From Niallia taxi (GTDB taxonomy: Bacteria > Bacillota > Bacilli > Bacillales > Cytobacillaceae): a stretch of 64,000 bases of DNA. The translations under genes were made by a program, and so were the position numbers. Shown piece after piece: positions 1 through 64,000 of this stretch (positions within the stretch are counted from its first letter, which is position 1; each line of letters starts with the position of its first letter). The stretch is taken from the NCBI RefSeq assembly GCF_032818155.1, contig NZ_CP102589.1:2032001-2096000 (forward strand). Direction: 5' to 3'. Under the pieces are notes generated by a model that was not told the origin of the DNA, searched no databases, and saw nothing but the letters and a program-made list of their open reading frames with translations.

Positions 1-6
1 GAAAAG

Positions 7-37
7 AAAAAGGAGCAGGATTAGCCTGCTCCTTTTT
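7..37 (-). terminator. Intrinsic terminator
   Basis: A 13-base A-rich arm with AAGGAGCAGG pairs with CCTGCTCCTT across a five-base loop, with A and T runs on the two sides. It lies just past the stop codon of the leftward DUF6509 gene, so it most likely ends that gene. By symmetry it can also work in the other direction. Confidence 0.85.
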
Positions 38-44
38 ATGTAGA

Positions 45-338
45 TTAAGCCTCTTCTGATGCATAGTGGCTGCTGCAAAAGTTGTGAATCTCTTGGAGCT
101 CTTCATCCTCTAAAGCAAAGTCTAAGTACTTATCCTGACTGCTGTTATGGAAATGATAATTTAAAACCTTCATTTCCTTCTCATCAACAAAAAATAATAC
201 CTTCAGCTCAACTGCTCCGTCCTCAAACAGCTCATCATCTTCCTCTTCTTCAAGCTGTAAGATAAATTCATAACGGTCTCCGGCTAAAATACCTGTAGGA
301 TCCTGAAGCTTTTCAACTGTGTATTCTGTTATATTCAT
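45..338 (-). CDS. DUF6509 family protein
   Basis: A 97-residue acidic cytoplasmic protein starts MNITEYTVEKLQDPTGILAG and carries a run of Glu and Asp near residues 30-40. There is no signal peptide or membrane segment. It resembles the small Bacillus family DUF6509, which has no known function; that assignment is from memory of the N-terminal pattern. A ribosome binding site (TAGGAGGCT) lies a few bases before the ATG, supporting the start. The gene is alone, with a strong terminator right behind it and the oppositely oriented ydjO gene upstream. Confidence 0.7.
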   Translation of the reverse strand: MNITEYTVEKLQDPTGILAGDRYEFILQLEEEEDDELFEDGAVELKVLFFVDEKEMKVLNYHFHNSSQDKYLDFALEDEELQEIHNFCSSHYASEEA

Positions 339-484
339 TTGTGTTAGCCTCCTATGTTAGTACTTGCTAGTATTTGAAAGTATCGGTGAATTTATTGCAC
401 ACTCGAAAATAATATCATATTGCTTTCAGGATAGCTATTGCTTTTCATTTGAAATGAAATATGTTACTATGAAATATTAAATAT

Positions 485-512
485 TTGACTTTTTTTATAA
501 ATGTGCTATAAT
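485..512 (+). promoter_or_regulatory. Sigma-A promoter of ydjO
   Basis: TTGACT (485-490) and TATAAT (507-512) are separated by 16 bases, and TG sits one base before the -10 box, giving an extended -10. Transcription would start near 519, leaving an untranslated leader of about 160 bases before ydjO. Confidence 0.75.
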
Positions 513-518
513 TATAAG

Positions 519-676
519 ATAGGTTAAAAGATAGATATGTTTTGTCACTTGTTTTTTAAGGTCTAGTCTGTAGATTTCTTACGTTTACAAGTGATTTTTT
601 ATTTTTATCGGCTCGAACGTACTCTGGCATTGTATCCAGAGCCGAAACAAACAAAAGCTTCATGGAGGTGTTTCAT
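519..676 (+). promoter_or_regulatory. Structured 5' leader of ydjO
   Basis: The leader holds TCACTTGT (545-552) and ACAAGTGA (587-594), perfect complements, with the second followed by a T-rich run like an intrinsic terminator. Downstream, CGGCTC (609-614) can pair with GAGCCG (639-644), while CTCTGG (622-627) can pair with CCAGAG (636-641). The last two stems share bases 639-641 and so exclude each other. Long structured leaders are known for cold-shock genes, and YdjO is cold-inducible in B. subtilis. A temperature-responsive or attenuating role here is inference. Confidence 0.5.
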
Positions 677-886
677 TTGGCAATGGGTTTTGGCCGGAAG
701 AATAACGAGGAAGTTGTAAAAGAAGAAGTAGTAATTTGGGATTGTGTATCTGAAACATGTAAGTGTTGGTTACGAGACAATTTTAAAAGCAGTGAAAAAC
801 CGAAATGCCCAATTTGCGGCAGTGATATGGCACAAACGACTAGAGAATTACAAGTCGTCAATAATAATAGCATTTATTCAAAATAA
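677..886 (+). CDS. ydjO: Cold-inducible protein YdjO family
   Basis: A 69-residue protein with a single zinc-ribbon-like core: a Cys pair in the CVSETCKCW segment and a CPICGS motif further on. This pattern matches the YdjO family, reported as cold-inducible in B. subtilis; its molecular role is unknown. TTG at 677 is chosen as start because GGAGGTG ends six bases before it, while the upstream ATG at 662 overlaps that ribosome binding site. The ATG at 683 is a close alternative. The gene is monocistronic, ended by the hairpin at 891-922, and is preceded by an unusually long leader. Confidence 0.8.
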   Translation: MAMGFGRKNNEEVVKEEVVIWDCVSETCKCWLRDNFKSSEKPKCPICGSDMAQTTRELQVVNNNSIYSK

Positions 887-890
887 AAAA

Positions 891-922
891 CTAAAATCCT
901 TTTGGATTTTAGTTTTTTTTTT
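891..922. terminator. Bidirectional terminator between ydjO and cidB
   Basis: CTAAAATCC and GGATTTTAG form a nine-base-pair stem around TTTT, followed by ten T residues. The stem has A residues on the other side, so it can end both ydjO and the leftward cidB, whose stop codon overlaps the T run. Confidence 0.85.
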
Positions 923-1610
923 AACTCGTTATATTCATTAATAATGGGATGAGCGAGCTACCCCAAATAACCGTAATCCACGCAGCTAATATCATCGCAA
1001 GTGTTGAAAAGGTTGCTTCCTGTTCTCCAAATTCCATTGCTTTTGTTGTTCCTACACCATGTGCACCCATCCCTAACGCCAAGCCTCTTGCTATCGGTGA
1101 TTTTAGCGACAAAAATTTAATCGCATATGGGCCGATAATTCCACCAATGATTCCTGTCAGAATAACAAATACTGTTGTTAATGGCGGTAGCCCGCCGATT
1201 TCCTGTGAAACTTCTATTGCAATTGGAGTCGTAATTGAACGCGGCAGGATACTTATCATAAAATCAGGTCTTAAGTGAATGAACATAGAAAAGAAATAAG
1301 AAGAAACAATAGCAACAACTGTTCCGGTTGTGACGCTTATAAGCATGACACCGAAGTATTTCTTCAGCAAATGCTTATGCTTATATATTGGCACAGCAAA
1401 TGCTATTGTTGCAGGACCAAGCAGATGAGTTAAAAATCGGGAAGCATCTGTATAGTTGCCTGCAGGTATATGCAGGCAGCTGATAAAAAGTATCAACATT
1501 AATGGTGCCAGCAGGAGTGGGTGCAGTAAGGGATTTTTCCACTTTTTATAGCTCCACTTTGTCAGTCTGTATAATAAATAGGTTAATGCTGTAAACAGTA
1601 AAATATTCAT
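921..1610 (-). CDS. cidB: LrgB/CidB family membrane protein
   Basis: A 229-residue integral membrane protein with several hydrophobic segments from the N-terminus on. It has the family signatures LLGPATIAFAVPIYKH near residue 85 and GMGAHGVGTTKA near 190. LrgB/CidB proteins work with the holin-like CidA/LrgA partner in control of murein hydrolase activity and export of fermentation products. Its ATG overlaps the cidA stop (ATGA, 1607-1610), so the two are translationally coupled. Regulation is probably through the LysR gene just upstream. The choice between cidB and lrgB rests on the LysR (not LytTR) neighbour. Confidence 0.88.
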   Translation of the reverse strand: MNILLFTALTYLLYRLTKWSYKKWKNPLLHPLLLAPLMLILFISCLHIPAGNYTDASRFLTHLLGPATIAFAVPIYKHKHLLKKYFGVMLISVTTGTVVAIVSSYFFSMFIHLRPDFMISILPRSITTPIAIEVSQEIGGLPPLTTVFVILTGIIGGIIGPYAIKFLSLKSPIARGLALGMGAHGVGTTKAMEFGEQEATFSTLAMILAAWITVIWGSSLIPLLMNITS

Positions 1611-1975
1611 TTATGAAAACTTCTCTTTCTATTATAGATTTTTTCTGCTGTAAAACCTGTCGCACCCATGACTATAAAGGTACTCACAGCAATGAGAAGT
1701 ACTGTTTCGACGCCTTTCATGTTAAAAATCTCTTCATAATTAACGATTCCAACTGCTGAAGGAATAAAAAACAGCAGTAGCTCTGCTAACAGCCAGGCAG
1801 CTCCTTGCTCCACCCATTTTAATTTAATCCAGCCAAGCTGCAATCCTATAAATAAAAAAATGAGACCAATCATGGATGCCGGCAGCGGAACTGACACAAC
1901 CATTTTTATTCCCATTCCCAGAAAAAGAAAAAGATGTATAAAAGCAATTTGCCCAATTATTATGATTAGTTTCAA
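1607..1975 (-). CDS. cidA: CidA/LrgA family holin-like protein
   Basis: A 122-residue membrane protein with about four hydrophobic segments and the family pattern VPLPASMIGLIFLF followed by LLLFFIPSAVGI. CidA/LrgA proteins oligomerise in the membrane like holins. The start is TTG at 1975, six bases after AGGAAGGTGA; an ATG further upstream would add 50 residues with no family resemblance and would run through the promoter region. The length fits the usual 120-150 residues. It overlaps cidB by four bases. A sigma-A-like promoter and a LysR-type palindrome lie upstream. Confidence 0.87.
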   Translation of the reverse strand: MKLIIIIGQIAFIHLFLFLGMGIKMVVSVPLPASMIGLIFLFIGLQLGWIKLKWVEQGAAWLLAELLLFFIPSAVGIVNYEEIFNMKGVETVLLIAVSTFIVMGATGFTAEKIYNRKRSFHK

Positions 1976-2038
1976 TAAAATCACCTTCCTAATGTTAATC
2001 AATGAAAGTGCATGCTTCAAAAGATTAACTATATGGAT

Positions 2039-2104
2039 ATAATACGATGATTGTTGGTATTCGTAAAATACATAATAATTATAATTAATATAACTATAAG
2101 TTAT
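2039..2104 (-). promoter_or_regulatory. cidAB promoter with LysR-type box
   Basis: On the minus strand TTTACG (2062-2067) and TATTAT (2039-2044) are separated by exactly 17 bases. Just upstream, ATAACTATAAGTTAT (2090-2104) is an inverted repeat with six-base arms, and it contains the T-N11-A pattern typical of LysR regulators. A palindrome next to the -35 box is where a LysR activator usually binds. The CidR link is inferred from the adjacent gene. Confidence 0.6.
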
Positions 2105-2154
2105 GATGGAGCTGTGAGATGACAAAAGGAGGAAGGGAGAGGGAAGAAGGGAAG

Positions 2155-3030
2155 CTACTGCTGAAGAATAAAATCTATAAACCTTCTTCCGGCGACAGAA
2201 AGATAGCGGTCTTTTTTTGTTATGACAGCCAATTGCCAGTTTGTTACTGGCTTTAAATCCATAAATCGTACTTGATTATTCGTAGTTCTGCTGCAAATTG
2301 ATTCTGGGAGCATGGAGATTCCTAGGTTTGCTGCCACTATTTCAATCATAAAGTCCCATTGTGAGCTTTTGAAAATAATGTTTGGCTCAAATCCTTCATT
2401 AATGAAGCCTCTTTTCATCATTTCATACAGGGCAAACTCTTCGCTATAAAAAATGAATTCCTCCTCTTTCAGCTCCTTCATATGGACTTGCTTTCTATCT
2501 GCAAGCTTATGCTGCTCATTTACAATTAGTTTGATTTCTTCACTTACAAGATGAAAAACATTAAAGGAAGATTCATCCGTTAGAGGCAATACAGCGATAC
2601 CAATTTCAAATTCGCCTTCTTCCACACTCTTAACAACTTTAGCAGCTCCATATTCTTTTATATTGATATGAATATTTGGATAAGCTTTATGAAATGCAGC
2701 AATTACTTTAGGAAAGAACAAGCTCCCAATCATTGGCGGAATACCTATTGTAATGCTTCCTCTTGCAAGATTTGTCATGTCATGGAGAGTAGTTGCCATC
2801 TCATCCATTTGCGCCATAATTTTTTGTGCATATTCGTACACAATTTGGCCGGCATCTGTTAACTCATGCGTTTTATTGGAGCGATTTATGAGCGTAATCC
2901 CAATCTCTTCTTCTAAACTTTTGATCCCCTTGCTTAATGCAGGCTGTGAAATATGCAATTTTTCTGATGCTCTTGTCATGCTCTTTTGTTTAACAACTTC
3001 AACGAAATACATAAGCTGCCTAATATCCAT
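2155..3030 (-). CDS. cidR: LysR family regulator CidR
   Basis: A 291-residue LysR-type regulator. The N-terminal winged helix-turn-helix spans about residues 1-60 (MDIRQLMYFVEVVKQKSMTR, then SQPALSKGIKSLEEEIG), followed by an effector-binding domain from about 90 on. The gene lies directly upstream of cidA in the same direction, as cidR does in Staphylococcus. Known CidR proteins activate cid genes in response to acetate and overflow metabolism. The ATG has GAGGAG a few bases ahead. Target assignment rests on position and on the LysR-type palindrome between this gene and cidA. Confidence 0.82.
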   Translation of the reverse strand: MDIRQLMYFVEVVKQKSMTRASEKLHISQPALSKGIKSLEEEIGITLINRSNKTHELTDAGQIVYEYAQKIMAQMDEMATTLHDMTNLARGSITIGIPPMIGSLFFPKVIAAFHKAYPNIHINIKEYGAAKVVKSVEEGEFEIGIAVLPLTDESSFNVFHLVSEEIKLIVNEQHKLADRKQVHMKELKEEEFIFYSEEFALYEMMKRGFINEGFEPNIIFKSSQWDFMIEIVAANLGISMLPESICSRTTNNQVRFMDLKPVTNWQLAVITKKDRYLSVAGRRFIDFILQQ

Positions 3031-3205
3031 GTTTCTCCTCTATTCTTCACTTGTTTAATGCTTATTATTGTACTCTACTAGTTGAAAAAGGAACAGGTAA
3101 ATATTATTATTTCAAAAAAAGATCGAAAATATAGGGGTTAGGCGTTTATAGTTAGCAGCAGGAGGGTATAAACACGTTAGAATGAATGAAAAGGGTGTGG
3201 AAGCT

Positions 3206-3355
3206 ATGAATACTCATGAGCTGAAAACGAAAAGAAAGCATTCTGACTGGAAAAATAATTTAATGGCGCAAAAGAAGTATGAAAATTTAATTACGAAGAA
3301 ACCTATTGTGGAATTTATCACAAACAATATTAACCGCAATAAGGTACAGCATTAA
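3206..3355 (+). CDS. Small basic hypothetical protein
   Basis: A 49-residue reading frame rich in Lys and Asn (MNTHELKTKRKHSDWKNNLM at its N-terminus) with no hydrophobic segment. GGTGTGG a few bases before the ATG is a weak ribosome binding site. An in-frame ATG at 3182 would add eight residues and sits about 16 bases behind a better AGGAGG. I do not recognise a family. It fills an otherwise empty gap between cidR and the next gene. The base composition is coding-like, but the evidence is thin. Confidence 0.4.
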   Translation: MNTHELKTKRKHSDWKNNLMAQKKYENLITKKPIVEFITNNINRNKVQH

Positions 3356-3438
3356 GCTCTTATGTGAAATATATGATCTCAGGCTGTTATTGCACAGAAT
3401 GCTAAACAGCCTGAAAATAGTATCTAAAGTGAGCGCAA

Positions 3439-3765
3439 TTATTTCAGCGCGGAAGGTTCCATTATATAATCTTCAAAAACTTTTTCTATGATTGCATTTT
3501 CTTCCATATTATTTGGACTTTCAAAATGTTTGATTCGCACAATATAAACAGATTTAACAAACATATGAAGTGCTTCATCCTCGGTTAAAGCATCAATCTT
3601 TTCGATTAATACTCGGTCGGATATATAGTTAACAATTCGACTCAGAAATTCTTTTGGATAATCCTTTGGCAGTTTTCCGGTTTCTTCTGTAAAGATACCC
3701 CCTTGACCTTCAATTTCGACATGACGTATAACCTCTGATAATTCTTTAATACTGAATATATCCAC
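3439..3765 (-). CDS. Hypothetical acidic protein
   Basis: A 108-residue, Glu-rich, probably helical cytoplasmic protein starting MDIFSIKELSEVIRHVEIEG. It has no Cys motif, signal peptide or membrane segment. The start is GTG, eight bases after AGAGGTG on the minus strand, which supports expression. I do not recognise the family. It stands alone, and the 83 bases downstream hold an imperfect hairpin (CAGGCTGTT / AACAGCCTG, about 3380-3415) without a clear T run. Confidence 0.6.
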   Translation of the reverse strand: MDIFSIKELSEVIRHVEIEGQGGIFTEETGKLPKDYPKEFLSRIVNYISDRVLIEKIDALTEDEALHMFVKSVYIVRIKHFESPNNMEENAIIEKVFEDYIMEPSALK

Positions 3766-3995
3766 TGATTCAACACCTCTTTCCTCTAGTATTATAACAG
3801 GGGTTTAAATGCTAGTAAATTAGTGTTTTTTCACATGGTTAATATGCTTACAGCTGCTTGGTCTAAAACGTTGTTATATAAAAGAAAATCGCGGGTATTT
3901 TTTGGATTACAAAAAAAAAAACAGAATGTAAGTCCCATATTGGGAACAATAATGGTAAAATACTCATGGTAGACTATTGATAAAGGGAGTAAGGT

Positions 3996-4526
3996 ATGGC
4001 TAACGAACAAAATAAAGATTTAAATATTATGTATAATATGGTAAAGGATTTTCATCAGGCATTTGGTCACCAAGTAGGAGAAAGTCCTAAGCCGATTGCG
4101 GAAAAAACTGCCGTTAACAGAGCAGTTTGGACAGGAGAAGAGCTTGTGGAATTCCTTTACGCTACTGCAGCAGGTGAGGAAGAGAAATTCCAGGAGTTAT
4201 TCCAGCAATTTCTTAAAGGACTCCATAAAGCAGCAGATAAAATGATGACAGAGAAAAAACCTGTCGATGATGTGCTTGTTGCACAAATGGATGCATTAAC
4301 AGATGTGGAATATTTCAATCAAGGCAGCTTTGTTATTGCCGGAGTTGAACCGTTCAATTTATTCAATATTGTCCAAGAGGCAAATATGGGCAAACTATTT
4401 GAAGATGGAAAACCGAGATTCAGGGAAGAAGATGGAAAGATCATTAAGCCGCCAAATTGGGAAAAGGATTTTGCCCCTGAAGGTCGTTTGAAAGAAGAAA
4501 TTGACAAGCAAAAACACAAGGGATAA
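3996..4526 (+). CDS. MazG-like/Cof-like nucleotide pyrophosphohydrolase
   Basis: A 176-residue all-alpha protein. Its pattern, RAVWTGEELVEFLYA near residue 43 and DALTDVEYFNQGSFVIAG near 100, matches the phosphoribosyl-ATP pyrophosphohydrolase-like group often labelled Cof-like hydrolase. Glu residues in the first helix and the D-x-x-x-Y segment in the later one would bind the metal ions for NTP hydrolysis. The group is thought to clean up non-canonical nucleotides, but the substrate here is unknown. GGGAGTAAGG precedes the ATG. It is monocistronic, with a strong terminator behind it. Confidence 0.7.
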   Translation: MANEQNKDLNIMYNMVKDFHQAFGHQVGESPKPIAEKTAVNRAVWTGEELVEFLYATAAGEEEKFQELFQQFLKGLHKAADKMMTEKKPVDDVLVAQMDALTDVEYFNQGSFVIAGVEPFNLFNIVQEANMGKLFEDGKPRFREEDGKIIKPPNWEKDFAPEGRLKEEIDKQKHKG

Positions 4527-4541
4527 TGAGTTACCACATAT

Positions 4542-4586
4542 AGAGCTAGGAGATCATTCTTTAAAAGAATTCCTCCTAGCTCTTTT
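4542..4586 (+). terminator. Intrinsic terminator
   Basis: AGAGCTAGGAG (4542-4552) and CTCCTAGCTCT (4573-4583) form an eleven-pair stem whose loop can fold further (ATTCTTT/AAAGAAT), followed by TTTT. It ends the pyrophosphohydrolase gene. Confidence 0.85.
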
Positions 4587-4667
4587 GCTTGTTAATTTAC
4601 TTTTCCATTTAAAGGTGTGGAACATCATTAAAGAAAAATGCCTCTAAAAATTAGCAATCACAAAAAG

Positions 4668-4753
4668 TGACACATTGTCATGTTTTTATATTGACATATG
4701 ACACTGTGTCACATATAATAAATTTTGTTAATAGATATGACACAGTGTCATAT
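4668..4753 (+). promoter_or_regulatory. Consensus promoter with three TetR-type operators
   Basis: TTGACA (4691-4696) and TATAAT (4714-4719) are both perfect and 17 bases apart. The palindrome TGACACTGTGTCA (4699-4711) fills the spacer. A second, 19-base palindrome, ATATGACACAGTGTCATAT (4735-4753), covers the region just after the start site. A weaker copy, TGACACATTGTCA, lies at 4668-4680. Binding at the spacer would block RNA polymerase, as expected for autorepression by the TetR gene that follows. The binding protein is inferred from position. Confidence 0.85.
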
Positions 4754-4773
4754 GAAGAGAGTAGGGTTATGCT

Positions 4774-5394
4774 ATGCCAAAACAAACTTTTTTTCACTTA
4801 GCTCCGGATAAGCAGGATACACTAATACTTGCTGCTAAAGAGGAATTTTCAAGAGTGCCGCTCCATGAAGCTTCGATTGCAAATATTATTAAAAGCGCAG
4901 GTATTCCAAGAGGTAGTTTTTATCAATATTTTGATGATAAAGAAGATTTGTATTTCTATTTATTAAGCGAAACCTCTAAGAAAAATACCGAAAAATTTCT
5001 GCTGATATTACAGGAAAATAATGGTGACCTGTTTAAAACGTTTATTGAGTCATTTAGATTTATGGTAAGCAATCATAAAGAAAATGACCAAGCTAGCTTT
5101 TTTAAAAATGCTTTCTTGAATATGAACTATAAATTGGAAAATACCTTAGCCAATAATGTATATGAGGAAAAACAAAAAAGTCATTTTGAAAACATTTCTA
5201 AATCGATAGATAAAAGCATGCTGAATATAGAAGATGAAAGTGAATTACATCATATGGTAAGGGTAATGACAGCTGTTACCTTTCATAATTTAGTGCAAAT
5301 GTTTGTGAAGGATCTTACCGCAAAAGAAGCAGAAAACAGCTATTTAATGCAAATGAAGCTGCTAAAAAGAGGGTTTTGCAAAACAGAGGGTTAA
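4774..5394 (+). CDS. TetR/AcrR family regulator of efflux
   Basis: A 206-residue TetR-family repressor. The helix-turn-helix covers about residues 12-58, with the typical IIKSAGIPRGSFYQYFDDKE segment. The rest is a helical ligand-binding domain with no motif that reveals the ligand. It starts 85 bases upstream of a drug:proton antiporter gene in the same direction and behind a promoter full of matching palindromes. It therefore most likely represses itself and the pump and releases on binding a toxic compound. The ATG follows AGAGTAGGG at suitable spacing. Confidence 0.88.
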   Translation: MPKQTFFHLAPDKQDTLILAAKEEFSRVPLHEASIANIIKSAGIPRGSFYQYFDDKEDLYFYLLSETSKKNTEKFLLILQENNGDLFKTFIESFRFMVSNHKENDQASFFKNAFLNMNYKLENTLANNVYEEKQKSHFENISKSIDKSMLNIEDESELHHMVRVMTAVTFHNLVQMFVKDLTAKEAENSYLMQMKLLKRGFCKTEG

Positions 5395-5479
5395 GATGAA
5401 CAATCATAAAGTAGCTGTGATTTAAGCAAACTAAAGGTAAATAACATGATGAGTTAAAAATAGTGAGGAGATAAATTAG

Positions 5480-6991
5480 ATGGATTCAAGTTTACAACAA
5501 AAAAAACCCCCATATTTGATGATTGCTATTCTTTTTGTGGGAGCCTTCGTTTCATTTTTGAATAACTCCCTTTTAAACGTTGCGCTGCCATCCATTATGG
5601 TGGATTTAAAAATTGAAGATTATTCAACAGTACAGTGGTTGTCAACAGGCTATATGCTTGTGAGTGGTATATTAATTCCTGCTTCAGCATTTCTTTTGAC
5701 CCGTTTTTCAAACAGAAGCCTATTTATTACATCAATGGCTATCTTTACAGCAGGTACGGCGTTGGCAGCATTTGCGCCTAACTTCGGCACATTGCTTGCT
5801 GGACGTATGATCCAAGCTGCAGGATCTTCTGTAATGGGTCCGTTGCTTATGAATATTATGTTAATCAGTTTCTCCCGTGAAAAACGTGGAGCTGCAATGG
5901 GTATTTTCGGATTAGTTATGATTACGGCTCCAGCAATCGGACCAACATTATCTGGTTATATCGTAGAGTATTACGATTGGAGACTTCTTTTTGAAATGAT
6001 TCTTCCACTAGCTGTTATTAGCTTACTGCTTGCAGTATGGAAGCTAAAAAACGTTATGAATCAAAACAAAAATGCAACACTTGATTATATTTCAATTGTG
6101 TTATCAACTATCGGATTTGGCGGTTTGCTTTATGGCTTTAGTTCTGCAAGCTCTGACGGCTGGACAGATCCAATTGTGTTGACTACATTGATTGCCGGGG
6201 CACTAGCTTTAGCTGCATTCATCGTTCGACAGTTAAAAATGGAAGAGCCGCTGCTTGACTTGCGTGTTTATAAATATCCAATGTTTGCGCTTGGCTCAGT
6301 CATTGCCATAGTAAATGCCGTTGCCATGTTCTCAGGGATGATATTAACACCAGCCTATGTGCAGAATGTAAGAGGTATTTCACCACTTGATTCAGGGTTA
6401 ATGATGCTTCCAGGTGCGATTATTATGGGGATTATGTCTCCGATTACAGGCAGACTGTTTGATAAGTTTGGACCTCGTGTTCTTGCAGTCATAGGCCTTG
6501 CTATCACAGGATTATCCACATTTATGCTAGCACATGTGCAGCTTGATTCAACACATACGTATATCATACTTGTGTATACACTTCGTATGTTCGGAATGTC
6601 GATGGTTATGATGCCAATTATGACAAATGGTTTAAATCAGCTTCCTACACGCCTGAATCCACATGGAACTGCTGTTAATAATACAGCACAGCAGGTATCA
6701 GGTTCCATTGGGACAGCAATATTAGTTACAATCATGAATACCGTTACAAAAAACAACGCAGAAAGCATGATGGCAGGTGTAGATCCTGCAACAATCACAC
6801 AATCCTCTGCAGCGTTGATTACACAAAAAGCATTGTTAGAAGGTATTCAATATTCCTTCTACGTAACACTTGCAATCAACATTATCGCATTGGTTCTTGC
6901 CTTCTTTGTTAAACGTGCTGATACAAGCGAAAGTGCAGTGAAAGAGCTTGAAAAACAAAGCAATGCAACAACAAAGCCTGCAACTAACTAA
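5480..6991 (+). CDS. MFS drug:H+ antiporter, DHA2 (EmrB/QacA) type
   Basis: A 503-residue transporter with about 14 hydrophobic segments. Family motifs are visible: LNNSLLNVALPSIMVDL in the first helix, LAGRMIQAAGSSVMGPLL near residue 112, and the antiporter motif GPTLSGYIVEYYDWRLLF near 153. DHA2 pumps export hydrophobic drugs, dyes or antibiotics at the expense of the proton gradient. The gene follows the TetR regulator and probably shares its promoter; a GAGGAG lies ahead of its ATG. A strong terminator follows. The substrate cannot be read from the sequence. Confidence 0.9.
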   Translation: MDSSLQQKKPPYLMIAILFVGAFVSFLNNSLLNVALPSIMVDLKIEDYSTVQWLSTGYMLVSGILIPASAFLLTRFSNRSLFITSMAIFTAGTALAAFAPNFGTLLAGRMIQAAGSSVMGPLLMNIMLISFSREKRGAAMGIFGLVMITAPAIGPTLSGYIVEYYDWRLLFEMILPLAVISLLLAVWKLKNVMNQNKNATLDYISIVLSTIGFGGLLYGFSSASSDGWTDPIVLTTLIAGALALAAFIVRQLKMEEPLLDLRVYKYPMFALGSVIAIVNAVAMFSGMILTPAYVQNVRGISPLDSGLMMLPGAIIMGIMSPITGRLFDKFGPRVLAVIGLAITGLSTFMLAHVQLDSTHTYIILVYTLRMFGMSMVMMPIMTNGLNQLPTRLNPHGTAVNNTAQQVSGSIGTAILVTIMNTVTKNNAESMMAGVDPATITQSSAALITQKALLEGIQYSFYVTLAINIIALVLAFFVKRADTSESAVKELEKQSNATTKPATN

Positions 6992-6999
6992 AGAAATGA

Positions 7000-7029
7000 A
7001 AATAAACCAGGCGAATGCCTGGTTTATTT
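7000..7029 (+). terminator. Intrinsic terminator
   Basis: AAATAAACCAGGC and GCCTGGTTTATTT form a perfect 13-pair stem with a GAAT loop right after the efflux gene. Confidence 0.85.
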
Positions 7030-7093
7030 CAATTTATAGGACGTAAAAATTTTCAAAATGATATTTTTTAACCTGCTAAAAAAGTGTGAGTCA

Positions 7094-7381
7094 TTAATGT
7101 TCGTCTAAATGTTTTGGATAATTTCCAACAAGATAAATCGCACTGATAATTCGTTTGTTAATCCATTTGCGGTTTTCGTCTGTATTCAATTGCTCAAAAA
7201 CATGTTCTCTGCCTTTATCTGTAGTAACATAATGGTGTGGCAGATTATTTAGGCTGTATGCAATTATATCCATTTTACATTTTTCACATTTACAAAAAAG
7301 CTGGAAATCGGGACTGAGCAATAAATAGGTTACGAGAGACTCGACGATTTCTTCCATGACATTTAAGTATTTTCTATCCAT
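7094..7381 (-). CDS. Late competence development protein ComFB family
   Basis: A 95-residue protein with the ComFB pattern: an N-terminal helix, a Cys cluster (FCKCEKCKMDIIAYSLNNLP, residues about 29-48), then PHHYVTTDKGREH. In B. subtilis ComFB is encoded in the comF operon and its Cys residues bind zinc; its molecular job is unsettled. Here it stands alone, not beside comFA or comFC, so it is probably a ComFB-domain paralogue. GGGGGA lies ahead of the ATG. It is divergent from the DUF3885 gene. Confidence 0.75.
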   Translation of the reverse strand: MDRKYLNVMEEIVESLVTYLLLSPDFQLFCKCEKCKMDIIAYSLNNLPHHYVTTDKGREHVFEQLNTDENRKWINKRIISAIYLVGNYPKHLDEH

Positions 7382-7515
7382 AGCTATTCCCCCACATATT
7401 GCACTATATTATTTATATCGGCAAATTTCGGGATTTTTTCACTCAGTTATAAACATTTGTTTATCGAATCAAAAAAAATATTTTTATTTATTTTTTCAGC
7501 GAAGGAGAAGCTATT

Positions 7516-8172
7516 TTGATTAACCAGGTGAATGTATTTTTACAAAGCCATTTTAAGGATTTAGTATTAGAGCCACCGTTATTTTACAGCTGGAATTATG
7601 GATTAAGATTTGAAATCGCAGATCCAATTAAATGGAATGAAAAGGGTGGCATGAACCAAGCTTATGAACGTTCCACCACATTATTCAATGAGGTGTTTGC
7701 AAAAGAGGATAACATTATTTTTGTGACAGATGTCCATACTTTCAAAAGCAACAAGTATCTGCAGCAGCGTCCGCTGAATGTATATTCTAAATTCATAAAA
7801 AGTAAACAAAAATTATATCAATTATCGCACCAAACACTCCCTGAATTGGAGGAGGAAGAGGGAGTTACCCATCGCTTTAGTCTTATTTGTAAGAAGGCCG
7901 AAATTAGATACGCTTCCTTGCTTAAGGCTATATGCCATGAAGATATGGGTGATTCGCAAACTATTCTAAGAGGGGATAGGCGGATTGGCTATAACATTTA
8001 CTTGATAAATCACACGAAGCAGATGATTTATCATCTATATGATGACCGTGGCTGTGATATTATTGCGGCAAGTAAACAAAACCTGCATGCTATTTATGAG
8101 AATTATAATCATTGGTTATTGGATTATGATCGAGAAAAAATGGCTTCCTTGTTTCCACCAAGCAATATGTAA
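7516..8172 (+). CDS. DUF3885 domain protein
   Basis: A 218-residue soluble protein that matches the DUF3885 pattern along its length: LRFEIADP near residue 35, then YDDRGCDIIAASKQNLHAIY and NHWLLDYDREKM near the C-terminus. Function is unknown; members are common in Bacillus and sometimes sit beside polymorphic toxin loci, but nothing toxin-like is adjacent here. The start is TTG, nine bases after AAGGAG. The gene follows 134 bases of AT-rich DNA shared with the divergent comFB-like gene. Confidence 0.78.
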   Translation: MINQVNVFLQSHFKDLVLEPPLFYSWNYGLRFEIADPIKWNEKGGMNQAYERSTTLFNEVFAKEDNIIFVTDVHTFKSNKYLQQRPLNVYSKFIKSKQKLYQLSHQTLPELEEEEGVTHRFSLICKKAEIRYASLLKAICHEDMGDSQTILRGDRRIGYNIYLINHTKQMIYHLYDDRGCDIIAASKQNLHAIYENYNHWLLDYDREKMASLFPPSNM

Positions 8173-8297
8173 AGACAATCTTTCGAAAAAAGAAAACTTG
8201 CCCTTTTTTTTTTCCTCCACAATTAGTGAATTCACCTAGGCAAAATAAGGGCTGGGTGAATATCGTATTAAGGATTACAGGAGGAGGTAATATAGAG

Positions 8298-8555
8298 ATG
8301 AATGAGATAGCTGCAAATTATCCAATTAACAGTGCTGATTTAAGAAGACCATTTGGAAGGCCTTTTGGCTATGGCCATTTTGGCTATGGCAGAAGACCGT
8401 GGGGATACCGTCCGTATGGATTTGGCTTTCCTTTCGCTGCAGGACTTCTTGGAGGTCTTGCTGCTGGATCACTTATCGGCGGACCATATGGATATGGATA
8501 TCCATATGGAGGATACCCATACCCATATCCAGCCTACCCTTATTATCCTTATTAA
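8298..8555 (+). CDS. Gly/Tyr/Pro-rich low-complexity protein
   Basis: An 85-residue protein. After about 18 ordinary residues it becomes Arg/Gly/Phe/Tyr-rich (repeats such as FGYGHFGYGRRPWGYRPYGF), has a short hydrophobic stretch (AAGLLGGLAAGSLIGG, about 48-63), and ends in YPYGGYPYPYPAYPYYPY. The start is the ATG at 8298 behind GGAGGAGG; a longer upstream frame has no ribosome binding site. Such Tyr/Gly-rich proteins occur among spore coat and envelope proteins of Bacillus, where Tyr can be cross-linked. A spore or surface role is inference only. Confidence 0.75.
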   Translation: MNEIAANYPINSADLRRPFGRPFGYGHFGYGRRPWGYRPYGFGFPFAAGLLGGLAAGSLIGGPYGYGYPYGGYPYPYPAYPYYPY

Positions 8556-8560
8556 TATAA

Positions 8561-8592
8561 AAGATGCCCATCCAATTGGATGGGCATCTTTC
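8561..8592. terminator. Bidirectional terminator
   Basis: AAGATGCCCATCCAA followed directly by its complement forms a near-perfect 15-pair palindrome (8561-8590) between two convergent genes, with T-rich bases after it on the plus strand. Confidence 0.8.
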
Positions 8593-8597
8593 TTTTG

Positions 8598-9101
8598 TTA
8601 GCGTGAATTAGGGAAAATTCTTCTAACTGTTTCGACAAATTCGTCATATAAACCGCTGATTGGTTTTCCATCTTCAATGTCATTAGCATAATTTGTAAAT
8701 CGATCAAAAAAATCGGGGTTGGAGGATACGTACACGTTATTGATGTCCTTATCTGTATCTTTTACATGATCGGCAATTTTATCCTCTAGCTTATTTGTTA
8801 CACCGTCTTCTTGATTGCCTTCAAGCTGGACAGCAACAAAGGCATTTTCGTCTGTTTTCATTACAACAGCACGCTTTACTTCTTTCATATCTTTTACTTT
8901 ATCAGCTGCTTTGTCTGCGACATCTAGGTTGGCTTTTTTACGCTCATCTGTTTTATAGCCAACACTATTATCTCTTAAATTGTTTGCAGTATTATTATTA
9001 TCATCATTCATGGCTGTGTTATTATTATCGTCATTATTGCCACAACCTGTCATGATTGTCATTAGGGCAGCAACTGCAAGCATATGCTTCATTTTTTTCA
9101 T
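8598..9101 (-). CDS. YhcN/YlaJ family sporulation lipoprotein
   Basis: A 167-residue lipoprotein. The signal peptide ends in the lipobox IMTGC (Cys about 20), so the protein would be lipid-anchored outside the membrane. An Asn/Asp-rich linker (NNDDNNNTAMNDDNNNTANN) follows. From about residue 60 the YhcN/YlaJ domain appears (DVADKAADKVKDMKEVKRAV, then YVSSNPDFFDRF). Relatives are made in the forespore and affect spore outgrowth or membrane properties. The ATG follows AAGGAGGT. Upstream bases 9131-9152 hold TTAAGTT/AACTTAA arms, possibly a leader hairpin. Confidence 0.85.
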   Translation of the reverse strand: MKKMKHMLAVAALMTIMTGCGNNDDNNNTAMNDDNNNTANNLRDNSVGYKTDERKKANLDVADKAADKVKDMKEVKRAVVMKTDENAFVAVQLEGNQEDGVTNKLEDKIADHVKDTDKDINNVYVSSNPDFFDRFTNYANDIEDGKPISGLYDEFVETVRRIFPNSR

Positions 9102-9262
9102 GGTGATTTACCTCCTTGTATATGATTCAAATTAAGTTTTCCCGAGAACTTAATTTAATATGTACAAGTAATCACCATACCTGTATAAAGCGATTCTCTA
9201 ACGACATCCTAATAATATCTCAAGGGTTGAAAATTCCTTTTAAACATCATTTGAAGTTGAAG

Positions 9263-10738
9263 TTAGATTGTCTGTTGATTTGTCGGCTTGTCATCATCAG
9301 AATTTCCTAATTGTAAGAAGCTGCTTACAGAGCGTACATGCTCATCCAAAGCATAATTTCGGTACAAGCTGCTTGCTGATCTTACCGGGTCTCCAAAGAA
9401 AAATCTTTCATACTGTGTTTGTCTTGTGCCAAAAGCACTCATCGTTAAATCCCAGGCTAAACGAAAAATTTTATTGCGATCAACTGCCTGTTTATTTGCA
9501 CCCTGCAGATACTGAAGTAAATCCTTTCTTATCTCAGATTGAAAGGCTGCTTCTGTCGGTAATGTAACAAGTCCGCTCGCCCCGATTAATTGAATGATTT
9601 CAACAAATCTAGGGTAATTTTTTGAAAATATATTGCTGGAAACCTGAAGGGGAGTAATGTTGGGTACTATGCCCCCAAAATTATCGTACATTGCATCGTT
9701 CTCAGATTTATCTAATAACGCTTTCATCGTTTCAAGTGTAATGATGATTTCTGCCATTTTTTCTTGTATATGAGTGTACTCTCTTATATCAATTGTATCA
9801 ATGATTAATTCAGCAATTCCTAATAAAAATTCCGTTTTGACGATTTGCCTAATTAAAACTTGATGTAATGCAAAATGATGGAAGGAGCTGGAGTTTAAAA
9901 ATTCGTTTGCTGCATCTAAATTGTCATAAAAAAATACACGGCTCCATGGAACCAATACATCGTTAAATACGAGGATACAATCCATTTCCTCGTATCTAGA
10001 GCTTAATGGATGATCAACATGAGATTTCCCTCCAAAAAATGACTCTCTGCCAATAAACTTAAGTCCGGGTGTATTAGAAGGAATACTGAATGCAAATGCC
10101 TCGTTTTTATCATACTTTGGTGCACCAAATACAAGAACCTCGTCCGTTATTCCACCCTGTGTTGCCAATAGACGCGCTCCCTTTATAACCAATCCTTCTG
10201 AGGTACGTGCGATGACTTTAGCAGAGATAGGTTCTTTTGCATCCTCTAAAAATATTTGTGACCGATTTACCTGTGGAGTAATAAAAGTATGGGTAAAAGT
10301 CAAATCACGCTCTCTTGCTTCTTCATAAAGGCGTACAATGTTTTCAGGAAAACAATTTTTCTTGCCTGTAAGCAGACTAGCTGATGAAGCTAAACTCATT
10401 ACCGCTGTATTTAAATAATCAGGACTTCTGCCCATCATCCCGAAGCTTGCTTTCGCCCAGCATTCCATCATTTTACGGCGCTTATATAAATCTTCCTTCG
10501 TTTTTGGCTGCAAATAGGACATCCCAATACGTTCCCCTGTATCCGGGGAAGGAAATGTCATTAGCTGCTCCAAATCTAAGTTTGTCTGCAAGTCAAATAA
10601 TGCAGCTTTTTCCTCCAGTATCCCTTTAAATGCTGGATGTGCTGACAGCTTTTGCGTGACTTTTCTGCCGTCCAGCCATATTTCTGAATTCATGTTATCA
10701 ATTCTTTCCATAAAAGCTTTTCCATTAATAGCCCCCAT
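9263..10738 (-). CDS. hpaB: 4-hydroxyphenylacetate 3-monooxygenase, HpaB family
   Basis: A 491-residue flavin-dependent aromatic hydroxylase of the HpaB/PheA group, close to the usual 480-520 residues. Typical stretches are visible: THTFITPQVNRSQ near residue 150, the segment around TQGGITDEVLVFGAP near 200, and FFFGDPVRSASSLYR near the C-terminus. The enzyme needs FADH2 from a reductase (HpaC), and none is encoded nearby, so it must use a reductase from elsewhere. It resembles B. subtilis YoaI. The start has GAGGGAAGG ahead. The Asp/Asn-rich C-terminal tail is not a family feature. Confidence 0.85.
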   Translation of the reverse strand: MGAINGKAFMERIDNMNSEIWLDGRKVTQKLSAHPAFKGILEEKAALFDLQTNLDLEQLMTFPSPDTGERIGMSYLQPKTKEDLYKRRKMMECWAKASFGMMGRSPDYLNTAVMSLASSASLLTGKKNCFPENIVRLYEEARERDLTFTHTFITPQVNRSQIFLEDAKEPISAKVIARTSEGLVIKGARLLATQGGITDEVLVFGAPKYDKNEAFAFSIPSNTPGLKFIGRESFFGGKSHVDHPLSSRYEEMDCILVFNDVLVPWSRVFFYDNLDAANEFLNSSSFHHFALHQVLIRQIVKTEFLLGIAELIIDTIDIREYTHIQEKMAEIIITLETMKALLDKSENDAMYDNFGGIVPNITPLQVSSNIFSKNYPRFVEIIQLIGASGLVTLPTEAAFQSEIRKDLLQYLQGANKQAVDRNKIFRLAWDLTMSAFGTRQTQYERFFFGDPVRSASSLYRNYALDEHVRSVSSFLQLGNSDDDKPTNQQTI

Positions 10739-11077
10739 AAAAATCCTTCCCTCATATGATATTTAGTTAAATATATTTTATTGAACATCATTGACTATTG
10801 TTCCACGTTTTTAATGTATAAGAGTATGGATTTAAAGAAATTAATCTGTTGTATAGGGTAAAAGTTAAATTAATTGAATAATTATTCATGCGGTAAATAT
10901 TACTTGGTTGTCTTTTTTGCTTCAAATAGAAAAAACAGGACAGTAATATTTATTGTCCTGTTTTTCCTATTGTTTTTTATATGCAAGTACACATTATAAT
11001 TGAACATAGGGAATGTCATAAACATAAAAATATAATTATATGATATGGAGAGGCACATGTTATTGGAGGTGATGCTT
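10739..11077. other. Intergenic region with an orphan hairpin
   Basis: This 339-base AT-rich stretch separates the divergent hpaB and the small gene at 11078. It must hold both promoters, but none is convincing by eye. It also holds the terminator-like hairpin at 10931-10965, which follows no recognisable gene on either strand. No reading frame in it has a convincing ribosome binding site and composition. Confidence 0.5.
10931..10965 (+). terminator. Terminator-like hairpin without a gene
   Basis: CAGGACA and TGTCCTG (with A and T runs outside) form a stem around an eleven-base AT loop, followed by five T residues. No coding gene ends before it on the plus strand, and none begins close above it on the minus strand. 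It could end a short untranslated transcript or act as an attenuator. Confidence 0.5.
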
Positions 11078-11260
11078 TTGGTAAGATTAAACACGCTGTA
11101 TCAGGATAAAGGAAAAGGCTGGCAGTCTAAACAGATTATCTTTCAGATAGCACCATCCATTGGCGAAACAATTAAAATTGATAAAAGTTTTTACAAAATC
11201 ACCAATATCATTCACCATGCAGAGGATGGCAGCTTGGAAGTAATTGCCCAAGCAGATTGA
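11078..11260 (+). CDS. Small hypothetical protein
   Basis: A 60-residue protein with mixed composition (VRLNTLYQDKGKGWQSKQ at its start, then IGETIKIDKSFYKITNIIHH), probably a small beta-rich fold. The start is taken as TTG at 11078, eight bases after GGAGG; an ATG at 11072 is too close to that site and one at 11045 has none. I do not recognise a named family, though the IGETIKID...YKIT pattern looks like a conserved small Bacillus protein. Ten-base inverted arms follow (11267-11307). Confidence 0.6.
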   Translation: MVRLNTLYQDKGKGWQSKQIIFQIAPSIGETIKIDKSFYKITNIIHHAEDGSLEVIAQAD

Positions 11261-11266
11261 GCTGAA

Positions 11267-11307
11267 GATTAAGGAGATAGTGGCTTATAGTCAATACCTC
11301 CTTAATC
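11267..11307 (+). terminator. Inverted repeat, possible terminator
   Basis: GATTAAGGAG (11267-11276) and CTCCTTAATC (11298-11307) are perfect complements around a 21-base loop. There is no T run after it, so termination would be weak. Each arm looks like a ribosome binding site or its complement. Confidence 0.35.
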
Positions 11308-11427
11308 ATCTATAATAATGAGGGATAAACAGGGAAATTGTTTGGTTGCGAGGAATCGTTTCTTATATACAAAAAAGGGACAAGCTCTGTATTATGTGTT
11401 CGTTTAGCTATAAGGGAGGTAATTAAT

Positions 11428-11871
11428 GTGGAAACAAAAAATAAAGAGAAACTGTTAATGGCAATATGGGTTGTCTCAACAATTGCCACATTCGGAAGCT
11501 TGTTTTTTTCTGAAATTATGAAATTTGAGCCATGTAAACTATGCTGGCTTCAGCGAATATTTATGTACCCATTACCGATTATTGTCGGCTTAGCTATTAT
11601 AAGAAAAGATTATAATCAAATTTGGAGCTTTTTAACGTTAGCAAGCATTGGCTTTGCTATTTCTGTCTATCACAATTACATTATGCTGTTTCCGCCAGAG
11701 CTAGGCTCATGCGGCAGGGTGTCATGCACAACGGATTATTTTCATTTATTAGGCTTTATTACAATTCCGCTTATGGCTCTTATAGCATTTTTCATTGTTA
11801 TTGCTTTATGTATTATTGGCTTGAAAATGGACAAAAAGTCTACATTTATTGTTGGTGAAAATCAGGAATAA
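11428..11871 (+). CDS. bdbC: Disulfide bond formation protein, BdbC/DsbB family
   Basis: A 147-residue membrane protein with four hydrophobic segments. It has the CxxC redox pair CKLC (FEPCKLCWLQRIFMYPLP, near residue 33) and the second Cys pair CGRVSC near 95, both expected in BdbC/DsbB quinone reductases that reoxidise an extracytoplasmic thiol oxidase. No bdbD-like partner is adjacent. The start is GTG at 11428, behind GGGAGGT; the frame runs open further upstream but without a better site. It is likely monocistronic. Confidence 0.88.
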   Translation: METKNKEKLLMAIWVVSTIATFGSLFFSEIMKFEPCKLCWLQRIFMYPLPIIVGLAIIRKDYNQIWSFLTLASIGFAISVYHNYIMLFPPELGSCGRVSCTTDYFHLLGFITIPLMALIAFFIVIALCIIGLKMDKKSTFIVGENQE

Positions 11872-12313
11872 GCATGGGGACTGGGACCAATTAATTTCTA
11901 ATTTAGACATTGGGCGATGCGATTATATTATTAGTATGGAATGAAAACTAAGTTCGTTTCATTGTGCACATGGACTGGCTCTTTTCGCAGGGAGGTAGGG
12001 AGCTTTTTTGTCTTCGCCTGCGGGTACTCATCTCCCGCAGGCGTCCGAGTGACCTCCGTTATTAAAAAATACAAAAAAAACAAAACAGAACTATTTATTG
12101 ATTTGTAAAATAGTTTTGTTTTAACTTAGGCTTAAATTCTTTTGTGCCACCACCATTTTGCTTATATTTCTAAGAAAATTTCTGAATCAAGAATAACTGC
12201 CCTTATTAATATATGTTTAAACACTCCCTTAAGAAGGTAAATAACTCGTACACACTTCCTTAACAGCAAAGGAAGCTGCGAATCTATATTTACATAAAAG
12301 GGTGAGGAATTAA
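11872..12313. other. Intergenic region upstream of iolT
   Basis: A 442-base gap with the GC-rich hairpin element at 11991-12057. It also has an A/T-rich inverted repeat at about 12077-12123 (ACAAAACAGAACTATTT / AAATAGTTTTGTTTT) that may stop readthrough, and the small repeat CTTCCTT/AAGGAAG at about 12257-12277 in the iolT leader. GGTGAGG lies ahead of the iolT start. No promoter is clear by eye. Confidence 0.5.
11991..12057. repeat. GC-rich nested inverted repeat element
   Basis: CGCCTGCGGG (12015-12024) and CCCGCAGGCG (12034-12043) pair perfectly, inside outer arms GGAGGT (11991-11996) and ACCTCC (12052-12057). The segment is much richer in GC than its surroundings. It looks like the dispersed intergenic hairpin elements found in many Bacillaceae genomes. 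Only one copy is present in this window. Confidence 0.55.
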
Positions 12314-13777
12314 ATGAAGACTAGTGAGGAACCTGCTTTTGTAAAAACATCCGCAGCAAGCTCAAATGAAGGGCAGAAAAAGCAGAGGTTTTCACAAAAA
12401 ACATATTTAAAAATGATTACATTTATTTCTACATTCGGCGGTCTTTTATATGGTTATGATACGGGTGTAGTAAATGGAGCACTGCCATATATGTCAAGAG
12501 AAGATCAGCTTAACTTATCTCCTTTTACACAAGGGCTTGTAACGAGCTCCCTTCTGTTTGGGGCAGCATTTGGGGCCATTTTTGGAGGAAGGCTGTCTGA
12601 CAGGAAAGGAAGACGCAAAACAATCATAAGTGTTGCATTTATTTTCCTTATCGCAACAATTGGTTGTTCGATTGCTCCAAATATGGAGATTATGGTTTTA
12701 AGCAGATTTATTTTAGGACTTGCAGTCGGAGCAACATCTGTAACAGTACCTGCATTTTTAGCGGAGATGGCTCCAGCAGAAAAAAGGGGAAGGCTTGTTA
12801 CTCAGAATGAATTAATGATTGTCACAGGACAACTGCTTGCATACATATTTAATGCCGTTTTAGCAAACTCATTTGGCGATATGGGCAATATTTGGAGATA
12901 TATGCTCGTTATTGCGACTCTTCCAGCAGTTCTATTATGGCTTGGAATGCTGATTGTTCCCGAAAGTCCACGCTGGCTAGCTTCTAAAGGCAACTTAAAA
13001 GGAGCTTTACAAGTACTTGAAAAGATTAGGGAACGCATGCAAGCACGAAAAGAACTAGAGGAAATTGAGAATACGATTGTAAATGAAGGGAAAGTGAAAA
13101 AAGCAACCTTCAAAGACTTGAAGCTTCCTCATGTTCGCAGAATTATACTTATAGGAATAGGAATTGCCATGATCCAGCAGTTAACAGGTGTTAACTCTAT
13201 CATGTATTATGGAACAGAAATATTGAAGGATGCAGGCTTTTCAACAGAAGCGGCTTTAATCGGTAATATTGCAAATGGAGTTATCTCTGTTGTTGCAACA
13301 TTCGTTGGTATAACCCTGCTTGACAAGGTAGGCAGAAGACCAATGCTGTTTTTCGGTATGGTTGGGACAAGCACTTCACTCCTGCTTATTGGTATAATTT
13401 CAATGACAATGGAAGGTTCTTCCGTACTTCCGTATATTATCTTGAGCTTAACGGTGTTATTCTTAGCATTTCAGCAAGGAGCTGTCTCACCAGTAACTTG
13501 GCTGATGCAGTCAGAAATTTATCCACTTCATCTTCGTGGTTTAGCAATGGGTATTTCTATTTTCTGCCTGTTTATGATGAATTTCCTTGTAGGATTGCTA
13601 TTCCCTGTGTTATTTGATGCATTTGGACTGGCAACTACTTTCTTCATCTTCGTTGGATTGGGATTAATAAGCTTATTTTTCATCAAACGATATGTACCGG
13701 AAACAAAAGGTCGTTCACTGGAAGAGATTGAGCAATCCTTTGCTAAATCACAGAAAAAATATGCTCAACAAGGTTAA
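12314..13777 (+). CDS. iolT: Inositol/sugar:H+ symporter, IolT-like
   Basis: A 487-residue sugar-porter family transporter with 12 membrane segments. It shows GGLLYGYDTGVVNGALPYMS near residue 40, GRLSDRKGRRK after helix 2, PESPRWLASKG before the central loop, QQLTGVNSIMYYG near 290 and PETKGRSLEEIE at the end. Residue by residue it closely resembles B. subtilis IolT, the main myo-inositol importer, although no iol catabolic genes are nearby. A general sugar substrate is possible. GGTGAGG precedes the ATG and a strong terminator follows. Confidence 0.83.
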   Translation: MKTSEEPAFVKTSAASSNEGQKKQRFSQKTYLKMITFISTFGGLLYGYDTGVVNGALPYMSREDQLNLSPFTQGLVTSSLLFGAAFGAIFGGRLSDRKGRRKTIISVAFIFLIATIGCSIAPNMEIMVLSRFILGLAVGATSVTVPAFLAEMAPAEKRGRLVTQNELMIVTGQLLAYIFNAVLANSFGDMGNIWRYMLVIATLPAVLLWLGMLIVPESPRWLASKGNLKGALQVLEKIRERMQARKELEEIENTIVNEGKVKKATFKDLKLPHVRRIILIGIGIAMIQQLTGVNSIMYYGTEILKDAGFSTEAALIGNIANGVISVVATFVGITLLDKVGRRPMLFFGMVGTSTSLLLIGIISMTMEGSSVLPYIILSLTVLFLAFQQGAVSPVTWLMQSEIYPLHLRGLAMGISIFCLFMMNFLVGLLFPVLFDAFGLATTFFIFVGLGLISLFFIKRYVPETKGRSLEEIEQSFAKSQKKYAQQG

Positions 13778-13785
13778 TAACTATG

Positions 13786-13818
13786 AAACGTTCCTAATAA
13801 AGGAACGTTTTTTTTTTA
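13786..13818 (+). terminator. Intrinsic terminator
   Basis: AAACGTTCC and GGAACGTTT form a nine-pair stem with a seven-base loop, followed by a long T run, directly after iolT. Confidence 0.9.
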
Positions 13819-13927
13819 GTTAACAGCCTGTTTTTTCTATTCCTTGTCGCCAATACCTTCCTCCAATCATTTTATATAAAAAGGTTTTCTGTGAAAAGAG
13901 GAGTAATTTAAAGTCGATACTCCACTG

Positions 13928-13978
13928 TTGACAAATAAAGTTCATTCGTAATAATATAAATTTAGTACCTGATACTAA
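13928..13978 (+). promoter_or_regulatory. fabH promoter with FapR operator
   Basis: TTGACA (13928-13933) and TAATAT (13952-13957) lie 18 bases apart. Immediately downstream, TTAGTACCTGATACTAA (13962-13978) matches the 17-base FapR operator and would cover the transcription start. FapR represses fatty acid and phospholipid genes of Bacillus until malonyl-CoA binds it. Membership in the FapR regulon is a strong inference from this site and the gene it controls. Confidence 0.9.
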
Positions 13979-14026
13979 TAGTAGAATATAATAATTGGTT
14001 ATAAGTATAAAAAGGAGCGAACGGAA

Positions 14027-15010
14027 ATGACTTCAAAAGCAAGGATTTCTGCAATTGGAACATATGTCCCTGAAAAGAGACTGACAAATAACGATCTTGC
14101 GAAAATGGTGGATACAAGTGATGAATGGATCGTCCAAAGAACTGGCATAAAGGAAAGACGAATTGCAGGAGAAGAAGAGTTTGCTTCCACATTGGCGATT
14201 AAGGCAATTGAAAACTTAGCTGCAAACAGCAACCAATCACTGCATGATGTTGACTTTATCATCGTTGCAACAACTACTGCTGATTATGGTTTTCCAAGTG
14301 TAGCAGCACAAATACAATCCCATTTTAAAATCGAGCAGACAGGTGCGATTGATTTAAGTGCTGCATGTGCTGGATTCACATATGGTTTGCATTTAGCGAA
14401 TAGTATGATTACATCAGGAATGCATAAAAAAATTCTTGTTGTTGCGACAGAAACTTTGTCTAAGGTGACAGACTATACGGACAGAACAACATGTATTCTG
14501 TTTGGTGATGGTGCTGGAGCATTTCTTGTTGAATATGATGAAGAAAATCCGAGCTTTCTCGCATCCCATATGGGCACAAATGGAGAAGGAGGCGTTCATA
14601 TTTATAGAACTGGACTTTCAGAAAAGATGAACGGAGAACCTTTAAACAACAGCGGAAAAATGGTTCAGAACGGCCGTGAGGTATATAAATGGGCGACAAG
14701 AACAATTCCAGCCTCCATGGACGCATTATTGAAAAAAGCAAATATGAAAAAAGAACAGCTGGATTGGTTTGTTCCTCACAGCGCAAATTTACGGATGATT
14801 GAATCCATTTGTGATAAATCTGGTGTATCAATTGAAAATGCTTTAACAAGCATGGTTCCATATGGAAACACCTCATCAAGCTCGATACCTTTAGCAATCC
14901 AGATAGGGCTGGATGAACAAAAAATCAAAAATGGAGACCATTTACTTCTATACGGCTTTGGTGGCGGACTTACACATCTTGGGTTAATTATAAAATGGAA
15001 TTTAGTTTAA
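14027..15010 (+). CDS. fabH: 3-oxoacyl-ACP synthase III (FabH)
   Basis: A 327-residue ketoacyl-ACP synthase III, the usual length. It condenses an acyl-CoA primer with malonyl-ACP to start fatty acid synthesis. The catalytic Cys is in LSAACAGFTYG (Cys 114), the His in VPHSANLRMIE and the Asn in VPYGNTSSSS. It stands alone with its own promoter and FapR site and is not next to fabF. This matches the second B. subtilis FabH (FabHB, YhfB), whose gene is also under FapR. AAGGAG precedes the ATG. Confidence 0.92.
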   Translation: MTSKARISAIGTYVPEKRLTNNDLAKMVDTSDEWIVQRTGIKERRIAGEEEFASTLAIKAIENLAANSNQSLHDVDFIIVATTTADYGFPSVAAQIQSHFKIEQTGAIDLSAACAGFTYGLHLANSMITSGMHKKILVVATETLSKVTDYTDRTTCILFGDGAGAFLVEYDEENPSFLASHMGTNGEGGVHIYRTGLSEKMNGEPLNNSGKMVQNGREVYKWATRTIPASMDALLKKANMKKEQLDWFVPHSANLRMIESICDKSGVSIENALTSMVPYGNTSSSSIPLAIQIGLDEQKIKNGDHLLLYGFGGGLTHLGLIIKWNLV

Positions 15011-15017
15011 AAAGTTG

Positions 15018-15051
15018 CAGGAAAGAGCAGGTGCTCTTTCCTGTTTTTTTG
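15018..15051 (+). terminator. Intrinsic terminator of fabH
   Basis: CAGGAAAGAGCA (15018-15029) and TGCTCTTTCCTG (15032-15043) pair perfectly with a two-base loop, then a T run. Confidence 0.9.
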
Positions 15052-15308
15052 CTGCTTTATTAAATGGTACCGTTGTCCGTCATAGACCCACAATTTATAC
15101 AAATAACGTGATTATAGAAGGGAATAGAAAGCTTAATCATTTAAGTGGGGTGTATATATAAAAGTGAATTTCCACAAAAAGAAATTGATGTATATTGAAA
15201 AAAAAGGAAGATTCATGCATAATAAATGGAAATGAGAAATGTTATTTTTTGTTAGTGATGTTGATGTATGCCGTTATAATGGATCACTTTTAAAAAGGAG
15301 CTTGTCTG

Positions 15309-15500
15309 ATGAATGGTAAAAAAAGACTTATCCAAGCAAAATACAGGGCTAAAAAGAAGGAAATGCAGGAAAATAATAAATCAATTGCAGTTTTTTATCT
15401 TTTGGCTTTAATAGTGCTCATTTTGCTGCAAAGTGATTTTGGAAGTAAGTCTATATTTCCTTTCGATGGAAATGGCAATTATACATATTATAGCGAGTAA
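15309..15500 (+). CDS. Small single-pass membrane protein
   Basis: A 63-residue protein with a strongly basic N-terminus (KKRLIQAKYRAKKKE), one hydrophobic segment (SIAVFYLLALIVLILL, about residues 25-41) and a polar tail rich in Tyr and Asn. By charge the N-terminus faces the cytoplasm. AAAAGGAG lies ahead of the ATG and a terminator follows, so it is likely a real monocistronic gene. No family is recognised. Confidence 0.65.
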   Translation: MNGKKRLIQAKYRAKKKEMQENNKSIAVFYLLALIVLILLQSDFGSKSIFPFDGNGNYTYYSE

Positions 15501-15525
15501 TGAAATCAATAGAAATAAATAAGTG

Positions 15526-15556
15526 AGTCCTATACAAAATGTACAGGGCTTTTTTG
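15526..15556 (+). terminator. Intrinsic terminator
   Basis: AGTCCTATAC and GTACAGGGCT pair over ten positions with one mismatch and one G-T pair, followed by six T residues. Confidence 0.8.
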
Positions 15557-15699
15557 TCGGGTATTCCCTTAAGCTTTAATGTGCACAATTATTTACTACG
15601 CAAGAGCTGAAAAAGTGGATAAGGAAGATGTTTGAACATACCATTTCAAACCCTCTCTCATAGTATATAAAAGTAGTTATGAAATGGAGGGAAAATAGC

Positions 15700-16539
15700 T
15701 TGGATAATCTTATTACAGTCCTAATCCCGTTTTACAATCCTGGCAAATATATCATTGATGCTATTAGCAGTATTTACGCACAAAAGTATTTCTCCTGGAA
15801 AATTGTTTTGGTAGATGACTGCTCGACAGATGAGAGTACAGAGTTAGTAAAAAAATATCTTGTTGATCCAAGAATAACATATGTACGACATGACGAAAAC
15901 AAGGGGCAATCAGTTAGCTTGAACACTGGACTTCAGCATATTGACACACCCTTTTTTGTTCAGCTTGATCCAGATGACTGGCTTTATCCAGACACATTGC
16001 AAAGTTTAGCTGATGAAGCGTTGAAGCAGCCAGAGGATGTTGCGGTAATTAGCGGCAATATTAATATAAGTTTTGAAGATGAATATGGACAAGTTTATTT
16101 ATCGCGAATAAAAAAAGGCAAGCATTATGATAATCCATATGCTTTTTTATTGGCAAATACATCTATTTGGCCGAGATGCTACAGAACCTCTGCTGTACGA
16201 GAGGTAGGAGGCTGGCCATTGGATGATCCTTATGGCGGCAGATATGTGGAAGACATTAGAATACTGCTTTTGTTGATTATGTCTTATCGTTTTTATTGGA
16301 TAGATCAGCTTATGCTTTATCATCGCAGACATGAAAAAAATAATACAAATGAAAAAGATGAAACAGCTTCTTCCCTAAGATTGCTTATAGAAGAAACATT
16401 AGTCAATTGGGGAGATGTATACAAGCCTGTATTTAAATATGAAGATGGCTACATGATTCTGCATGGTCTTGAGGTTAATAAAGAAAGTCAAGATGATAAT
16501 ATAGCAGAAATTATTACGGAAATACCAGAGTCAGAGTAA
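15700..16539 (+). CDS. Family 2 glycosyltransferase
   Basis: A 279-residue GT-A fold glycosyltransferase. It has the N-terminal VLIPFYNPGKYIIDAISSIY, the nucleotide-sugar binding VLVDDCSTDES, the metal-binding DPDDW near residue 95 and a later YGGRYVEDIRI segment carrying the likely acceptor acid. No membrane anchor is seen. The start is TTG at 15700, nine bases after GGAGGG; the ATG at 15679 precedes that site. No sugar biosynthesis genes are adjacent, so donor and acceptor are unknown. It is monocistronic with its own terminator. Confidence 0.87.
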   Translation: MDNLITVLIPFYNPGKYIIDAISSIYAQKYFSWKIVLVDDCSTDESTELVKKYLVDPRITYVRHDENKGQSVSLNTGLQHIDTPFFVQLDPDDWLYPDTLQSLADEALKQPEDVAVISGNINISFEDEYGQVYLSRIKKGKHYDNPYAFLLANTSIWPRCYRTSAVREVGGWPLDDPYGGRYVEDIRILLLLIMSYRFYWIDQLMLYHRRHEKNNTNEKDETASSLRLLIEETLVNWGDVYKPVFKYEDGYMILHGLEVNKESQDDNIAEIITEIPESE

Positions 16540-16555
16540 ACATAATAGTTAATGA

Positions 16556-16588
16556 AAAAAGGGAAGATGTATCGCATCTTCCCTTTTT
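16556..16588. terminator. Bidirectional terminator
   Basis: AAAAAGGGAAGATG and CATCTTCCCTTTTT form a perfect 14-pair stem with a five-base loop between the convergent glycosyltransferase and nitroreductase genes. Confidence 0.9.
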
Positions 16589-16597
16589 CAAAATAGA

Positions 16598-17185
16598 TTA
16601 AAGTGCACCTTTACCAAAGGAACCTTCAAATAGTGACTCACTTAATGCACGTCTGTTGCTTGGCTTTTCACGCTCTTGCAAATTTGCAGGGAGCGCTTCT
16701 TTTTCTCCTTGATAACCTATTGCAATAACAGCGTGTAGTTCATATTGCTCTGGAATGTTTAACACTTGACGAGCAAGCTCCTTATCAAATCCTCCCATTG
16801 CATGTGTGACCAAGCCTTTATTATGTGCTTCAAGAGCAAGGTGACTCCATGCAGTACCAGCATCAAATGCATGCCAAGCATTGGGACCACGTTCTGTTAA
16901 TGTTTCTGAAAGTATAACTGCTATAGCAGGTGCATGCTTAGCCCATGCCAGATTTCCAGGTACAATAAAGGAATGGAACTTCTCTAAATCTTCTTGCGTG
17001 CGGGCGATAACAAATCTCCAAGGTTGAATATTGGATGCAGAAGGAGCCCATCTTGCAGCTTCGAATATACTTAATAGCACATCCTCAGGTATATCCTTCT
17101 CCAAAAAGGAACGGGGAGACCAGCGATTGATAAATTGCTGTGAGATTTCGTAATCAGCATTGCGGAAGTCTTTCATATCAGCCAT
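16598..17185 (-). CDS. Nitroreductase family flavoprotein
   Basis: A 195-residue FMN-dependent oxidoreductase. The family signature is clear: RWSPRSFLEKDIPED near residue 21, then FEAARWAPSASNIQPWRFVI, and the later GLVTHAMGGFDKELA. Such enzymes reduce nitro compounds, quinones or flavins with NAD(P)H and often serve in detoxification. GGAGGAT precedes the ATG. It stands alone. A second member of the family lies at 46674-47288, and the two share the GGFDK motif. Confidence 0.9.
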   Translation of the reverse strand: MADMKDFRNADYEISQQFINRWSPRSFLEKDIPEDVLLSIFEAARWAPSASNIQPWRFVIARTQEDLEKFHSFIVPGNLAWAKHAPAIAVILSETLTERGPNAWHAFDAGTAWSHLALEAHNKGLVTHAMGGFDKELARQVLNIPEQYELHAVIAIGYQGEKEALPANLQEREKPSNRRALSESLFEGSFGKGAL

Positions 17186-17620
17186 AAATAATCCTCCTAA
17201 CTAGTAATATTAGTTAAAATATACCATAAATAACCTTGGATAAAAAGTTTTGCAAGTAATTGTTAGAAGATAATGATATTTCTAAAAGATGTGTAAATAA
17301 GGAAATATATGTTAGCATATAGTTAATATTATAATGGAGGATAATAATGTCATATATTACTGGTTTTTGGCAAATAATGATTTTTTTATTGTTAGTCTTA
17401 TTGGTGAGAGGGGTATATAGATTTATAAAGGTAAAACGGTAATGAACTGAGCAATATATCTGCACACAGCTACTAAAAAGGCAGCTATTTTTTAATAGGA
17501 AAAACATTTGCAAAAAAGTAGGACAGTGTTTAGGTTAAGGAAAGAAATTCTTACCTGTTTCTTGTATAATAGATAGAGAAAAACATGAAAACATTTAAAT
17601 TGCTTTAATGAGGGGTTAAA
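17186..17620. other. Intergenic region with a microprotein gene
   Basis: This 435-base AT-rich gap separates the leftward nitroreductase from the lysozyme-like gene. The only coding signal is the 31-residue frame at 17347-17442. The nitroreductase promoter must lie at about 17200-17280. A TTGTATAATAGATAG segment near 17565 could be the -10 region of the lysozyme-like gene. Confidence 0.45.
17347..17442 (+). CDS. Putative 31-residue membrane microprotein
   Basis: MSYITGFWQIMIFLLLVLLV followed by RGVYRFIKVKR: one hydrophobic helix with a basic tail, as in many small membrane-associated regulators and stress peptides. GGAGG sits at ideal distance before the ATG. The frame is too short for composition to prove coding. 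No homologue is recalled. Confidence 0.5.
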   Translation: MSYITGFWQIMIFLLLVLLVRGVYRFIKVKR

Positions 17621-18235
17621 TTGAAAAAAAGAAGAAAAATGAAAAAACTGCCAATGCTAATCTTAATCGTTATTGTTTTATACGGTGGCTATTTAATTAC
17701 CGCTAAATCTATTAAACAAACAGCTGAAACAAGATTAGCCAATTATTTGCCAGAGATAAAGGATGAATTGGAAAAAAATGAACTGGATGCAGATGAGTTT
17801 GCACCTGTTTTGCTTGCCATTATGGATCAGGAAAGCCATGGGAAAGGCAGTGATCCAATGCAATCATCTGAATCTGCTGGTTTAGCGCGAAATGAAATCG
17901 GTGACCCCGCAGAAAGCATTAAACAAGGAGTGTATCATTTTTCCGAAATGTACAAATATGGTGAAGCAAATGATGTAGACCTTGAAACAATTATTCAAAG
18001 CTATAATATGGGTCCAGGCTATATCGATTTTGTTGTTAATAGTGATACATTTCATAGTGAGGAAACCGCTAAATCCTATTCTGAGCTTATGGTAGAGAAA
18101 TCGCCTGATTTGTATACATGTAATAACGATAAATTAAATTTCCGCTATCCTTATTGCTATGGTGATTATAGTTATGCAGGAAAAGTCACTGCAAAAATTG
18201 ATGCGATGAATAAGCTTGTGAGACAGCATTTATAG
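17621..18235 (+). CDS. Membrane-anchored lysozyme-like transglycosylase
   Basis: A 204-residue protein with a basic N-terminus and one membrane segment (LPMLILIVIVLYGGYLI, about 9-25), then a Lysozyme_like (CwlT/YocA type) domain outside the cell. The catalytic Glu lies in AIMDQESHGKGSDPMQSSES, followed by QSYNMGPGYIDF typical of the fold. It would cleave glycan strands of peptidoglycan. The start is TTG at 17621 after AGGGGT; an in-frame ATG at 17639 would still leave the anchor intact. It is monocistronic. Confidence 0.82.
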   Translation: MKKRRKMKKLPMLILIVIVLYGGYLITAKSIKQTAETRLANYLPEIKDELEKNELDADEFAPVLLAIMDQESHGKGSDPMQSSESAGLARNEIGDPAESIKQGVYHFSEMYKYGEANDVDLETIIQSYNMGPGYIDFVVNSDTFHSEETAKSYSELMVEKSPDLYTCNNDKLNFRYPYCYGDYSYAGKVTAKIDAMNKLVRQHL

Positions 18236-18253
18236 AATTAGGTAAATAAAAAT

Positions 18254-18308
18254 CTAAAAGTTCTAAGACCAGTGGAAATCACTGGTCTTAAAACTTTTAG
18301 GTTATTTT
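18254..18308. terminator. Bidirectional terminator
   Basis: CTAAAAGTT and TAAGACCAGTG pair with CACTGGTCTTA and AACTTTTAG around GAAAT, about 20 pairs with one mismatch, between convergent genes. A T run follows on the plus strand. Confidence 0.85.
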
Positions 18309-19018
18309 TTTCTGTACTCATGCTTGTGTCGATTGAAGGGTGTAAAATAGGAGACGGAATAATCTAAATTAATCATTTCACTATATTCAAACACCTTGCC
18401 ATTTTCTAATATACCTCTATTAATAATTTTCATGGCTGCACTCCCTTTTTTACAATTAAGCAGGTCTGCATCCTCTTTAGAGATGTTAATAGCACGGTAT
18501 GTTGTGATGAAATGGGAGATGATAAGCCCGCATTGCTGTACATAATCATGAACAGATTTTTTAATTTCTTCTTCGTTCAGATCTGGAAAATAAGAACAGG
18601 GAAGTACAGATGTTTCAATCTGCATCTTTTGAAAGTCGACAATTCTTATCCGTTTAAACTCCCATAATTTCTTATTTGGAACCATATGTAAATCAAAAAT
18701 TTTTTCCAGCTCTTGATTAGGCTGGATTTTTTTAAAGTACATAATTTTTGAATGGATATCCTTGAATTTTTTTTCCGTAAGTGAATTATAAATTAAAGGA
18801 CTTTTATATCTAGTTTCAGACACAAAGATTCCAGAGCCCTGAATGACTTTAATGCATCCAATGTTGACAAGCTTCTTTAACGCTTCTCTTATCGTATACC
18901 TTGAAACAGTATACAGATCGGAAAGCTCCCTTTCTGTCGGGAGCTTTTCTCCAGCTTTGTACTTATTCTGATAAATTTTACTGAGTATATCCTCTGCGAT
19001 AAAATCTCTTTTTTTCAT
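18302..19018 (-). CDS. GntR family regulator with UTRA-type domain
   Basis: A 238-residue HutC-type GntR regulator. The winged helix covers about residues 1-70 (EKLPTERELSDLYTVSRYTI, then QGSGIFVSE), and a ligand-binding UTRA-like domain follows, ending GKVFEYSEMINLDYSVSYF. It is 67 bases downstream of the sugar-acid dehydratase gene in the same direction and is probably co-transcribed with it. Its ligand is then likely a sugar acid or its phosphate; this is inference. GAGGT precedes the ATG. Confidence 0.85.
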   Translation of the reverse strand: MKKRDFIAEDILSKIYQNKYKAGEKLPTERELSDLYTVSRYTIREALKKLVNIGCIKVIQGSGIFVSETRYKSPLIYNSLTEKKFKDIHSKIMYFKKIQPNQELEKIFDLHMVPNKKLWEFKRIRIVDFQKMQIETSVLPCSYFPDLNEEEIKKSVHDYVQQCGLIISHFITTYRAINISKEDADLLNCKKGSAAMKIINRGILENGKVFEYSEMINLDYSVSYFTPFNRHKHEYRKK

Positions 19019-19085
19019 TATTTATACCTCGAAAATTAGTATCTCTCCTCGGTTCATTGTAGCATGCAAAGGAATAGAACGCTTG

Positions 19086-20285
19086 TTATGGTGTGTGGAT
19101 TGCACCGTTCGGCAGGCGGGACTCTGTCCACTCGTGTTTACGGTAAATAACAGGATAGCTGGCTGCCATCTCTTCGTCAAAATCTACACCAATGCCGATT
19201 TCTTCAATTGGATAAATATACCCATCCTGTACCTTCACATTACCAGGAAACATTTTTTTTGTTGTTTCATCAGGTTCTTGAATTTCCTGAATTGCTGCAT
19301 TATGCAGATGGATATTTAAGTGCGTATTGACGGCAACACCAATTGGTGTCATATCAGATGGGCCGTGCCATGCTAGACGAACACCAAAATTCTCACAAAG
19401 CGCTGCAAGCTTTAAGGCTGGTGTAATCCCACCTATTTGTGAGACATGACAGCGAATAAAATCAATTTGCCGATTAACAATCAGATTTCTCCATTCTACG
19501 GGATTATTAAATAATTCTCCTGTTGCAATTGGGGTGCTGCATTGATTTCTTAAGGAAACAAGCCATTCATTTTGGTCTGGAGGAAGAATATCCTCTAAAA
19601 AGTATGGTTTAAATGGCTCCAAATCCTTCGCTAGCTGCAATGCTTCATTAGGAAATAGTCTTTCGTGAACATCATGCAGAAAATGGATAGAATACCCATA
19701 TTTCTCCCTGAGCGCCTGAAACATTGTGATAACGTCCTGCCGATAGTTATGCTGATCAAAATATTCACCACCAGCGTCCTTTCTGGCGCAATGCATGTTA
19801 GGGTTTTTCCCACCGTATTTTCCCATTTGACAGCGGATATGCCGATAACCTTTTGCAAGCAGCCGATCCACATCCTCTAAAAGCTGTTCGATTGTTAATC
19901 CATCAGCATGTGTATAAGCAGCAATAGCATTTTTTGATTTTCCGCCAAGTAGTTGATAAAGAGGCATGCCAGCTAATTTTGCTTTTATGTCCCATAATGC
20001 CATGTCAATGCCAGCAATAGCATTATTGATGACAGGACCGTTTCGCCAATAAGAATTAACCATCATTACTTGCCAAATGTCTTCTATATGATTTGCATCA
20101 CGATTAATGAGCAGCGGTTTTAAATACTCTTCGATTATTGTTTGAACAGCTAATGGTCGTTGTTGAAATGTGGCACAACCGTAACCATAAACACCCTTAT
20201 TCGTTACAACTTTAACAACGACAAGATTATGCCGATGCGGATTTGTTACAAATGATTTTATGTCAGTAATTATTGTCGGTTCCAA
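19086..20285 (-). CDS. Enolase-superfamily sugar-acid dehydratase (RspA/ManD type)
   Basis: A 399-residue enolase-superfamily enzyme of the mannonate/gluconate dehydratase group. The N-terminal capping domain is followed by [20 protein letters not shown]. Metal ligands lie in [19 protein letters not shown] and ATGELFNN, and the later [12 protein letters not shown] is typical. Members dehydrate D-mannonate or D-gluconate to 2-keto-3-deoxygluconate, though RspA-like members can be slow or of unknown substrate. The start is TTG after AAGGAG. It forms an operon with the GntR gene downstream and is divergent from a PTS gene. Confidence 0.83.
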
Positions 20286-20588
20286 CTCTTATTCTCCTTT
20301 TCTCTCGCTTTTTTCGTCAAATCAAAGCCTTATAATGACTCCATTAAAGCATATCGAAAAACAACGAGTCAATTTGGTCAGGGAAGTACTTCATATTTAT
20401 CAATTTACCGTACCAATTTATTAACTCATAGATGGTGAAAGCCAGTAGCAGCAACGGTCTACATAATAATGGGTGCTTTTTTAACCGCTTTCATTGTAAG
20501 CGGTGCTATGCTATTATGACCTTGTCAAATCAAGGTTCTATAATTATTGTTAATCTGCATTTACTTGAAAATGAGAGGATGCTTTAGG
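20286..20588. promoter_or_regulatory. Divergent control region with near-consensus cre
   Basis: TTGTAAGCGGTGCTA (20494-20508) matches the CcpA cre consensus with one mismatch. It also forms part of a CCGCTT/AAGCGG inverted repeat. CCTTG-N6-CAAGG (20520-20535) is another small palindrome, just ahead of TATAAT (20539-20544), which may be the -10 box of the PTS gene; no good -35 is seen. The region therefore carries carbon catabolite control and perhaps a local regulator site. Confidence 0.5.
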
Positions 20589-21980
20589 ATGAAGGAAAAA
20601 GAAGCTGTTAAAAGAATCATAGAATATGTTGGCGGAAAAGATAATATTAAGAAGGCATGGCATTGCATGACAAGATTGCGGTTTGATTTAGTCGATCAAG
20701 CAAAAATTGATCATGAAAATGTTAAACAAGTTAACGGAGTTATTGGAGAACAGCTGCAAAATGATCAATATCAAGTTATTATTGGTACAAATGTGCAAGT
20801 CTATTATAATGCTTTAATGGAAGAATTAGAGGTAGATGAAAATACAATTAGCACAACAGCAGATAAGAGCAGTAAAGGAATGTTTGGCAGATTGTTGGAT
20901 ATAGTTTCAGGTGTGTTTGGACCAATTGTGCCTGCCATTGCAGGAGCGGGAATGATAAAAGGGGTTCTGGCTGGTTTAATAGCTTTAAACATTTTGTCAA
21001 AAGAAAGTGAAACGGTTGTTATTTTAGATTTAATTGCTAGTGGAGTCTTTTATTTTCTGCCATTCTTTTTAGCAGCATCTGCAGCAAAAATCTTTAAAAC
21101 AAATCAATACTTAGCGATAGCAGTAGCAGGAGGGCTGATGTACCCGACGTTGCTTGATGCGGCTAAGCTTGGAGAAATTACCAAGTATTATTTTCTAGGG
21201 TTGCCGATACCTGTTATTAATTACTCAGGTACTGTTATTCCCATTATTTTATCTGTGTGGGCATTAAGCTATATACATAGATGGGTAGATAAATGGATGC
21301 CAAGTGTATTGAGGACCGTATTTACGCCAACCTTGACCTTATTCCTCGTCATTCCAGTTACACTTATTGTAACAGGTCCTTTAGGCAGCTATGTTGGGAA
21401 GGGCCTTGCATATATGGTTGAATTTTTGTTTAATGTGTCTCCGATTTTGGCAGGTGTTGTCATGGGTGGGGCGAGACCAATTGAAATCGTTTTTGGTGTA
21501 CACCATGCTATCACACCGATAGCCTTGCAAAATTTCGCGGATAAAGGGTACGACATGCTGATGCCAATGATGTTTATGACAAATATGGCGATTGCTGGTG
21601 CGACCTTTGCAATGTTTTTCAAAGCGAATAGTAAAACAGAAAAGTCAGTGATACTATCTGCAACCATTTCGGCCATACTTGGCATAACTGAACCTGCTTT
21701 ATTTGGAGTTTTAATCAGAAACAAAAAGGCATTTATTGCGTGTACAATCGGCAGTACGATTGCTGCGACATTCTTTGCTGTCATGGGCGTGAGAATATAC
21801 GGGTATATTCTTTCAAGTATTGTAAGTCTTGTTGCATATGTCGGACCGTATTTTCCGTATGCAATTGCAGGTATCATCATCGCAATTGGAACAGCCTTTT
21901 CCATCACGTTTTTGACGGTAAAAAAGAATTCATTCGGGGCGGGCCATAAAGATACTCCCGTTCAGAAAATAAGTGGATAA
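20589..21980 (+). CDS. PTS EIIBC component, glucoside family, lacking IIA
   Basis: A 463-residue sugar permease of the phosphotransferase system. The IIB domain is N-terminal, with the phosphorylated Cys 26 in KKAWHCMTRLRF. The IIC membrane domain follows from about residue 95, with GVHHAITPIAL and GITEPALFGVLI motifs. It ends without the IIA domain that the relative at 25261 has, so IIA must come from another protein. ATG at 20589 is chosen behind GAGAGGA; upstream starts add unrelated residues. It is divergent from the sugar-acid dehydratase, hinting at a related but unknown substrate. Confidence 0.87.
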   Translation: MKEKEAVKRIIEYVGGKDNIKKAWHCMTRLRFDLVDQAKIDHENVKQVNGVIGEQLQNDQYQVIIGTNVQVYYNALMEELEVDENTISTTADKSSKGMFGRLLDIVSGVFGPIVPAIAGAGMIKGVLAGLIALNILSKESETVVILDLIASGVFYFLPFFLAASAAKIFKTNQYLAIAVAGGLMYPTLLDAAKLGEITKYYFLGLPIPVINYSGTVIPIILSVWALSYIHRWVDKWMPSVLRTVFTPTLTLFLVIPVTLIVTGPLGSYVGKGLAYMVEFLFNVSPILAGVVMGGARPIEIVFGVHHAITPIALQNFADKGYDMLMPMMFMTNMAIAGATFAMFFKANSKTEKSVILSATISAILGITEPALFGVLIRNKKAFIACTIGSTIAATFFAVMGVRIYGYILSSIVSLVAYVGPYFPYAIAGIIIAIGTAFSITFLTVKKNSFGAGHKDTPVQKISG

Positions 21981-21985
21981 TAATA

Positions 21986-22018
21986 AGAGAGGTCCGTCCC
22001 TTTAGGGAAGGACCCTCT
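21986..22018. terminator. Hairpin between convergent genes
   Basis: AGAGG-TCC-TCCC and GGGA-GGA-CCCTCT form a mostly paired stem with a TTTA loop between the PTS gene and the leftward LysR gene. There is no T run, so it may be a processed end rather than a classical terminator. Confidence 0.5.
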
Positions 22019-22023
22019 GACTA

Positions 22024-22950
22024 TTAAACAAATGCCTCTATTGGTGATCTTTGATTAATTAATTTTTTTACGATAGATAAGTACCTTTGCATAACCTCAT
22101 TTTTTGCCACTGATTTCGGATAGACAGCCCATATTTCCCGGTACAAATAATCGGGGCTTTTAAAGGGCAATACAATAATATCTCCTGATGCATAATCTTG
22201 GTGATTAATAAGGGAAAAATCATCGAGTGCACAGATGGCATGGCCATCCTTAACGACATTTCTTATTAGCGCACTATTATTGGAGGTAACAAAAACAGGG
22301 TTGTTTTCCAAGCCTGTTTTTTTCACAAGCTCTTTATGTGTGGATGTTTCAAGGACGGCAATACTTTCATTAACTAAATCTTCCTTCGTCAGGAATTTTC
22401 TAGTACATAAAGGAGAATGCTTACTTAATGCAATACAGACATAGCTTCGATAAAATGGCTCAATATGGATGGAACTGCTATTATCTAACAGATTTCTGTT
22501 CTCAACAATTAAGGATAGGTCTAGTGATCCATCATTTTTTGTGATTTTTGAGACGATATCCTCATGCATACCCTCCTGTATTTCAACCTTCAAATCCTTA
22601 TGTTTCTCCTTTAAGGACATAAGAGCAAGATAGCCTACATTTCCAAATGTCGGCGAAAAGGCGATTCTTAAAGGCAAGCTTTGCTGTCCATTTTCCATTC
22701 TTTGCACTTCGTCATATAGCTCTTTATACTTACACTGCAGCTCGTATGCTCGTTTAAGGACAATTTTTCCTTCAGGTGTAGGATTAGTCCCTTTGTTGGA
22801 GCGCTGAAAAATAGTCACCCCTAAATTTAATTCTATTTGCAGGATGGATTGGCTGATTGCAGAAGGCGTTATATGCAGATTATCTGCTGCTTTCCTGATA
22901 GATCTTTCCTTAGCCACTTCCAACAAATAATCAATTTGTTCTATATTCAT
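22024..22950 (-). CDS. LysR family regulator
   Basis: A 308-residue LysR-type regulator with an N-terminal helix-turn-helix (MNIEQIDYLLEVAKERSIRK, then TPSAISQSILQIELNLG) and an effector domain from about residue 90. The ATG at 22950 lies six bases after AGGAGG; the ATG just upstream overlaps that site, so the shorter form is chosen. It is convergent with the PTS EIIBC gene and has no obvious target gene beside it, apart from the decayed frame at 23179-23560. The ligand is unknown. Confidence 0.85.
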   Translation of the reverse strand: MNIEQIDYLLEVAKERSIRKAADNLHITPSAISQSILQIELNLGVTIFQRSNKGTNPTPEGKIVLKRAYELQCKYKELYDEVQRMENGQQSLPLRIAFSPTFGNVGYLALMSLKEKHKDLKVEIQEGMHEDIVSKITKNDGSLDLSLIVENRNLLDNSSSIHIEPFYRSYVCIALSKHSPLCTRKFLTKEDLVNESIAVLETSTHKELVKKTGLENNPVFVTSNNSALIRNVVKDGHAICALDDFSLINHQDYASGDIIVLPFKSPDYLYREIWAVYPKSVAKNEVMQRYLSIVKKLINQRSPIEAFV

Positions 22951-23178
22951 TTTCATCCTCCTACCATAAAGAATACTTAAATGATATTCCAACTTTATTA
23001 CTGTTCTTATAGTACTTAATATTTGTCCTTTAGTAGTCTCAATAATAAAATGGAGAATTTCAATTTAGAGACAAAAAGGAATTAACTAGCTAATGTTCCT
23101 ATTTTCGACTATTGATGTTTTCATTAGCAAACAAAGCAAGGGTTTTTCGCAGGAAGTAAGAAGAGGCTGGTGATTGAT

Positions 23179-23560
23179 ATGAGCAATAAAAAAAATTGGA
23201 GCACGGATGAAGTGAAATTACTGCAATCCTTCGCCGGATTCAAACCGAACTCTGTCTGCTCCACTGACTGGCCATTGCTGCAGAAGTCCTGCCAAGTTTA
23301 GAAGTGGGGGAAGCAACATAATACTTTGTTGCAATGACTATAGCTGGGTTAAGCATACGAAAAGAATATAAAAGGGAGTTCTATTAATTGATCGGAAGGA
23401 CTTTAAAGCTTGGGCATTAAGCAGTGATTTTACGAAGCTAACAAACAAAATTCTTCCACATTCCTCATAGGGGTTATTGCAGAAATAAACAAGAGCGTAA
23501 AGAAACGGAAATATCGGCATTTCATAACAGGCGAATTAAACCTCCCGAAGGATTAACAGC
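23179..23560 (+). pseudogene. Decayed gene, at least four frame breaks
   Basis: The ATG at 23179 opens a 40-residue frame, MSNKKNWSTDEVKLLQSFAG and on to TDWPLLQKSCQV, that stops early. Continuing in shifting frames, sensible protein-like segments appear: YFVAMTIAGLSIRKEYKREF, then LIDRKDFKAWALSSDFTKLT with NKILPHS, then VIAEINKSVKKRKYRHFITG and ELNLPKD. Together they look like one soluble protein of about 130 residues broken by several small indels. Both the ribosome binding site and promoter are poor. I do not recognise the family; the N-terminus recalls a small Myb/SANT-like helix set. Confidence 0.6.
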
Positions 23561-23611
23561 AAAGTTTTAAACAGAACAGAATTGAGTATTCCAAGCTGAC
23601 CAAAAAGGTGT

Positions 23612-23660
23612 AAAAAGGAAGTAAACAGACTGCCGATTGGCAGCCTGTTAGCTTCCTTTA
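23612..23660 (-). terminator. Intrinsic terminator of the DUF421-DUF3888 operon
   Basis: AAAGGAAG, AACAG and CTGCC pair with GGCAG, CTGTT and CTTCCTTT around a short loop. It overlaps the last codons of the leftward DUF3888 gene and has a T run on the minus strand. Confidence 0.8.
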
Positions 23661-24076
23661 TAATATTTTACAAGCTTGATTTCAAGTCCATTCACTTTTT
23701 CGCTTTTTAACCGTGGTGCAGTGCCGCCAATATTCGGTGCGTCAATTTCGAGGATTACTGTATCTGTATATGTATCGCCATCAGGCTCTCCGACAAGAAT
23801 GGACAGCTTTACTTCATACCAGCCATTGTAACTGTTTTTGCCTGTTTGCTTCTGCATAATGGCGACATCTTCTACCTTTAATGGATTAACAATCATTTCC
23901 TTCCCGTATTGATCTTGAACTATTTTGATTAATTTTGGCTCAAATATAGAGAAAAGAATATCCTCTGTTGTAAAGTAGCCCTCGACTCTTTCTGCCTTTG
24001 TTTCCGTTTTGGCATAAGTATAATGTCCATTTGCGAAAATTATTCCACCTACCAATAAAATTAGTAGTTTTTTCAT
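23648..24076 (-). CDS. DUF3888 domain protein, exported
   Basis: A 142-residue protein with an N-terminal signal sequence (MKKLLILLVGGIIFANGHYT, cleavage likely near YAKTE) and the DUF3888 pattern FEPKLIKIVQDQYG, then NGWYEVKLSILVGEP. It is probably released or bound at the cell surface; function is unknown. It lies 32 bases downstream of the DUF421 gene in the same direction, a pairing seen in other Bacillus genomes. GGAAGGTAGATG precedes the ATG. Confidence 0.8.
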   Translation of the reverse strand: MKKLLILLVGGIIFANGHYTYAKTETKAERVEGYFTTEDILFSIFEPKLIKIVQDQYGKEMIVNPLKVEDVAIMQKQTGKNSYNGWYEVKLSILVGEPDGDTYTDTVILEIDAPNIGGTAPRLKSEKVNGLEIKLVKYYKGS

Positions 24077-24108
24077 TCATCATCTACCTTCCTTCCACAT
24101 TTATGTTG

Positions 24109-24798
24109 TCATTGATTTGGAGCTTTATTATATGTTGCCACTTGTAGCCCTTTATCTTCCTGCCATTCAGCATAAAGGACATCTTTATAATCTGAAATTT
24201 GCTGTTGGGATAACTGCTTTTTCAGCCAGCCTTCGTTAAATTGGAGTGTTTTTAGATTTTGTTTATTTACTTTACCATCAAGCACTAATGCATATGCAAG
24301 CTGTACTTTTTTTTCTGGAATCTGTAAATCTTCTTTAGTAGGAGCACCATATGAATGCTTTGGTGCAACACTAATATTACCATCCTGTTCCAAAATGACA
24401 TACTCTGCGTCAAATAAAGAAAAATAGCCTTGTTTTCTTAAAAGATGCTGCAACTGGCTTAAATCAATATGATTTTTTTTTAACGCTTTAAAATCAATCT
24501 CTCCTTTATTAATAAGCATGGATGGTTTTCCTTCAAAGAAGCCGCGCAGTATAAAGGACTTTTGTGTCAGTAACTCAACAAGGTAGATAAGTAGACCCCA
24601 AAGTAAAATGCTGTATACGATATCAAGCACACCTGTACGCTCATCAAAGATAGAATCTCCTACGAAATTCCCTAATACCATTCCAGTTATAAAGTCAAAG
24701 GGAGTAATTTGCGAAAATTGAATCTTACCTAGAATTTTCAGCATCAACAGAAGTGTAATAAACCCGACACATAATTCCACTGTGATATCAACTAACAT
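24109..24798 (-). CDS. DUF421 (YetF/YrbG family) membrane protein
   Basis: A 229-residue protein with three N-terminal membrane segments, the GKIQFSQITPFDFITGMVLG signature at about 25-44, and a cytoplasmic C-terminal part (GKPSMLINKGEIDFKALKKN, then YFSLFDAEYVILEQDG). DUF421 proteins are linked to spore membrane channel function in some Bacillus species, but most are uncharacterised. ATG at 24798 is chosen behind AGGTGA; a GTG three codons earlier overlaps that site. It forms an operon with the DUF3888 gene. Confidence 0.87.
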   Translation of the reverse strand: MLVDITVELCVGFITLLLMLKILGKIQFSQITPFDFITGMVLGNFVGDSIFDERTGVLDIVYSILLWGLLIYLVELLTQKSFILRGFFEGKPSMLINKGEIDFKALKKNHIDLSQLQHLLRKQGYFSLFDAEYVILEQDGNISVAPKHSYGAPTKEDLQIPEKKVQLAYALVLDGKVNKQNLKTLQFNEGWLKKQLSQQQISDYKDVLYAEWQEDKGLQVATYNKAPNQ

Positions 24799-25063
24799 TT
24801 TCTTCACCTATAATCTTTTAATTAATTTGCATAAAGGGATGTTATACTATACGGAAATTTCATCCGTTTATATCATGTGGAAAACTCCCTGAAATATACA
24901 AAAATTGGTCACTTCTCAATAGAAAATCGAAAAAACAGTATAGCCGCCGAAAATTAATAGATTAGTTCTGGTTTGAATCATTGTTATTTGCTTATGTCAG
25001 GCTTCCTTCACTCACGATACGCAAAAAATCAACTAATCTGTAATAGATAGAAAAAAATTTTAT

Positions 25064-25100
25064 TGAAAGCGTTGACATGAAATCGTTCTCATGATAAATT
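25064..25100 (+). promoter_or_regulatory. bglP promoter overlapped by a cre site
   Basis: TGAAAGCGTTGACA (25064-25077) fully matches the CcpA cre consensus and includes the -35 box TTGACA (25072-25077). TAAATT (25095-25100) lies 17 bases further on as the -10 box. CcpA binding would directly block RNA polymerase, giving repression when better sugars are present. Confidence 0.82.
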
Positions 25101-25136
25101 AAACCTATCAAATAACAACTTAATAAGTTCCTTGAT

Positions 25137-25217
25137 GGAATGTTACCTTAAGTGGGCATAACCTGAACTGACTAGAACACGCTTATATAGTGTGATTTAG
25201 TGGGCTCAGGTTTTTTA
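25137..25217 (+). promoter_or_regulatory. LicT-type antiterminator (RAT) and overlapping terminator
   Basis: GGAATGTTACC (25137-25147) and GGGCATAACC (25154-25163) give the pattern of a ribonucleic antiterminator target for BglG/LicT proteins. Its 3' end overlaps AACCTGA (25160-25166), the left arm of a terminator closed by TCAGGTT (25206-25212) and a T run. RAT and terminator exclude each other. In the absence of the sugar the transcript stops; LicT bound to RAT lets it continue into bglP. The LicT gene is at the end of the cluster. Confidence 0.85.
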
Positions 25218-25260
25218 TTTGGCAAAAACCAAAAATAGATAAAAGAAGGAAGGGTCAAAA

Positions 25261-27180
25261 ATGAAATATGAGCAGCTGGCAAAAGACATTATTGCTAATG
25301 TGGGCGGAAAAGAAAACGTTTCCAATGCGGTCCATTGTATTACACGCCTTCGCTTTAAGCTAAAGGATGAAGGAAAAGCAAATACAGAGGTATTAAAAAA
25401 CATGGATGATGTTGTTACAGTCATGAAAAGCGGCGGTCAATATCAAGTCGTTATCGGAAACCATGTACCTGATGTATACAAAGCTGTAGTTACAGTTGGT
25501 GGCTTTCAAGGTCAGGAGCAAGTTGAGGAGGATGAAGGACCTAAAGGTTCTCTTTTCAGCCGCTTTATTGATATGATTTCTAGCATTTTTACACCAGTCC
25601 TTGGCGTGTTAGCCGCATCAGGGATGATCAAAGGCTTTAATGCATTATTTGTCGCACTTGGCTGGCTGGAAAATACATCTGGCACATACCAAATCTTAAA
25701 TGCTGCCGGTGATGCGCTATTTTATTTCTTGCCAATCTTCTTAGGATATACAGCAATCAAAAAGTTCGGCGGTACACCGTTCATCGGAATGGCGATCGGA
25801 GCAGCGCTAGTATATCCGACCCTTTCGACCTTAACAACAGGAGACCCGCTGTACACAGTATTTGCAGGTACGATGTTTGAATCACCAATTTATGTTACAT
25901 TTTTAGGAATTCCCGTTATTTTAATGTCTTATTCATCATCTGTTATACCAATTATTCTTTCTACATTCTTTGCAGCAAAAGTAGAAAAATGGCTTCGTAG
26001 CTTTATTCCAGATGTTGTTAAAACATTTGTAGTGCCATTATTAACATTATTAATTGTTATTCCAATTACATTTATGGTCATTGGCCCGATTGCAACATGG
26101 GCAAGCAGCTTGATCGGTGCAGGTTCCTTATTCCTTTATAACCTAAGTCCATTAATTGCAGGGATTTTGCTTGGCGGTCTATGGCAAGTAATTGTTATTT
26201 TCGGGCTTCACTGGGGCTTAGTGCCAATTGCGATCAACAATGTGGCGACAATGGGCTTCGATACAATTCTTGCAACAGTATTTGCCGCATCATTCGCTCA
26301 AATTGGTGCAGTTCTTGCAATCTTAATTAAAACAAGAGATAAAAAGTTGAAATCATTGAGTATACCAGCATTCATTTCCGGTATCTTCGGTGTTACTGAG
26401 CCGGCTATTTACGGAATTACATTACCATTAAAGAAACCATTTATCATCAGCTGTATTGGTGCAGCAGCAGGTGGAGCTATTTTAGGTCTTGCTAATGTAA
26501 AGGGTTACATCATTGGCGGTCTTGGAATTTTTGGAATCCCAACATACATTAGTCCTGATGGTCTTGGCATGGATTTATGGGGTGCACTAATTGCAATCGT
26601 TGTAGCATTCATCGTTGCTTTCATCTTAACGTACTTGTTTGGCGGAATTGGCAAAGAAAAAGCTGCAAGTACTAATACAGAAGTAAAATCTGCTTCAAAT
26701 GAAGTAGCTGCAACAACAGCAGTACAGCATGAGGTTATCATTAGTCCATTAAATGGTGAAGTGAAAGCATTATCAGAAGTAGAAGATGCAGCATTTTCAA
26801 CAGGTGCATTAGGTCATGGCCTTGCAATTGAACCAACAGAAGGGAAGCTTTATGCTCCAGTTTCTGGAACAGTATCAGCATTATTCCCAACAAATCATGC
26901 TATTGGTATTACGACTGATTCTGGTGCAGATATTTTAATTCATATTGGGATGGATACTGTACAATTTGAAGGAAAATACTTTAAAGCATATACAGTCCAA
27001 GGTGAATACGTGGAAAAAGGCCAATTGCTTATTGAGTTTGACATCGAAGAAATTCGCAAAGCAGGTAAGCTGTTAACAACACCTGTAGTTGTAACAAACT
27101 ATAAGGATTACAGCATGGAGTTAACGAATAAAAAGCAAGTCACTACAGTAGATGAGCTGTTCAAATTAGATGTAAAATAA
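25261..27180 (+). CDS. bglP: PTS beta-glucoside EIIBCA component
   Basis: A 639-residue three-domain PTS permease. IIB is first (Cys 26 in NAVHCITRLRFKLK), IIC spans about residues 100-465 with GVTEPAIYGITLP, and IIA is C-terminal with its phosphorylated His 561 in ILIHIGMDTVQFEGKYF. It imports and phosphorylates aryl-beta-glucosides such as salicin or arbutin. Length and domain order match BglP. Expression is set by the cre-overlapped promoter and the LicT-type antiterminator upstream. bglH and licT follow in the same direction. Confidence 0.93.
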   Translation: MKYEQLAKDIIANVGGKENVSNAVHCITRLRFKLKDEGKANTEVLKNMDDVVTVMKSGGQYQVVIGNHVPDVYKAVVTVGGFQGQEQVEEDEGPKGSLFSRFIDMISSIFTPVLGVLAASGMIKGFNALFVALGWLENTSGTYQILNAAGDALFYFLPIFLGYTAIKKFGGTPFIGMAIGAALVYPTLSTLTTGDPLYTVFAGTMFESPIYVTFLGIPVILMSYSSSVIPIILSTFFAAKVEKWLRSFIPDVVKTFVVPLLTLLIVIPITFMVIGPIATWASSLIGAGSLFLYNLSPLIAGILLGGLWQVIVIFGLHWGLVPIAINNVATMGFDTILATVFAASFAQIGAVLAILIKTRDKKLKSLSIPAFISGIFGVTEPAIYGITLPLKKPFIISCIGAAAGGAILGLANVKGYIIGGLGIFGIPTYISPDGLGMDLWGALIAIVVAFIVAFILTYLFGGIGKEKAASTNTEVKSASNEVAATTAVQHEVIISPLNGEVKALSEVEDAAFSTGALGHGLAIEPTEGKLYAPVSGTVSALFPTNHAIGITTDSGADILIHIGMDTVQFEGKYFKAYTVQGEYVEKGQLLIEFDIEEIRKAGKLLTTPVVVTNYKDYSMELTNKKQVTTVDELFKLDVK

Positions 27181-27187
27181 TAGGGAG

Positions 27188-28670
<1,483 letters not shown>

Positions 28671-28684
28671 AGAAAACACCTTTA

Positions 28685-28715
28685 GGAAAGCGAGTCAGTT
28701 GCTTTCCTTCTTTTG
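28685..28715 (+). terminator. Terminator between bglH and licT
   Basis: GGAAAGC (28685-28691) and GCTTTCC (28701-28707) pair around nine bases, followed by TTCTTTT. It is moderate, so some readthrough into licT is likely. Confidence 0.65.
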
Positions 28716-28799
28716 AATTTTCGAAAAATAATCCTTTTAGATTCCTATTTTCCATTATATTATAAGTAATAGAACGATAATAAACGAATAGGTGGTTAC

Positions 28800-29630
28800 A
28801 TGAGAATAGCCAAAGTATTTAATAATAATGTCATTAGCGTAATGGATGACAACCAGGAAGAGCTCATCATCATCGGAAAAGGTCTTGCATGGCAAAAAAA
28901 GCCAGGAGATATTGTGGACGAAGAGAAAATTGAAAAGATTTTTGAGCTGAAAAACAAAGACATTTCACAGAAATTTAAAACCCTTCTATATGAAGTTCCC
29001 CTTGAATATATGGAAGTGACCGAAGAAATTATCAAGCTTGCAAAAAGCAGACTTGGCAGAACCTTCACGGATAGTTTTTATATTTCTTTAACAGATCATG
29101 TTCACTTTGCTGTGGAAAGAATTCAACAAGGACACATAATCAACAATGCATTATTATGGGAAATTAAAAGGTTTTACAAAGATGAATATACAATCGGCAA
29201 AGAGGCATTGCGTTTGCTGAATGAGAAGTTCGGTGTCGATTTACCTGAGGATGAAGCGGGATTCATTGCGATGCATATCGTTAATGCTGGTCTTAGTGAA
29301 GAGATGCCAGATGTTGCGAACATCACAAAGGTCATGCAAGACATTCTTAATATCGTGAAATATCATTATAAAATGGAATTTGATGAAGAATCATTGAATT
29401 ATTTTCGGTTTCTCACTCATTTGAAGTTTTTTGGTCAAAGATTGTACAGCAAAACGTATTTGCAGGATGACGATCCATTCTTGTATGATGCCTTTAGACA
29501 AAAGCATCCAGGAAGCTTTGAATGCACAGAGAAAATCAGTGAATATATTATGAAGCAATTTGACTATAGCATTACAAATAATGAAAAGCTGTATTTGGCA
29601 ATACATGTCCAACGGCTGGTCAGCAGATAA
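28800..29630 (+). CDS. licT: BglG/LicT family transcription antiterminator
   Basis: A 276-residue antiterminator. An RNA-binding CAT domain covers about residues 1-56 (MRIAKVFNNNVISVMDDNQE), followed by PRD1, with SLTDHVHFAVERIQ and GFIAMHIVNA, and PRD2, with RFLTHLKFFGQRL and LAIHVQRLV. All four PRD His positions are visible. Phosphorylation by the PTS adjusts its activity. It should bind the RAT element at 25137 and open expression of bglP-bglH. Unlike in B. subtilis, it sits downstream of bglH here. AGGTGG precedes the ATG. Confidence 0.92.
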   Translation: MRIAKVFNNNVISVMDDNQEELIIIGKGLAWQKKPGDIVDEEKIEKIFELKNKDISQKFKTLLYEVPLEYMEVTEEIIKLAKSRLGRTFTDSFYISLTDHVHFAVERIQQGHIINNALLWEIKRFYKDEYTIGKEALRLLNEKFGVDLPEDEAGFIAMHIVNAGLSEEMPDVANITKVMQDILNIVKYHYKMEFDEESLNYFRFLTHLKFFGQRLYSKTYLQDDDPFLYDAFRQKHPGSFECTEKISEYIMKQFDYSITNNEKLYLAIHVQRLVSR

Positions 29631-29641
29631 GATAGTCATGC

Positions 29642-29671
29642 AAAGTAGGAAGGCGGAAGCCTTCCTATTTT
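29642..29671. terminator. Bidirectional terminator
   Basis: TAGGAAGGC and GCCTTCCTA pair perfectly with a GGAA loop, followed by TTTT, between licT and the leftward MFS gene. The MFS stop codon lies inside the stem. Confidence 0.85.
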
Positions 29672-31044
29672 GCATATTCAGCACTATTTTCCTTCAAACG
29701 AAAATGATAGGTTAAAGTGATGATAACAACAAGAATACTTAGTACTGTATATATATTGCTGTAGCTAATTCCATTCTGTGTCAGCAGGAGTGGATTCAGC
29801 TGCATGCTAAGGTCTTTTTTCTCAAGGGATGCACTCATCATCGTTGTAAACACTGCCCCGGAAATAAAATTAATCATCATCATTATCCCCATTCCGACAC
29901 CTACATCAGCCTTAGGCAAAGTGTTTGAAACAGTGTTTGCCATGGAAATCTGCATAAATGTTTGGCCGATACATGCAAAAATAAGGATAAACATTGTCAT
30001 ATATGGTGAATATCCTGCAAAAATGGACAAAACGCTAAAGCCGATAAAGAAACCTATCAAAGCTAAATGGGTTAGAGAGCGATTCCCCTTCCTATCGGCA
30101 AGTCTTCCACCGCTAATCCCTAATAATGCTGCTATTAATGCGCTTGGGAACATGTATAAACCACTTAAAAGAGGCGACAATCCATTAACCTCCTGCAATA
30201 ATAGCGGCGTCAAATATGGAATTCCAAAGCCTATTCCTGAACAAATACCGGAAATGGCAATTCCTAATGAAAACTGTTTGTTTTTGAACAAGGAAATCGG
30301 TATAAATGGATTTTTTACTTTCATTATCCTCCAAATGAATAAGACAAAGCATAAAGCAAATAAAGCAGCATAGCTTAATGCACTTAGTGTGATTGCTAAC
30401 AGAAGGAAAGCAAGAGCACAAGCCAAAAATGCCGCTCCAAGTAGATCCGTTTTCCCTTTTTTCTGTCGTTTTTGTTCCTTTAAATATTTGCGGAAAAACG
30501 GCAATGTAATAAGAGAGAGCAGAGAAATAACAAAAAGATAATGCCAGTTAAAGAAGCTGGTGACACCTCCAGCAACGATGGGGCCAATTGCTGTTCCTAA
30601 TGCCATTCCTGCAGATGTTAAACCTAAAACACGCCCTCTTGTTTCCTTAGGGAAGAAGCGGGCAGGAATGATCATTGCAACAGTCGGCATAACAGATGCT
30701 CCTGCTGCTTGCAGACATCTGCCCGCAAGCAGCAGGGGAAAGCTGTTAGCAGCAAACCCCAAGATACTTCCAGCAGCAAAAGTGCATAAGCCGATAGTCA
30801 GCAAGGTTTTTAGCATATATTTGTCGGCTAGCTTCCCATAGAGAACAGATCCAATCGCATAAATGATAATATAAGCAGTTATAATCCAGCCTGCTTCTGT
30901 TGGCAAGAGCTTGAATTCCTTAGTGATAGAAGGGACTGCCATATTGAACATTGTTGAATTCATAACACTTATTACTAGAGCAAAAGTAAGTACCGCCACT
31001 AAACGGTTACTGTTTAGCTTTTCCAATTTTAAATCGCCAGCCAT
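29665..31044 (-). CDS. MFS transporter, DHA2/EmrB-like, in the quercetin operon
   Basis: A 459-residue transporter with about 14 hydrophobic segments and DHA2 motifs: STMFNMAVPSITKEF in helix 1, LAGRCLQAAGASVMPTVAMI near 105 and GPIVAGGVTSFFNWHYLFVI near 150. It lies 30 bases downstream of qdoI in the same direction, so it is in one transcript with qdoR and qdoI. It could export the flavonoid or its toxic products, similar to LmrB, which shares QdoR/LmrA control in B. subtilis. Import is less likely for this family. AGGAG precedes the ATG. Confidence 0.85.
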   Translation of the reverse strand: MAGDLKLEKLNSNRLVAVLTFALVISVMNSTMFNMAVPSITKEFKLLPTEAGWIITAYIIIYAIGSVLYGKLADKYMLKTLLTIGLCTFAAGSILGFAANSFPLLLAGRCLQAAGASVMPTVAMIIPARFFPKETRGRVLGLTSAGMALGTAIGPIVAGGVTSFFNWHYLFVISLLSLITLPFFRKYLKEQKRQKKGKTDLLGAAFLACALAFLLLAITLSALSYAALFALCFVLFIWRIMKVKNPFIPISLFKNKQFSLGIAISGICSGIGFGIPYLTPLLLQEVNGLSPLLSGLYMFPSALIAALLGISGGRLADRKGNRSLTHLALIGFFIGFSVLSIFAGYSPYMTMFILIFACIGQTFMQISMANTVSNTLPKADVGVGMGIMMMINFISGAVFTTMMSASLEKKDLSMQLNPLLLTQNGISYSNIYTVLSILVVIITLTYHFRLKENSAEYAK

Positions 31045-31074
31045 TTTTCTTCTCCTTTATAAACTTATAGGTTG

Positions 31075-32085
31075 CTAGTTTTTGCTCACGACCTTCAAAT
31101 CTAACATTTCCAAGTTTTCTATAATCCTGTCAAAACGTAAGGGCATTGGTTGACTTGGGAACATACAATGCTCATAAGGATCACCTAAAATGCGGAAGAA
31201 AGGTTCAAATAATCCGGAGGCAAGCAGACCGACCATCTTCGTATAGTGGGAGTCAAGGCGATAGGAATGAACGATACCTGCAGGAACATGCAGAAAATCT
31301 CCAGGGTGCATCTCGATTTCTTCTCCCATTGCCCACATCGTCATTTTACCCTCGAGACAGAAAAAGGTCTCTGTATGCTGTTCATGATAATGCTCTACAA
31401 TTCTGTCCCCTTTAGGTCCATCTGAAGCAACGATGATAAATTGGCCATCTGTATTTTTTTGTGATGCGATAATACGGTGAAGCTGGTCACCTGTCAATAA
31501 ACGGTCACCTTCACCGGAAAGGATAACATAGGGGCTAAGTGTATCAGGAAGCCTTGTTTTATTTGGCAATGTCCATTTAGCCGTTGGTTTTTGCCTGCTT
31601 AATTCGAAGTCTGTTTTTGCCTCGGCTTCTGCCAGCAAGACAGCAGAAATGTCTTTATTAACATGTGGAGGATATTCAGCATGTGAATAGGGACTACCGA
31701 TGATGCGATAAAGGTTTGTCACGTCACCATTTGAAGTATAAGAGATAAATCTCGTTCTGTGGGCAAGCATTTTGTAGCTATGTACCGTACCAGCAGGAAT
31801 ATGGGCATAGTCTCCTTCTGTAAGCAAATAGCTCTCACCGCCAAAAGAAACTTCCAATTTTCCACTAAGAACTAAAATTCCTTCATGTGTTTTTTCATGA
31901 AGATGGGAAGGAAATGAATCGTCTTTTCCGCCTGTAATCAGCACCATTCCGAAAATATTATCTGTACTTGCAGCATTAGCCATAATTGTTGCGACTTGTC
32001 TGCCGAACAGCAGGTGCTCTCCATTTCCACTTCGCAGTAAATAGGGTGTTTTTTCGGTTGGTAAGTAGTCATTTAATTTTTTCAT
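31075..32085 (-). CDS. qdoI: Quercetin 2,3-dioxygenase
   Basis: A 336-residue bicupin dioxygenase. It opens the central ring of quercetin, releasing carbon monoxide. Both cupin metal sites are visible: SHLHEKTHEGILVLSGKLEV at about residue 60 with a later HIPAGTVHSY, and EHYHEQHTETFFCLEGKMTM at about 235 with HVPAGIVHSY. It resembles B. subtilis QdoI (YxaG) over its whole length, including LLTGDQLHRI and QKNTDGQFI. AAAGGAG precedes the ATG. A QdoR-type palindrome lies between it and qdoR. Confidence 0.93.
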   Translation of the reverse strand: MKKLNDYLPTEKTPYLLRSGNGEHLLFGRQVATIMANAASTDNIFGMVLITGGKDDSFPSHLHEKTHEGILVLSGKLEVSFGGESYLLTEGDYAHIPAGTVHSYKMLAHRTRFISYTSNGDVTNLYRIIGSPYSHAEYPPHVNKDISAVLLAEAEAKTDFELSRQKPTAKWTLPNKTRLPDTLSPYVILSGEGDRLLTGDQLHRIIASQKNTDGQFIIVASDGPKGDRIVEHYHEQHTETFFCLEGKMTMWAMGEEIEMHPGDFLHVPAGIVHSYRLDSHYTKMVGLLASGLFEPFFRILGDPYEHCMFPSQPMPLRFDRIIENLEMLDLKVVSKN

Positions 32086-32109
32086 TTTTTTCGCTCCTTT
32101 ACAAAATAA

Positions 32110-32127
32110 CTAGACCAGTCTGTCTAG
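32110..32127 (-). promoter_or_regulatory. QdoR/LmrA-type operator before qdoI
   Basis: CTAGACCAGTCTGTCTAG is an imperfect palindrome (arms CTAGAC and GTCTAG) in the 69 bases between qdoR and qdoI. B. subtilis LmrA/QdoR sites have the same TAGACC...GTCTA character. The repressor is released by flavonoids such as quercetin. The link is inferred from sequence and position. Confidence 0.7.
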
Positions 32128-32154
32128 AATAATAATACAAAGGGATAAAAAATA

Positions 32155-32730
32155 CTACCCCTTAGTTTTTAAAATTTGTGGAATTGTTTCCATAACAGCG
32201 ATAAGTGGGGCTTTATCCTTACGAGTTATGGACTGCATAATCCCTCCGCCAATCATAGAATTAATCAGCATCCCCATTTTTAATGCATGCTCTTCTTTCT
32301 CCCCATGTTGGATTAATTTATCAGCAATGATTTTCTCCCATTTTGAAAATGCATCTATACAAGCAAGGCGTAATGGTTCACTAATAAGTGCTGTTTCGCT
32401 TGCAAGCAGGCCGACAGGAATTCCTTCAATGCTTTCAGGGGAATCAAACTGGCTTGATGTATCCTTTATAAACGCTTGAATTGCTTCAACCGGTTCTGAT
32501 ATTTCCTCCATTATTGCAAGCAGCTTTCTTTCAATAAAGCTGCTTGTAAAATGGACAGCCTCAATGGCGAGAAGCTCTTTGCCTTGCGGAAAATGATGAT
32601 AGATAGACCCTTTCGGCAATCCGCTTTCACTTATGATTTGATTCATACCTGTTGCATGATAGCCTTGCAGCTGAAAAAGACGAGAAGCTGTTTGCAATAT
32701 TTTGTCACGAGAATTCAATTTAGTATCCAT
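32155..32730 (-). CDS. qdoR: TetR family flavonoid-responsive repressor
   Basis: A 191-residue TetR-type repressor with the helix-turn-helix in residues 10-55 (SRDKILQTASRLFQLQGYHA, then GLPKGSIYHHFPQGKELLAI). The ligand domain contains GIPVGLLASETALISEPLR, nearly as in B. subtilis QdoR (YxaF). It is expected to repress qdoI and itself until a flavonol binds. ATG at 32730 follows GGAAAGGAAA; the ATG at 32751 would include that site. It is first in the qdoR-qdoI-MFS operon. Confidence 0.9.
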   Translation of the reverse strand: MDTKLNSRDKILQTASRLFQLQGYHATGMNQIISESGLPKGSIYHHFPQGKELLAIEAVHFTSSFIERKLLAIMEEISEPVEAIQAFIKDTSSQFDSPESIEGIPVGLLASETALISEPLRLACIDAFSKWEKIIADKLIQHGEKEEHALKMGMLINSMIGGGIMQSITRKDKAPLIAVMETIPQILKTKG

Positions 32731-32849
32731 TGTAAGTTTCCTTTCCTTCAAATGTGAGGATAGTCCTACTTTACTATAGGAAATAGATAGAGTATTGTCA
32801 AAGAACTGTTATGGATTTTCGAAGATAATCTTAATAGCTTCATAGAAAC

Positions 32850-33866
32850 TCATTTCTTCTTGTCTTTTTGCTCAAGCAGTCCTTTACGGTAATCTGCGGG
32901 AGTACATTTATAATATTCCTTAAATTTTTTATAAAAATGATTAAAGTTGGTATAGCCAGTTTCATCTGCAATTCTGTTTATTTTCATTTGTGTATTTTCT
33001 AGTAGAAGCTTTGCTTGACGAAGTCGAAGCTCTTGAACCATTTCACTAAAGGTTTTTCCAATATTCTCCTTCAGCAGCCTGCTCAAATAATTTGGGTGAA
33101 AATGAAATATGGAGGCAACCTCTTTTAAGCTTGTTGTTAAATAATGCTCTTCAATATATTGAAGGATTTCTAAGATTACTAGATTCCAGCTTTCATCCTT
33201 AGCTACCACCTGACTTTGTTTCTTTGATATTCTCATCAGCTCTGTAAATAGGAGAACAATATTACAGCTTATAACTTCCTGGCTGGCTATATTGGGCTTA
33301 TAAAACTCATATAGCCCTTCATTAATATATTGGCGGATTTTTTTATTTCCAGAAGACGGGAAGTAAAGGTAACGGCCCTTCATTTTCGGCTTGTATATGG
33401 TGTCAATAACAAATTTGGATATTAAATCATTTTCTGTTAAGCGGGCGAGAATATCGTGATTAAAGTAAGTTTTACGTAAGAGGATGTTGATAATGATTGT
33501 GTCCTTGTCTGCCTTTTTTATTGTATGCATCACGTCTGTATCTAATATTGTTAAGTCACCCTCCTGCATTTCAACTGTCTCTCCATCTATCCACTGTGTA
33601 AAGCTGCCAAAATACGCATAGCTGATTTCTAAATAATCATGTTTATGTACTTCTATGTCTACATAACGGGGATGCTTCATGAAGGTTATTTTCTCGTGTT
33701 TTTTCATCAACAAGTCTGCTGACAGGACAGAATCCAGGCCTGTTACTGGTGAAATCCGATTAATAGTCGATAATATTTCCTTCAGGTTATATACACCTGA
33801 TGATAAAGCGATTGCTTCAATTTCATTTTCAGCAAGCAGCTTTTTTTTCAAGTCCTTCACCAACAT
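32850..33866 (-). CDS. AraC family regulator with cupin sensor
   Basis: A 338-residue regulator. An N-terminal cupin-like sugar sensor is seen around residues 70-115 (EVHKHDYLEISYAYFG, then GDLTILDTDVMHTI), and the C-terminal pair of AraC helix-turn-helix units at about 235-330 (LKEVASIFHFHPNYLSRLLK, then GYTNFNHFYKKFKEYYKCTP). It is divergent from the GPH symporter and rhamnosidase genes and likely controls them in response to rhamnose or a rhamnoside. The ATG follows TGGTGAGG. Confidence 0.87.
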   Translation of the reverse strand: MLVKDLKKKLLAENEIEAIALSSGVYNLKEILSTINRISPVTGLDSVLSADLLMKKHEKITFMKHPRYVDIEVHKHDYLEISYAYFGSFTQWIDGETVEMQEGDLTILDTDVMHTIKKADKDTIIINILLRKTYFNHDILARLTENDLISKFVIDTIYKPKMKGRYLYFPSSGNKKIRQYINEGLYEFYKPNIASQEVISCNIVLLFTELMRISKKQSQVVAKDESWNLVILEILQYIEEHYLTTSLKEVASIFHFHPNYLSRLLKENIGKTFSEMVQELRLRQAKLLLENTQMKINRIADETGYTNFNHFYKKFKEYYKCTPADYRKGLLEQKDKKK

Positions 33867-33924
33867 AGCCTCACCATACCCTTATCTCTAATAGGTTACT
33901 AATTGTTATAGAATAGCCGTTCAT

Positions 33925-33978
33925 TTGACATAAAAATATAACAGTTAATTATATAAAATGATTATGACACCGCTTACA
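33925..33978 (+). promoter_or_regulatory. Promoter and cre of the rhamnoside operon
   Basis: TTGACA (33925-33930) has TTATAT (33949-33954) 18 bases on. TGACACCGCTTACA (33965-33978) then matches the cre consensus except one position and would lie over the start site. This suggests catabolite repression of the symporter and rhamnosidase genes. AraC sites could not be recognised. Confidence 0.5.
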
Positions 33979-34058
33979 ACTATTAAGCAAGCGTTTTATG
34001 AAATAGTCAGTCTTTTTTTGTGGACGGTTCAATGATAAGAGGAAAAGGAGTGGGGAAA

Positions 34059-35402
34059 ATGGCGAGCAAAGCATATTCTAGCATTTTACTCAGGGAGAAG
34101 CTGGCTTTTGGCGCAGGTGCATTTGGTAAAGACTTTGTTTATATTTTTGTTTCGATGTATTTATTGTACTTTTATACAGATGTATTAGGTATCTCTGCTG
34201 CAACAGCAGGATCCATTCTGTTAATTGTCCGGTTTATTGATGCAGCATTCGATTTGCCATTCGGTTTTATGGTTGACAAAACAAATTCAAAATGGGGGAA
34301 ACTGCGGCCCTATTTGCTTTTTGGAGCAGTTCCATATGGGGTTACAGCGGCGTTTTTATTTTTCGCACCAGAGATAGGGGAAGGAGGAAAGGTTTTTTAC
34401 GCCTTCAGTCTTTATTTCCTTATCAGCATTCTTTACAGTGTTGTCAGTATTCCGCATGCAGCCCTTAACACAGTAATGACAGATAATCCTGAAGAAAGGG
34501 CTCAATTAACGAAGTATCTGATGCTTTTTTCCGGACTCGCTGCAGCACTTGCTGGCAGTATAACAGTTCCTGTTGTTGGTATGTTTCCTTCTGAAAGATC
34601 AGGCTATTTCTTTATGGGAGCTGTTACTGGTGTAATGGCAATCCTGCTACTATTCCTGTGTTTTAAAGGTACTAAAGAGCAAGTAACAACGAGTGAGCTA
34701 AATGAAAATATTCCCTTTAAACATGCCTGGAAAACAGTGCTCACAAATAAACCGTTTATTATTCTTTCTGCATCCTTTTTAATGATGCAAATAAGCCTTG
34801 GAATCCGAGGTGCTGCGGGTATTTACTATTTTATTTACAATGTTGGCAATGCAAATCTTTTCAGTGTCGTCTCAGCAGCGGGCGGTCTTGCCGGGTTGGT
34901 AATCACCTTCCTCCTGCCGGCAATTGTCCGCCGCATCGGCATGAAAAAGTTTTATATTGCAGCAGGCCTGTTAACGCTCCTTAACTTTTTGTCCATCTAT
35001 GCCGCACCAGTCCATATAATTCCGCTTGTATTAATTTTGAATATTGCTGCGTCCGCGTTAACTTCGGTTGCTTTATTTGCTGCATGGGGTTCACTCCCAG
35101 ATGCGATAGCCTACCAGCTAAAAAAGAATGGATTACACATTGAAGGCGTGTATTACGCATTATATAACTTTATCCAAAAGGTAGGCTCGTCGATTGCAGG
35201 CGGTCTTGCCGGATTTGTTTTAGCTGCATTTGGTTACAAATCAGGCATGACACCAACAGCTCGAAGCTTAGAAGGAATCCTCGTTACATCTGCGATTATT
35301 CCAGCAGTATGTGCCTTATTGTTTACGATATTTATGTTTTTCTATCGTACAAAGGACAAAAACAAAAAAGAATCAGTGGAAAAGGGTGTTATCAATGGAT
35401 AA
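34059..35402 (+). CDS. GPH family glycoside:cation symporter
   Basis: A 447-residue transporter with 12 membrane segments and the glycoside-pentoside-hexuronide family look: LAFGAGAFGKDFVYIFVSMY at the start, RFIDAAFDLPFGFMVDKTNS with KWGKLRPYLLFG, and PHAALNTVMTDNPEERAQL. It imports a glycoside with sodium or protons. The next gene, an alpha-L-rhamnosidase, overlaps it by eight bases, so a rhamnoside is the likely cargo. ATG at 34059 lies eight bases after AAGGAG; earlier starts add a short unneeded tail. The AraC regulator is divergent. Confidence 0.88.
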   Translation: MASKAYSSILLREKLAFGAGAFGKDFVYIFVSMYLLYFYTDVLGISAATAGSILLIVRFIDAAFDLPFGFMVDKTNSKWGKLRPYLLFGAVPYGVTAAFLFFAPEIGEGGKVFYAFSLYFLISILYSVVSIPHAALNTVMTDNPEERAQLTKYLMLFSGLAAALAGSITVPVVGMFPSERSGYFFMGAVTGVMAILLLFLCFKGTKEQVTTSELNENIPFKHAWKTVLTNKPFIILSASFLMMQISLGIRGAAGIYYFIYNVGNANLFSVVSAAGGLAGLVITFLLPAIVRRIGMKKFYIAAGLLTLLNFLSIYAAPVHIIPLVLILNIAASALTSVALFAAWGSLPDAIAYQLKKNGLHIEGVYYALYNFIQKVGSSIAGGLAGFVLAAFGYKSGMTPTARSLEGILVTSAIIPAVCALLFTIFMFFYRTKDKNKKESVEKGVING

Positions 35403-38142
35403 AAGCATATTTGTAAAAAATTTAAAGGTGGAAAATCAAACTAATCCTCTCGGCATTGATATCCCATCACCTCGTTTTAGCTGGATGATTAATTCAGAGG
35501 AGAATAATGTGCTGCAATCTGCCTATCATCTTATCGTGGCAGATGAGGATGGGGAGGAGGTTTGGAATACAGGAAAAACAGACAGTGATCAATCTGTGTG
35601 GATTCCATATAAAGGACCAAGTCTTAAAGCAAGGAAATGTTATTTCTGGAAAGTGAGGATTTGGGATAATAAAGGACAGATTTCTGATTGGAGTAAAGCA
35701 TCATGGGAAATGGGACTGCTTCGTAAAGACGACTGGCAGGCTTGTTGGATTGAACCGGAACAGAAGGAAGCAGTCGAGGAGCCTTTTATTACAGTGCAGG
35801 AAATGTTTTCAGGGGGTTTCAAGGATAAAAGCTTGGAAGAAAAAGCAAAGGACCTTCGTCCACCACAGCTTTTGAGAAGAAAATTCACGATAACAGGTGA
35901 CATAAAAAAGGCAAGGCTGTATGTAACAAGCCATGGTGTTTACCAGTTGGAGCTGAACGGCAGTCGTGTCGGGAATAATGAATTCGCACCAGACTTTACG
36001 GCCTATAATGTCCGTCTTCAATACCAAACATATGATGTGACAGATTTGCTTACTGCTGGAAATAATGCAATCGGAGCAGTTATTGCAGACGGCTGGTATA
36101 TTGGCCGCATTCAGCTGACAGGGCACAGCTGCCAATTCGGGAACAAACTTGGTTTGCTGCTGCAGCTGGAGGTAGAATATCAGGACGGAACGACAGAACG
36201 CATTGTTTCAGATGAGCAGTTTGTTTCAAGTACAGGTCCATGGGAGTATGCTGATTTATTTATTGGAGAAAAATACGATGCCCGCTTAGAACAGCAAGAT
36301 TGGAGCTGTTTTGACTTTAATGATCAAAATTGGAAGAATGTAAAACAGGTAGATTATTCCTTCGATAATCTAGTTGCACAGTTTGGACCAAATGTGCGCG
36401 CAATGGAGGAAATTGTTCCACTATCCGTTCATCGTGAAACGGATGGTGCCCAAATTATTGATTTCGGGCAAATCATTGCCGGACGCATTCGGATTGCAAT
36501 CGAAGCGAGGAATGGGGACATAATCACACTTCAGCATAGTGAGGTGCTGGATAAAGACGGAAAGTTCTTTATGAACATTATCGGCCGAAATAAGGATCAG
36601 ACAGATATATTTATTGCAAAAGGGAACGGTTCGGAAGTATATGAGCCGAGATTTGTTTTTCATGGCTTCCGCTATGTAAGAATCACAGGTCTTAAGGCAC
36701 CTATAAAAAAAGACGCTGTGCGAGCAATTGTTCTTTACAGTGATATGGAGACAACTGGCCATTTCGAATGTTCGGATCAACGCTTGAACAGGCTGCAGCA
36801 AAATATTCAGTGGAGCCAGAAAACAAATATGCTGTCCATTCCGACAGATTGTCCGCAAAGAGAAAGAGCTGGCTGGACAGGTGATTTACAGGTTTTTGCA
36901 CCAACAGCTGCTTTTAACATGGACGTATATACATTTTTGGAACGCTGGCTAGGGGATGTCAGAAAAGAACAGTTTCCAGATGGTCAGATTGCCAACTTCG
37001 TGCCGACTGGAAAATACTATGTAAAGGAATGCTCAAGCATGGGGCAGCTTTCCAGCGCAGGCTGGGGGGATGCGATTATTATCGTTCCATGGGTGCTGTA
37101 TGAGCGCTATGGCGATGTACGTGTGCTGGAACAGAACTATGAAGCAATGGCAAAATGGCTGGAATATGTTCAAGACAAGGCAGAAACAGAGATACCAGTT
37201 TCGATGACAGAAACGGACCCGATTGTTTTAGAAAGACAAAAGTATTTATGGAATACAGGCTTTCATTTTGGCGACTGGCTTATTCCAAGCATAGTCGAAA
37301 GTGCGAATGAAAATACAGGACCGATGGACAGTGCAATACTTACAAAAGAGCTTGTGGCAACTTGTTTTTATGCAAATTCTGCCTTGCTTTTCGCTAAAAT
37401 AGCAGAACTTCATGGAGACAAGGAAATTAGCCAGACTTACTACACTTTGAACAAACGTATACGCAAAGCCTTTGAGGAGGAATATATAGAATCAAATGGC
37501 AGAATTAGCGCTCACTTTCAAGGGATTTATATTTTGGCACTGCAAATGAACATGGTTTCAAGTGAAAAACGTCCGCTGGTTGCAGCGCAATTAGCACAAT
37601 TAATTAAAGACAATGACCATAAATTAGATACAGGCTTTTTATCTGTTCCGTATTTAATGGATGTGCTAATTGCGGAAGGATATGAAGATATCGCTTATCG
37701 TATCCTCTACCAGACGGATTGTCCTTCTTGGCTTTACGAAGTAGAAAGGGGTGCAACGACCATTTGGGAATCGTGGTCAGCTATTCAAAAAGACGGAACA
37801 GTCGGGCATATGTCCTTTAACCATTATGCCTTCGGGTGTATTGGCGATTGGCTTTACCGCGAGCCCGGAGGCATCAAGCATATCTTACCAGGCTATAAAC
37901 ATAGTATTATCGAGCCAAATGTGAATGTTGGGTTGAGTAGTGCTAAAGCGGTTTTGAGAACAGGATATGGAATCCTGTCATCTGCTTGGGAAAGAAACAA
38001 CGACTTCATAAAGCTGGAAGTAAAGATACCGCCAAATACGACAGCAACAGTTATATTGCATGGGGAAAATCGAGTGGAAATAGGAAGCGGTACACACCAA
38101 TTCCAATATAAAAGTCCTTCCGTATTAAATGGAAGAGCATAG
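35395..38142 (+). CDS. Alpha-L-rhamnosidase, GH78
   Basis: A 915-residue family 78 enzyme without a signal peptide, so it acts in the cytoplasm. An N-terminal Fn3-like domain (NPLGIDIPSPRFSWMINSEE) precedes carbohydrate-binding beta domains (about 160-340), then the six-hairpin catalytic domain with the conserved IPTDCPQRERAGWTGDLQVF carrying acidic catalytic residues and the later GATTIWESWSA. It removes terminal rhamnose from glycosides such as rutin or quercitrin. The ATG overlaps the end of the symporter gene (ATGGATAA), so both are coupled. A terminator follows. Confidence 0.92.
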   Translation: MDKSIFVKNLKVENQTNPLGIDIPSPRFSWMINSEENNVLQSAYHLIVADEDGEEVWNTGKTDSDQSVWIPYKGPSLKARKCYFWKVRIWDNKGQISDWSKASWEMGLLRKDDWQACWIEPEQKEAVEEPFITVQEMFSGGFKDKSLEEKAKDLRPPQLLRRKFTITGDIKKARLYVTSHGVYQLELNGSRVGNNEFAPDFTAYNVRLQYQTYDVTDLLTAGNNAIGAVIADGWYIGRIQLTGHSCQFGNKLGLLLQLEVEYQDGTTERIVSDEQFVSSTGPWEYADLFIGEKYDARLEQQDWSCFDFNDQNWKNVKQVDYSFDNLVAQFGPNVRAMEEIVPLSVHRETDGAQIIDFGQIIAGRIRIAIEARNGDIITLQHSEVLDKDGKFFMNIIGRNKDQTDIFIAKGNGSEVYEPRFVFHGFRYVRITGLKAPIKKDAVRAIVLYSDMETTGHFECSDQRLNRLQQNIQWSQKTNMLSIPTDCPQRERAGWTGDLQVFAPTAAFNMDVYTFLERWLGDVRKEQFPDGQIANFVPTGKYYVKECSSMGQLSSAGWGDAIIIVPWVLYERYGDVRVLEQNYEAMAKWLEYVQDKAETEIPVSMTETDPIVLERQKYLWNTGFHFGDWLIPSIVESANENTGPMDSAILTKELVATCFYANSALLFAKIAELHGDKEISQTYYTLNKRIRKAFEEEYIESNGRISAHFQGIYILALQMNMVSSEKRPLVAAQLAQLIKDNDHKLDTGFLSVPYLMDVLIAEGYEDIAYRILYQTDCPSWLYEVERGATTIWESWSAIQKDGTVGHMSFNHYAFGCIGDWLYREPGGIKHILPGYKHSIIEPNVNVGLSSAKAVLRTGYGILSSAWERNNDFIKLEVKIPPNTTATVILHGENRVEIGSGTHQFQYKSPSVLNGRA

Positions 38143-38143
38143 G

Positions 38144-38174
38144 AAAAAGCTGGCTTAATAAGCCAGCTTTTTTT
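38144..38174. terminator. Bidirectional terminator between rhamnosidase and tRNA
   Basis: AAAAAGCTGGCTTA and TAAGCCAGCTTTTT form a perfect stem with T and A runs. It can end both the rightward rhamnosidase and the leftward tRNA. Confidence 0.9.
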
Positions 38175-38178
38175 ATGA

Positions 38179-38252
38179 CGTCCCTGGAGGGAATCGAACC
38201 CACGACACACAGCTTAGGAGGCTGTCGCTCTATCCTACTGAGCTACAGAGAC
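38179..38252 (-). tRNA. tRNA-Arg (anticodon CCT)
   Basis: Read on the minus strand, a 74-base cloverleaf begins GTCTCTG and its acceptor arm closes with CAGGGAC plus the discriminator G. The D arm is GCTCAGTAGGATAGAGC. The anticodon stem ACAGC/GCTGT holds the loop CTCCTAA, giving anticodon CCT for AGG codons. The T arm is GTGGGTTCGATTCCCTC (with a shortened closing pair). The CCA end is not encoded. It is a lone tRNA gene between two transport clusters. Confidence 0.95.
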
Positions 38253-38619
38253 ATGTATGATTGTTTAACTGCTACCATAAGAGGATACATCATTGCCTGA
38301 AATCTGTAAAGTAATTAGCACTGGTAAATTCCAAAGTTTTTCCTTTTATTAAAGCAGGGATAAAGACGCTTATACTTGGTTGACGTTGCCGATGTTCATT
38401 TCGATTAAAGAATAGATGTAAATGAAAAGCAATCGCGTATTTTAGAGAAGCACAATATATTAAGATTGTAATTATTATGTATACTTTTTAAATTCTGATT
38501 CACAGGTCTACTATATTATTGCCTACGTTAACGATTAACACATATAATAAACCTGTATTAGAGACGTACCTTACATAAAATATTAAAGTATCTAACCTAA
38601 AACTAGAGGGAGGATTATA
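38253..38619. other. Intergenic region upstream of the GntR gene
   Basis: A 367-base gap that must hold the leftward tRNA promoter and the rightward GntR promoter. GTTAA-CGA-TTAAC (38527-38539) is a small palindrome in the GntR upstream region. TATAATAA near 38543 may be a -10 box. No direct repeat of the tRNA 3' end, integrase or coding frame was seen. Confidence 0.45.
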
Positions 38620-39333
38620 GTGAAACCTCTTTACATGTTAATAAAAGAAAAAATTGAGGCAGACATGCATTCAGGCAAACTAAAGTCAGGTGACAGGCTG
38701 CCTTCTGAAATAGTGCTAGCAGCAGAATTTAAAGTCAGCCGAGAAACCGTACGTTCCGCTATCCGCCTTCTTGAAGAAAATGGAAAGCTTTATGTTAAGC
38801 ATGGGGTAGGGACATTTGTTGTTAACCCATTGCCTAAGACACCGAATAGCTTAGAGCAGCTAATGAGTGTTACCTCCATGATAAAGTATGCCGGCTTAGA
38901 GGACGGGGAAAAACGGGAAAAAATAAAGCTGGATAACCCTACAGAGGAATGGAGAAATCTTCTACAACTCAAGGAGGAAGAAGAGGTAATCATTCATGAA
39001 AGAATCCGAACGGCGAATGATGAACCTGTTGTGTTTTCTCAGAATGTCATTGCGGAATCTCTTGTTAAGAAAAAAATGATTAATCAAGGCTCAATCGGCT
39101 CTCTATTCGATTACTTAAAAAAAGAATGCAATATAGATATCGCTAGAGCTACAACAGAAATTGTTGTTCCCCTTCATACAGATCGTAATTGTCATAAGCT
39201 GCTTATTCATCCAGAAACGACTGTTTTATTATTAAAGCAACTTCATTACGATCATCAAAATCGCCCAGTTCTCTATTCATTAGATTATTTTAGGAATGAC
39301 GTTTTTACATTCACTGTAAATAGAACAAGATAA
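38620..39333 (+). CDS. GntR family regulator, HutC subfamily
   Basis: A 237-residue regulator with a GntR winged helix (residues about 5-70: DRLPSEIVLAAEFKVSRETV, then KHGVGTFVV) and a UTRA ligand domain (EEVIIHERIRTANDEPVVFS, then LYSLDYFRNDVFTFTV). The start is GTG after AGGGAGGA. It directly precedes the ABC-PHP operon, and the GTnTAnAC core typical of HutC-type operators lies in front of that operon. It is probably a substrate-sensing repressor of it. Its closest known functional relatives sense phosphonates, histidine or amino sugars. Confidence 0.88.
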   Translation: MKPLYMLIKEKIEADMHSGKLKSGDRLPSEIVLAAEFKVSRETVRSAIRLLEENGKLYVKHGVGTFVVNPLPKTPNSLEQLMSVTSMIKYAGLEDGEKREKIKLDNPTEEWRNLLQLKEEEEVIIHERIRTANDEPVVFSQNVIAESLVKKKMINQGSIGSLFDYLKKECNIDIARATTEIVVPLHTDRNCHKLLIHPETTVLLLKQLHYDHQNRPVLYSLDYFRNDVFTFTVNRTR

Positions 39334-39358
39334 ATTTAATAGGCTCAAAGAGTTGGAT

Positions 39359-39395
39359 AACCAATCTATCATTTTAATAGATTGGTTTTTTGTTT
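39359..39395 (+). terminator. Intrinsic terminator of the GntR gene
   Basis: AACCAATCTAT and ATAGATTGGTT pair perfectly around seven bases, followed by TTTTTGTTTTTT. It separates the regulator from the ABC operon. Confidence 0.88.
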
Positions 39396-39505
39396 TTTAA
39401 AAGAAGTCTAGACAACCTAACGAAAGATAAAGGAAAGTTATGAATATTTACAAGAAAACAACAAATAGATGAAAGATTATTAATAATCGTTTGTTAAATT
39501 AAAGC

Positions 39506-39525
39506 TAAGAGGTATAGACTTCTTA
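39506..39525 (+). promoter_or_regulatory. HutC-type GntR operator before the ABC-PHP operon
   Basis: TAAGAGGTATAGACTTCTTA is an imperfect palindrome centred on GTATAGAC (39512-39519), which fits the GTnTAnAC core reported for HutC-subfamily GntR regulators. It lies 42 bases before the first permease start, where a repressor would act on the promoter. Confidence 0.65.
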
Positions 39526-39566
39526 TTTTTAAAAATCTTTATCTTAACAGGAGAGGAGAAGAGATA

Positions 39567-40388
39567 TTGTGGTATTTTAAAACACTTGGTAAGGGGAAAG
39601 TAGTTGAATTCATTCTACTTGCGATTTTCCTGCTATTCTTTTTTGGCCCCTTATTGAATTTACTGTTACTAGCGTTTTCTGGTGAGTGGCAATATCCTGA
39701 TGCTTTGCCAAAGTCTTGGTCATTGGAATGGTGGAGCTTCGTCTTAGCAGATGAGTCAATCGTAAGATCAGTGTGGTTATCTTTTCTTATTGCAGCAATA
39801 GTTACCATGATTTCCCTTATTATTTGTATTCCTGCAGCATACGCGTTTGCCCGCATCAGTTTTCCATTAAGGAGGTTTTTTCTTTTCTCCTTCTTGCTGA
39901 CTAATGCTTTTCCGAAAATGGGATTATATGTTGCAATCGCCGTTTTATTTTATCAATACAACCTTATGAATACATTCATTGGGATTATATTAATACACCT
40001 AATTAATACGCTTATGCTCATGACCTGGATTCCTTCTGCTGCATTTGAGAATGTGCATCGTTCACAAGAGGAATCTGCTCGCGATGCTGGGGCATCTCCG
40101 TTAAAGGTATTCTGGTATATCACTTTACCGATGGCTAAGCCGGGAATTATCGTGGCGTCTGTTTTTACCTTCCTATCTTCCTTAGATGAAGCACAAGGAA
40201 CCTTATTAGTAGGAATACCAGACTATAAAACGATGCCAGTTATCATGTATTCCATCATAGCGGACTATCCAAGTACAGCAGGTGCAGTGTTTTCAGTAAT
40301 ATTGACACTTCCAACGATCATTTTGCTATTTGCCGCTAGAAAATTTGTTGGGGCAGATTCATTTGCAAACGGAATGCGTCTTAAATAA
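39567..40388 (+). CDS. ABC transporter permease (PotC/PhnV-like)
   Basis: A 273-residue membrane protein with six segments and the EAA loop EESARDAGASPLKVFWYITL, followed by PMAKPGI, that contacts the ATPase. It is of the binding-protein-dependent importer type. The start is TTG after GAGGAGAAG. It is the first gene of a tight operon with the ATPase, binding protein and second permease. The gene set resembles spermidine/putrescine, iron(III) or 2-aminoethylphosphonate importers; the substrate is unknown. Confidence 0.87.
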   Translation: MWYFKTLGKGKVVEFILLAIFLLFFFGPLLNLLLLAFSGEWQYPDALPKSWSLEWWSFVLADESIVRSVWLSFLIAAIVTMISLIICIPAAYAFARISFPLRRFFLFSFLLTNAFPKMGLYVAIAVLFYQYNLMNTFIGIILIHLINTLMLMTWIPSAAFENVHRSQEESARDAGASPLKVFWYITLPMAKPGIIVASVFTFLSSLDEAQGTLLVGIPDYKTMPVIMYSIIADYPSTAGAVFSVILTLPTIILLFAARKFVGADSFANGMRLK

Positions 40389-40421
40389 TGGTTGCAACCA
40401 AAGGAAGGAAGGTAATCAAGC

Positions 40422-41525
40422 GTGTCAATTAGCTTATCAATAACTAATTTAAGTAAAATTTATCCTACAGGAGAAGGTGTAAAAAGCTTTTCCTTAGATA
40501 TTCAAAATGGAGAAATGGTTACGTTGCTTGGGCCTTCAGGCTGTGGGAAATCTACTGTCCTTCGCAGTGTTGGCGGATTTATCGAGCCTAATGATGGTTC
40601 CATCATAATCGATGGGCATGAGGTGAACCACCTTCCGCCTGAAAAGAGGCCAAGTGCAATGGTTTTCCAAAGCTATAATTTATGGCCGCATATGACTGTA
40701 TTTAATAATCTGGCATTTAGCTTAAAGCTTAAGAAAATGAAGAAAGCTCATATTATCGATAAAGTGAAATGGGCATTAAATCTAGTACAGCTTCAAGGCT
40801 ATGAAAAGAAGTTTCCAAGTGAATTATCTGGAGGTCAACAACAAAGGGTTGCCTTGGCACGTGCATTGCTACTTGAACCGAAAGTGCTGTTGTTGGATGA
40901 ACCGTTTTCTGCTCTTGATGCAAAATTAAGACACGAATTACGGGAAGAACTGCGAGAGATTCAAGCAAAACAGCAGCTTACCATGCTATTTGTGACACAT
41001 GATCAAGAAGAAGCATTAGCCATCTCTGATCGAATTGTTGTAATGAACAAAGGAGAAGTGGAGCAAATTGATTCTCCGCAAAATATTTATAATTATCCTG
41101 CATCCCTGTTTGTTGCTCAATTTATTGGAAAGATGAACTTCCTAACAGGTTATGCAGAAGGAAATAAAATTCATATCGGTTCACTTAACTTTCCTAATAT
41201 GAATCGATATAACAAATCGGTGACTGTTGCTGTTAGACCAGAGGATGTTGTGCTTGCAAGTGAGGTGGAAAATGGCCTTGAGGCAATGATTGAAAAAGTG
41301 ATGATGTTAGGTCATTACGCAGAGGTCAGCTTGAAAACAGAGTTTGGGATTCTAAAAATGTTTATTGATCGCAGTGAAATAAGTCAATTTAAAATGCACC
41401 AAAACATCCGCATAACGTTCGCAACAATTCAAACCTTTACAGATGAACAGGACATACATACTAATGGTTATTCAAAAATACAAAATCTAACTAAAGAGGA
41501 GATTGAAGTATATGAAAAAGTCTAA
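40422..41525 (+). CDS. ABC transporter ATP-binding protein (PotA/PhnT-like)
   Basis: A 367-residue ATPase. Walker A is GPSGCGKST (about 37-45), the Q loop is AMVFQSYNLWPHM, the signature LSGGQQQRVALARALLLEP and Walker B VLLLDEPFSALDA. A C-terminal TOBE-like domain (TVAVRPEDVVLAS on) is typical of importer ATPases of the PotA/FbpC/PhnT type. The start is GTG after GGAAGGTA. Its end overlaps the binding-protein gene by 14 bases. Confidence 0.92.
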   Translation: MSISLSITNLSKIYPTGEGVKSFSLDIQNGEMVTLLGPSGCGKSTVLRSVGGFIEPNDGSIIIDGHEVNHLPPEKRPSAMVFQSYNLWPHMTVFNNLAFSLKLKKMKKAHIIDKVKWALNLVQLQGYEKKFPSELSGGQQQRVALARALLLEPKVLLLDEPFSALDAKLRHELREELREIQAKQQLTMLFVTHDQEEALAISDRIVVMNKGEVEQIDSPQNIYNYPASLFVAQFIGKMNFLTGYAEGNKIHIGSLNFPNMNRYNKSVTVAVRPEDVVLASEVENGLEAMIEKVMMLGHYAEVSLKTEFGILKMFIDRSEISQFKMHQNIRITFATIQTFTDEQDIHTNGYSKIQNLTKEEIEVYEKV

Positions 41526-42669
41526 ATCATTAAAAAGAATGCTAACAGGAACAATATTAGCTGTCAGTACCTTTTCATTAGTTGCATGTAATTCTAGCGA
41601 GACAAACAGTGCGGCAAGCGGAGGAGAAGATGTAACTAAAATATCTCTATACAGTTCAGGCTCTCAAAATGTTGAGACTTTCTGGGAAACAGTTATTCCT
41701 AAATTTGAAGAAGAACATAAGGATATTGATGTGAATTTCGTATTTGTTCCGTCTGGGACAGGTGGACAGGCTACAATTGATCGAATTGTTGCAGCTAAAA
41801 AAGCAAATAAAGATTCTGAGATTGATATTTATGAAGGAGCACTTGCTGATATTATCCGCAGCGAAGAGGAAGGTGGACTGTTTTATGAACTTTCAACAGA
41901 ATCTATTAAAAATCTAGATAATGTTCAAGCAGAAAATCTAGAGGGTACACAAAATCTAGCAGTTCCTTATCGTGCATCATCAGTTGTTCTTGCATACAAT
42001 TCAGACAAAGTAAAGGATGTGCCGACAACGGCAGCAGAATTGAATGCTTGGATAGAAAATAATCCAGGCCGCTTTGCTTACAATGATCCAAATACAGGTG
42101 GAGCAGGAAGCTCATTTGTTCTATCAACTGTTTATAACGAACTTGATGAAAATGCTATGAATGTTCAGGATGAAAGTATTATGAAAAGTTGGGACAAAGG
42201 AATTCAAATACTAAAGGACATGGCACCAAACCTTTATAAAGCAGGAGTATATCCTAAAAAGAATCAAGGAACGGTTGACCTGCTTGCTAATGGTGAGGTT
42301 GATATGATTCCAGCTTGGTCTGATATGGCTTTAGAACAAATAAATTCAAAATTATTGCCAGATACTACTAAATTAACACAAATCGATCCAGCTTTTACTG
42401 GTGGACCAGCTTATTTAATGGCTGTGGATAATGGTAATGATGAACGTAAGGAAGCCTCTGAAACGTTCCTGGATTATGTTCTTACTCAAGATGTGCAGAA
42501 GCTGGTTATAGATACAATGTACGGCTATCCAGGTATTAAGTGGGACCTATTGCCAGCAGAGGATCAAAAGAAATTTGAAGCAGTCAGTGGCGGTTACCGT
42601 ACTTTTAACGGCGGCGATCTAGCAAGTGAATTAATGAAAGTTTGGCAAAAAGAGGTAGCGAGTCAATGA
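41512..42669 (+). CDS. ABC transporter substrate-binding lipoprotein
   Basis: A 385-residue lipoprotein with a signal peptide ending FSLVAC (Cys 26), then a Ser/Asn linker and a type-2 periplasmic-binding fold (ISLYSSGSQNVETFWETVIP at the mature start, later GEVDMIPAWSDMALEQ). The start with YSSG resembles binding proteins for iron, phosphonate or polyamines. ATG at 41512 is preferred over TTG at 41503 because AAGAGGA lies eleven bases ahead. It overlaps the permease by four bases (ATGA). Confidence 0.87.
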   Translation: MKKSKSLKRMLTGTILAVSTFSLVACNSSETNSAASGGEDVTKISLYSSGSQNVETFWETVIPKFEEEHKDIDVNFVFVPSGTGGQATIDRIVAAKKANKDSEIDIYEGALADIIRSEEEGGLFYELSTESIKNLDNVQAENLEGTQNLAVPYRASSVVLAYNSDKVKDVPTTAAELNAWIENNPGRFAYNDPNTGGAGSSFVLSTVYNELDENAMNVQDESIMKSWDKGIQILKDMAPNLYKAGVYPKKNQGTVDLLANGEVDMIPAWSDMALEQINSKLLPDTTKLTQIDPAFTGGPAYLMAVDNGNDERKEASETFLDYVLTQDVQKLVIDTMYGYPGIKWDLLPAEDQKKFEAVSGGYRTFNGGDLASELMKVWQKEVASQ

Positions 42670-43538
42670 GTAGGGAAGTGGCCTTAAAAGAGAGTTTTGT
42701 CATTCAGAAAAAAACAAAATTAGCAGTGTTAGGAATAGGGCTTGTTATGCCCTCTTTCCTAACGTTGCTTGTTTTGGTCATCTATCCAGTCGCACTTGCC
42801 ATAATGGAGAGCTTTCAAAATGAAGAGGATGCCTTTTCACTTGAGAACTATCAATATATTTTTACAGAGCCATTAATCTTGCAAAGCATTCAACATACTT
42901 TAGTAATTACATTTATTTCTTGTTTATTAACTTTAGGATTAAGCTATATATTAGCTATTTATCTTAACTTTAGTAACAGTATTTTTTCTAAAATAATCAA
43001 CAAGCTGTATTTTATCCCATTGTTTATTCCGGGCGTCATCGCCATATATGGATTTTTAAATTTTTATCGAGATAATGGCTGGGTTGCAAGAATCATTGGT
43101 GAAAACAATATGCCCTCCATTATTTATGACATGAAAGGCTTATTAATGATTAATGTGTGGTTTAATATTCCCTTTACAACCATGCTGTTATTATCGGCTT
43201 TACAAGCTATTCCTCGGTCTGTCATTGAAAGTGCAAAAGATACGGGGGCATCAAAGCTCAGGCTGTTTATTCATTTCATACTTCCTCTTTCCTATAAGAC
43301 AATGCTTGTTGCATTAACGTTTCTGTTTATGGGCTTAATTGGCAGCTTCACAGCACCCTTTCTTATCGATCGGAATGCGCCGCAAATGCTAGGTGTATCC
43401 ATGCAGCAGCATTTTTCCGTATACAATGAGATCGGCCAATCAAGCGCACTTGCTGTTTTTATGTTTGTACTATGCTCTATTGTAGGCTATGTATATATTC
43501 AAAATAATATGAAAAAGACAAAGAAGGATATGTTCTAA
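42666..43538 (+). CDS. ABC transporter permease (PotB/PhnU-like)
   Basis: A 290-residue membrane protein with six segments and the EAA loop ESAKDTGASKLRLFIHFILP. It pairs with the permease at 39567. The ATG overlaps the stop of the binding-protein gene, so translation is coupled. The gene order permease, ATPase, binding protein, permease is less common than keeping both permeases together. Confidence 0.87.
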   Translation: MSREVALKESFVIQKKTKLAVLGIGLVMPSFLTLLVLVIYPVALAIMESFQNEEDAFSLENYQYIFTEPLILQSIQHTLVITFISCLLTLGLSYILAIYLNFSNSIFSKIINKLYFIPLFIPGVIAIYGFLNFYRDNGWVARIIGENNMPSIIYDMKGLLMINVWFNIPFTTMLLLSALQAIPRSVIESAKDTGASKLRLFIHFILPLSYKTMLVALTFLFMGLIGSFTAPFLIDRNAPQMLGVSMQQHFSVYNEIGQSSALAVFMFVLCSIVGYVYIQNNMKKTKKDMF

Positions 43539-43562
43539 TTTTAAATTAGGGAGATGGTTAGG

Positions 43563-44831
43563 ATGACGGTATTAAACCCTGCAAAATTAAAGCATTTAGA
43601 GCGGTATCAATCTAGCTTTATTATTGAGGAAAAAGGCTATTATGCTGTTAATCTTAGGGCATTGGCATCTACCTCTTGGCAGGAGGAAAATAATGAATCA
43701 TTAATGCTGAGATTGTCTGTGAATCAAGTGCATCATCAAGATATTATATTATTTTATGGAAGCAATACCTTCACATATAAGCGTCTGCTTGGCTTAATGG
43801 AGCCTGGAACATACGAAATGGAATGGCTTTGTGAAACACCTCGAAACAGTGAAGCATTTGCTCAGCTTGAAGGCTGTACGCTAGAAAAATTAGCTTTATC
43901 TGATCGGGAAGCACTTGCAGTTCAATATGCTCCTAAGCTTTATGGACGTGCAGTGTACAGCCAATTTGATAATTTGTTTACGGACACTCCTTTAGAAATG
44001 ATTTATTTTTTTGATAAATGGGAAAAAGGCGCGGTAATTGAATATCATATGGTTTTTAGTCATGAAGATGAGGGGACACCTGCGGTTCTGTTAATGTCAA
44101 AGTGGGGGCGTTTATTAGATATTGAATATATGGCAAGTATTTTTTTGAATGAACAGAATGAAGTGGAATATGTTGAATATCAAGGGGCAGAGCATCAGGT
44201 GAAATCATATCAAGTAGATGATAACCAAATAATTCTTCAAACAGCTACCTGCAATGGGAACTTTACGGATGAAATTACAAGTTCCTACCATTTCTCCTTT
44301 ATTCCAAGCTACGAATGGAAAATAGAAAACGAGGCTCGAGAAACAGTCATGGTGCGTTTTCCTTATATCAATCATGTCATGAAATGGGAAGCGGAGAGAC
44401 AGTTGAAGAATTCTCCTTTGCCTTATAATAAAATCGAAAATGTGAATCAGTATATTTATATTCAATCCTCAGTATGGGGCATGGAGCTTGGCAGCCCAAG
44501 CGTAGATTTTCTTTGCCGGATTAAAGGTGATAACGAGTGGTACTCAAGTTCTTTACATAATAAAAAGCTAGGCGAATTCTCGGCAGCATATACTGGTCCC
44601 TACAATCACTTTGGAACAGCTATTTGTCTGCCAGATGGGAAATCAATGGAAGATATAGTCGAAATAAAGATTGCTCTTATTAATGAAAAGCTGCCTCAAG
44701 TCAACGTGAGAAATTTGCAGGTTTTCGCTTACGATGAAAATAACGACATGAGAAAATATATAGAAAAAGCCTTTGACGAAAATTTAAACTGGATAGAATC
44801 GGAAATGACTATTTGGCGAAAAGAGATGTAA
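43563..44831 (+). CDS. Unknown 422-residue protein in the ABC-PHP operon
   Basis: A soluble protein without signal peptide or membrane segment, beta-rich by composition (many aromatic and alternating hydrophobic residues). The region at about 125-200 holds what looks like a conserved core: KLYGRAVYSQFDNLFTDTPL, then IEYHMVFSHEDEGTP and MSKWGRLLDIEYMASIF. Acidic and His residues there could be catalytic. I recall no named family with confidence. It is 24 bases after the permease and 20 before the PHP gene, so it likely shares their substrate. ATG at 43563 follows TAGGGAG; ATG at 43554 is possible. Confidence 0.7.
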   Translation: MTVLNPAKLKHLERYQSSFIIEEKGYYAVNLRALASTSWQEENNESLMLRLSVNQVHHQDIILFYGSNTFTYKRLLGLMEPGTYEMEWLCETPRNSEAFAQLEGCTLEKLALSDREALAVQYAPKLYGRAVYSQFDNLFTDTPLEMIYFFDKWEKGAVIEYHMVFSHEDEGTPAVLLMSKWGRLLDIEYMASIFLNEQNEVEYVEYQGAEHQVKSYQVDDNQIILQTATCNGNFTDEITSSYHFSFIPSYEWKIENEARETVMVRFPYINHVMKWEAERQLKNSPLPYNKIENVNQYIYIQSSVWGMELGSPSVDFLCRIKGDNEWYSSSLHNKKLGEFSAAYTGPYNHFGTAICLPDGKSMEDIVEIKIALINEKLPQVNVRNLQVFAYDENNDMRKYIEKAFDENLNWIESEMTIWRKEM

Positions 44832-44851
44832 GGATGGTGTAAAACAACAAG

Positions 44852-46393
44852 ATGAGAGAAAAAGAGGATCATATATTATTTGAAATCAATTCAACATTAA
44901 CGAATAAAAGTACACAATCACATATCCAACACAGCTTTTTTGTGCCGGAAGATACGGACGAAATTTATGTGGATTTTTCTTTTGACCCACCACATCAAAC
45001 AGATATAAATGAAAATAACCGATTAAGTGAAGAAGCTGCTACCTATTATGAAGCAAAGCTTTCACAAAATGAATTAATTAGAAACCTGCTCACAATATCC
45101 ATTGATGATGCTGATGGCTTTAGAGGGGCGCGTCATTATCATTCACCTATCCAACATCATATGCTTAGTGAGTTTAATTCAACTGCAGGATTCCTTAATA
45201 AAAGAAATCCTGCCGGGCTATGGTCTGTTACGGTAAGCATTCATGCATTGGTAACAGAGAGCTGTACATATAAGCTTCGTATATATAAAAGGCACCATTT
45301 GGGATCCGAAACGGTGATACCGTGGCAAGATAGGCCGTTAAATAAACAAATAATAGATAATGACTCAAGTATTCCAGCATATCCCCCTCTAGAAGGTCCT
45401 GTGAGGTGGGTACCATCTGAATTGCATACACATACATTTCATAGTGATGGGAAACAGTCACTGTTGGAAATGGTAGAAGCTGCTAAGGAAATGGGCCTTA
45501 AAGCAGTCGTTATGACAGATCATAATACTATCAGCCCTTTTGAGGGAATCGAACAAGCAGAAGATCAAACAGGTCTGAATATTCTGTATGGTTTGGAATG
45601 GACGACATTTTACGGACACCTACTAACGATAGGATATGATTCGCCAGCCTACACGGATTGGCGAGTAATTGGACCATTAGATATTGAAAAAGGTATTAAA
45701 AGCATTCGGCATCATGGTGCCTTGGTTGGAATAGCCCACCCGTTTCGGATCGGTAACCCAATCGGGACAGGCTGTCACTGGGAATTCCCTGTCGAATCCA
45801 TTAATGTCGTTGATTTTATAGAAGTTTGGAATTCCACAAGACCAGGGTCGAAAGCCTATAATCAGCGGGCCTTTTTATATTGGACAGACTTGTTGAATAA
45901 AGGCTATAGAATAACAGCAACTGCAGGAAGGGATTGGCATCATAATGAAGAAATAAATCCTTTACCTGCAATTACGTATGTACAAATGTCTCAAGGCAGT
46001 GCAGCAAAAGATACGTTCAGAACTGCTTTTTTACAGTCTATCCGTGGAGGGCGAATCAGTATTTCATATGGAAAACCACTTGAACTTATCGTAAAGCACG
46101 AGGACATGACTTATAGTGTTGGTGATGTACTTGATAGAGTGGAAAATCAACCGTTAATTGTACAAGTTTCATCAGAGGGATGGGAATATAATAGCCGCAT
46201 TGATAGTAATAATGCTGTCTTGGTTATAGTAACAAATACTGGAGAAATACTACATGGCAGCCCTGGGCTGTTACAACTTCAAGCTGAAATAAAGGAAACA
46301 GATGTAAAATGGATTCGATCAGAATTATATGCTTCCATTGATAATGGCACCCCAGAGCTGGTCGCTTTTACTAATCCTATTTATATAAGGTGA
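44852..46393 (+). CDS. PHP-domain metallohydrolase, CehA/McbA family
   Basis: A 513-residue protein. An N-terminal beta domain (about 1-180) precedes the PHP domain: SELHTHTFHSDGKQSLLEMV at about 189-208 with the first metal-binding HxH, MTDHNTISP with D and H, GLEWTTFYGHLL, GIAHPFRIG and TAGRDWHHNEEINP. This is the CehA/McbA type, whose members hydrolyse phosphoesters or, in two cases, carbaryl. It has no signal peptide, so it acts on the imported compound. It is the last gene of the operon, and a long hairpin follows. Confidence 0.87.
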   Translation: MREKEDHILFEINSTLTNKSTQSHIQHSFFVPEDTDEIYVDFSFDPPHQTDINENNRLSEEAATYYEAKLSQNELIRNLLTISIDDADGFRGARHYHSPIQHHMLSEFNSTAGFLNKRNPAGLWSVTVSIHALVTESCTYKLRIYKRHHLGSETVIPWQDRPLNKQIIDNDSSIPAYPPLEGPVRWVPSELHTHTFHSDGKQSLLEMVEAAKEMGLKAVVMTDHNTISPFEGIEQAEDQTGLNILYGLEWTTFYGHLLTIGYDSPAYTDWRVIGPLDIEKGIKSIRHHGALVGIAHPFRIGNPIGTGCHWEFPVESINVVDFIEVWNSTRPGSKAYNQRAFLYWTDLLNKGYRITATAGRDWHHNEEINPLPAITYVQMSQGSAAKDTFRTAFLQSIRGGRISISYGKPLELIVKHEDMTYSVGDVLDRVENQPLIVQVSSEGWEYNSRIDSNNAVLVIVTNTGEILHGSPGLLQLQAEIKETDVKWIRSELYASIDNGTPELVAFTNPIYIR

Positions 46394-46408
46394 AATACCT
46401 GTAGTTAA

Positions 46409-46459
46409 GAAATGAGTAGGATGAGTCCGCTAGGGAGCCAGACTCATCCTATTCATTTC
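46409..46459 (+). repeat. 19-bp hairpin at the end of the ABC-PHP operon
   Basis: GAAATGAGTAGGATGAGTC (46409-46427) pairs with GACTCATCCTATTCATTTC (46441-46459) at all but one position, where a G-T pair forms, around 13 bases. There is no clean T run after it. It probably marks or protects the 3' end of the operon message. Confidence 0.75.
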
Positions 46460-46605
46460 CAGTTTCGTTTAGAAAAAATAGTCTGCATACTCCCGTTCTA
46501 TTTCCTGCATGAATCCTATTCAAACTACAATTCCTTCTTCAAAAATATCATTTTATTATGCTTACAATTAAGTGTTAGGACAAAGTCTACTTCTTTGACA
46601 AAATA

Positions 46606-46624
46606 AACTTACTAATGGTAAGTT
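46606..46624 (+). promoter_or_regulatory. Palindromic operator before nitroreductase gene
   Basis: AACTTAC-TAATG-GTAAGTT is a perfect inverted repeat with seven-base arms, shortly after TTGACA (46595-46600) and about 50 bases before the start codon. Position and symmetry suggest a repressor site. MarR- or HxlR-type regulators of quinone and nitro stress often control such enzymes. No regulator gene is adjacent. Confidence 0.6.
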
Positions 46625-46673
46625 AGTTATTATATACAATTTGTAAATATACATTATGAGGAGTGAAATAAAA

Positions 46674-47288
46674 ATGTCACAATTAGAACAAGTTATAAGA
46701 AGCCGCAAATCAGTTAGGGCCTATGACCCTGAATTTAAAATAGAAAAGAAAGAACTGGAAGAAATTTTAGAAATTGCTTCTAGTGCACCTTCCTCAAGTA
46801 ATTTACAAGCTTGGAGATTTATTGTTATCCAAGATCAAGAGAAGAAAAAGGAATTAGTACCATTTGGAAACAACCAAGCTGCAATTGATGCATCCTCGGC
46901 TATTATCGCAGTAATTGGAGATGCAGAAGCATATAAAAATGCTCAGGAAATTTATGCACAAAACGTTGATCTAGGCTATATGGAACAAGCTATTGCTGAG
47001 ACATATGCTACTAATACATATAATTCCTATTCTAAGCTTCCACAGCAAGTGTTATCTCAATTTGCTAGCTATGATGCTGGATTAATCTCTATGCAAATTC
47101 TTTTATTAGCAAAAGATCGTGGATATGACACGTTAGTTATGGGCGGATTTGATAAAGTGGATTTTGCAAAGCGATTTGAATTACCAGAGAATCAATTCCC
47201 AATCGCACTTATTGCTCTTGGAAAAGCAAAAGCGCCTGCATTTAATTCTAGTCGTTTACCTCTCGAAAAAATTGTGACGTTTTATTGA
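46674..47288 (+). CDS. Nitroreductase family NAD(P)H oxidoreductase
   Basis: A 204-residue flavoprotein of the nitroreductase family, with RSRKSVRAYDPEFKIEKKE at the start, then EIASSAPSSSNLQAWRFIVI and VMGGFDKVDFAKRFELPENQ. It probably reduces quinones or nitroaromatics. ATG at 46674 is chosen behind AGGAGTGA; the upstream ATG includes that site. It is a stand-alone gene with a palindromic operator before it and a terminator after it. It is related to, but clearly different from, the gene at 16598-17185. Confidence 0.9.
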   Translation: MSQLEQVIRSRKSVRAYDPEFKIEKKELEEILEIASSAPSSSNLQAWRFIVIQDQEKKKELVPFGNNQAAIDASSAIIAVIGDAEAYKNAQEIYAQNVDLGYMEQAIAETYATNTYNSYSKLPQQVLSQFASYDAGLISMQILLLAKDRGYDTLVMGGFDKVDFAKRFELPENQFPIALIALGKAKAPAFNSSRLPLEKIVTFY

Positions 47289-47314
47289 TAATAAAGAAAG
47301 GCTATTTGCATGAG

Positions 47315-47346
47315 AAGACTATTCTGAGTAAATAGTCTTTTTTTTG
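47315..47346 (+). terminator. Intrinsic terminator
   Basis: AAGACTATT and AATAGTCTT pair perfectly around a seven-base loop, followed by a long T run. Confidence 0.9.
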
Positions 47347-47507
47347 TAAAATATTGTTGTTTTTACAGTAATCACACTTTTTACTGTTCATAATTTGTGG
47401 CTCAGTCACTTTGGCGGGAAAGCCTGACATGGATTTGTTTATGAGTTTTTAGAAAAAGAAGGTAATTTAGTTTTTGTGAAAGAAGTTATAGAAAAGGAGG
47501 TAATCGT

Positions 47508-48002
47508 GTGGGCTATGTATCTGATTTAAGAAAAATAATTGGTAAACACCCAATTATTACGGTCGGTGCGACCATCATTATTGTGAATGAGCAGGGAGAA
47601 ATTCTATTCCAGCATCGGTCCGATACACTTGATTGGGGATTGCCGGGAGGAGCATTAGAGCTAACTGAAACACTAGAAGAAACTGCATTGAGAGAGTTAA
47701 AGGAAGAAACAGGTCTATTGTCAGAAGAGTTTGCGTTAATTGCTGCTTTTTCAGGGCCGGATTATTACTACCGTTATCCAAATGGTGATGAGACATATAG
47801 TGTGATTCATTTGTATCACGGAAAAAGGGTAAGCGGCCAGCTTGAAATGACTGATGGAGAAAGCTTGGACCTTCAATACTTCGCAAAAGATAAACTACCT
47901 GAAAAAATAGAAAAGCGGGCGAAAGCTTTATTAAGTGCTGCAGGTGATAAGCTTTGGAAGCTTGAATCTTCTTTTTCAAAAGGTGGTAGGAAAACTGAAT
48001 AA
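47508..48002 (+). CDS. NUDIX hydrolase
   Basis: A 164-residue NUDIX protein. The Nudix box is complete: GGALELTETLEETALRELKE followed by ETGL, with the Glu residues that bind magnesium. The upstream FQHRSDTLDWGLPGG is typical of the family. It hydrolyses some nucleoside diphosphate derivative; substrate not predictable. The start is GTG at 47508 behind AAAGGAGGT. Its 3' end overlaps a possible small membrane-protein gene. Confidence 0.9.
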   Translation: MGYVSDLRKIIGKHPIITVGATIIIVNEQGEILFQHRSDTLDWGLPGGALELTETLEETALRELKEETGLLSEEFALIAAFSGPDYYYRYPNGDETYSVIHLYHGKRVSGQLEMTDGESLDLQYFAKDKLPEKIEKRAKALLSAAGDKLWKLESSFSKGGRKTE

Positions 48003-48159
48003 GTTAAATTTATTATTAAAAATGATTATCACTGTATTAGGAGTCTTTTTAATCATCAAATCAGATCATCATAGTTCCTTGTATGTGTTTTTTGTTGTTA
48101 TTGTAATTGGATATCTTATCTATGATTCTATTACAGCTCCAAAAAGTAATAGTAAATAA
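47995..48159 (+). CDS. Putative small two-helix membrane protein
   Basis: A frame of about 54 residues with two hydrophobic segments (LLLKMIITVLGVFLIIKS and LYVFFVVIVIGYLIYDSI) and a polar end (APKSNSK). No standard start fits well: CTG at 47995 lies eight bases after AGGTGG and overlaps the end of the NUDIX gene, while ATG at 48022 lacks a ribosome binding site and would trim the first helix. The two-helix pattern and the terminator right after it support a real gene. Start is uncertain. Confidence 0.55.
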   Translation: MNKLNLLLKMIITVLGVFLIIKSDHHSSLYVFFVVIVIGYLIYDSITAPKSNSK

Positions 48160-48180
48160 TCAGTACATAATAGTTCATTC

Positions 48181-48207
48181 AAGAGTCTTATAAAGGCTCT
48201 TTTTTTG
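48181..48207 (+). terminator. Intrinsic terminator
   Basis: AAGAGTC and GGCTCTT pair (one G-T pair) around seven bases, followed by six T residues. Confidence 0.8.
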
Positions 48208-48285
48208 TTTCAGCTTGATTAGATGAACATGCGAAATTAATATATAATAGTAAAAAATACTTTATACATCGCTTAGGAGAATAAG

Positions 48286-48735
48286 ATGAATTGGAAAATA
48301 AAAGCATTTAATGAGTTAACTGCAAATGAGGTCTACACTATTTTACAAGAAAGAACGGCTGTATTTGTTGTCGAGCAAAACTGTCCTTATTTAGAGGTGG
48401 ATGGGAAAGACATAGAGTCCTTTCATCTTCTTGCTGAAAAGAATGGAGAAATTGCCGCATATTGCAGAGTTTTGCCTGCCGGAATTTCTTATGAGGAAGC
48501 ATCAATTGGCAGGGTGCTTGTAAAAAAAGAATACAGAGGACATGGTCTAGCATATGACTTGCTGAATAAGGCGATTGCGTTTATAAGAGATGAATTAAAG
48601 GAGCCTGCCATAAAAATTTCAGCACAAAGCCATTTAGAAAAATTTTATGCTTCCTTCGGCTTTAAAGCCACCTCAAGTGAGTACCTGGAGGATGATATTC
48701 CTCATATTGATATGCTGCTTTTCTTTGCAGAATAA
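48286..48735 (+). CDS. GNAT acetyltransferase, ElaA-like
   Basis: A 149-residue N-acetyltransferase. It follows the ElaA pattern: ERTAVFVVEQNCPYLEVDGK near residue 22, AYCRVLPAG, the acetyl-CoA loop GRVLVKKEYRGHGLAYDLL, and SAQSHLEKFYASFGF near 115. The acceptor is unknown. TAGGAGAATAAG precedes the ATG. It lies just before the glycosidase remnant and is not obviously in an operon. Confidence 0.88.
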   Translation: MNWKIKAFNELTANEVYTILQERTAVFVVEQNCPYLEVDGKDIESFHLLAEKNGEIAAYCRVLPAGISYEEASIGRVLVKKEYRGHGLAYDLLNKAIAFIRDELKEPAIKISAQSHLEKFYASFGFKATSSEYLEDDIPHIDMLLFFAE

Positions 48736-48754
48736 TAGATTCCTGTTTAGAAGA

Positions 48755-48895
48755 GGAGGGAGAGAGTGTGAATCTTGGGAGCTATATGATCCTAATGACA
48801 AGAACTTCTCCCCGTACGGAAGCCATTTAATCAACAGCTATTGTCACGCATGGAGCTGTACACCGACATATTTAATCCGAAAATATGATTTATAA
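48755..48895 (+). pseudogene. C-terminal fragment of a six-hairpin glycosidase
   Basis: A frame without a start codon of its own encodes CESWELYDPNDKNFSPYG followed by SHLINSYCHAWSCTPTYLIR and KYDL, then a stop. The motifs W-E-x-Y-D-P and CHAWSCTPxYxIRK are typical of the extreme C-terminus of six-hairpin (GH78-like or related) glycosidases. The 5' bulk of the gene is missing; upstream lies the intact GNAT gene. A perfect terminator follows five bases after the stop, as expected for a former gene end. Confidence 0.6.
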
Positions 48896-48899
48896 GAGG

Positions 48900-48933
48900 A
48901 CAGAGACAATCACTAGTGATTGTCTCTGTTTTT
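48900..48933 (+). terminator. Intrinsic terminator of the lost glycosidase gene
   Basis: ACAGAGACAATCAC and GTGATTGTCTCTGT pair perfectly with a two-base loop, followed by TTTT. It may now end the GNAT transcript. Confidence 0.88.
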
Positions 48934-49017
48934 CATAGAAAAGTAGATAAAGTATATCTTATCTTCCGCTATTATGGTAATTTAAAATATAGAAAAATAT
49001 GCAATTTGAGGTGGAAA

Positions 49018-49569
49018 ATGGATTCGGAATGGAAGGCGATTTTACGGTTTTTAGGCATTTCGTTTTATGCTCTATATTATACAGGCTGTTTTATTATCAT
49101 TAAAGCGTCTCAATCAACCTATAATATTGTAAATATAACAATAATAGTTTTGCCGATACTTATTGTTTTGATTATGAATTATCTTAGGAAAAAACGCCAA
49201 AAGACAACTACATTTAAATATATGAAAGCGGTGCTTCTATATAGCATTGCTCCAATTATTTGTCTTTACCTGCTCACAGTTAATGAATATAAATCTATTT
49301 TCACTACTGAAAAATGGCTGGAGCAGGAGACAGAAAGAACCTTTATGATAGATAATTTATTAAAGGAGCATCCTTTAAAGGGCGAACAGAAAAAAGACAT
49401 AATTTCCCTGTTAGGTCAAGAAACAGCAGAAGCAAATTTTAAAGAAAAGGATAATATGGTTTACCTGCTCGGTGCTGAACGTGGTTTTATTTCAATGGAT
49501 ACTGAGTGGCTTATTATTCATTTTAATGATGAAAACATTGCAGATAAGGTGGAGGTTGTTTCCTCTTAA
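49018..49569 (+). CDS. Hypothetical membrane protein
   Basis: A 183-residue protein with three N-terminal hydrophobic segments (FLGISFYALYYTGCFIIIKA, IVNITIIVLPILIVLIMNYL, AVLLYSIAPIICLYLLTV), then a soluble part (LLKEHPLKGEQKKDIISLLG, then YLLGAERGFISMDTEWLIIH). The soluble part recalls the small BamE/SmpA-like lipoprotein fold (LG...YLG...DxEWLxIxF), which is inference. ATG at 49018 follows GAGGTGG; the longer frame upstream has no such site. Function is unknown. Confidence 0.65.
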   Translation: MDSEWKAILRFLGISFYALYYTGCFIIIKASQSTYNIVNITIIVLPILIVLIMNYLRKKRQKTTTFKYMKAVLLYSIAPIICLYLLTVNEYKSIFTTEKWLEQETERTFMIDNLLKEHPLKGEQKKDIISLLGQETAEANFKEKDNMVYLLGAERGFISMDTEWLIIHFNDENIADKVEVVSS

Positions 49570-49941
49570 TAGAACTTAAAAAATATTAGTTTTTCTGCAT
49601 CTGAGGCGCTGCATATGTTCCCTATATATAAGTCTGTAAAGCATGGTTTAATAGTTGACCATGCTTTTTTGTTTGATAAGTATTAAAGCGCATACATTCC
49701 GTGCTGATATTAATCGTTTTTTTAAAATAAAGCGCTAATCACATGATATACTTAATAAAAAGCGGGAAGGAGGCAGATAACCAATTTGCTATGCTGCCAA
49801 ACAGAATAACATGAAAGCGTTTTTTTGCAACTTAGTCCATACATAGGCTGTAGCATTCATTCCTTTTAACTGAAATTACATGTATCTGCTTCAAGGCCAA
49901 TACATACTTAACACATCTTTTCACTGGCAGGGGGTATATCA
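49570..49941. other. Intergenic region upstream of the yesN-like gene
   Basis: A 372-base gap. It contains the terminator at 49638-49671 and then the promoter region of the two-component genes. A possible -10 (TATACT near 49748) was seen without a clear -35. No reading frame with a good ribosome binding site is present. Confidence 0.45.
49638..49671 (+). terminator. Intrinsic terminator
   Basis: AAAGCATGGT and ACCATGCTTT pair perfectly around ten bases, followed by T residues. It ends the hypothetical membrane protein gene. Confidence 0.85.
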
Positions 49942-51453
49942 ATGGCAATAGAACGGGGCCGATTGCTGATTGTAGATGATGAAATATTAATACGGCAGGG
50001 GATTAAGCATTACATCAATTGGGAACAGGAAGGTTTTGAGATTGTCGGGGAAGCTGCACATGGGAAGGAAGCACTTGAACTGATCGAGGTTGTTAAACCA
50101 GATATAATCCTTACAGATATTGTTATGCCAATTATGGATGGCGAAGAGCTGACGAGAATATTGAAGGAACAATATCCTCAGATTGGAGTGATTGTCTTAA
50201 GCAGTTTTGGGGATTTTGATTACGTCCGCTCCACTTTTCAAAATGGTGTGCTCGATTATATTCTAAAGCCAAAGCTTAATTCGGACAGCTTACTAACGGC
50301 TTTAAGAAAAATGAAGCAGCAAATAGCAGGACAAAAGCTGCCGGAAAAGAACGAAGGAAATTCTTATATAGAACAGTCGATTCGTAAGATGCTGTCAGGC
50401 TATGACATAGAAAAACATTGCGACAAAATAGCTGCCATATTTCCAGCCGAAAATTACTGGTTAGCTGCCATTCAAACTACGGGCGAGCAAGTACACATGG
50501 ATACTTTCAAAACAGAAATAATCAGTGGTTTGAAAGGACGCGGCTTTACATGCTTTATGGAAAAGGACATTGCCATTATTAATGGCAATAATGTGCAGCA
50601 ATTACAAGCTTTTTTTGAAGGAATGGCTAGCGAGCATATGGAGTTACGTGTTGTTTTAACAGATTCATTCGATGACTTTACATTAATCGGCAAGCATTAT
50701 AAAGATACATTAGTGAAATTAATAAATACTAGATTTTATTTTCCAGAGATTCCTGTTTTAACAACACAAGTTTTTTCTGAGAAAACCCCTGAATTAGAAG
50801 CATTTCACCTAGATTGGTTTATAAGTGAGTTTAAAGGTAAACGCTTTGATACGGCTTTATCATATGTAGAGGAGTATGCTGCAAATATTTCTAGTAATTT
50901 CATGCTTGATGTCTATGAATACAAGTCTTTTTTCAGCAATATTATCTTTAATATTACGATTTTACTTGGAAACATGGAATATGATGTAAAAAAACTGGAG
51001 CAGGAAAAATATACGTATTTGCGCGGAATCGAGGAAGCAGCAACTGCTGATCAAGTAGGGCTACAACTGCAGCGATTTTTGATAGAAGCGAAAAGAACGA
51101 TTGATGTGTTGCTTGAACAACCAGACAGTATAAATATAAAAAGAATTATTTCCTATCTAAATGAACATTTTCAAGAACAGCTGACACTAACAAATGTAGC
51201 AAATCACTTTCACTTTAATCCATCCTATTTGTCCAGTTATTTTTCCACACATATGAAGGAAGGCTTTAGCGAATATCTTAACAGAATCAGGATCGAAGAG
51301 GCGTCTAAGCTTCTTACGGCTGGAACGGAGCCAATTTCAGAGATTAGTGGCATTGTCGGTTATTCCGATCACAGTTATTTCTGTAAAGTATTCAAAAAAA
51401 TGAAAGGGCTATCACCAAGTCAATTTAGACGTAAACAATGGGTGGAGAAGTGA
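49942..51453 (+). CDS. Response regulator with AraC output (YesN-like)
   Basis: A 503-residue regulator. The receiver domain (1-120) has the acidic pair in LLIVDDEILI, the phosphoacceptor Asp 59 in DIILTDIVMP and the Lys in YILKPKLN. A long middle part is followed by two AraC helix-turn-helix units at about 410-500 (LTNVANHFHFNPSYLSSYFS, then GYSDHSYFCKVFKKMKGLSP). It pairs with the sensor kinase ten bases downstream and likely activates the ABC-lacZ genes after them. GCAGGGGGT precedes the ATG. Confidence 0.9.
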   Translation: MAIERGRLLIVDDEILIRQGIKHYINWEQEGFEIVGEAAHGKEALELIEVVKPDIILTDIVMPIMDGEELTRILKEQYPQIGVIVLSSFGDFDYVRSTFQNGVLDYILKPKLNSDSLLTALRKMKQQIAGQKLPEKNEGNSYIEQSIRKMLSGYDIEKHCDKIAAIFPAENYWLAAIQTTGEQVHMDTFKTEIISGLKGRGFTCFMEKDIAIINGNNVQQLQAFFEGMASEHMELRVVLTDSFDDFTLIGKHYKDTLVKLINTRFYFPEIPVLTTQVFSEKTPELEAFHLDWFISEFKGKRFDTALSYVEEYAANISSNFMLDVYEYKSFFSNIIFNITILLGNMEYDVKKLEQEKYTYLRGIEEAATADQVGLQLQRFLIEAKRTIDVLLEQPDSINIKRIISYLNEHFQEQLTLTNVANHFHFNPSYLSSYFSTHMKEGFSEYLNRIRIEEASKLLTAGTEPISEISGIVGYSDHSYFCKVFKKMKGLSPSQFRRKQWVEK

Positions 51454-51463
51454 TGACTAAACG

Positions 51464-53230
51464 ATGAATCTTATACCAGAACGATTTAAACACAGCAATC
51501 TATTCATCACAATGTCACTAATTACGGTCATTATCATTATCATCGTTTCTATAACGATAACATGGACAACAATCCGCATGAGTGAACAATTCTTTTTTGA
51601 AAAGTTCAGCATAACAAATGCGAAGGTTATGGACCAGGTGAAGGATAGTTATGAGAAATATCACTATTCTGTCGTCATTGCTTCAAATAATTTGCAGCAA
51701 AGCATTGCTATCAGAGACATGCTGACAGAAAAAAAAGAATCTAATATCGAGCGGTTTCAGTCCATATACGGACTGAGTGAGCTTATTCGGCGTATTGAAC
51801 CTAATTTAGCTGCATATGAGGTTGGGATAATTGTAGCAGGGGAAAACGGTTTAAGCTACGCAACAAATGACAGGTCCTTTTGGCCAATTACAGATGAAGA
51901 GCTGGATAAAAGCAGTTTAGCAAAACAAACAGCCCAAACTCCATTTAAGCTGCAATATCATTATGATTGGCGTCCTAGCAATGATTCAGGCAGTTATCTT
52001 GTTGCTTCTAAGGCATTAGTGAATCGTGCTGGTGAGCAGTACGGGGCAGCATATATATCTATACGAGAAAGTGATTTTCGCAAGTTTTATTCAACCTATA
52101 CTTCTCCAGGTAATAATGTCTTTTTAGTCGATAAAGCTGGCGTTATTGTTTCAAGCAGCCTCACAGAACAAATCGGCCAACACTCAAGTGAGCTGAAGGA
52201 TTATGAAAAGCAGATTGGAACCACTGAAAATAATGATTACGTAATTGGCGATTTCCTAGGAAGAGAACAAATCATTATGATGGAATATATACCTTTCTTT
52301 GATATGTATATGTTTAATATTATCGATAAAGATACTGCATTTGGGAATTTAATAGATAAGAAAAAGATTTTGCTTATTTCGATGGGGATTGTGATTGTTG
52401 CACTATTTATAGTTTTGCTTGCTTCAAGACGGCTGACAAACTCTCTATCTAGTCTTGTTAGACAAATTGAAAGTGCATCAGAATACGATTTTGATGAATA
52501 TGTATCCGTTTCTGGCACATATGAAACACGCAAAATCGGCATTGCCTTTAATTCGATGCTCGATGAATTACATGAATATGTCGATCAGCTTGTTCTGTCA
52601 CAGAAACAGCGCCGAAATGCCGAGCTTGCTGCATTGCAGCAGCAAATCAACCCTCACTTTCTTTACAATACGTTAGCATCAATAAAATTTATTGCAAGTA
52701 AAGGCAATATCGCTGAAACAGATGCAATGATTAACTCCTTGATCTCATTATTACAAAACACGATTGGAAATGTCAGTGAGACGATAACAGTAGAACAAGA
52801 AATGACTAATTTGCGTAACTACGTTTTTATAAATGAAAAACGATACGGTAATAGGATTAAGGTTAATTACTTTATAGCACCAGGCTGTGCTGATATTCTT
52901 GTACCAAAGCTGATACTGCAGCCATTCGTTGAAAATGCTTTTTTTCATGGATTTATTGAAAAGCAGGAAGGCTATATCCATATTCTGATTTGGCAGGAGG
53001 ATGGCAGCTTAATCTGTGAGGTGGTTGATAATGGTGATGGTATGGAAGAGACATACAGCTTAAAACAGCAAACAAAGCGGAAGCAGCAGCTTTTTTCTGG
53101 AATAGGGATAACAAATGTTCATGAACGCATTAAGCTTATTTATGGGGAGCCGTATGGTGTAGAAATTTCAAGTGAGCTTAAAGAAGGAACAAAGATAAGA
53201 ATAACCATGCCGATACAAAAAAAATCATAA
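51464..53230 (+). CDS. Sensor histidine kinase (YesM-like)
   Basis: A 588-residue membrane kinase: helix 1 at about 15-37, an extracellular Cache-like sensor region to about 300, helix 2 (KILLISMGIVIVALFIVLLA), a HAMP domain, then the His_kinase domain with ALQQQINPHFLYNTLASIKF carrying the phosphorylated His, and an ATPase domain with LILQPFVENAFFHGF and DNGDGM. It is of the LytS/YesM type and commonly senses sugars or sugar-loaded binding proteins. The ATG has only a distant GGAG, so translation may be coupled to the regulator gene. Confidence 0.9.
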   Translation: MNLIPERFKHSNLFITMSLITVIIIIIVSITITWTTIRMSEQFFFEKFSITNAKVMDQVKDSYEKYHYSVVIASNNLQQSIAIRDMLTEKKESNIERFQSIYGLSELIRRIEPNLAAYEVGIIVAGENGLSYATNDRSFWPITDEELDKSSLAKQTAQTPFKLQYHYDWRPSNDSGSYLVASKALVNRAGEQYGAAYISIRESDFRKFYSTYTSPGNNVFLVDKAGVIVSSSLTEQIGQHSSELKDYEKQIGTTENNDYVIGDFLGREQIIMMEYIPFFDMYMFNIIDKDTAFGNLIDKKKILLISMGIVIVALFIVLLASRRLTNSLSSLVRQIESASEYDFDEYVSVSGTYETRKIGIAFNSMLDELHEYVDQLVLSQKQRRNAELAALQQQINPHFLYNTLASIKFIASKGNIAETDAMINSLISLLQNTIGNVSETITVEQEMTNLRNYVFINEKRYGNRIKVNYFIAPGCADILVPKLILQPFVENAFFHGFIEKQEGYIHILIWQEDGSLICEVVDNGDGMEETYSLKQQTKRKQQLFSGIGITNVHERIKLIYGEPYGVEISSELKEGTKIRITMPIQKKS

Positions 53231-53345
53231 AATCTAAAAGAAATCCAAATACAAAAATGAAAACGAATTCATATTCTTAAAATAATACAAAAACAAAAAA
53301 ATATCTTCCTAACGGTTTTCCCAAGCAGGATGCTAACATAATAAG

Positions 53346-53365
53346 TGTAAGTGATAACGCTTACA
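53346..53365 (+). promoter_or_regulatory. cre-like palindrome upstream of the lac ABC operon
   Basis: TGTAAGTGATAACGCTTACA has outer arms TGTAAG/CTTACA. Its right part TGATAACGCTTACA (53352-53365) fits the CcpA cre consensus with one mismatch. It lies 30 bases before the binding-protein start, just after a possible -10 (CATAAT), so it would mediate catabolite repression of the operon. Confidence 0.7.
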
Positions 53366-53394
53366 AAAAATGAAGGGTTCTTGGGGGGAAATGG

Positions 53395-54684
53395 ATGAAA
53401 AAGCTACTTGCATTGATTTTAGCCAGCATCCTGCTTTTGGCAGCTTGTTCTTCTGGAGGCAATACAGAGGATGCATCTGGAGACGAAAAGGATACAAATA
53501 AAATTACGGTATGGGCATGGGATCCTAACTTTAATATTAAAGCAATGAATTTGGCGGTTGATGCATATGCATCCGAAAATTCCGACCTTGATATTCAAGT
53601 AATTGAAAATGCTCAAGATGACATTATTCAAAAGCTTAATACGTCTTTAAGCTCTGGCACAACAAAAGGTTTGCCAAACATTGTATTGATAGAAGATTAT
53701 CGTGCACAAAGCTTTCTTCAAGCATATCCAGATATGTTCTATGAATTGACTGACAGCTTTAAGCAAGACGATTTTGCTCAGTATAAAATTGCTCCTACAA
53801 GTGTTGAAGGAAAAAATTATGGTTTGCCATTTGATACTGGGGTTGCAGGTTTGTATGTCAGAACAGATTACTTAGAAGAAGCAGGCTATACGGTTGATGA
53901 TATTAAGGATGTTGACTGGAATAAATATATTGAAATTGGCAAAAAGGTGAAGGAAGTAACAGGCAAAAACATGATTACACAAGATCCTAATGATCTTGGT
54001 TTAATTCGCATGATGATTCAATCTGCTGGTTCTTGGTATACGAAGGAAGATGGCGTAACACCTAACTTAGCTGGTAACGAAGCATTGAAAAAGGCTTTCG
54101 AAACATATAAAGCCCTTTTAGATGCAGATATTGTCACACCTGTTTCAGACTGGAGTCAATTTTTGGCAGGCTTTAACAGTGGTGATATTGCTACAGTACC
54201 AACAGGCAACTGGATAACTCCATCTGTTAAAGCAGAAAGCTCTCAGTCAGGAAAATGGGGTGTAGTTTCCTTACCGCGCTTGCCTGATGTGGCAGGTTCT
54301 GTGAACTCTTCAAATCTTGGCGGAAGCTCCTGGTATGTTCTGAACGTTCCTGGTAAAGAGAAGGCAGCTGAATTCCTTGCCAAAACATTTGGCTCTGATG
54401 TTGATTTCTACCAAACGCTTAATAAAGAAGTAGGTGCAATTGGAACTTATTCTCCTGCTGTTGAAGGGGAGGCTTATCAAGAAGCAGATGATTTCTTTGG
54501 CGGACAGCAAGTAACGGCTGATTTTGCGAAATGGACAGAACAAATTCCGCAAATAAATTATGGTTTGCACACGTATGCCATTGAAGACCTACTTGTGGTA
54601 GAGGCACAAAACTACTTGAAAGGCAAAGACATTGATAAAGCCCTTGAGGATGCACAAGCACAAGCAGAGGCGCAAATCAAATAA
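53395..54684 (+). CDS. Sugar ABC transporter binding lipoprotein
   Basis: A 429-residue lipoprotein with the lipobox LLAAC (Cys 18), an acidic linker and a family-1 sugar-binding fold (NKITVWAWDPNFNIKAMNLA at the mature start; later GYLP-like segment NYGLPFDTGVAGLYVRTDYL). By gene context it should bind a galactoside oligosaccharide for the beta-galactosidase downstream. AGGGTTCTTGGGGGG precedes the ATG. A strong hairpin after it would leave it more highly expressed than the permeases. Confidence 0.9.
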   Translation: MKKLLALILASILLLAACSSGGNTEDASGDEKDTNKITVWAWDPNFNIKAMNLAVDAYASENSDLDIQVIENAQDDIIQKLNTSLSSGTTKGLPNIVLIEDYRAQSFLQAYPDMFYELTDSFKQDDFAQYKIAPTSVEGKNYGLPFDTGVAGLYVRTDYLEEAGYTVDDIKDVDWNKYIEIGKKVKEVTGKNMITQDPNDLGLIRMMIQSAGSWYTKEDGVTPNLAGNEALKKAFETYKALLDADIVTPVSDWSQFLAGFNSGDIATVPTGNWITPSVKAESSQSGKWGVVSLPRLPDVAGSVNSSNLGGSSWYVLNVPGKEKAAEFLAKTFGSDVDFYQTLNKEVGAIGTYSPAVEGEAYQEADDFFGGQQVTADFAKWTEQIPQINYGLHTYAIEDLLVVEAQNYLKGKDIDKALEDAQAQAEAQIK

Positions 54685-54700
54685 ACTAGAGTAGTGATGA

Positions 54701-54753
54701 AAAAATGCAGCCTTACTTGGATTCAAAATTCCGTTTAAGGCTGCATTTTTATC
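54701..54753 (+). terminator. Attenuating terminator after the binding-protein gene
   Basis: AAAAATGCAGCCTTA (54701-54715) and TAAGGCTGCATTTTT (54736-54750) pair perfectly over 15 bases. It sits inside an operon, so it likely allows partial readthrough and protects the upstream message, giving excess binding protein. Confidence 0.8.
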
Positions 54754-54778
54754 AACTAGATGCAAGGAGTGTTGAGTT

Positions 54779-55702
54779 GTGATTCCAGCAAAAACCAATC
54801 AGGGTCTCCAGCCAGTAAAAACGTCAAGAAGCCTGCGAACAAAAAACACGGCAATAGGCTGGTCTTTTATTACGATTGCATCTGCAATGATTTGCTTGTT
54901 TTATTTTTATCCAATGGTTCAAGCATTTATTTTGTCATTGCAATCAGGAACAGGCACAAATTTAACTTTTGTCGGCTTTGATAATTATGCACGCTTACTG
55001 AAGGACCCGACCTTTTTGACAACAGTAAAAAATACAGTTATTTATCTCATTATTCAAGTTCCAGTGATGATTTTGCTGGCATTATTCATCTCGGTTTTAT
55101 TAAATGATAAAACATTAAAGTTTAAAGGTGTTTTCCGAACAGCTATTTTTCTACCGTGTGTCACATCATTAGTTGCTTATTCTGTTATTTTTAAGTATTT
55201 ATTTGGACTTGACGGCATTATTAATCTATTTTTGTTGAAGGTCTCCATTATTTCAGAGCCGATTCAATGGCTGACAGATCCTTTTTGGGCAAAAATCGCC
55301 ATTATTACCGCCATAACTTGGCGCTGGACTGGCTACAATATGATTTTCTATTTATCTGCATTGCAAAATGTCGACCAATCCATTTACGAAGCAGCAAAAA
55401 TGGATGGGGCATCAAGTATCCAAACCTTTTTCAAAATTACTATTCCGATGCTTAAGCCTATTATTTTATTCACTTCCATTACCTCCACAATTGGTACACT
55501 CCAGCTGTTTGATGAGGTCATGAATATTACACAGGGCGGCCCGGGGAATGCCACGATGTCGATTTCCCAGTATATTTATAACCTTTCATTTAAATATACT
55601 CCAGACTTTGGTTATGCAGCGACCGTCTCGTATGCGATTGTGATTATGATTGTAATTTTCTCTATCATCCAGTTTAAAGTGGCAGGTGATAAAAATGATT
55701 AA
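54779..55702 (+). CDS. Sugar ABC transporter permease (MalF/GanP-like)
   Basis: A 307-residue permease with six membrane segments and the EAA loop YEAAKMDGASSIQTFFKITI, followed by PMLKPII. It belongs to the carbohydrate uptake transporter-1 group. The start is GTG after AAGGAG. Its end overlaps the second permease by eight bases. No ATPase gene is in this cluster, so a shared MsmX-type ATPase from elsewhere must drive it. Confidence 0.9.
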   Translation: MIPAKTNQGLQPVKTSRSLRTKNTAIGWSFITIASAMICLFYFYPMVQAFILSLQSGTGTNLTFVGFDNYARLLKDPTFLTTVKNTVIYLIIQVPVMILLALFISVLLNDKTLKFKGVFRTAIFLPCVTSLVAYSVIFKYLFGLDGIINLFLLKVSIISEPIQWLTDPFWAKIAIITAITWRWTGYNMIFYLSALQNVDQSIYEAAKMDGASSIQTFFKITIPMLKPIILFTSITSTIGTLQLFDEVMNITQGGPGNATMSISQYIYNLSFKYTPDFGYAATVSYAIVIMIVIFSIIQFKVAGDKND

Positions 55703-56513
55703 GAAAGTATTCAGCTATGGTTTTTTAACAATTGCATCCATTGTTTCTGTGTTCCCATTTTTGTGGATGATTGTCAGTTCCACAAATAAGTCAGTCGACG
55801 TCACACAGGGACGACTGTTGCCAGGAAGTCATTTTATGGATAATTTAAACAGTTTGCTTGAAACAGTAGAAATTGTTCCTGCATTAATTAATTCTGGCAA
55901 AATATCCATCATTACAACAGTGCTTTCCCTGCTCATTGCATCGCTGGCAGGCTATGGATTTGAGGTTTATCGAAGCAAAATGAAGGACATGGTCTTTAAT
56001 ATTCTTTTATTGTCGATGATGATTCCGTTTGCAGCATTGATGGTTCCCTTATTCAGAATGTTTGGCATGATTTCACAAACTGCACCATATATAGGAATTG
56101 ACACAGCGGCGGCTGTTATATTGCCAACAGTAACAACAGCCTTCTTGATTTTTTTCTTCCGTCAAAGCACAAAGATGTTTCCAAAGGATATTTTGGAGGC
56201 TGGCCGAATTGATGGTTTAACTGAATTAGGTTGTTTTTTCCGAATTTATGTACCAACGATGAAAACGACGTATGCGGCGGCTGCGATTATTACATTCATG
56301 GCAAGCTGGAACAGTTATTTATGGCCATTGGTCGTATTACAGTCACCAGAAAACCAGACAGTGCCGTTATTGATTTCTGTTCTTGGATCAAGTTACTCTC
56401 CAGATTTCGGTGTTATCATGACAGCAATTGTCATTGCAACATTACCAGCAGCATTTATCTTCTTCATTATGCAAAAGCATTTTGTTGCGGGCATGATGGG
56501 ATCAGTGAAGTAG
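55695..56513 (+). CDS. Sugar ABC transporter permease (MalG/GanQ-like)
   Basis: A 272-residue permease with six membrane segments and the EAA loop LEAGRIDGLTELGCFFRIYV, followed by PTMKTTYA. ATG at 55695 is chosen behind AGGTGAT; it overlaps the previous stop. With the gene before it, it forms the membrane pore. The C-terminal FVAGMMGSVK is typical of this family. Confidence 0.9.
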   Translation: MIKKVFSYGFLTIASIVSVFPFLWMIVSSTNKSVDVTQGRLLPGSHFMDNLNSLLETVEIVPALINSGKISIITTVLSLLIASLAGYGFEVYRSKMKDMVFNILLLSMMIPFAALMVPLFRMFGMISQTAPYIGIDTAAAVILPTVTTAFLIFFFRQSTKMFPKDILEAGRIDGLTELGCFFRIYVPTMKTTYAAAAIITFMASWNSYLWPLVVLQSPENQTVPLLISVLGSSYSPDFGVIMTAIVIATLPAAFIFFIMQKHFVAGMMGSVK

Positions 56514-56516
56514 TAA

Positions 56517-59567
<3,051 letters not shown>

Positions 59568-59569
59568 TC

Positions 59570-59613
59570 AAAAGCCTTATTGTCCTTCACTATGGTGGGC
59601 GATAAGGCTTTTT
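59570..59613 (+). terminator. Intrinsic terminator of lacZ
   Basis: AAAAGCCTTAT and ATAAGGCTTTT form the core of a stem extended by partly paired bases, followed by T residues. Confidence 0.85.
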
Positions 59614-59698
59614 AAATGGCGGCAAAAGGGTGTCAAAAAATTTTTATATATTTCAACATATTGAAGCTCTTACACAGAAATAAATAGAAAGAAGATTA

Positions 59699-60118
59699 TC
59701 ATTGATCACGAAAAACATACATACCGATTAACATCGGCACAATCATCAACATCCCGATAGTGAGTGTAGGGTAAGGAATTTTGGGGGCAAGTAATGAAGC
59801 TATTTCTCCCAAAAAGCCTGCAATAATAAAAGGGATAGCGGTTTTAGCCTTGTCTCCCCCCTCGCGTGCATAAAACCAAGAATCCCATACTGCATACACA
59901 TAAAAGCCAGGATAAAAAAGCATTACTTCAAAATTGGTTGCGTCTATTGCTTGTTGGTGAAAGCCATTAATGTCAAGGGCTATCGCTTGATTGATTCTAC
60001 CAAGCATATTATCAAAATGTTCTAAGATAACAAAGATAATACCTTTAACTAATTCTCGATTGTAGATTTGACCAAAGCCAGGCATGATGATGGAAAATAG
60101 GGCTGGGATTATTCTCAT
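59699..60118 (-). CDS. Conserved hypothetical membrane protein
   Basis: A 139-residue protein with the N-terminal IIPALFSIIMPGFGQIYNRE, as in TM2-type small membrane proteins, a middle part (ALDINGFHQQAIDATNFEVM, then FYVYAVWDSWFYAREGGDKA) and two C-terminal hydrophobic segments. It resembles a conserved but unnamed Bacillus membrane protein. AGAGGTAATTGC precedes the ATG on the minus strand. It is convergent with lacZ and divergent from fumC. Confidence 0.7.
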   Translation of the reverse strand: MRIIPALFSIIMPGFGQIYNRELVKGIIFVILEHFDNMLGRINQAIALDINGFHQQAIDATNFEVMLFYPGFYVYAVWDSWFYAREGGDKAKTAIPFIIAGFLGEIASLLAPKIPYPTLTIGMLMIVPMLIGMYVFRDQ

Positions 60119-60294
60119 GCAATTACCTCTTTTAATAAAGCTTTTACTTAGTATAAGTATTTCCTTTCGTCACTAATTGGATACAAAATTTGTAAAAAAC
60201 ATAAACAACCTCTTTAAGAGATTAAATATGAAAATTCAGTCATCAGCGTTTATAATAGTAGGTAGACAGACAATTTTTTTAAAGAGAGGATGGA

Positions 60295-61686
60295 ATGTCA
60301 ATGGAATACCGTTTAGAGAAGGATACGATAGGAGAAATTAAAGTCCCAGCTACTAGTTATTGGGGTGCACAAACACAGCGAAGCAAGGAAAATTTTCCTA
60401 TTGGTGAAGAAAAGATGCCAGTTGAAATCATTCATGCTTTTGCTATTTTGAAAAAAAGCGCGGCTATTGTTAACAATGAACTCGGGCTTTTATCAACTGA
60501 AAAAACGGAAGCGCTTTGCTTTGGTGCTGATCAAATACTCACTGGCAGTCTAAATGAGCATTTTCCTCTTGTTGTTTGGCAAACAGGCAGTGGCACACAG
60601 TCAAATATGAACGTAAATGAAGTAATTGCATTTGCAGGGAATAAATGGCTTGCTGAAAAGGGAACAGAAACCCGCCTACATCCGAATGATGATGTTAACA
60701 AATCACAAAGCTCCAATGATACATATCCAACAGCTCTACATATTGCAGCAGTTGTACAGCTAGAAGATGTTGTACTACCTGCTATTACTAAGCTTAAGCA
60801 AACCTTCGCGGAAAAGGTGGAAGCATTTTCTGACATTGTTAAAATCGGCCGCACCCATTTACAGGATGCGACACCGCTAACATTAGGGCAGGAAATCAGC
60901 GGCTGGCACCGAATGCTTGAAAAATCAGAAAGCATGATTACAGCAAGTTTACCTTTCTTACGAGAGCTCGCAATTGGAGGTACAGCAGTTGGAACCGGGT
61001 TAAATGCTCATCCGGAATTTTCAGAGCGAGTTTGTCAGAAATTAACAGAATTCACAAATAAACAATTTTCTTCTGCTAAAAACAAATTTCATGCATTAAC
61101 AAGTCATGATGAAATAACGTTTGCACATGGAGCGTTGAAGGGATTAGCAGCAGATATGATGAAAATTGCCAATGATGTCCGCTGGCTTGCAAGTGGACCA
61201 AGATGCGGCATTGGTGAAATCAATATTCCTGAGAATGAGCCAGGAAGCTCTATCATGCCTGGAAAGGTAAACCCAACGCAAAGTGAGGCAGTAACAATGG
61301 TGGCAGTGCAAGTGATGGGGAATGATGCAGCAATTGGGTTTGCTGCAAGTCAGGGGAATTTCGAACTGAATGTATTTAAGCCAGTCATCGCTTATAATTT
61401 CCTGCAATCAGCCCGCCTGCTTGCCGACAGCATCTTATCCTTCAATGACCGCTGTGCAATTGGAATCGAGCCTAATTTAGAAAAAATAGACAAAAATCTA
61501 AATGAGTCCTTAATGCTTGTGACTGCCTTAAATCCACATATAGGCTATGAAAATGCAGCAAAAATTGCCAAAAAAGCATTTGCCGATAATTCAACCTTAA
61601 AACAGGCAGCATTAGCATTAGAGCTGTTAACAGAAGAAGAATTCGACAGCTACATCCAACCGAAAGAAATGACTTATCCTAAATAA
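60295..61686 (+). CDS. fumC: Fumarate hydratase class II
   Basis: A 463-residue fumarase of the FumC/CitG type, converting fumarate and malate in the citric acid cycle. It shows [17 protein letters not shown] at the start, [12 protein letters not shown] near 100, [18 protein letters not shown] near 185 and the superfamily signature [15 protein letters not shown] near 320. GAGAGGA lies four bases before ATG 60295; ATG 60301 is a possible alternative. It is monocistronic, as citG is in B. subtilis. Confidence 0.95.
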
Positions 61687-61698
61687 AATTTTTGTAAG

Positions 61699-61731
61699 CT
61701 GAGCCTATTTGCCAATGGGTTCAGTTTTTTT
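61699..61731 (+). terminator. Intrinsic terminator of fumC
   Basis: CTGAGCC and GGTTCAG pair (one G-T pair) around about twelve bases, followed by seven T residues. Confidence 0.8.
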
Positions 61732-61870
61732 AGGTGGACTACGATTTTATTTGTTAACTTCATGTTAAAATAGTAGTATAGTCTTATGATTAAAGTCTCA
61801 TTTGGTTTATTATAGAATCATAGACTTGTTTTCTAAACAAGCAAGCTTTACTACTCAGGAGGTCATGTTA

Positions 61871-64000
61871 TTGCTTTTTCAACACATCATCGATCACTTT
61901 CATACACAATATATGATCTTAATTCCGATAATGTCTGTAATAAGCTGTGCAATAGGGCTATGGATCAGCAAGAAGCTAAGAATGGATGGAAACAACAAAA
62001 CCTCCATTCTTATTGGCGGTTCTCTGTTGCTAGGGTTTTCTTTTTGGATTACATTTATTCTTATTTCTTATATGGTCCCACTGCCGTATTCGTCAAAGGA
62101 TTTTTCATTATACTTTTTCATCATCTTTATGTTTTGCTTTATCGGTTCTTTAGTCATTCTCTCCCTCTCACAATCGAGAGCAGTGAAGGAAACCCATTAT
62201 TTATGGGGGAGTCTAATTTTGGCTGTATGTTTAATAGCATCAGATACATTTGGTTTTGCGTTGCTATTCAGTCAGCATATTAAATTTAATCTCATTCTTT
62301 ATGTGACTACCTTCTTGCTGACACTAGGTTCGTCCTTTTCTGTATTCAGGTTTTTAATTCAAATAACAAGTGATGATATATTTCAAGGAGCTTCGAAAAA
62401 ATGGGAGTATATTGGTGTTATTCTTGCAGGGGTCTCACTAGCGAATATTCCCTATATTGTTTTAATATCGATTTTGAAATTTAATTTAGGATACATGTAT
62501 AGTGACTATGAAATTTTCATTCCTTTTATACTAACAATCGGAGCCAATTTCCTCTTAATGCTGCTACCATATTTTTTAGGTGACACTATTTTGAGTACAA
62601 AGGCAAATTTTTATACAACATTATTTGAGCATAATCCTGTGGCAGTTATTGGTATTGATTTGCACGGAGCAATTAATAGTGTTAATTCCGAAGGCACTAA
62701 ACTCCTTGAATTGGAGGAGAAAGAATTGCTTGGCAAGGATGCTTTTGAGATCTTTTCTAATATTGACAAAAATAAAATGGACGCTTATTTAGCTGGTTAT
62801 AATAAAAAAATGGTACATAAGTTCGAAACAGAAATTACAATGAAAAATAATAGTAAAAAGGATGTTTATATTACTGCTGTTCGAATTATTACAAATGATA
62901 AATTTATCGGCGTTTTTGCATTAGTGGAGGATATTACAGAAAAGAAAAAGTCAGAAGAGCAAATTAAACATCTTGCTTTTCATGATGATCTTACCCAGCT
63001 TTCTAATAGACGGGTTGCCAAAATGACGATGAATGAATATATCAAAAACAAAATCCCATTTACACTTATGCTGCTCGATTTTGACCGTTTCAAAAGCATT
63101 AATGACACACTGGGCCATTCCTTCGGTGACAGTTTGCTGCAGAAAATTGCGCGAAGATTAGACAGTTTAGTGCTCGATAAAGGGAAGGTTGCAAGGTTTG
63201 GCGGAGACGAATTCCTTATCATTATTCCAGATGATTTGGATAAAAGGGACTTATATAAGTCCATCGCTCAATCTATTAACCAAGTATTCAGGCAACCCAT
63301 TCTTATTGACGGGTATGAGATTATTTTGACAGCAAGTGTAGGTATCAGCAGATTTCCCGAGCACACAACAGATGTGGACGATCTCGTGAAATATGCAGAT
63401 ATCGCCATGTATCAGATGAAGGAAGCTGGTGCAAATGGGTACAAGGAATTTAATAACGATATGTCTCTTCATGCAAATCATAAAGTCGGTTTGGAAAGTG
63501 ATTTGCGTAAAGCGATGGAATACCAAGAACTATTTGTTCACTATCAGCCAAAATACCAAATCGAAAGCGGGGATATTATAGGTGCAGAAGCATTAATTAG
63601 GTGGAAGCATAATAAAAAAGGCTTTATTCCTCCTAATGAATTTATCCCGTTGGCTGAAGAAAGCGGTCTGATTGTCAAGCTTGAAAAATATGTGTTTACA
63701 GAAGTATGCAAGCACATACATAGGTGGAATAAAGCTGGTAAAAACATTGGACGAATTTCTATTAATATATCGATTGTAACCTTACTAAGAGAGGATTTTA
63801 TAACGTTTATTGCCGAACATTTGCAGAAATTTAAGATTGATGGAAGCGTCATTGAGCTTGAAATTACTGAGCGAATCGTCATGAAAAATGAACTTGTAGT
63901 CAATCAAACATTAAAGAAAATAAGTGAATTGGGCATCAGCATCAGCATGGATGATTTTGGTACTGGCTATAGTTCCCTTTCTTATCTTCATAAGCTTCGA
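61871..64000 (+). CDS. Membrane GGDEF-EAL protein with PAS domain (3' partial)
   Basis: The first 710 codons of a cyclic-di-GMP enzyme, open to the window edge. About seven hydrophobic segments fill residues 1-235 (for example TSILIGGSLLLGFSFWITFI). A PAS domain follows at about 250-350, then GGDEF with its intact active loop RFGGDEF (about 443), then EAL with GAEALIRWKH (about 571) and DDFGTGYSSLSYLH at the end. Key residues seen in both catalytic domains are kept, so it may both make and break c-di-GMP. TTG at 61871 is chosen, eight bases after AGGAGG; ATG at 61865 is too close. Confidence 0.9.
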   Translation, partial: MLFQHIIDHFHTQYMILIPIMSVISCAIGLWISKKLRMDGNNKTSILIGGSLLLGFSFWITFILISYMVPLPYSSKDFSLYFFIIFMFCFIGSLVILSLSQSRAVKETHYLWGSLILAVCLIASDTFGFALLFSQHIKFNLILYVTTFLLTLGSSFSVFRFLIQITSDDIFQGASKKWEYIGVILAGVSLANIPYIVLISILKFNLGYMYSDYEIFIPFILTIGANFLLMLLPYFLGDTILSTKANFYTTLFEHNPVAVIGIDLHGAINSVNSEGTKLLELEEKELLGKDAFEIFSNIDKNKMDAYLAGYNKKMVHKFETEITMKNNSKKDVYITAVRIITNDKFIGVFALVEDITEKKKSEEQIKHLAFHDDLTQLSNRRVAKMTMNEYIKNKIPFTLMLLDFDRFKSINDTLGHSFGDSLLQKIARRLDSLVLDKGKVARFGGDEFLIIIPDDLDKRDLYKSIAQSINQVFRQPILIDGYEIILTASVGISRFPEHTTDVDDLVKYADIAMYQMKEAGANGYKEFNNDMSLHANHKVGLESDLRKAMEYQELFVHYQPKYQIESGDIIGAEALIRWKHNKKGFIPPNEFIPLAEESGLIVKLEKYVFTEVCKHIHRWNKAGKNIGRISINISIVTLLREDFITFIAEHLQKFKIDGSVIELEITERIVMKNELVVNQTLKKISELGISISMDDFGTGYSSLSYLHKLR

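Follow-up and report, generated by a model that had tools for sequence, protein, structure and literature searches.

What solute is taken up and broken down by the genes at positions 38620 to 46393 of a 64,000-nucleotide stretch of the Niallia taxi genome (hereafter the window)? All seven open reading frames found there lie on the + strand. An earlier note had read them as a regulated importer coupled to hydrolases, and this was borne out; Pfam and NCBIfam back the assignments of regulator, transporter and PHP enzyme. The set comprises a GntR-family regulator with a UTRA domain (HutC type, 38620..39333), ABC permease 1 (BPD_transp_1, 39567..40388), an ABC ATPase with a TOBE_2 domain (40422..41525), a solute-binding lipoprotein (SBP, SBP_bac_8, 41503..42669), ABC permease 2 (BPD_transp_1, 42642..43538), a protein without a family that is a candidate cytosolic phosphodiesterase (43554..44831) and a CehA/McbA-family PHP metallohydrolase (44852..46393). 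The protein without a family had been given 422 residues, which corresponds to an in-frame ATG at 43563; counted from the first ATG it has 425 aa. Likewise, the compact arrangement claimed for the whole set, with gaps or overlaps of 4-33 bases, holds for the six genes from permease 1 to PHP, which are closely packed as one operon downstream of two GTnTAnAC operators, but not for the regulator, which lies 233 bases upstream. This gap contains a terminator-like hairpin on the + strand (39359..39387, from a pattern scan; MFE -12.1 kcal/mol, z -3.7), although the terminator pattern scan of the region gave no excess (5 found versus 5.3 in shuffles). A strong + strand hairpin 3' of the last gene (46409..46459; MFE -32.3 kcal/mol, z -7.05) is a possible terminator or RNA stabiliser with no clear T run after it; its end, 46459, is also where the locus had been taken to end.

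The regulator matched both the GntR helix-turn-helix and the UTRA domain in Pfam (65.9 and 90.5 bits), and a homologue was present in 28 of the 30 related loci carrying both the 425-aa protein and PHP genes. It is a candidate local repressor. Its presumptive operator occurs twice, with no strand assigned, as copy 1 (GTCTAGAC, 39406..39413), a site kept across cassettes, and copy 2 (GTATAGAC, 39512..39519), which scores 14/14 against the extended consensus AGAnGTmTAkACnTCT. GTnTAnAC alone, with 12 matches in the window versus 9.5 expected, does not exceed chance. The two copies gain weight from comparison: 27 of 28 related cassettes have the site upstream of permease 1, compared with 18 of 476 other upstream regions from these loci and none of 36 cassettes of the GDPD type described below, all counted with a pattern adjusted after the sites had been inspected and with shuffles of two-base blocks as control. 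An operator linking regulator and operon had been proposed; within the window no copy was found upstream of the regulator gene itself. This conservation is consistent with a HutC-type regulator acting at a GTnTAnAC-type operator.

A wide GntR regulon was weakened as an idea by a scan of the organism's own genome, which gave 19 exact matches to GTMTAGACNNC against 67 for the reversed-pattern control. The two cassette sites scored 12 and 14 of 14; one other match scored 13/14, but lies inside an open reading frame. A further match is located 27 bases before a gene that resembles nagA by eye.

The importer had been likened to those for phosphonates, polyamines or iron, a likeness that did not survive comparison with curated family models. 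The best-scoring NCBIfam models for the ATPase and permeases were indeed PhnT2, PotA and similar ones, yet all scores fell below the curated cut-offs: PhnT2 gave 369.5 bits (cut-off 457.7) and the PotA subfamily 317.9 (355.6), and the regulator reached 111.7 against PhnF (156.8). The remaining models of the 2-aminoethylphosphonate importer (PhnSTUV) were even further off (PhnV 55.4/358.7, PhnU2 73.3/593.25, PRK15046 34/310), as were UgpA (35.6/335) and UgpE (26.6/297), with UgpC at 326.5/432. On these scores, a phosphonate, polyamine, iron, thiamine or Ugp importer was rejected as a family assignment. Nor could the substrate be read off the SBP, whose matches to PDB profiles were weak and mixed (sugar, maltose and spermidine binders); its lipobox cysteine C29 is invariant in 13 aligned rows. 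As importer and enzymes also stay together from genus to genus, we regard it as quite improbable that the operon imports phosphonates, polyamines, iron or thiamine and that its hydrolases have nothing to do with the import.

The PHP protein exceeded the cut-off of NCBIfam NF038032 (CehA/McbA; 241.8 bits versus 80). Aligned with its homologues, it has a complete nine-ligand metal site of the trinuclear type: H192, H194 and D199 are kept in 74 of 75 rows (the exception, L104, being a gap), and H224, E249, H256, H296, D361 and H363 in 75 of 75. Ligand roles were assigned by alignment to 3e0f and are in part those that we take such residues to have. The enzyme differs from the CehA/McbA family, with which it shares the NF038032 match and the metal ligands, by an extra N-terminal beta-sandwich (about residues 6-146) that is fused in Bacillaceae loci and encoded by a separate open reading frame in Paenibacillus-type loci. 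The family is named after carbaryl hydrolases, and nothing beyond this name supported an ester or carbamate as substrate. The domain model in NCBIfam covers a broad range and its name does not transfer function; moreover, most of the relatives that were fetched have a glycerophosphodiester phosphodiesterase (GDPD) as partner enzyme. An ester- or carbamate-degrading system built around a carbaryl-hydrolase-like esterase is therefore scarcely credible, and of the two substrate classes put forward, organophosphorus compound or ester, the former is the better half.

This partner enzyme emerged from the comparison of gene order across genomes, for which presence and absence were scored with bit thresholds of our choice. 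The neighbourhood is kept far outside the strain, in Amphibacillus, Gracilibacillus, Evansella and Paenibacillus, with permease 1 65-84% identical to its counterparts in other genera. Among 36 loci with the 425-aa protein, window included, 29 carry importer, PHP and 425-aa protein, and one more (L102) keeps the 425-aa protein and PHP together without the importer. A remote version of this pair was seen in L110, where a distant homologue of the 425-aa protein (hhalign 100%, 25% identity) is followed by a distant CehA/McbA protein; judged by eye, the starts of both resemble signal peptides. The 36 loci leave out short ones (L087, L090, L092, L095), duplicates (L053, L101, L111) and two (L042, L043) whose contigs are those of L038 and L041; some loci stop at contig ends, for example L046, L047 and L051. 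Of 388 Paenibacillaceae-type genomes sampled, 114 had the PHP gene. We compared 44 PHP loci without the 425-aa protein, from 43 of 94 such genomes chosen by us rather than at random. There, a GDPD adjoins PHP in 43 of the 44, and the same importer is present in 36, all of which have the GDPD. Its identity is clear (PF03009 E 1e-26, and a GDPD as top match in the PDB), and H18, E44, D46, H59 and K111, presumably the catalytic residues, are kept in 43 of 43.

The two proteins exclude each other: GDPD was found in 0 of 36 loci with the 425-aa protein, and the 425-aa protein in 0 of the 44 others. Moreover, the partners were exchanged in at least two events, as a single GDPD-form clade was rejected (p-AU 0.0005) in trees from quick searches that gave long-branch warnings. 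A first tree included L051, whose permease 1 lies beyond the contig end, and showed a branch artefact for this locus; the repeat tree was made without L051 and L104. The GDPD-form cassettes of the Paenibacillaceae type resemble that of the window in their orthologous-looking importer (permease 1 68-71% identical), PHP genes and tight clustering, and differ in carrying a LacI regulator instead of GntR, in lacking the GTmTAkAC operator (0/36) and in having PHP split in two genes. Eight related loci constitute a third form, in which PHP occurs with a different importer; seven of them have GDPD.

The most likely agent of the first cut is the 425-aa protein, since it holds the place of its relatives' GDPD. 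Its own sequence is silent, as no significant match was obtained in Pfam, NCBIfam or PDB sequences, in agreement with the earlier reading of the protein as unrecognised. PF03009 matched neither the window protein nor 19 aligned homologues, and the predicted fold differs from that of GDPD. The model (pLDDT 88.3) consists of a CBM-like domain (1-114), an NLP-like domain (about 115-277) and a third beta sandwich (about 296-425), for which the fold comparison was minimal. Ten residues are identical in 36 of 36 rows (R132, D144, E163, E171, D172, R186, D189, E191, H214 and E263), and invariant charged residues of this kind are what one commonly finds in active sites or metal sites. The NLP-like domain holds invariant D172, D189xE191 and H214, a candidate metal site by conservation and spacing. 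To our knowledge, the NLP-like fold has no catalytic member. The window protein also departs from NLP cytolysins in its extra domains on both sides, its lack of an evident signal peptide (by eye) and the absence of the heptapeptide GHRHDWE, in place of which, aligned by eye, it has WGRLLDIE; NPP1 was not among the Pfam matches of the window protein or, at E values up to 10, of the 19 homologues, in a HMMER search whose filters drop weak matches. The 425-aa protein may thus represent a new enzyme family. It is possible, though less likely than not, that its members are phosphodiesterases (or phosphodiester lyases) that depend on metal, have CBM-like sandwiches on either side of an NLP-like domain and were repeatedly swapped with GDPD in front of a PHP phosphatase.

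Two observations leave room for another role. Six of the 36 loci with the 425-aa protein are without cassette PHP genes (L037, L050, L056, L057, L058 and L110), and other importers adjoin the protein in L037, L050 and L058; the role of the protein is therefore not bound to the cassette substrate. Since each enzyme comes with its own class of regulator (GntR versus LacI), the two forms may also have different substrates, and the 425-aa protein need not perform the GDPD reaction. A phosphorylated compound might then be imported while this protein, in a lectin-like, glycosidase- or lyase-like or substrate-presenting role, acts on the sugar part. We consider this a minority possibility that deserves attention; functional equivalence is the simplest reading of two partners that never occur together and that traded places at least twice beside one kind of importer and PHP.

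A more specific candidate for the solute is a lipid head-group phosphodiester, such as glycerophosphoinositol or inositol (cyclic) phosphate, scavenged once a phospholipase has acted. A hint in this direction comes from phospholipase C genes: third-form loci L181, L182 and L195 each carry a PI-PLC gene whose product starts like a signal peptide (by eye), and PI-PLC occurred in 4 of 8 third-form genomes versus 2 of 48 others (p 0.0025), in a survey begun after one PI-PLC had been noticed. An iolD fragment adjoins the 425-aa protein gene in L037, and the fold relatives of the middle domain of this protein, NLPs, are described in PMC6743777 as binding inositol-phosphate sphingolipid head groups. 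However, PI-PLC was near the 425-aa-protein cassette in 0 of 18 surveyed genomes, only one of which (G573) has the gene at all, on another contig. Inositol catabolism as the end point was weakened, as iolD above cut-off was no more associated with genomes carrying this cassette (11/18) than with those without a cassette (10/16, p 1.0); among third-form genomes iolD occurred in 4 of 8, and PI-PLC-bearing G580 and G694 were without it. Overall, we think a lipid head group unlikely to be the solute.

Together, these data are best explained by a substrate-inducible system for uptake and catabolism of organic phosphodiesters, in which the 425-aa protein cuts first and PHP next, an explanation that we judge evenly poised between right and wrong. 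The chemistry, step order and substrate class that we infer would be as follows. As long as substrate is missing, the HutC-type GntR protein would sit on the two GTmTAkAC operators before the permease 1 gene. The lipoprotein SBP would capture the solute outside the cell, the two permeases and ATPase would import it, and the two cytosolic hydrolases would take it apart. The 425-aa protein would make the first, GDPD-type cut, a metal-dependent phosphodiester cleavage at D172, D189-x-E191 and H214, and PHP would then hydrolyse the resulting phosphomonoester (or cyclic phosphate) to phosphate plus an alcohol or sugar that the cell can use. One point against the two-step model is that sn-glycerol-3-phosphate, if it were the GDPD product, would need no phosphatase.

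Organic phosphodiesters are a source of both phosphorus and carbon in soil, and the locus points to an uncharacterised importer-hydrolase cassette for them. The CehA/McbA PHP family gains a role outside carbamate pesticides that can be put to the test, and a protein without a family becomes a precise hypothesis, namely a GDPD substitute. If this is right, one phosphodiesterase family would be added and the NLP fold, that of a membrane-lipid binder, would possibly gain a catalytic branch.

How does the cassette compare with known systems? Neither NCBIfam nor a literature search, which lay largely outside subscription journals and was aimed only a little at the cassette or PHP family, gave a description of it or a substrate for this gene order; like the conservation of the neighbourhood, this outcome favours the earlier reading. 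Its likeness to Ugp, the glycerophosphodiester/glycerol-3-phosphate importer paired with the GDPD UgpQ, lies in the SBP-dependent ABC importer and, in the GDPD form, in the pairing of importer and GDPD; it differs in subunits far below the Ugp models and in the added PHP enzyme. The earlier statement that no known pathway combines such genes was too strong in kind: the Agrobacterium acc (agrocinopine) genes, as set out in PMC4526662, encode a repressor, an ABC importer with binding protein, the cytosolic phosphodiesterase AccF and the phosphatase AccG. By gene logic alone, this is the same combination of importer, phosphodiesterase and phosphatase, with the 425-aa protein taking the phosphodiesterase place in the window. 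The xanthosan system XanT-XanP, described in PMC12807533, likewise combines dedicated uptake with a phosphodiesterase for a sugar phosphodiester, but employs a TonB-dependent transporter and a 2H phosphoesterase.

The seven genes that the earlier note had placed in this cassette (38620-46393, + strand) were borne out at their positions, with two corrections concerning the gap and the operator. Pfam and NCBIfam profiles assigned a GntR/UTRA regulator, two BPD permeases, an ABC ATPase and an SBP_bac_8 lipoprotein, while the last gene (44852-46393) encodes a CehA/McbA-family PHP metallohydrolase (241.8 bits to NF038032, cut-off 80). Neither collection gave a significant match for the 425-aa product of 43554-44831. 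Its nearest named counterpart, at 96% identity, is encoded on a Niallia taxi contig; the matching genome belongs to the window's genus, and the host was accordingly taken as Niallia-like. The six-gene operon is compact as described; the regulator is not part of it, lying 233 bases away across a gap that contains a terminator-like hairpin (39359-39387). A tRNA-Arg (CCT) gene adjoins the regulator on the opposite, minus strand (38177-38253).

Within the genus, 5 of 13 genomes have the 425-aa protein, and the same 5 have a full-length PHP; all 5 keep the complete cassette. Occurrence is scattered beyond the genus, with 5 of 398 Bacilli genomes and 2 of 299 genomes in a phylum sample (the window's own counted in both); in the Paenibacillaceae-type family, 21 of 394 genomes have the 425-aa protein. 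Named organisms among its matches were Amphibacillus, Gracilibacillus, Evansella and Paenibacillus species. The comparison of gene order suggested by the earlier note showed that the protein, PHP and the importer co-occur in 29 of 36 loci, extending beyond Niallia. By tblastn mapping, PHP genes follow the 425-aa protein gene in 30 of the 36 distinct loci, and 29 of these 30 also carry importer genes and 28 a GntR gene; locus L102 keeps the protein and PHP pair with GntR, importer genes being absent. The regulator gene comes first in Niallia, Amphibacillus, Gracilibacillus and some Paenibacillus loci; Evansella caseinilytica and most of the remaining Paenibacillus-type loci have it at the end. 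PHP is a single gene of 500-550 aa in Bacillaceae loci. Paenibacillus-type loci instead encode the N-terminal domain (about 150 aa) and the catalytic part of PHP in two ORFs, so either the form in the window is a fusion or the other form a fission. Genes apparently in pieces, through decay or assembly error, were seen for the 425-aa protein in L057 (9977-11262) and for PHP in L104 (around 9360-10103). L110 (8266-11256) has an exported-looking pair, a distant homologue of the 425-aa protein and a distant CehA/McbA PHP protein, followed by a HupE/UreJ gene, with no importer. In L058 of Evansella halocellulosilytica (2402-21209), the protein lies among GH4, PfkB, PIG-L and AraC genes; genes for two more importers, for a CehA/McbA protein of 432 aa and for a DUF5054 protein are also there.

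A PHP profile search (E up to 1e-60) found PHP genes of the cassette type in 114 of 388 Paenibacillaceae-type genomes; 20 of these belong to the 21 with the 425-aa protein and 94 lack it. We sampled 44 sister loci from 43 of the 94 genomes (L140-L143, L173-L212). A glycerophosphodiester phosphodiesterase family gene (GDPD, PF03009) adjoins the PHP pair in all but one of them (43/44; exception L198), and 36 of the 44 have the same importer with a LacI-type regulator. LacI-type genes also lie near some loci with the 425-aa protein (L036, L037, L048, L049, L050, L058). The GDPD identity was upheld (Pfam E 1e-26; PDB comparison with 2pz0), with residues H18, E44, D46, H59 and K111 identical in 43 of 43. 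The two partners were never found together: the 425-aa protein was present in 0 of 44 sister loci and GDPD in 0 of 36 loci with that protein. Directly upstream of the PHP pair, L141 (10790-15403) encodes a PhnS2/PhnU2-like ABC importer, its substrate-binding and permease scores far under cut-off, and an ApaH/calcineurin-like phosphoesterase; L142 carries part of this set.

On a tree of both permeases and PHP (63 loci), the partner label requires two changes. It again requires two on a second tree with the binding protein added and two doubtful rows dropped (61 loci), which rejected keeping the GDPD loci together (p-AU 0.0005). Long-branch warnings apply to both trees. The second GDPD group (L188, L192, L207) has GDPDs only 32-33% identical to those of the main group. 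Replacement that recurs at a single position of the same gene set is the chief argument that the 425-aa protein would do the job of GDPD, or a comparable job on a related substrate. The protein is a candidate new enzyme family.

Both window copies of the GTnTAnAC operator proposed in the earlier note lie inside the gap between regulator and operon. Of 28 cassettes with the 425-aa protein, 27 have a GT[AC]TA[GT]AC-type site at most 320 bases upstream of permease 1; the exception (L052) also has no GntR gene in its locus. Such sites were found in 18 of 476 other upstream regions of the same loci, in about 1 of 28 cassettes after block shuffling and in 0 of 36 GDPD-type cassettes. Some of the counted loci had served to tune the pattern, which biases the absolute rate, but the contrast with the controls is not subtle. 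The best further matches in the own genome lie inside ORFs or before a nagA-resembling gene, so the regulator looks local. That last site, GTATAGAC (L073:1501-1511; C1:3417182), lies 27 bases before the gene, nagA-like by eye, and might be a NagR site belonging to a paralogous regulator.

Eight of the 44 sister loci show a third arrangement, in which the PHP genes, with GDPD in seven, lie in a different neighbourhood; the importer beside PHP in L189 comprises two BPD permeases and SBP_bac_1 by Pfam, the others being assigned by eye. Near these PHP and GDPD genes, three loci carry a PI-PLC (PI-PLC-X) gene with a signal-peptide-like start (L181:13639-14544, L182:5481-6413, L195:13272-14192). PI-PLC occurs in 4 of 8 third-arrangement genomes versus 2 of 48 others (p 0.0025), in one (G694) on a different contig from the locus. 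This association hints that phospholipid head groups supply some of the substrate. Two results speak against inositol itself: PI-PLC lay near the cassette with the 425-aa protein in 0 of 18 surveyed genomes (only G573 has the gene, on another contig), and iolD showed no association with that cassette (11 of 18 genomes that have it versus 10 of 16 others). The proposed substrate is therefore kept broad, as an organic phosphodiester that perhaps contains a sugar or glycerol. In L037 (9393-11817), the 425-aa protein gene is followed by a short iolD-like ORF of 285 aa that matches the model (616 positions) only over its first 277.

The idea of a possible new catabolic system was partly supported and sharpened, the GDPD relatives linking the importer with a phosphodiesterase. 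Assignment to Ugp, phosphonate or polyamine importers was rejected, as the cassette importer falls under the NCBIfam cut-offs. In the excerpted account of the Agrobacterium acc genes, AccF is a phosphodiesterase whose product is the ligand of the repressor, and AccG is a phosphatase (PMC4526662). Xanthosan uptake, as excerpted, is another recent case of such logic with different proteins (PMC12807533). By analogy, the cassette may work like these systems in logic alone, sharing with acc that of a repressor, an ABC importer, a phosphodiesterase and a phosphatase (excerpt of PMC4526662).
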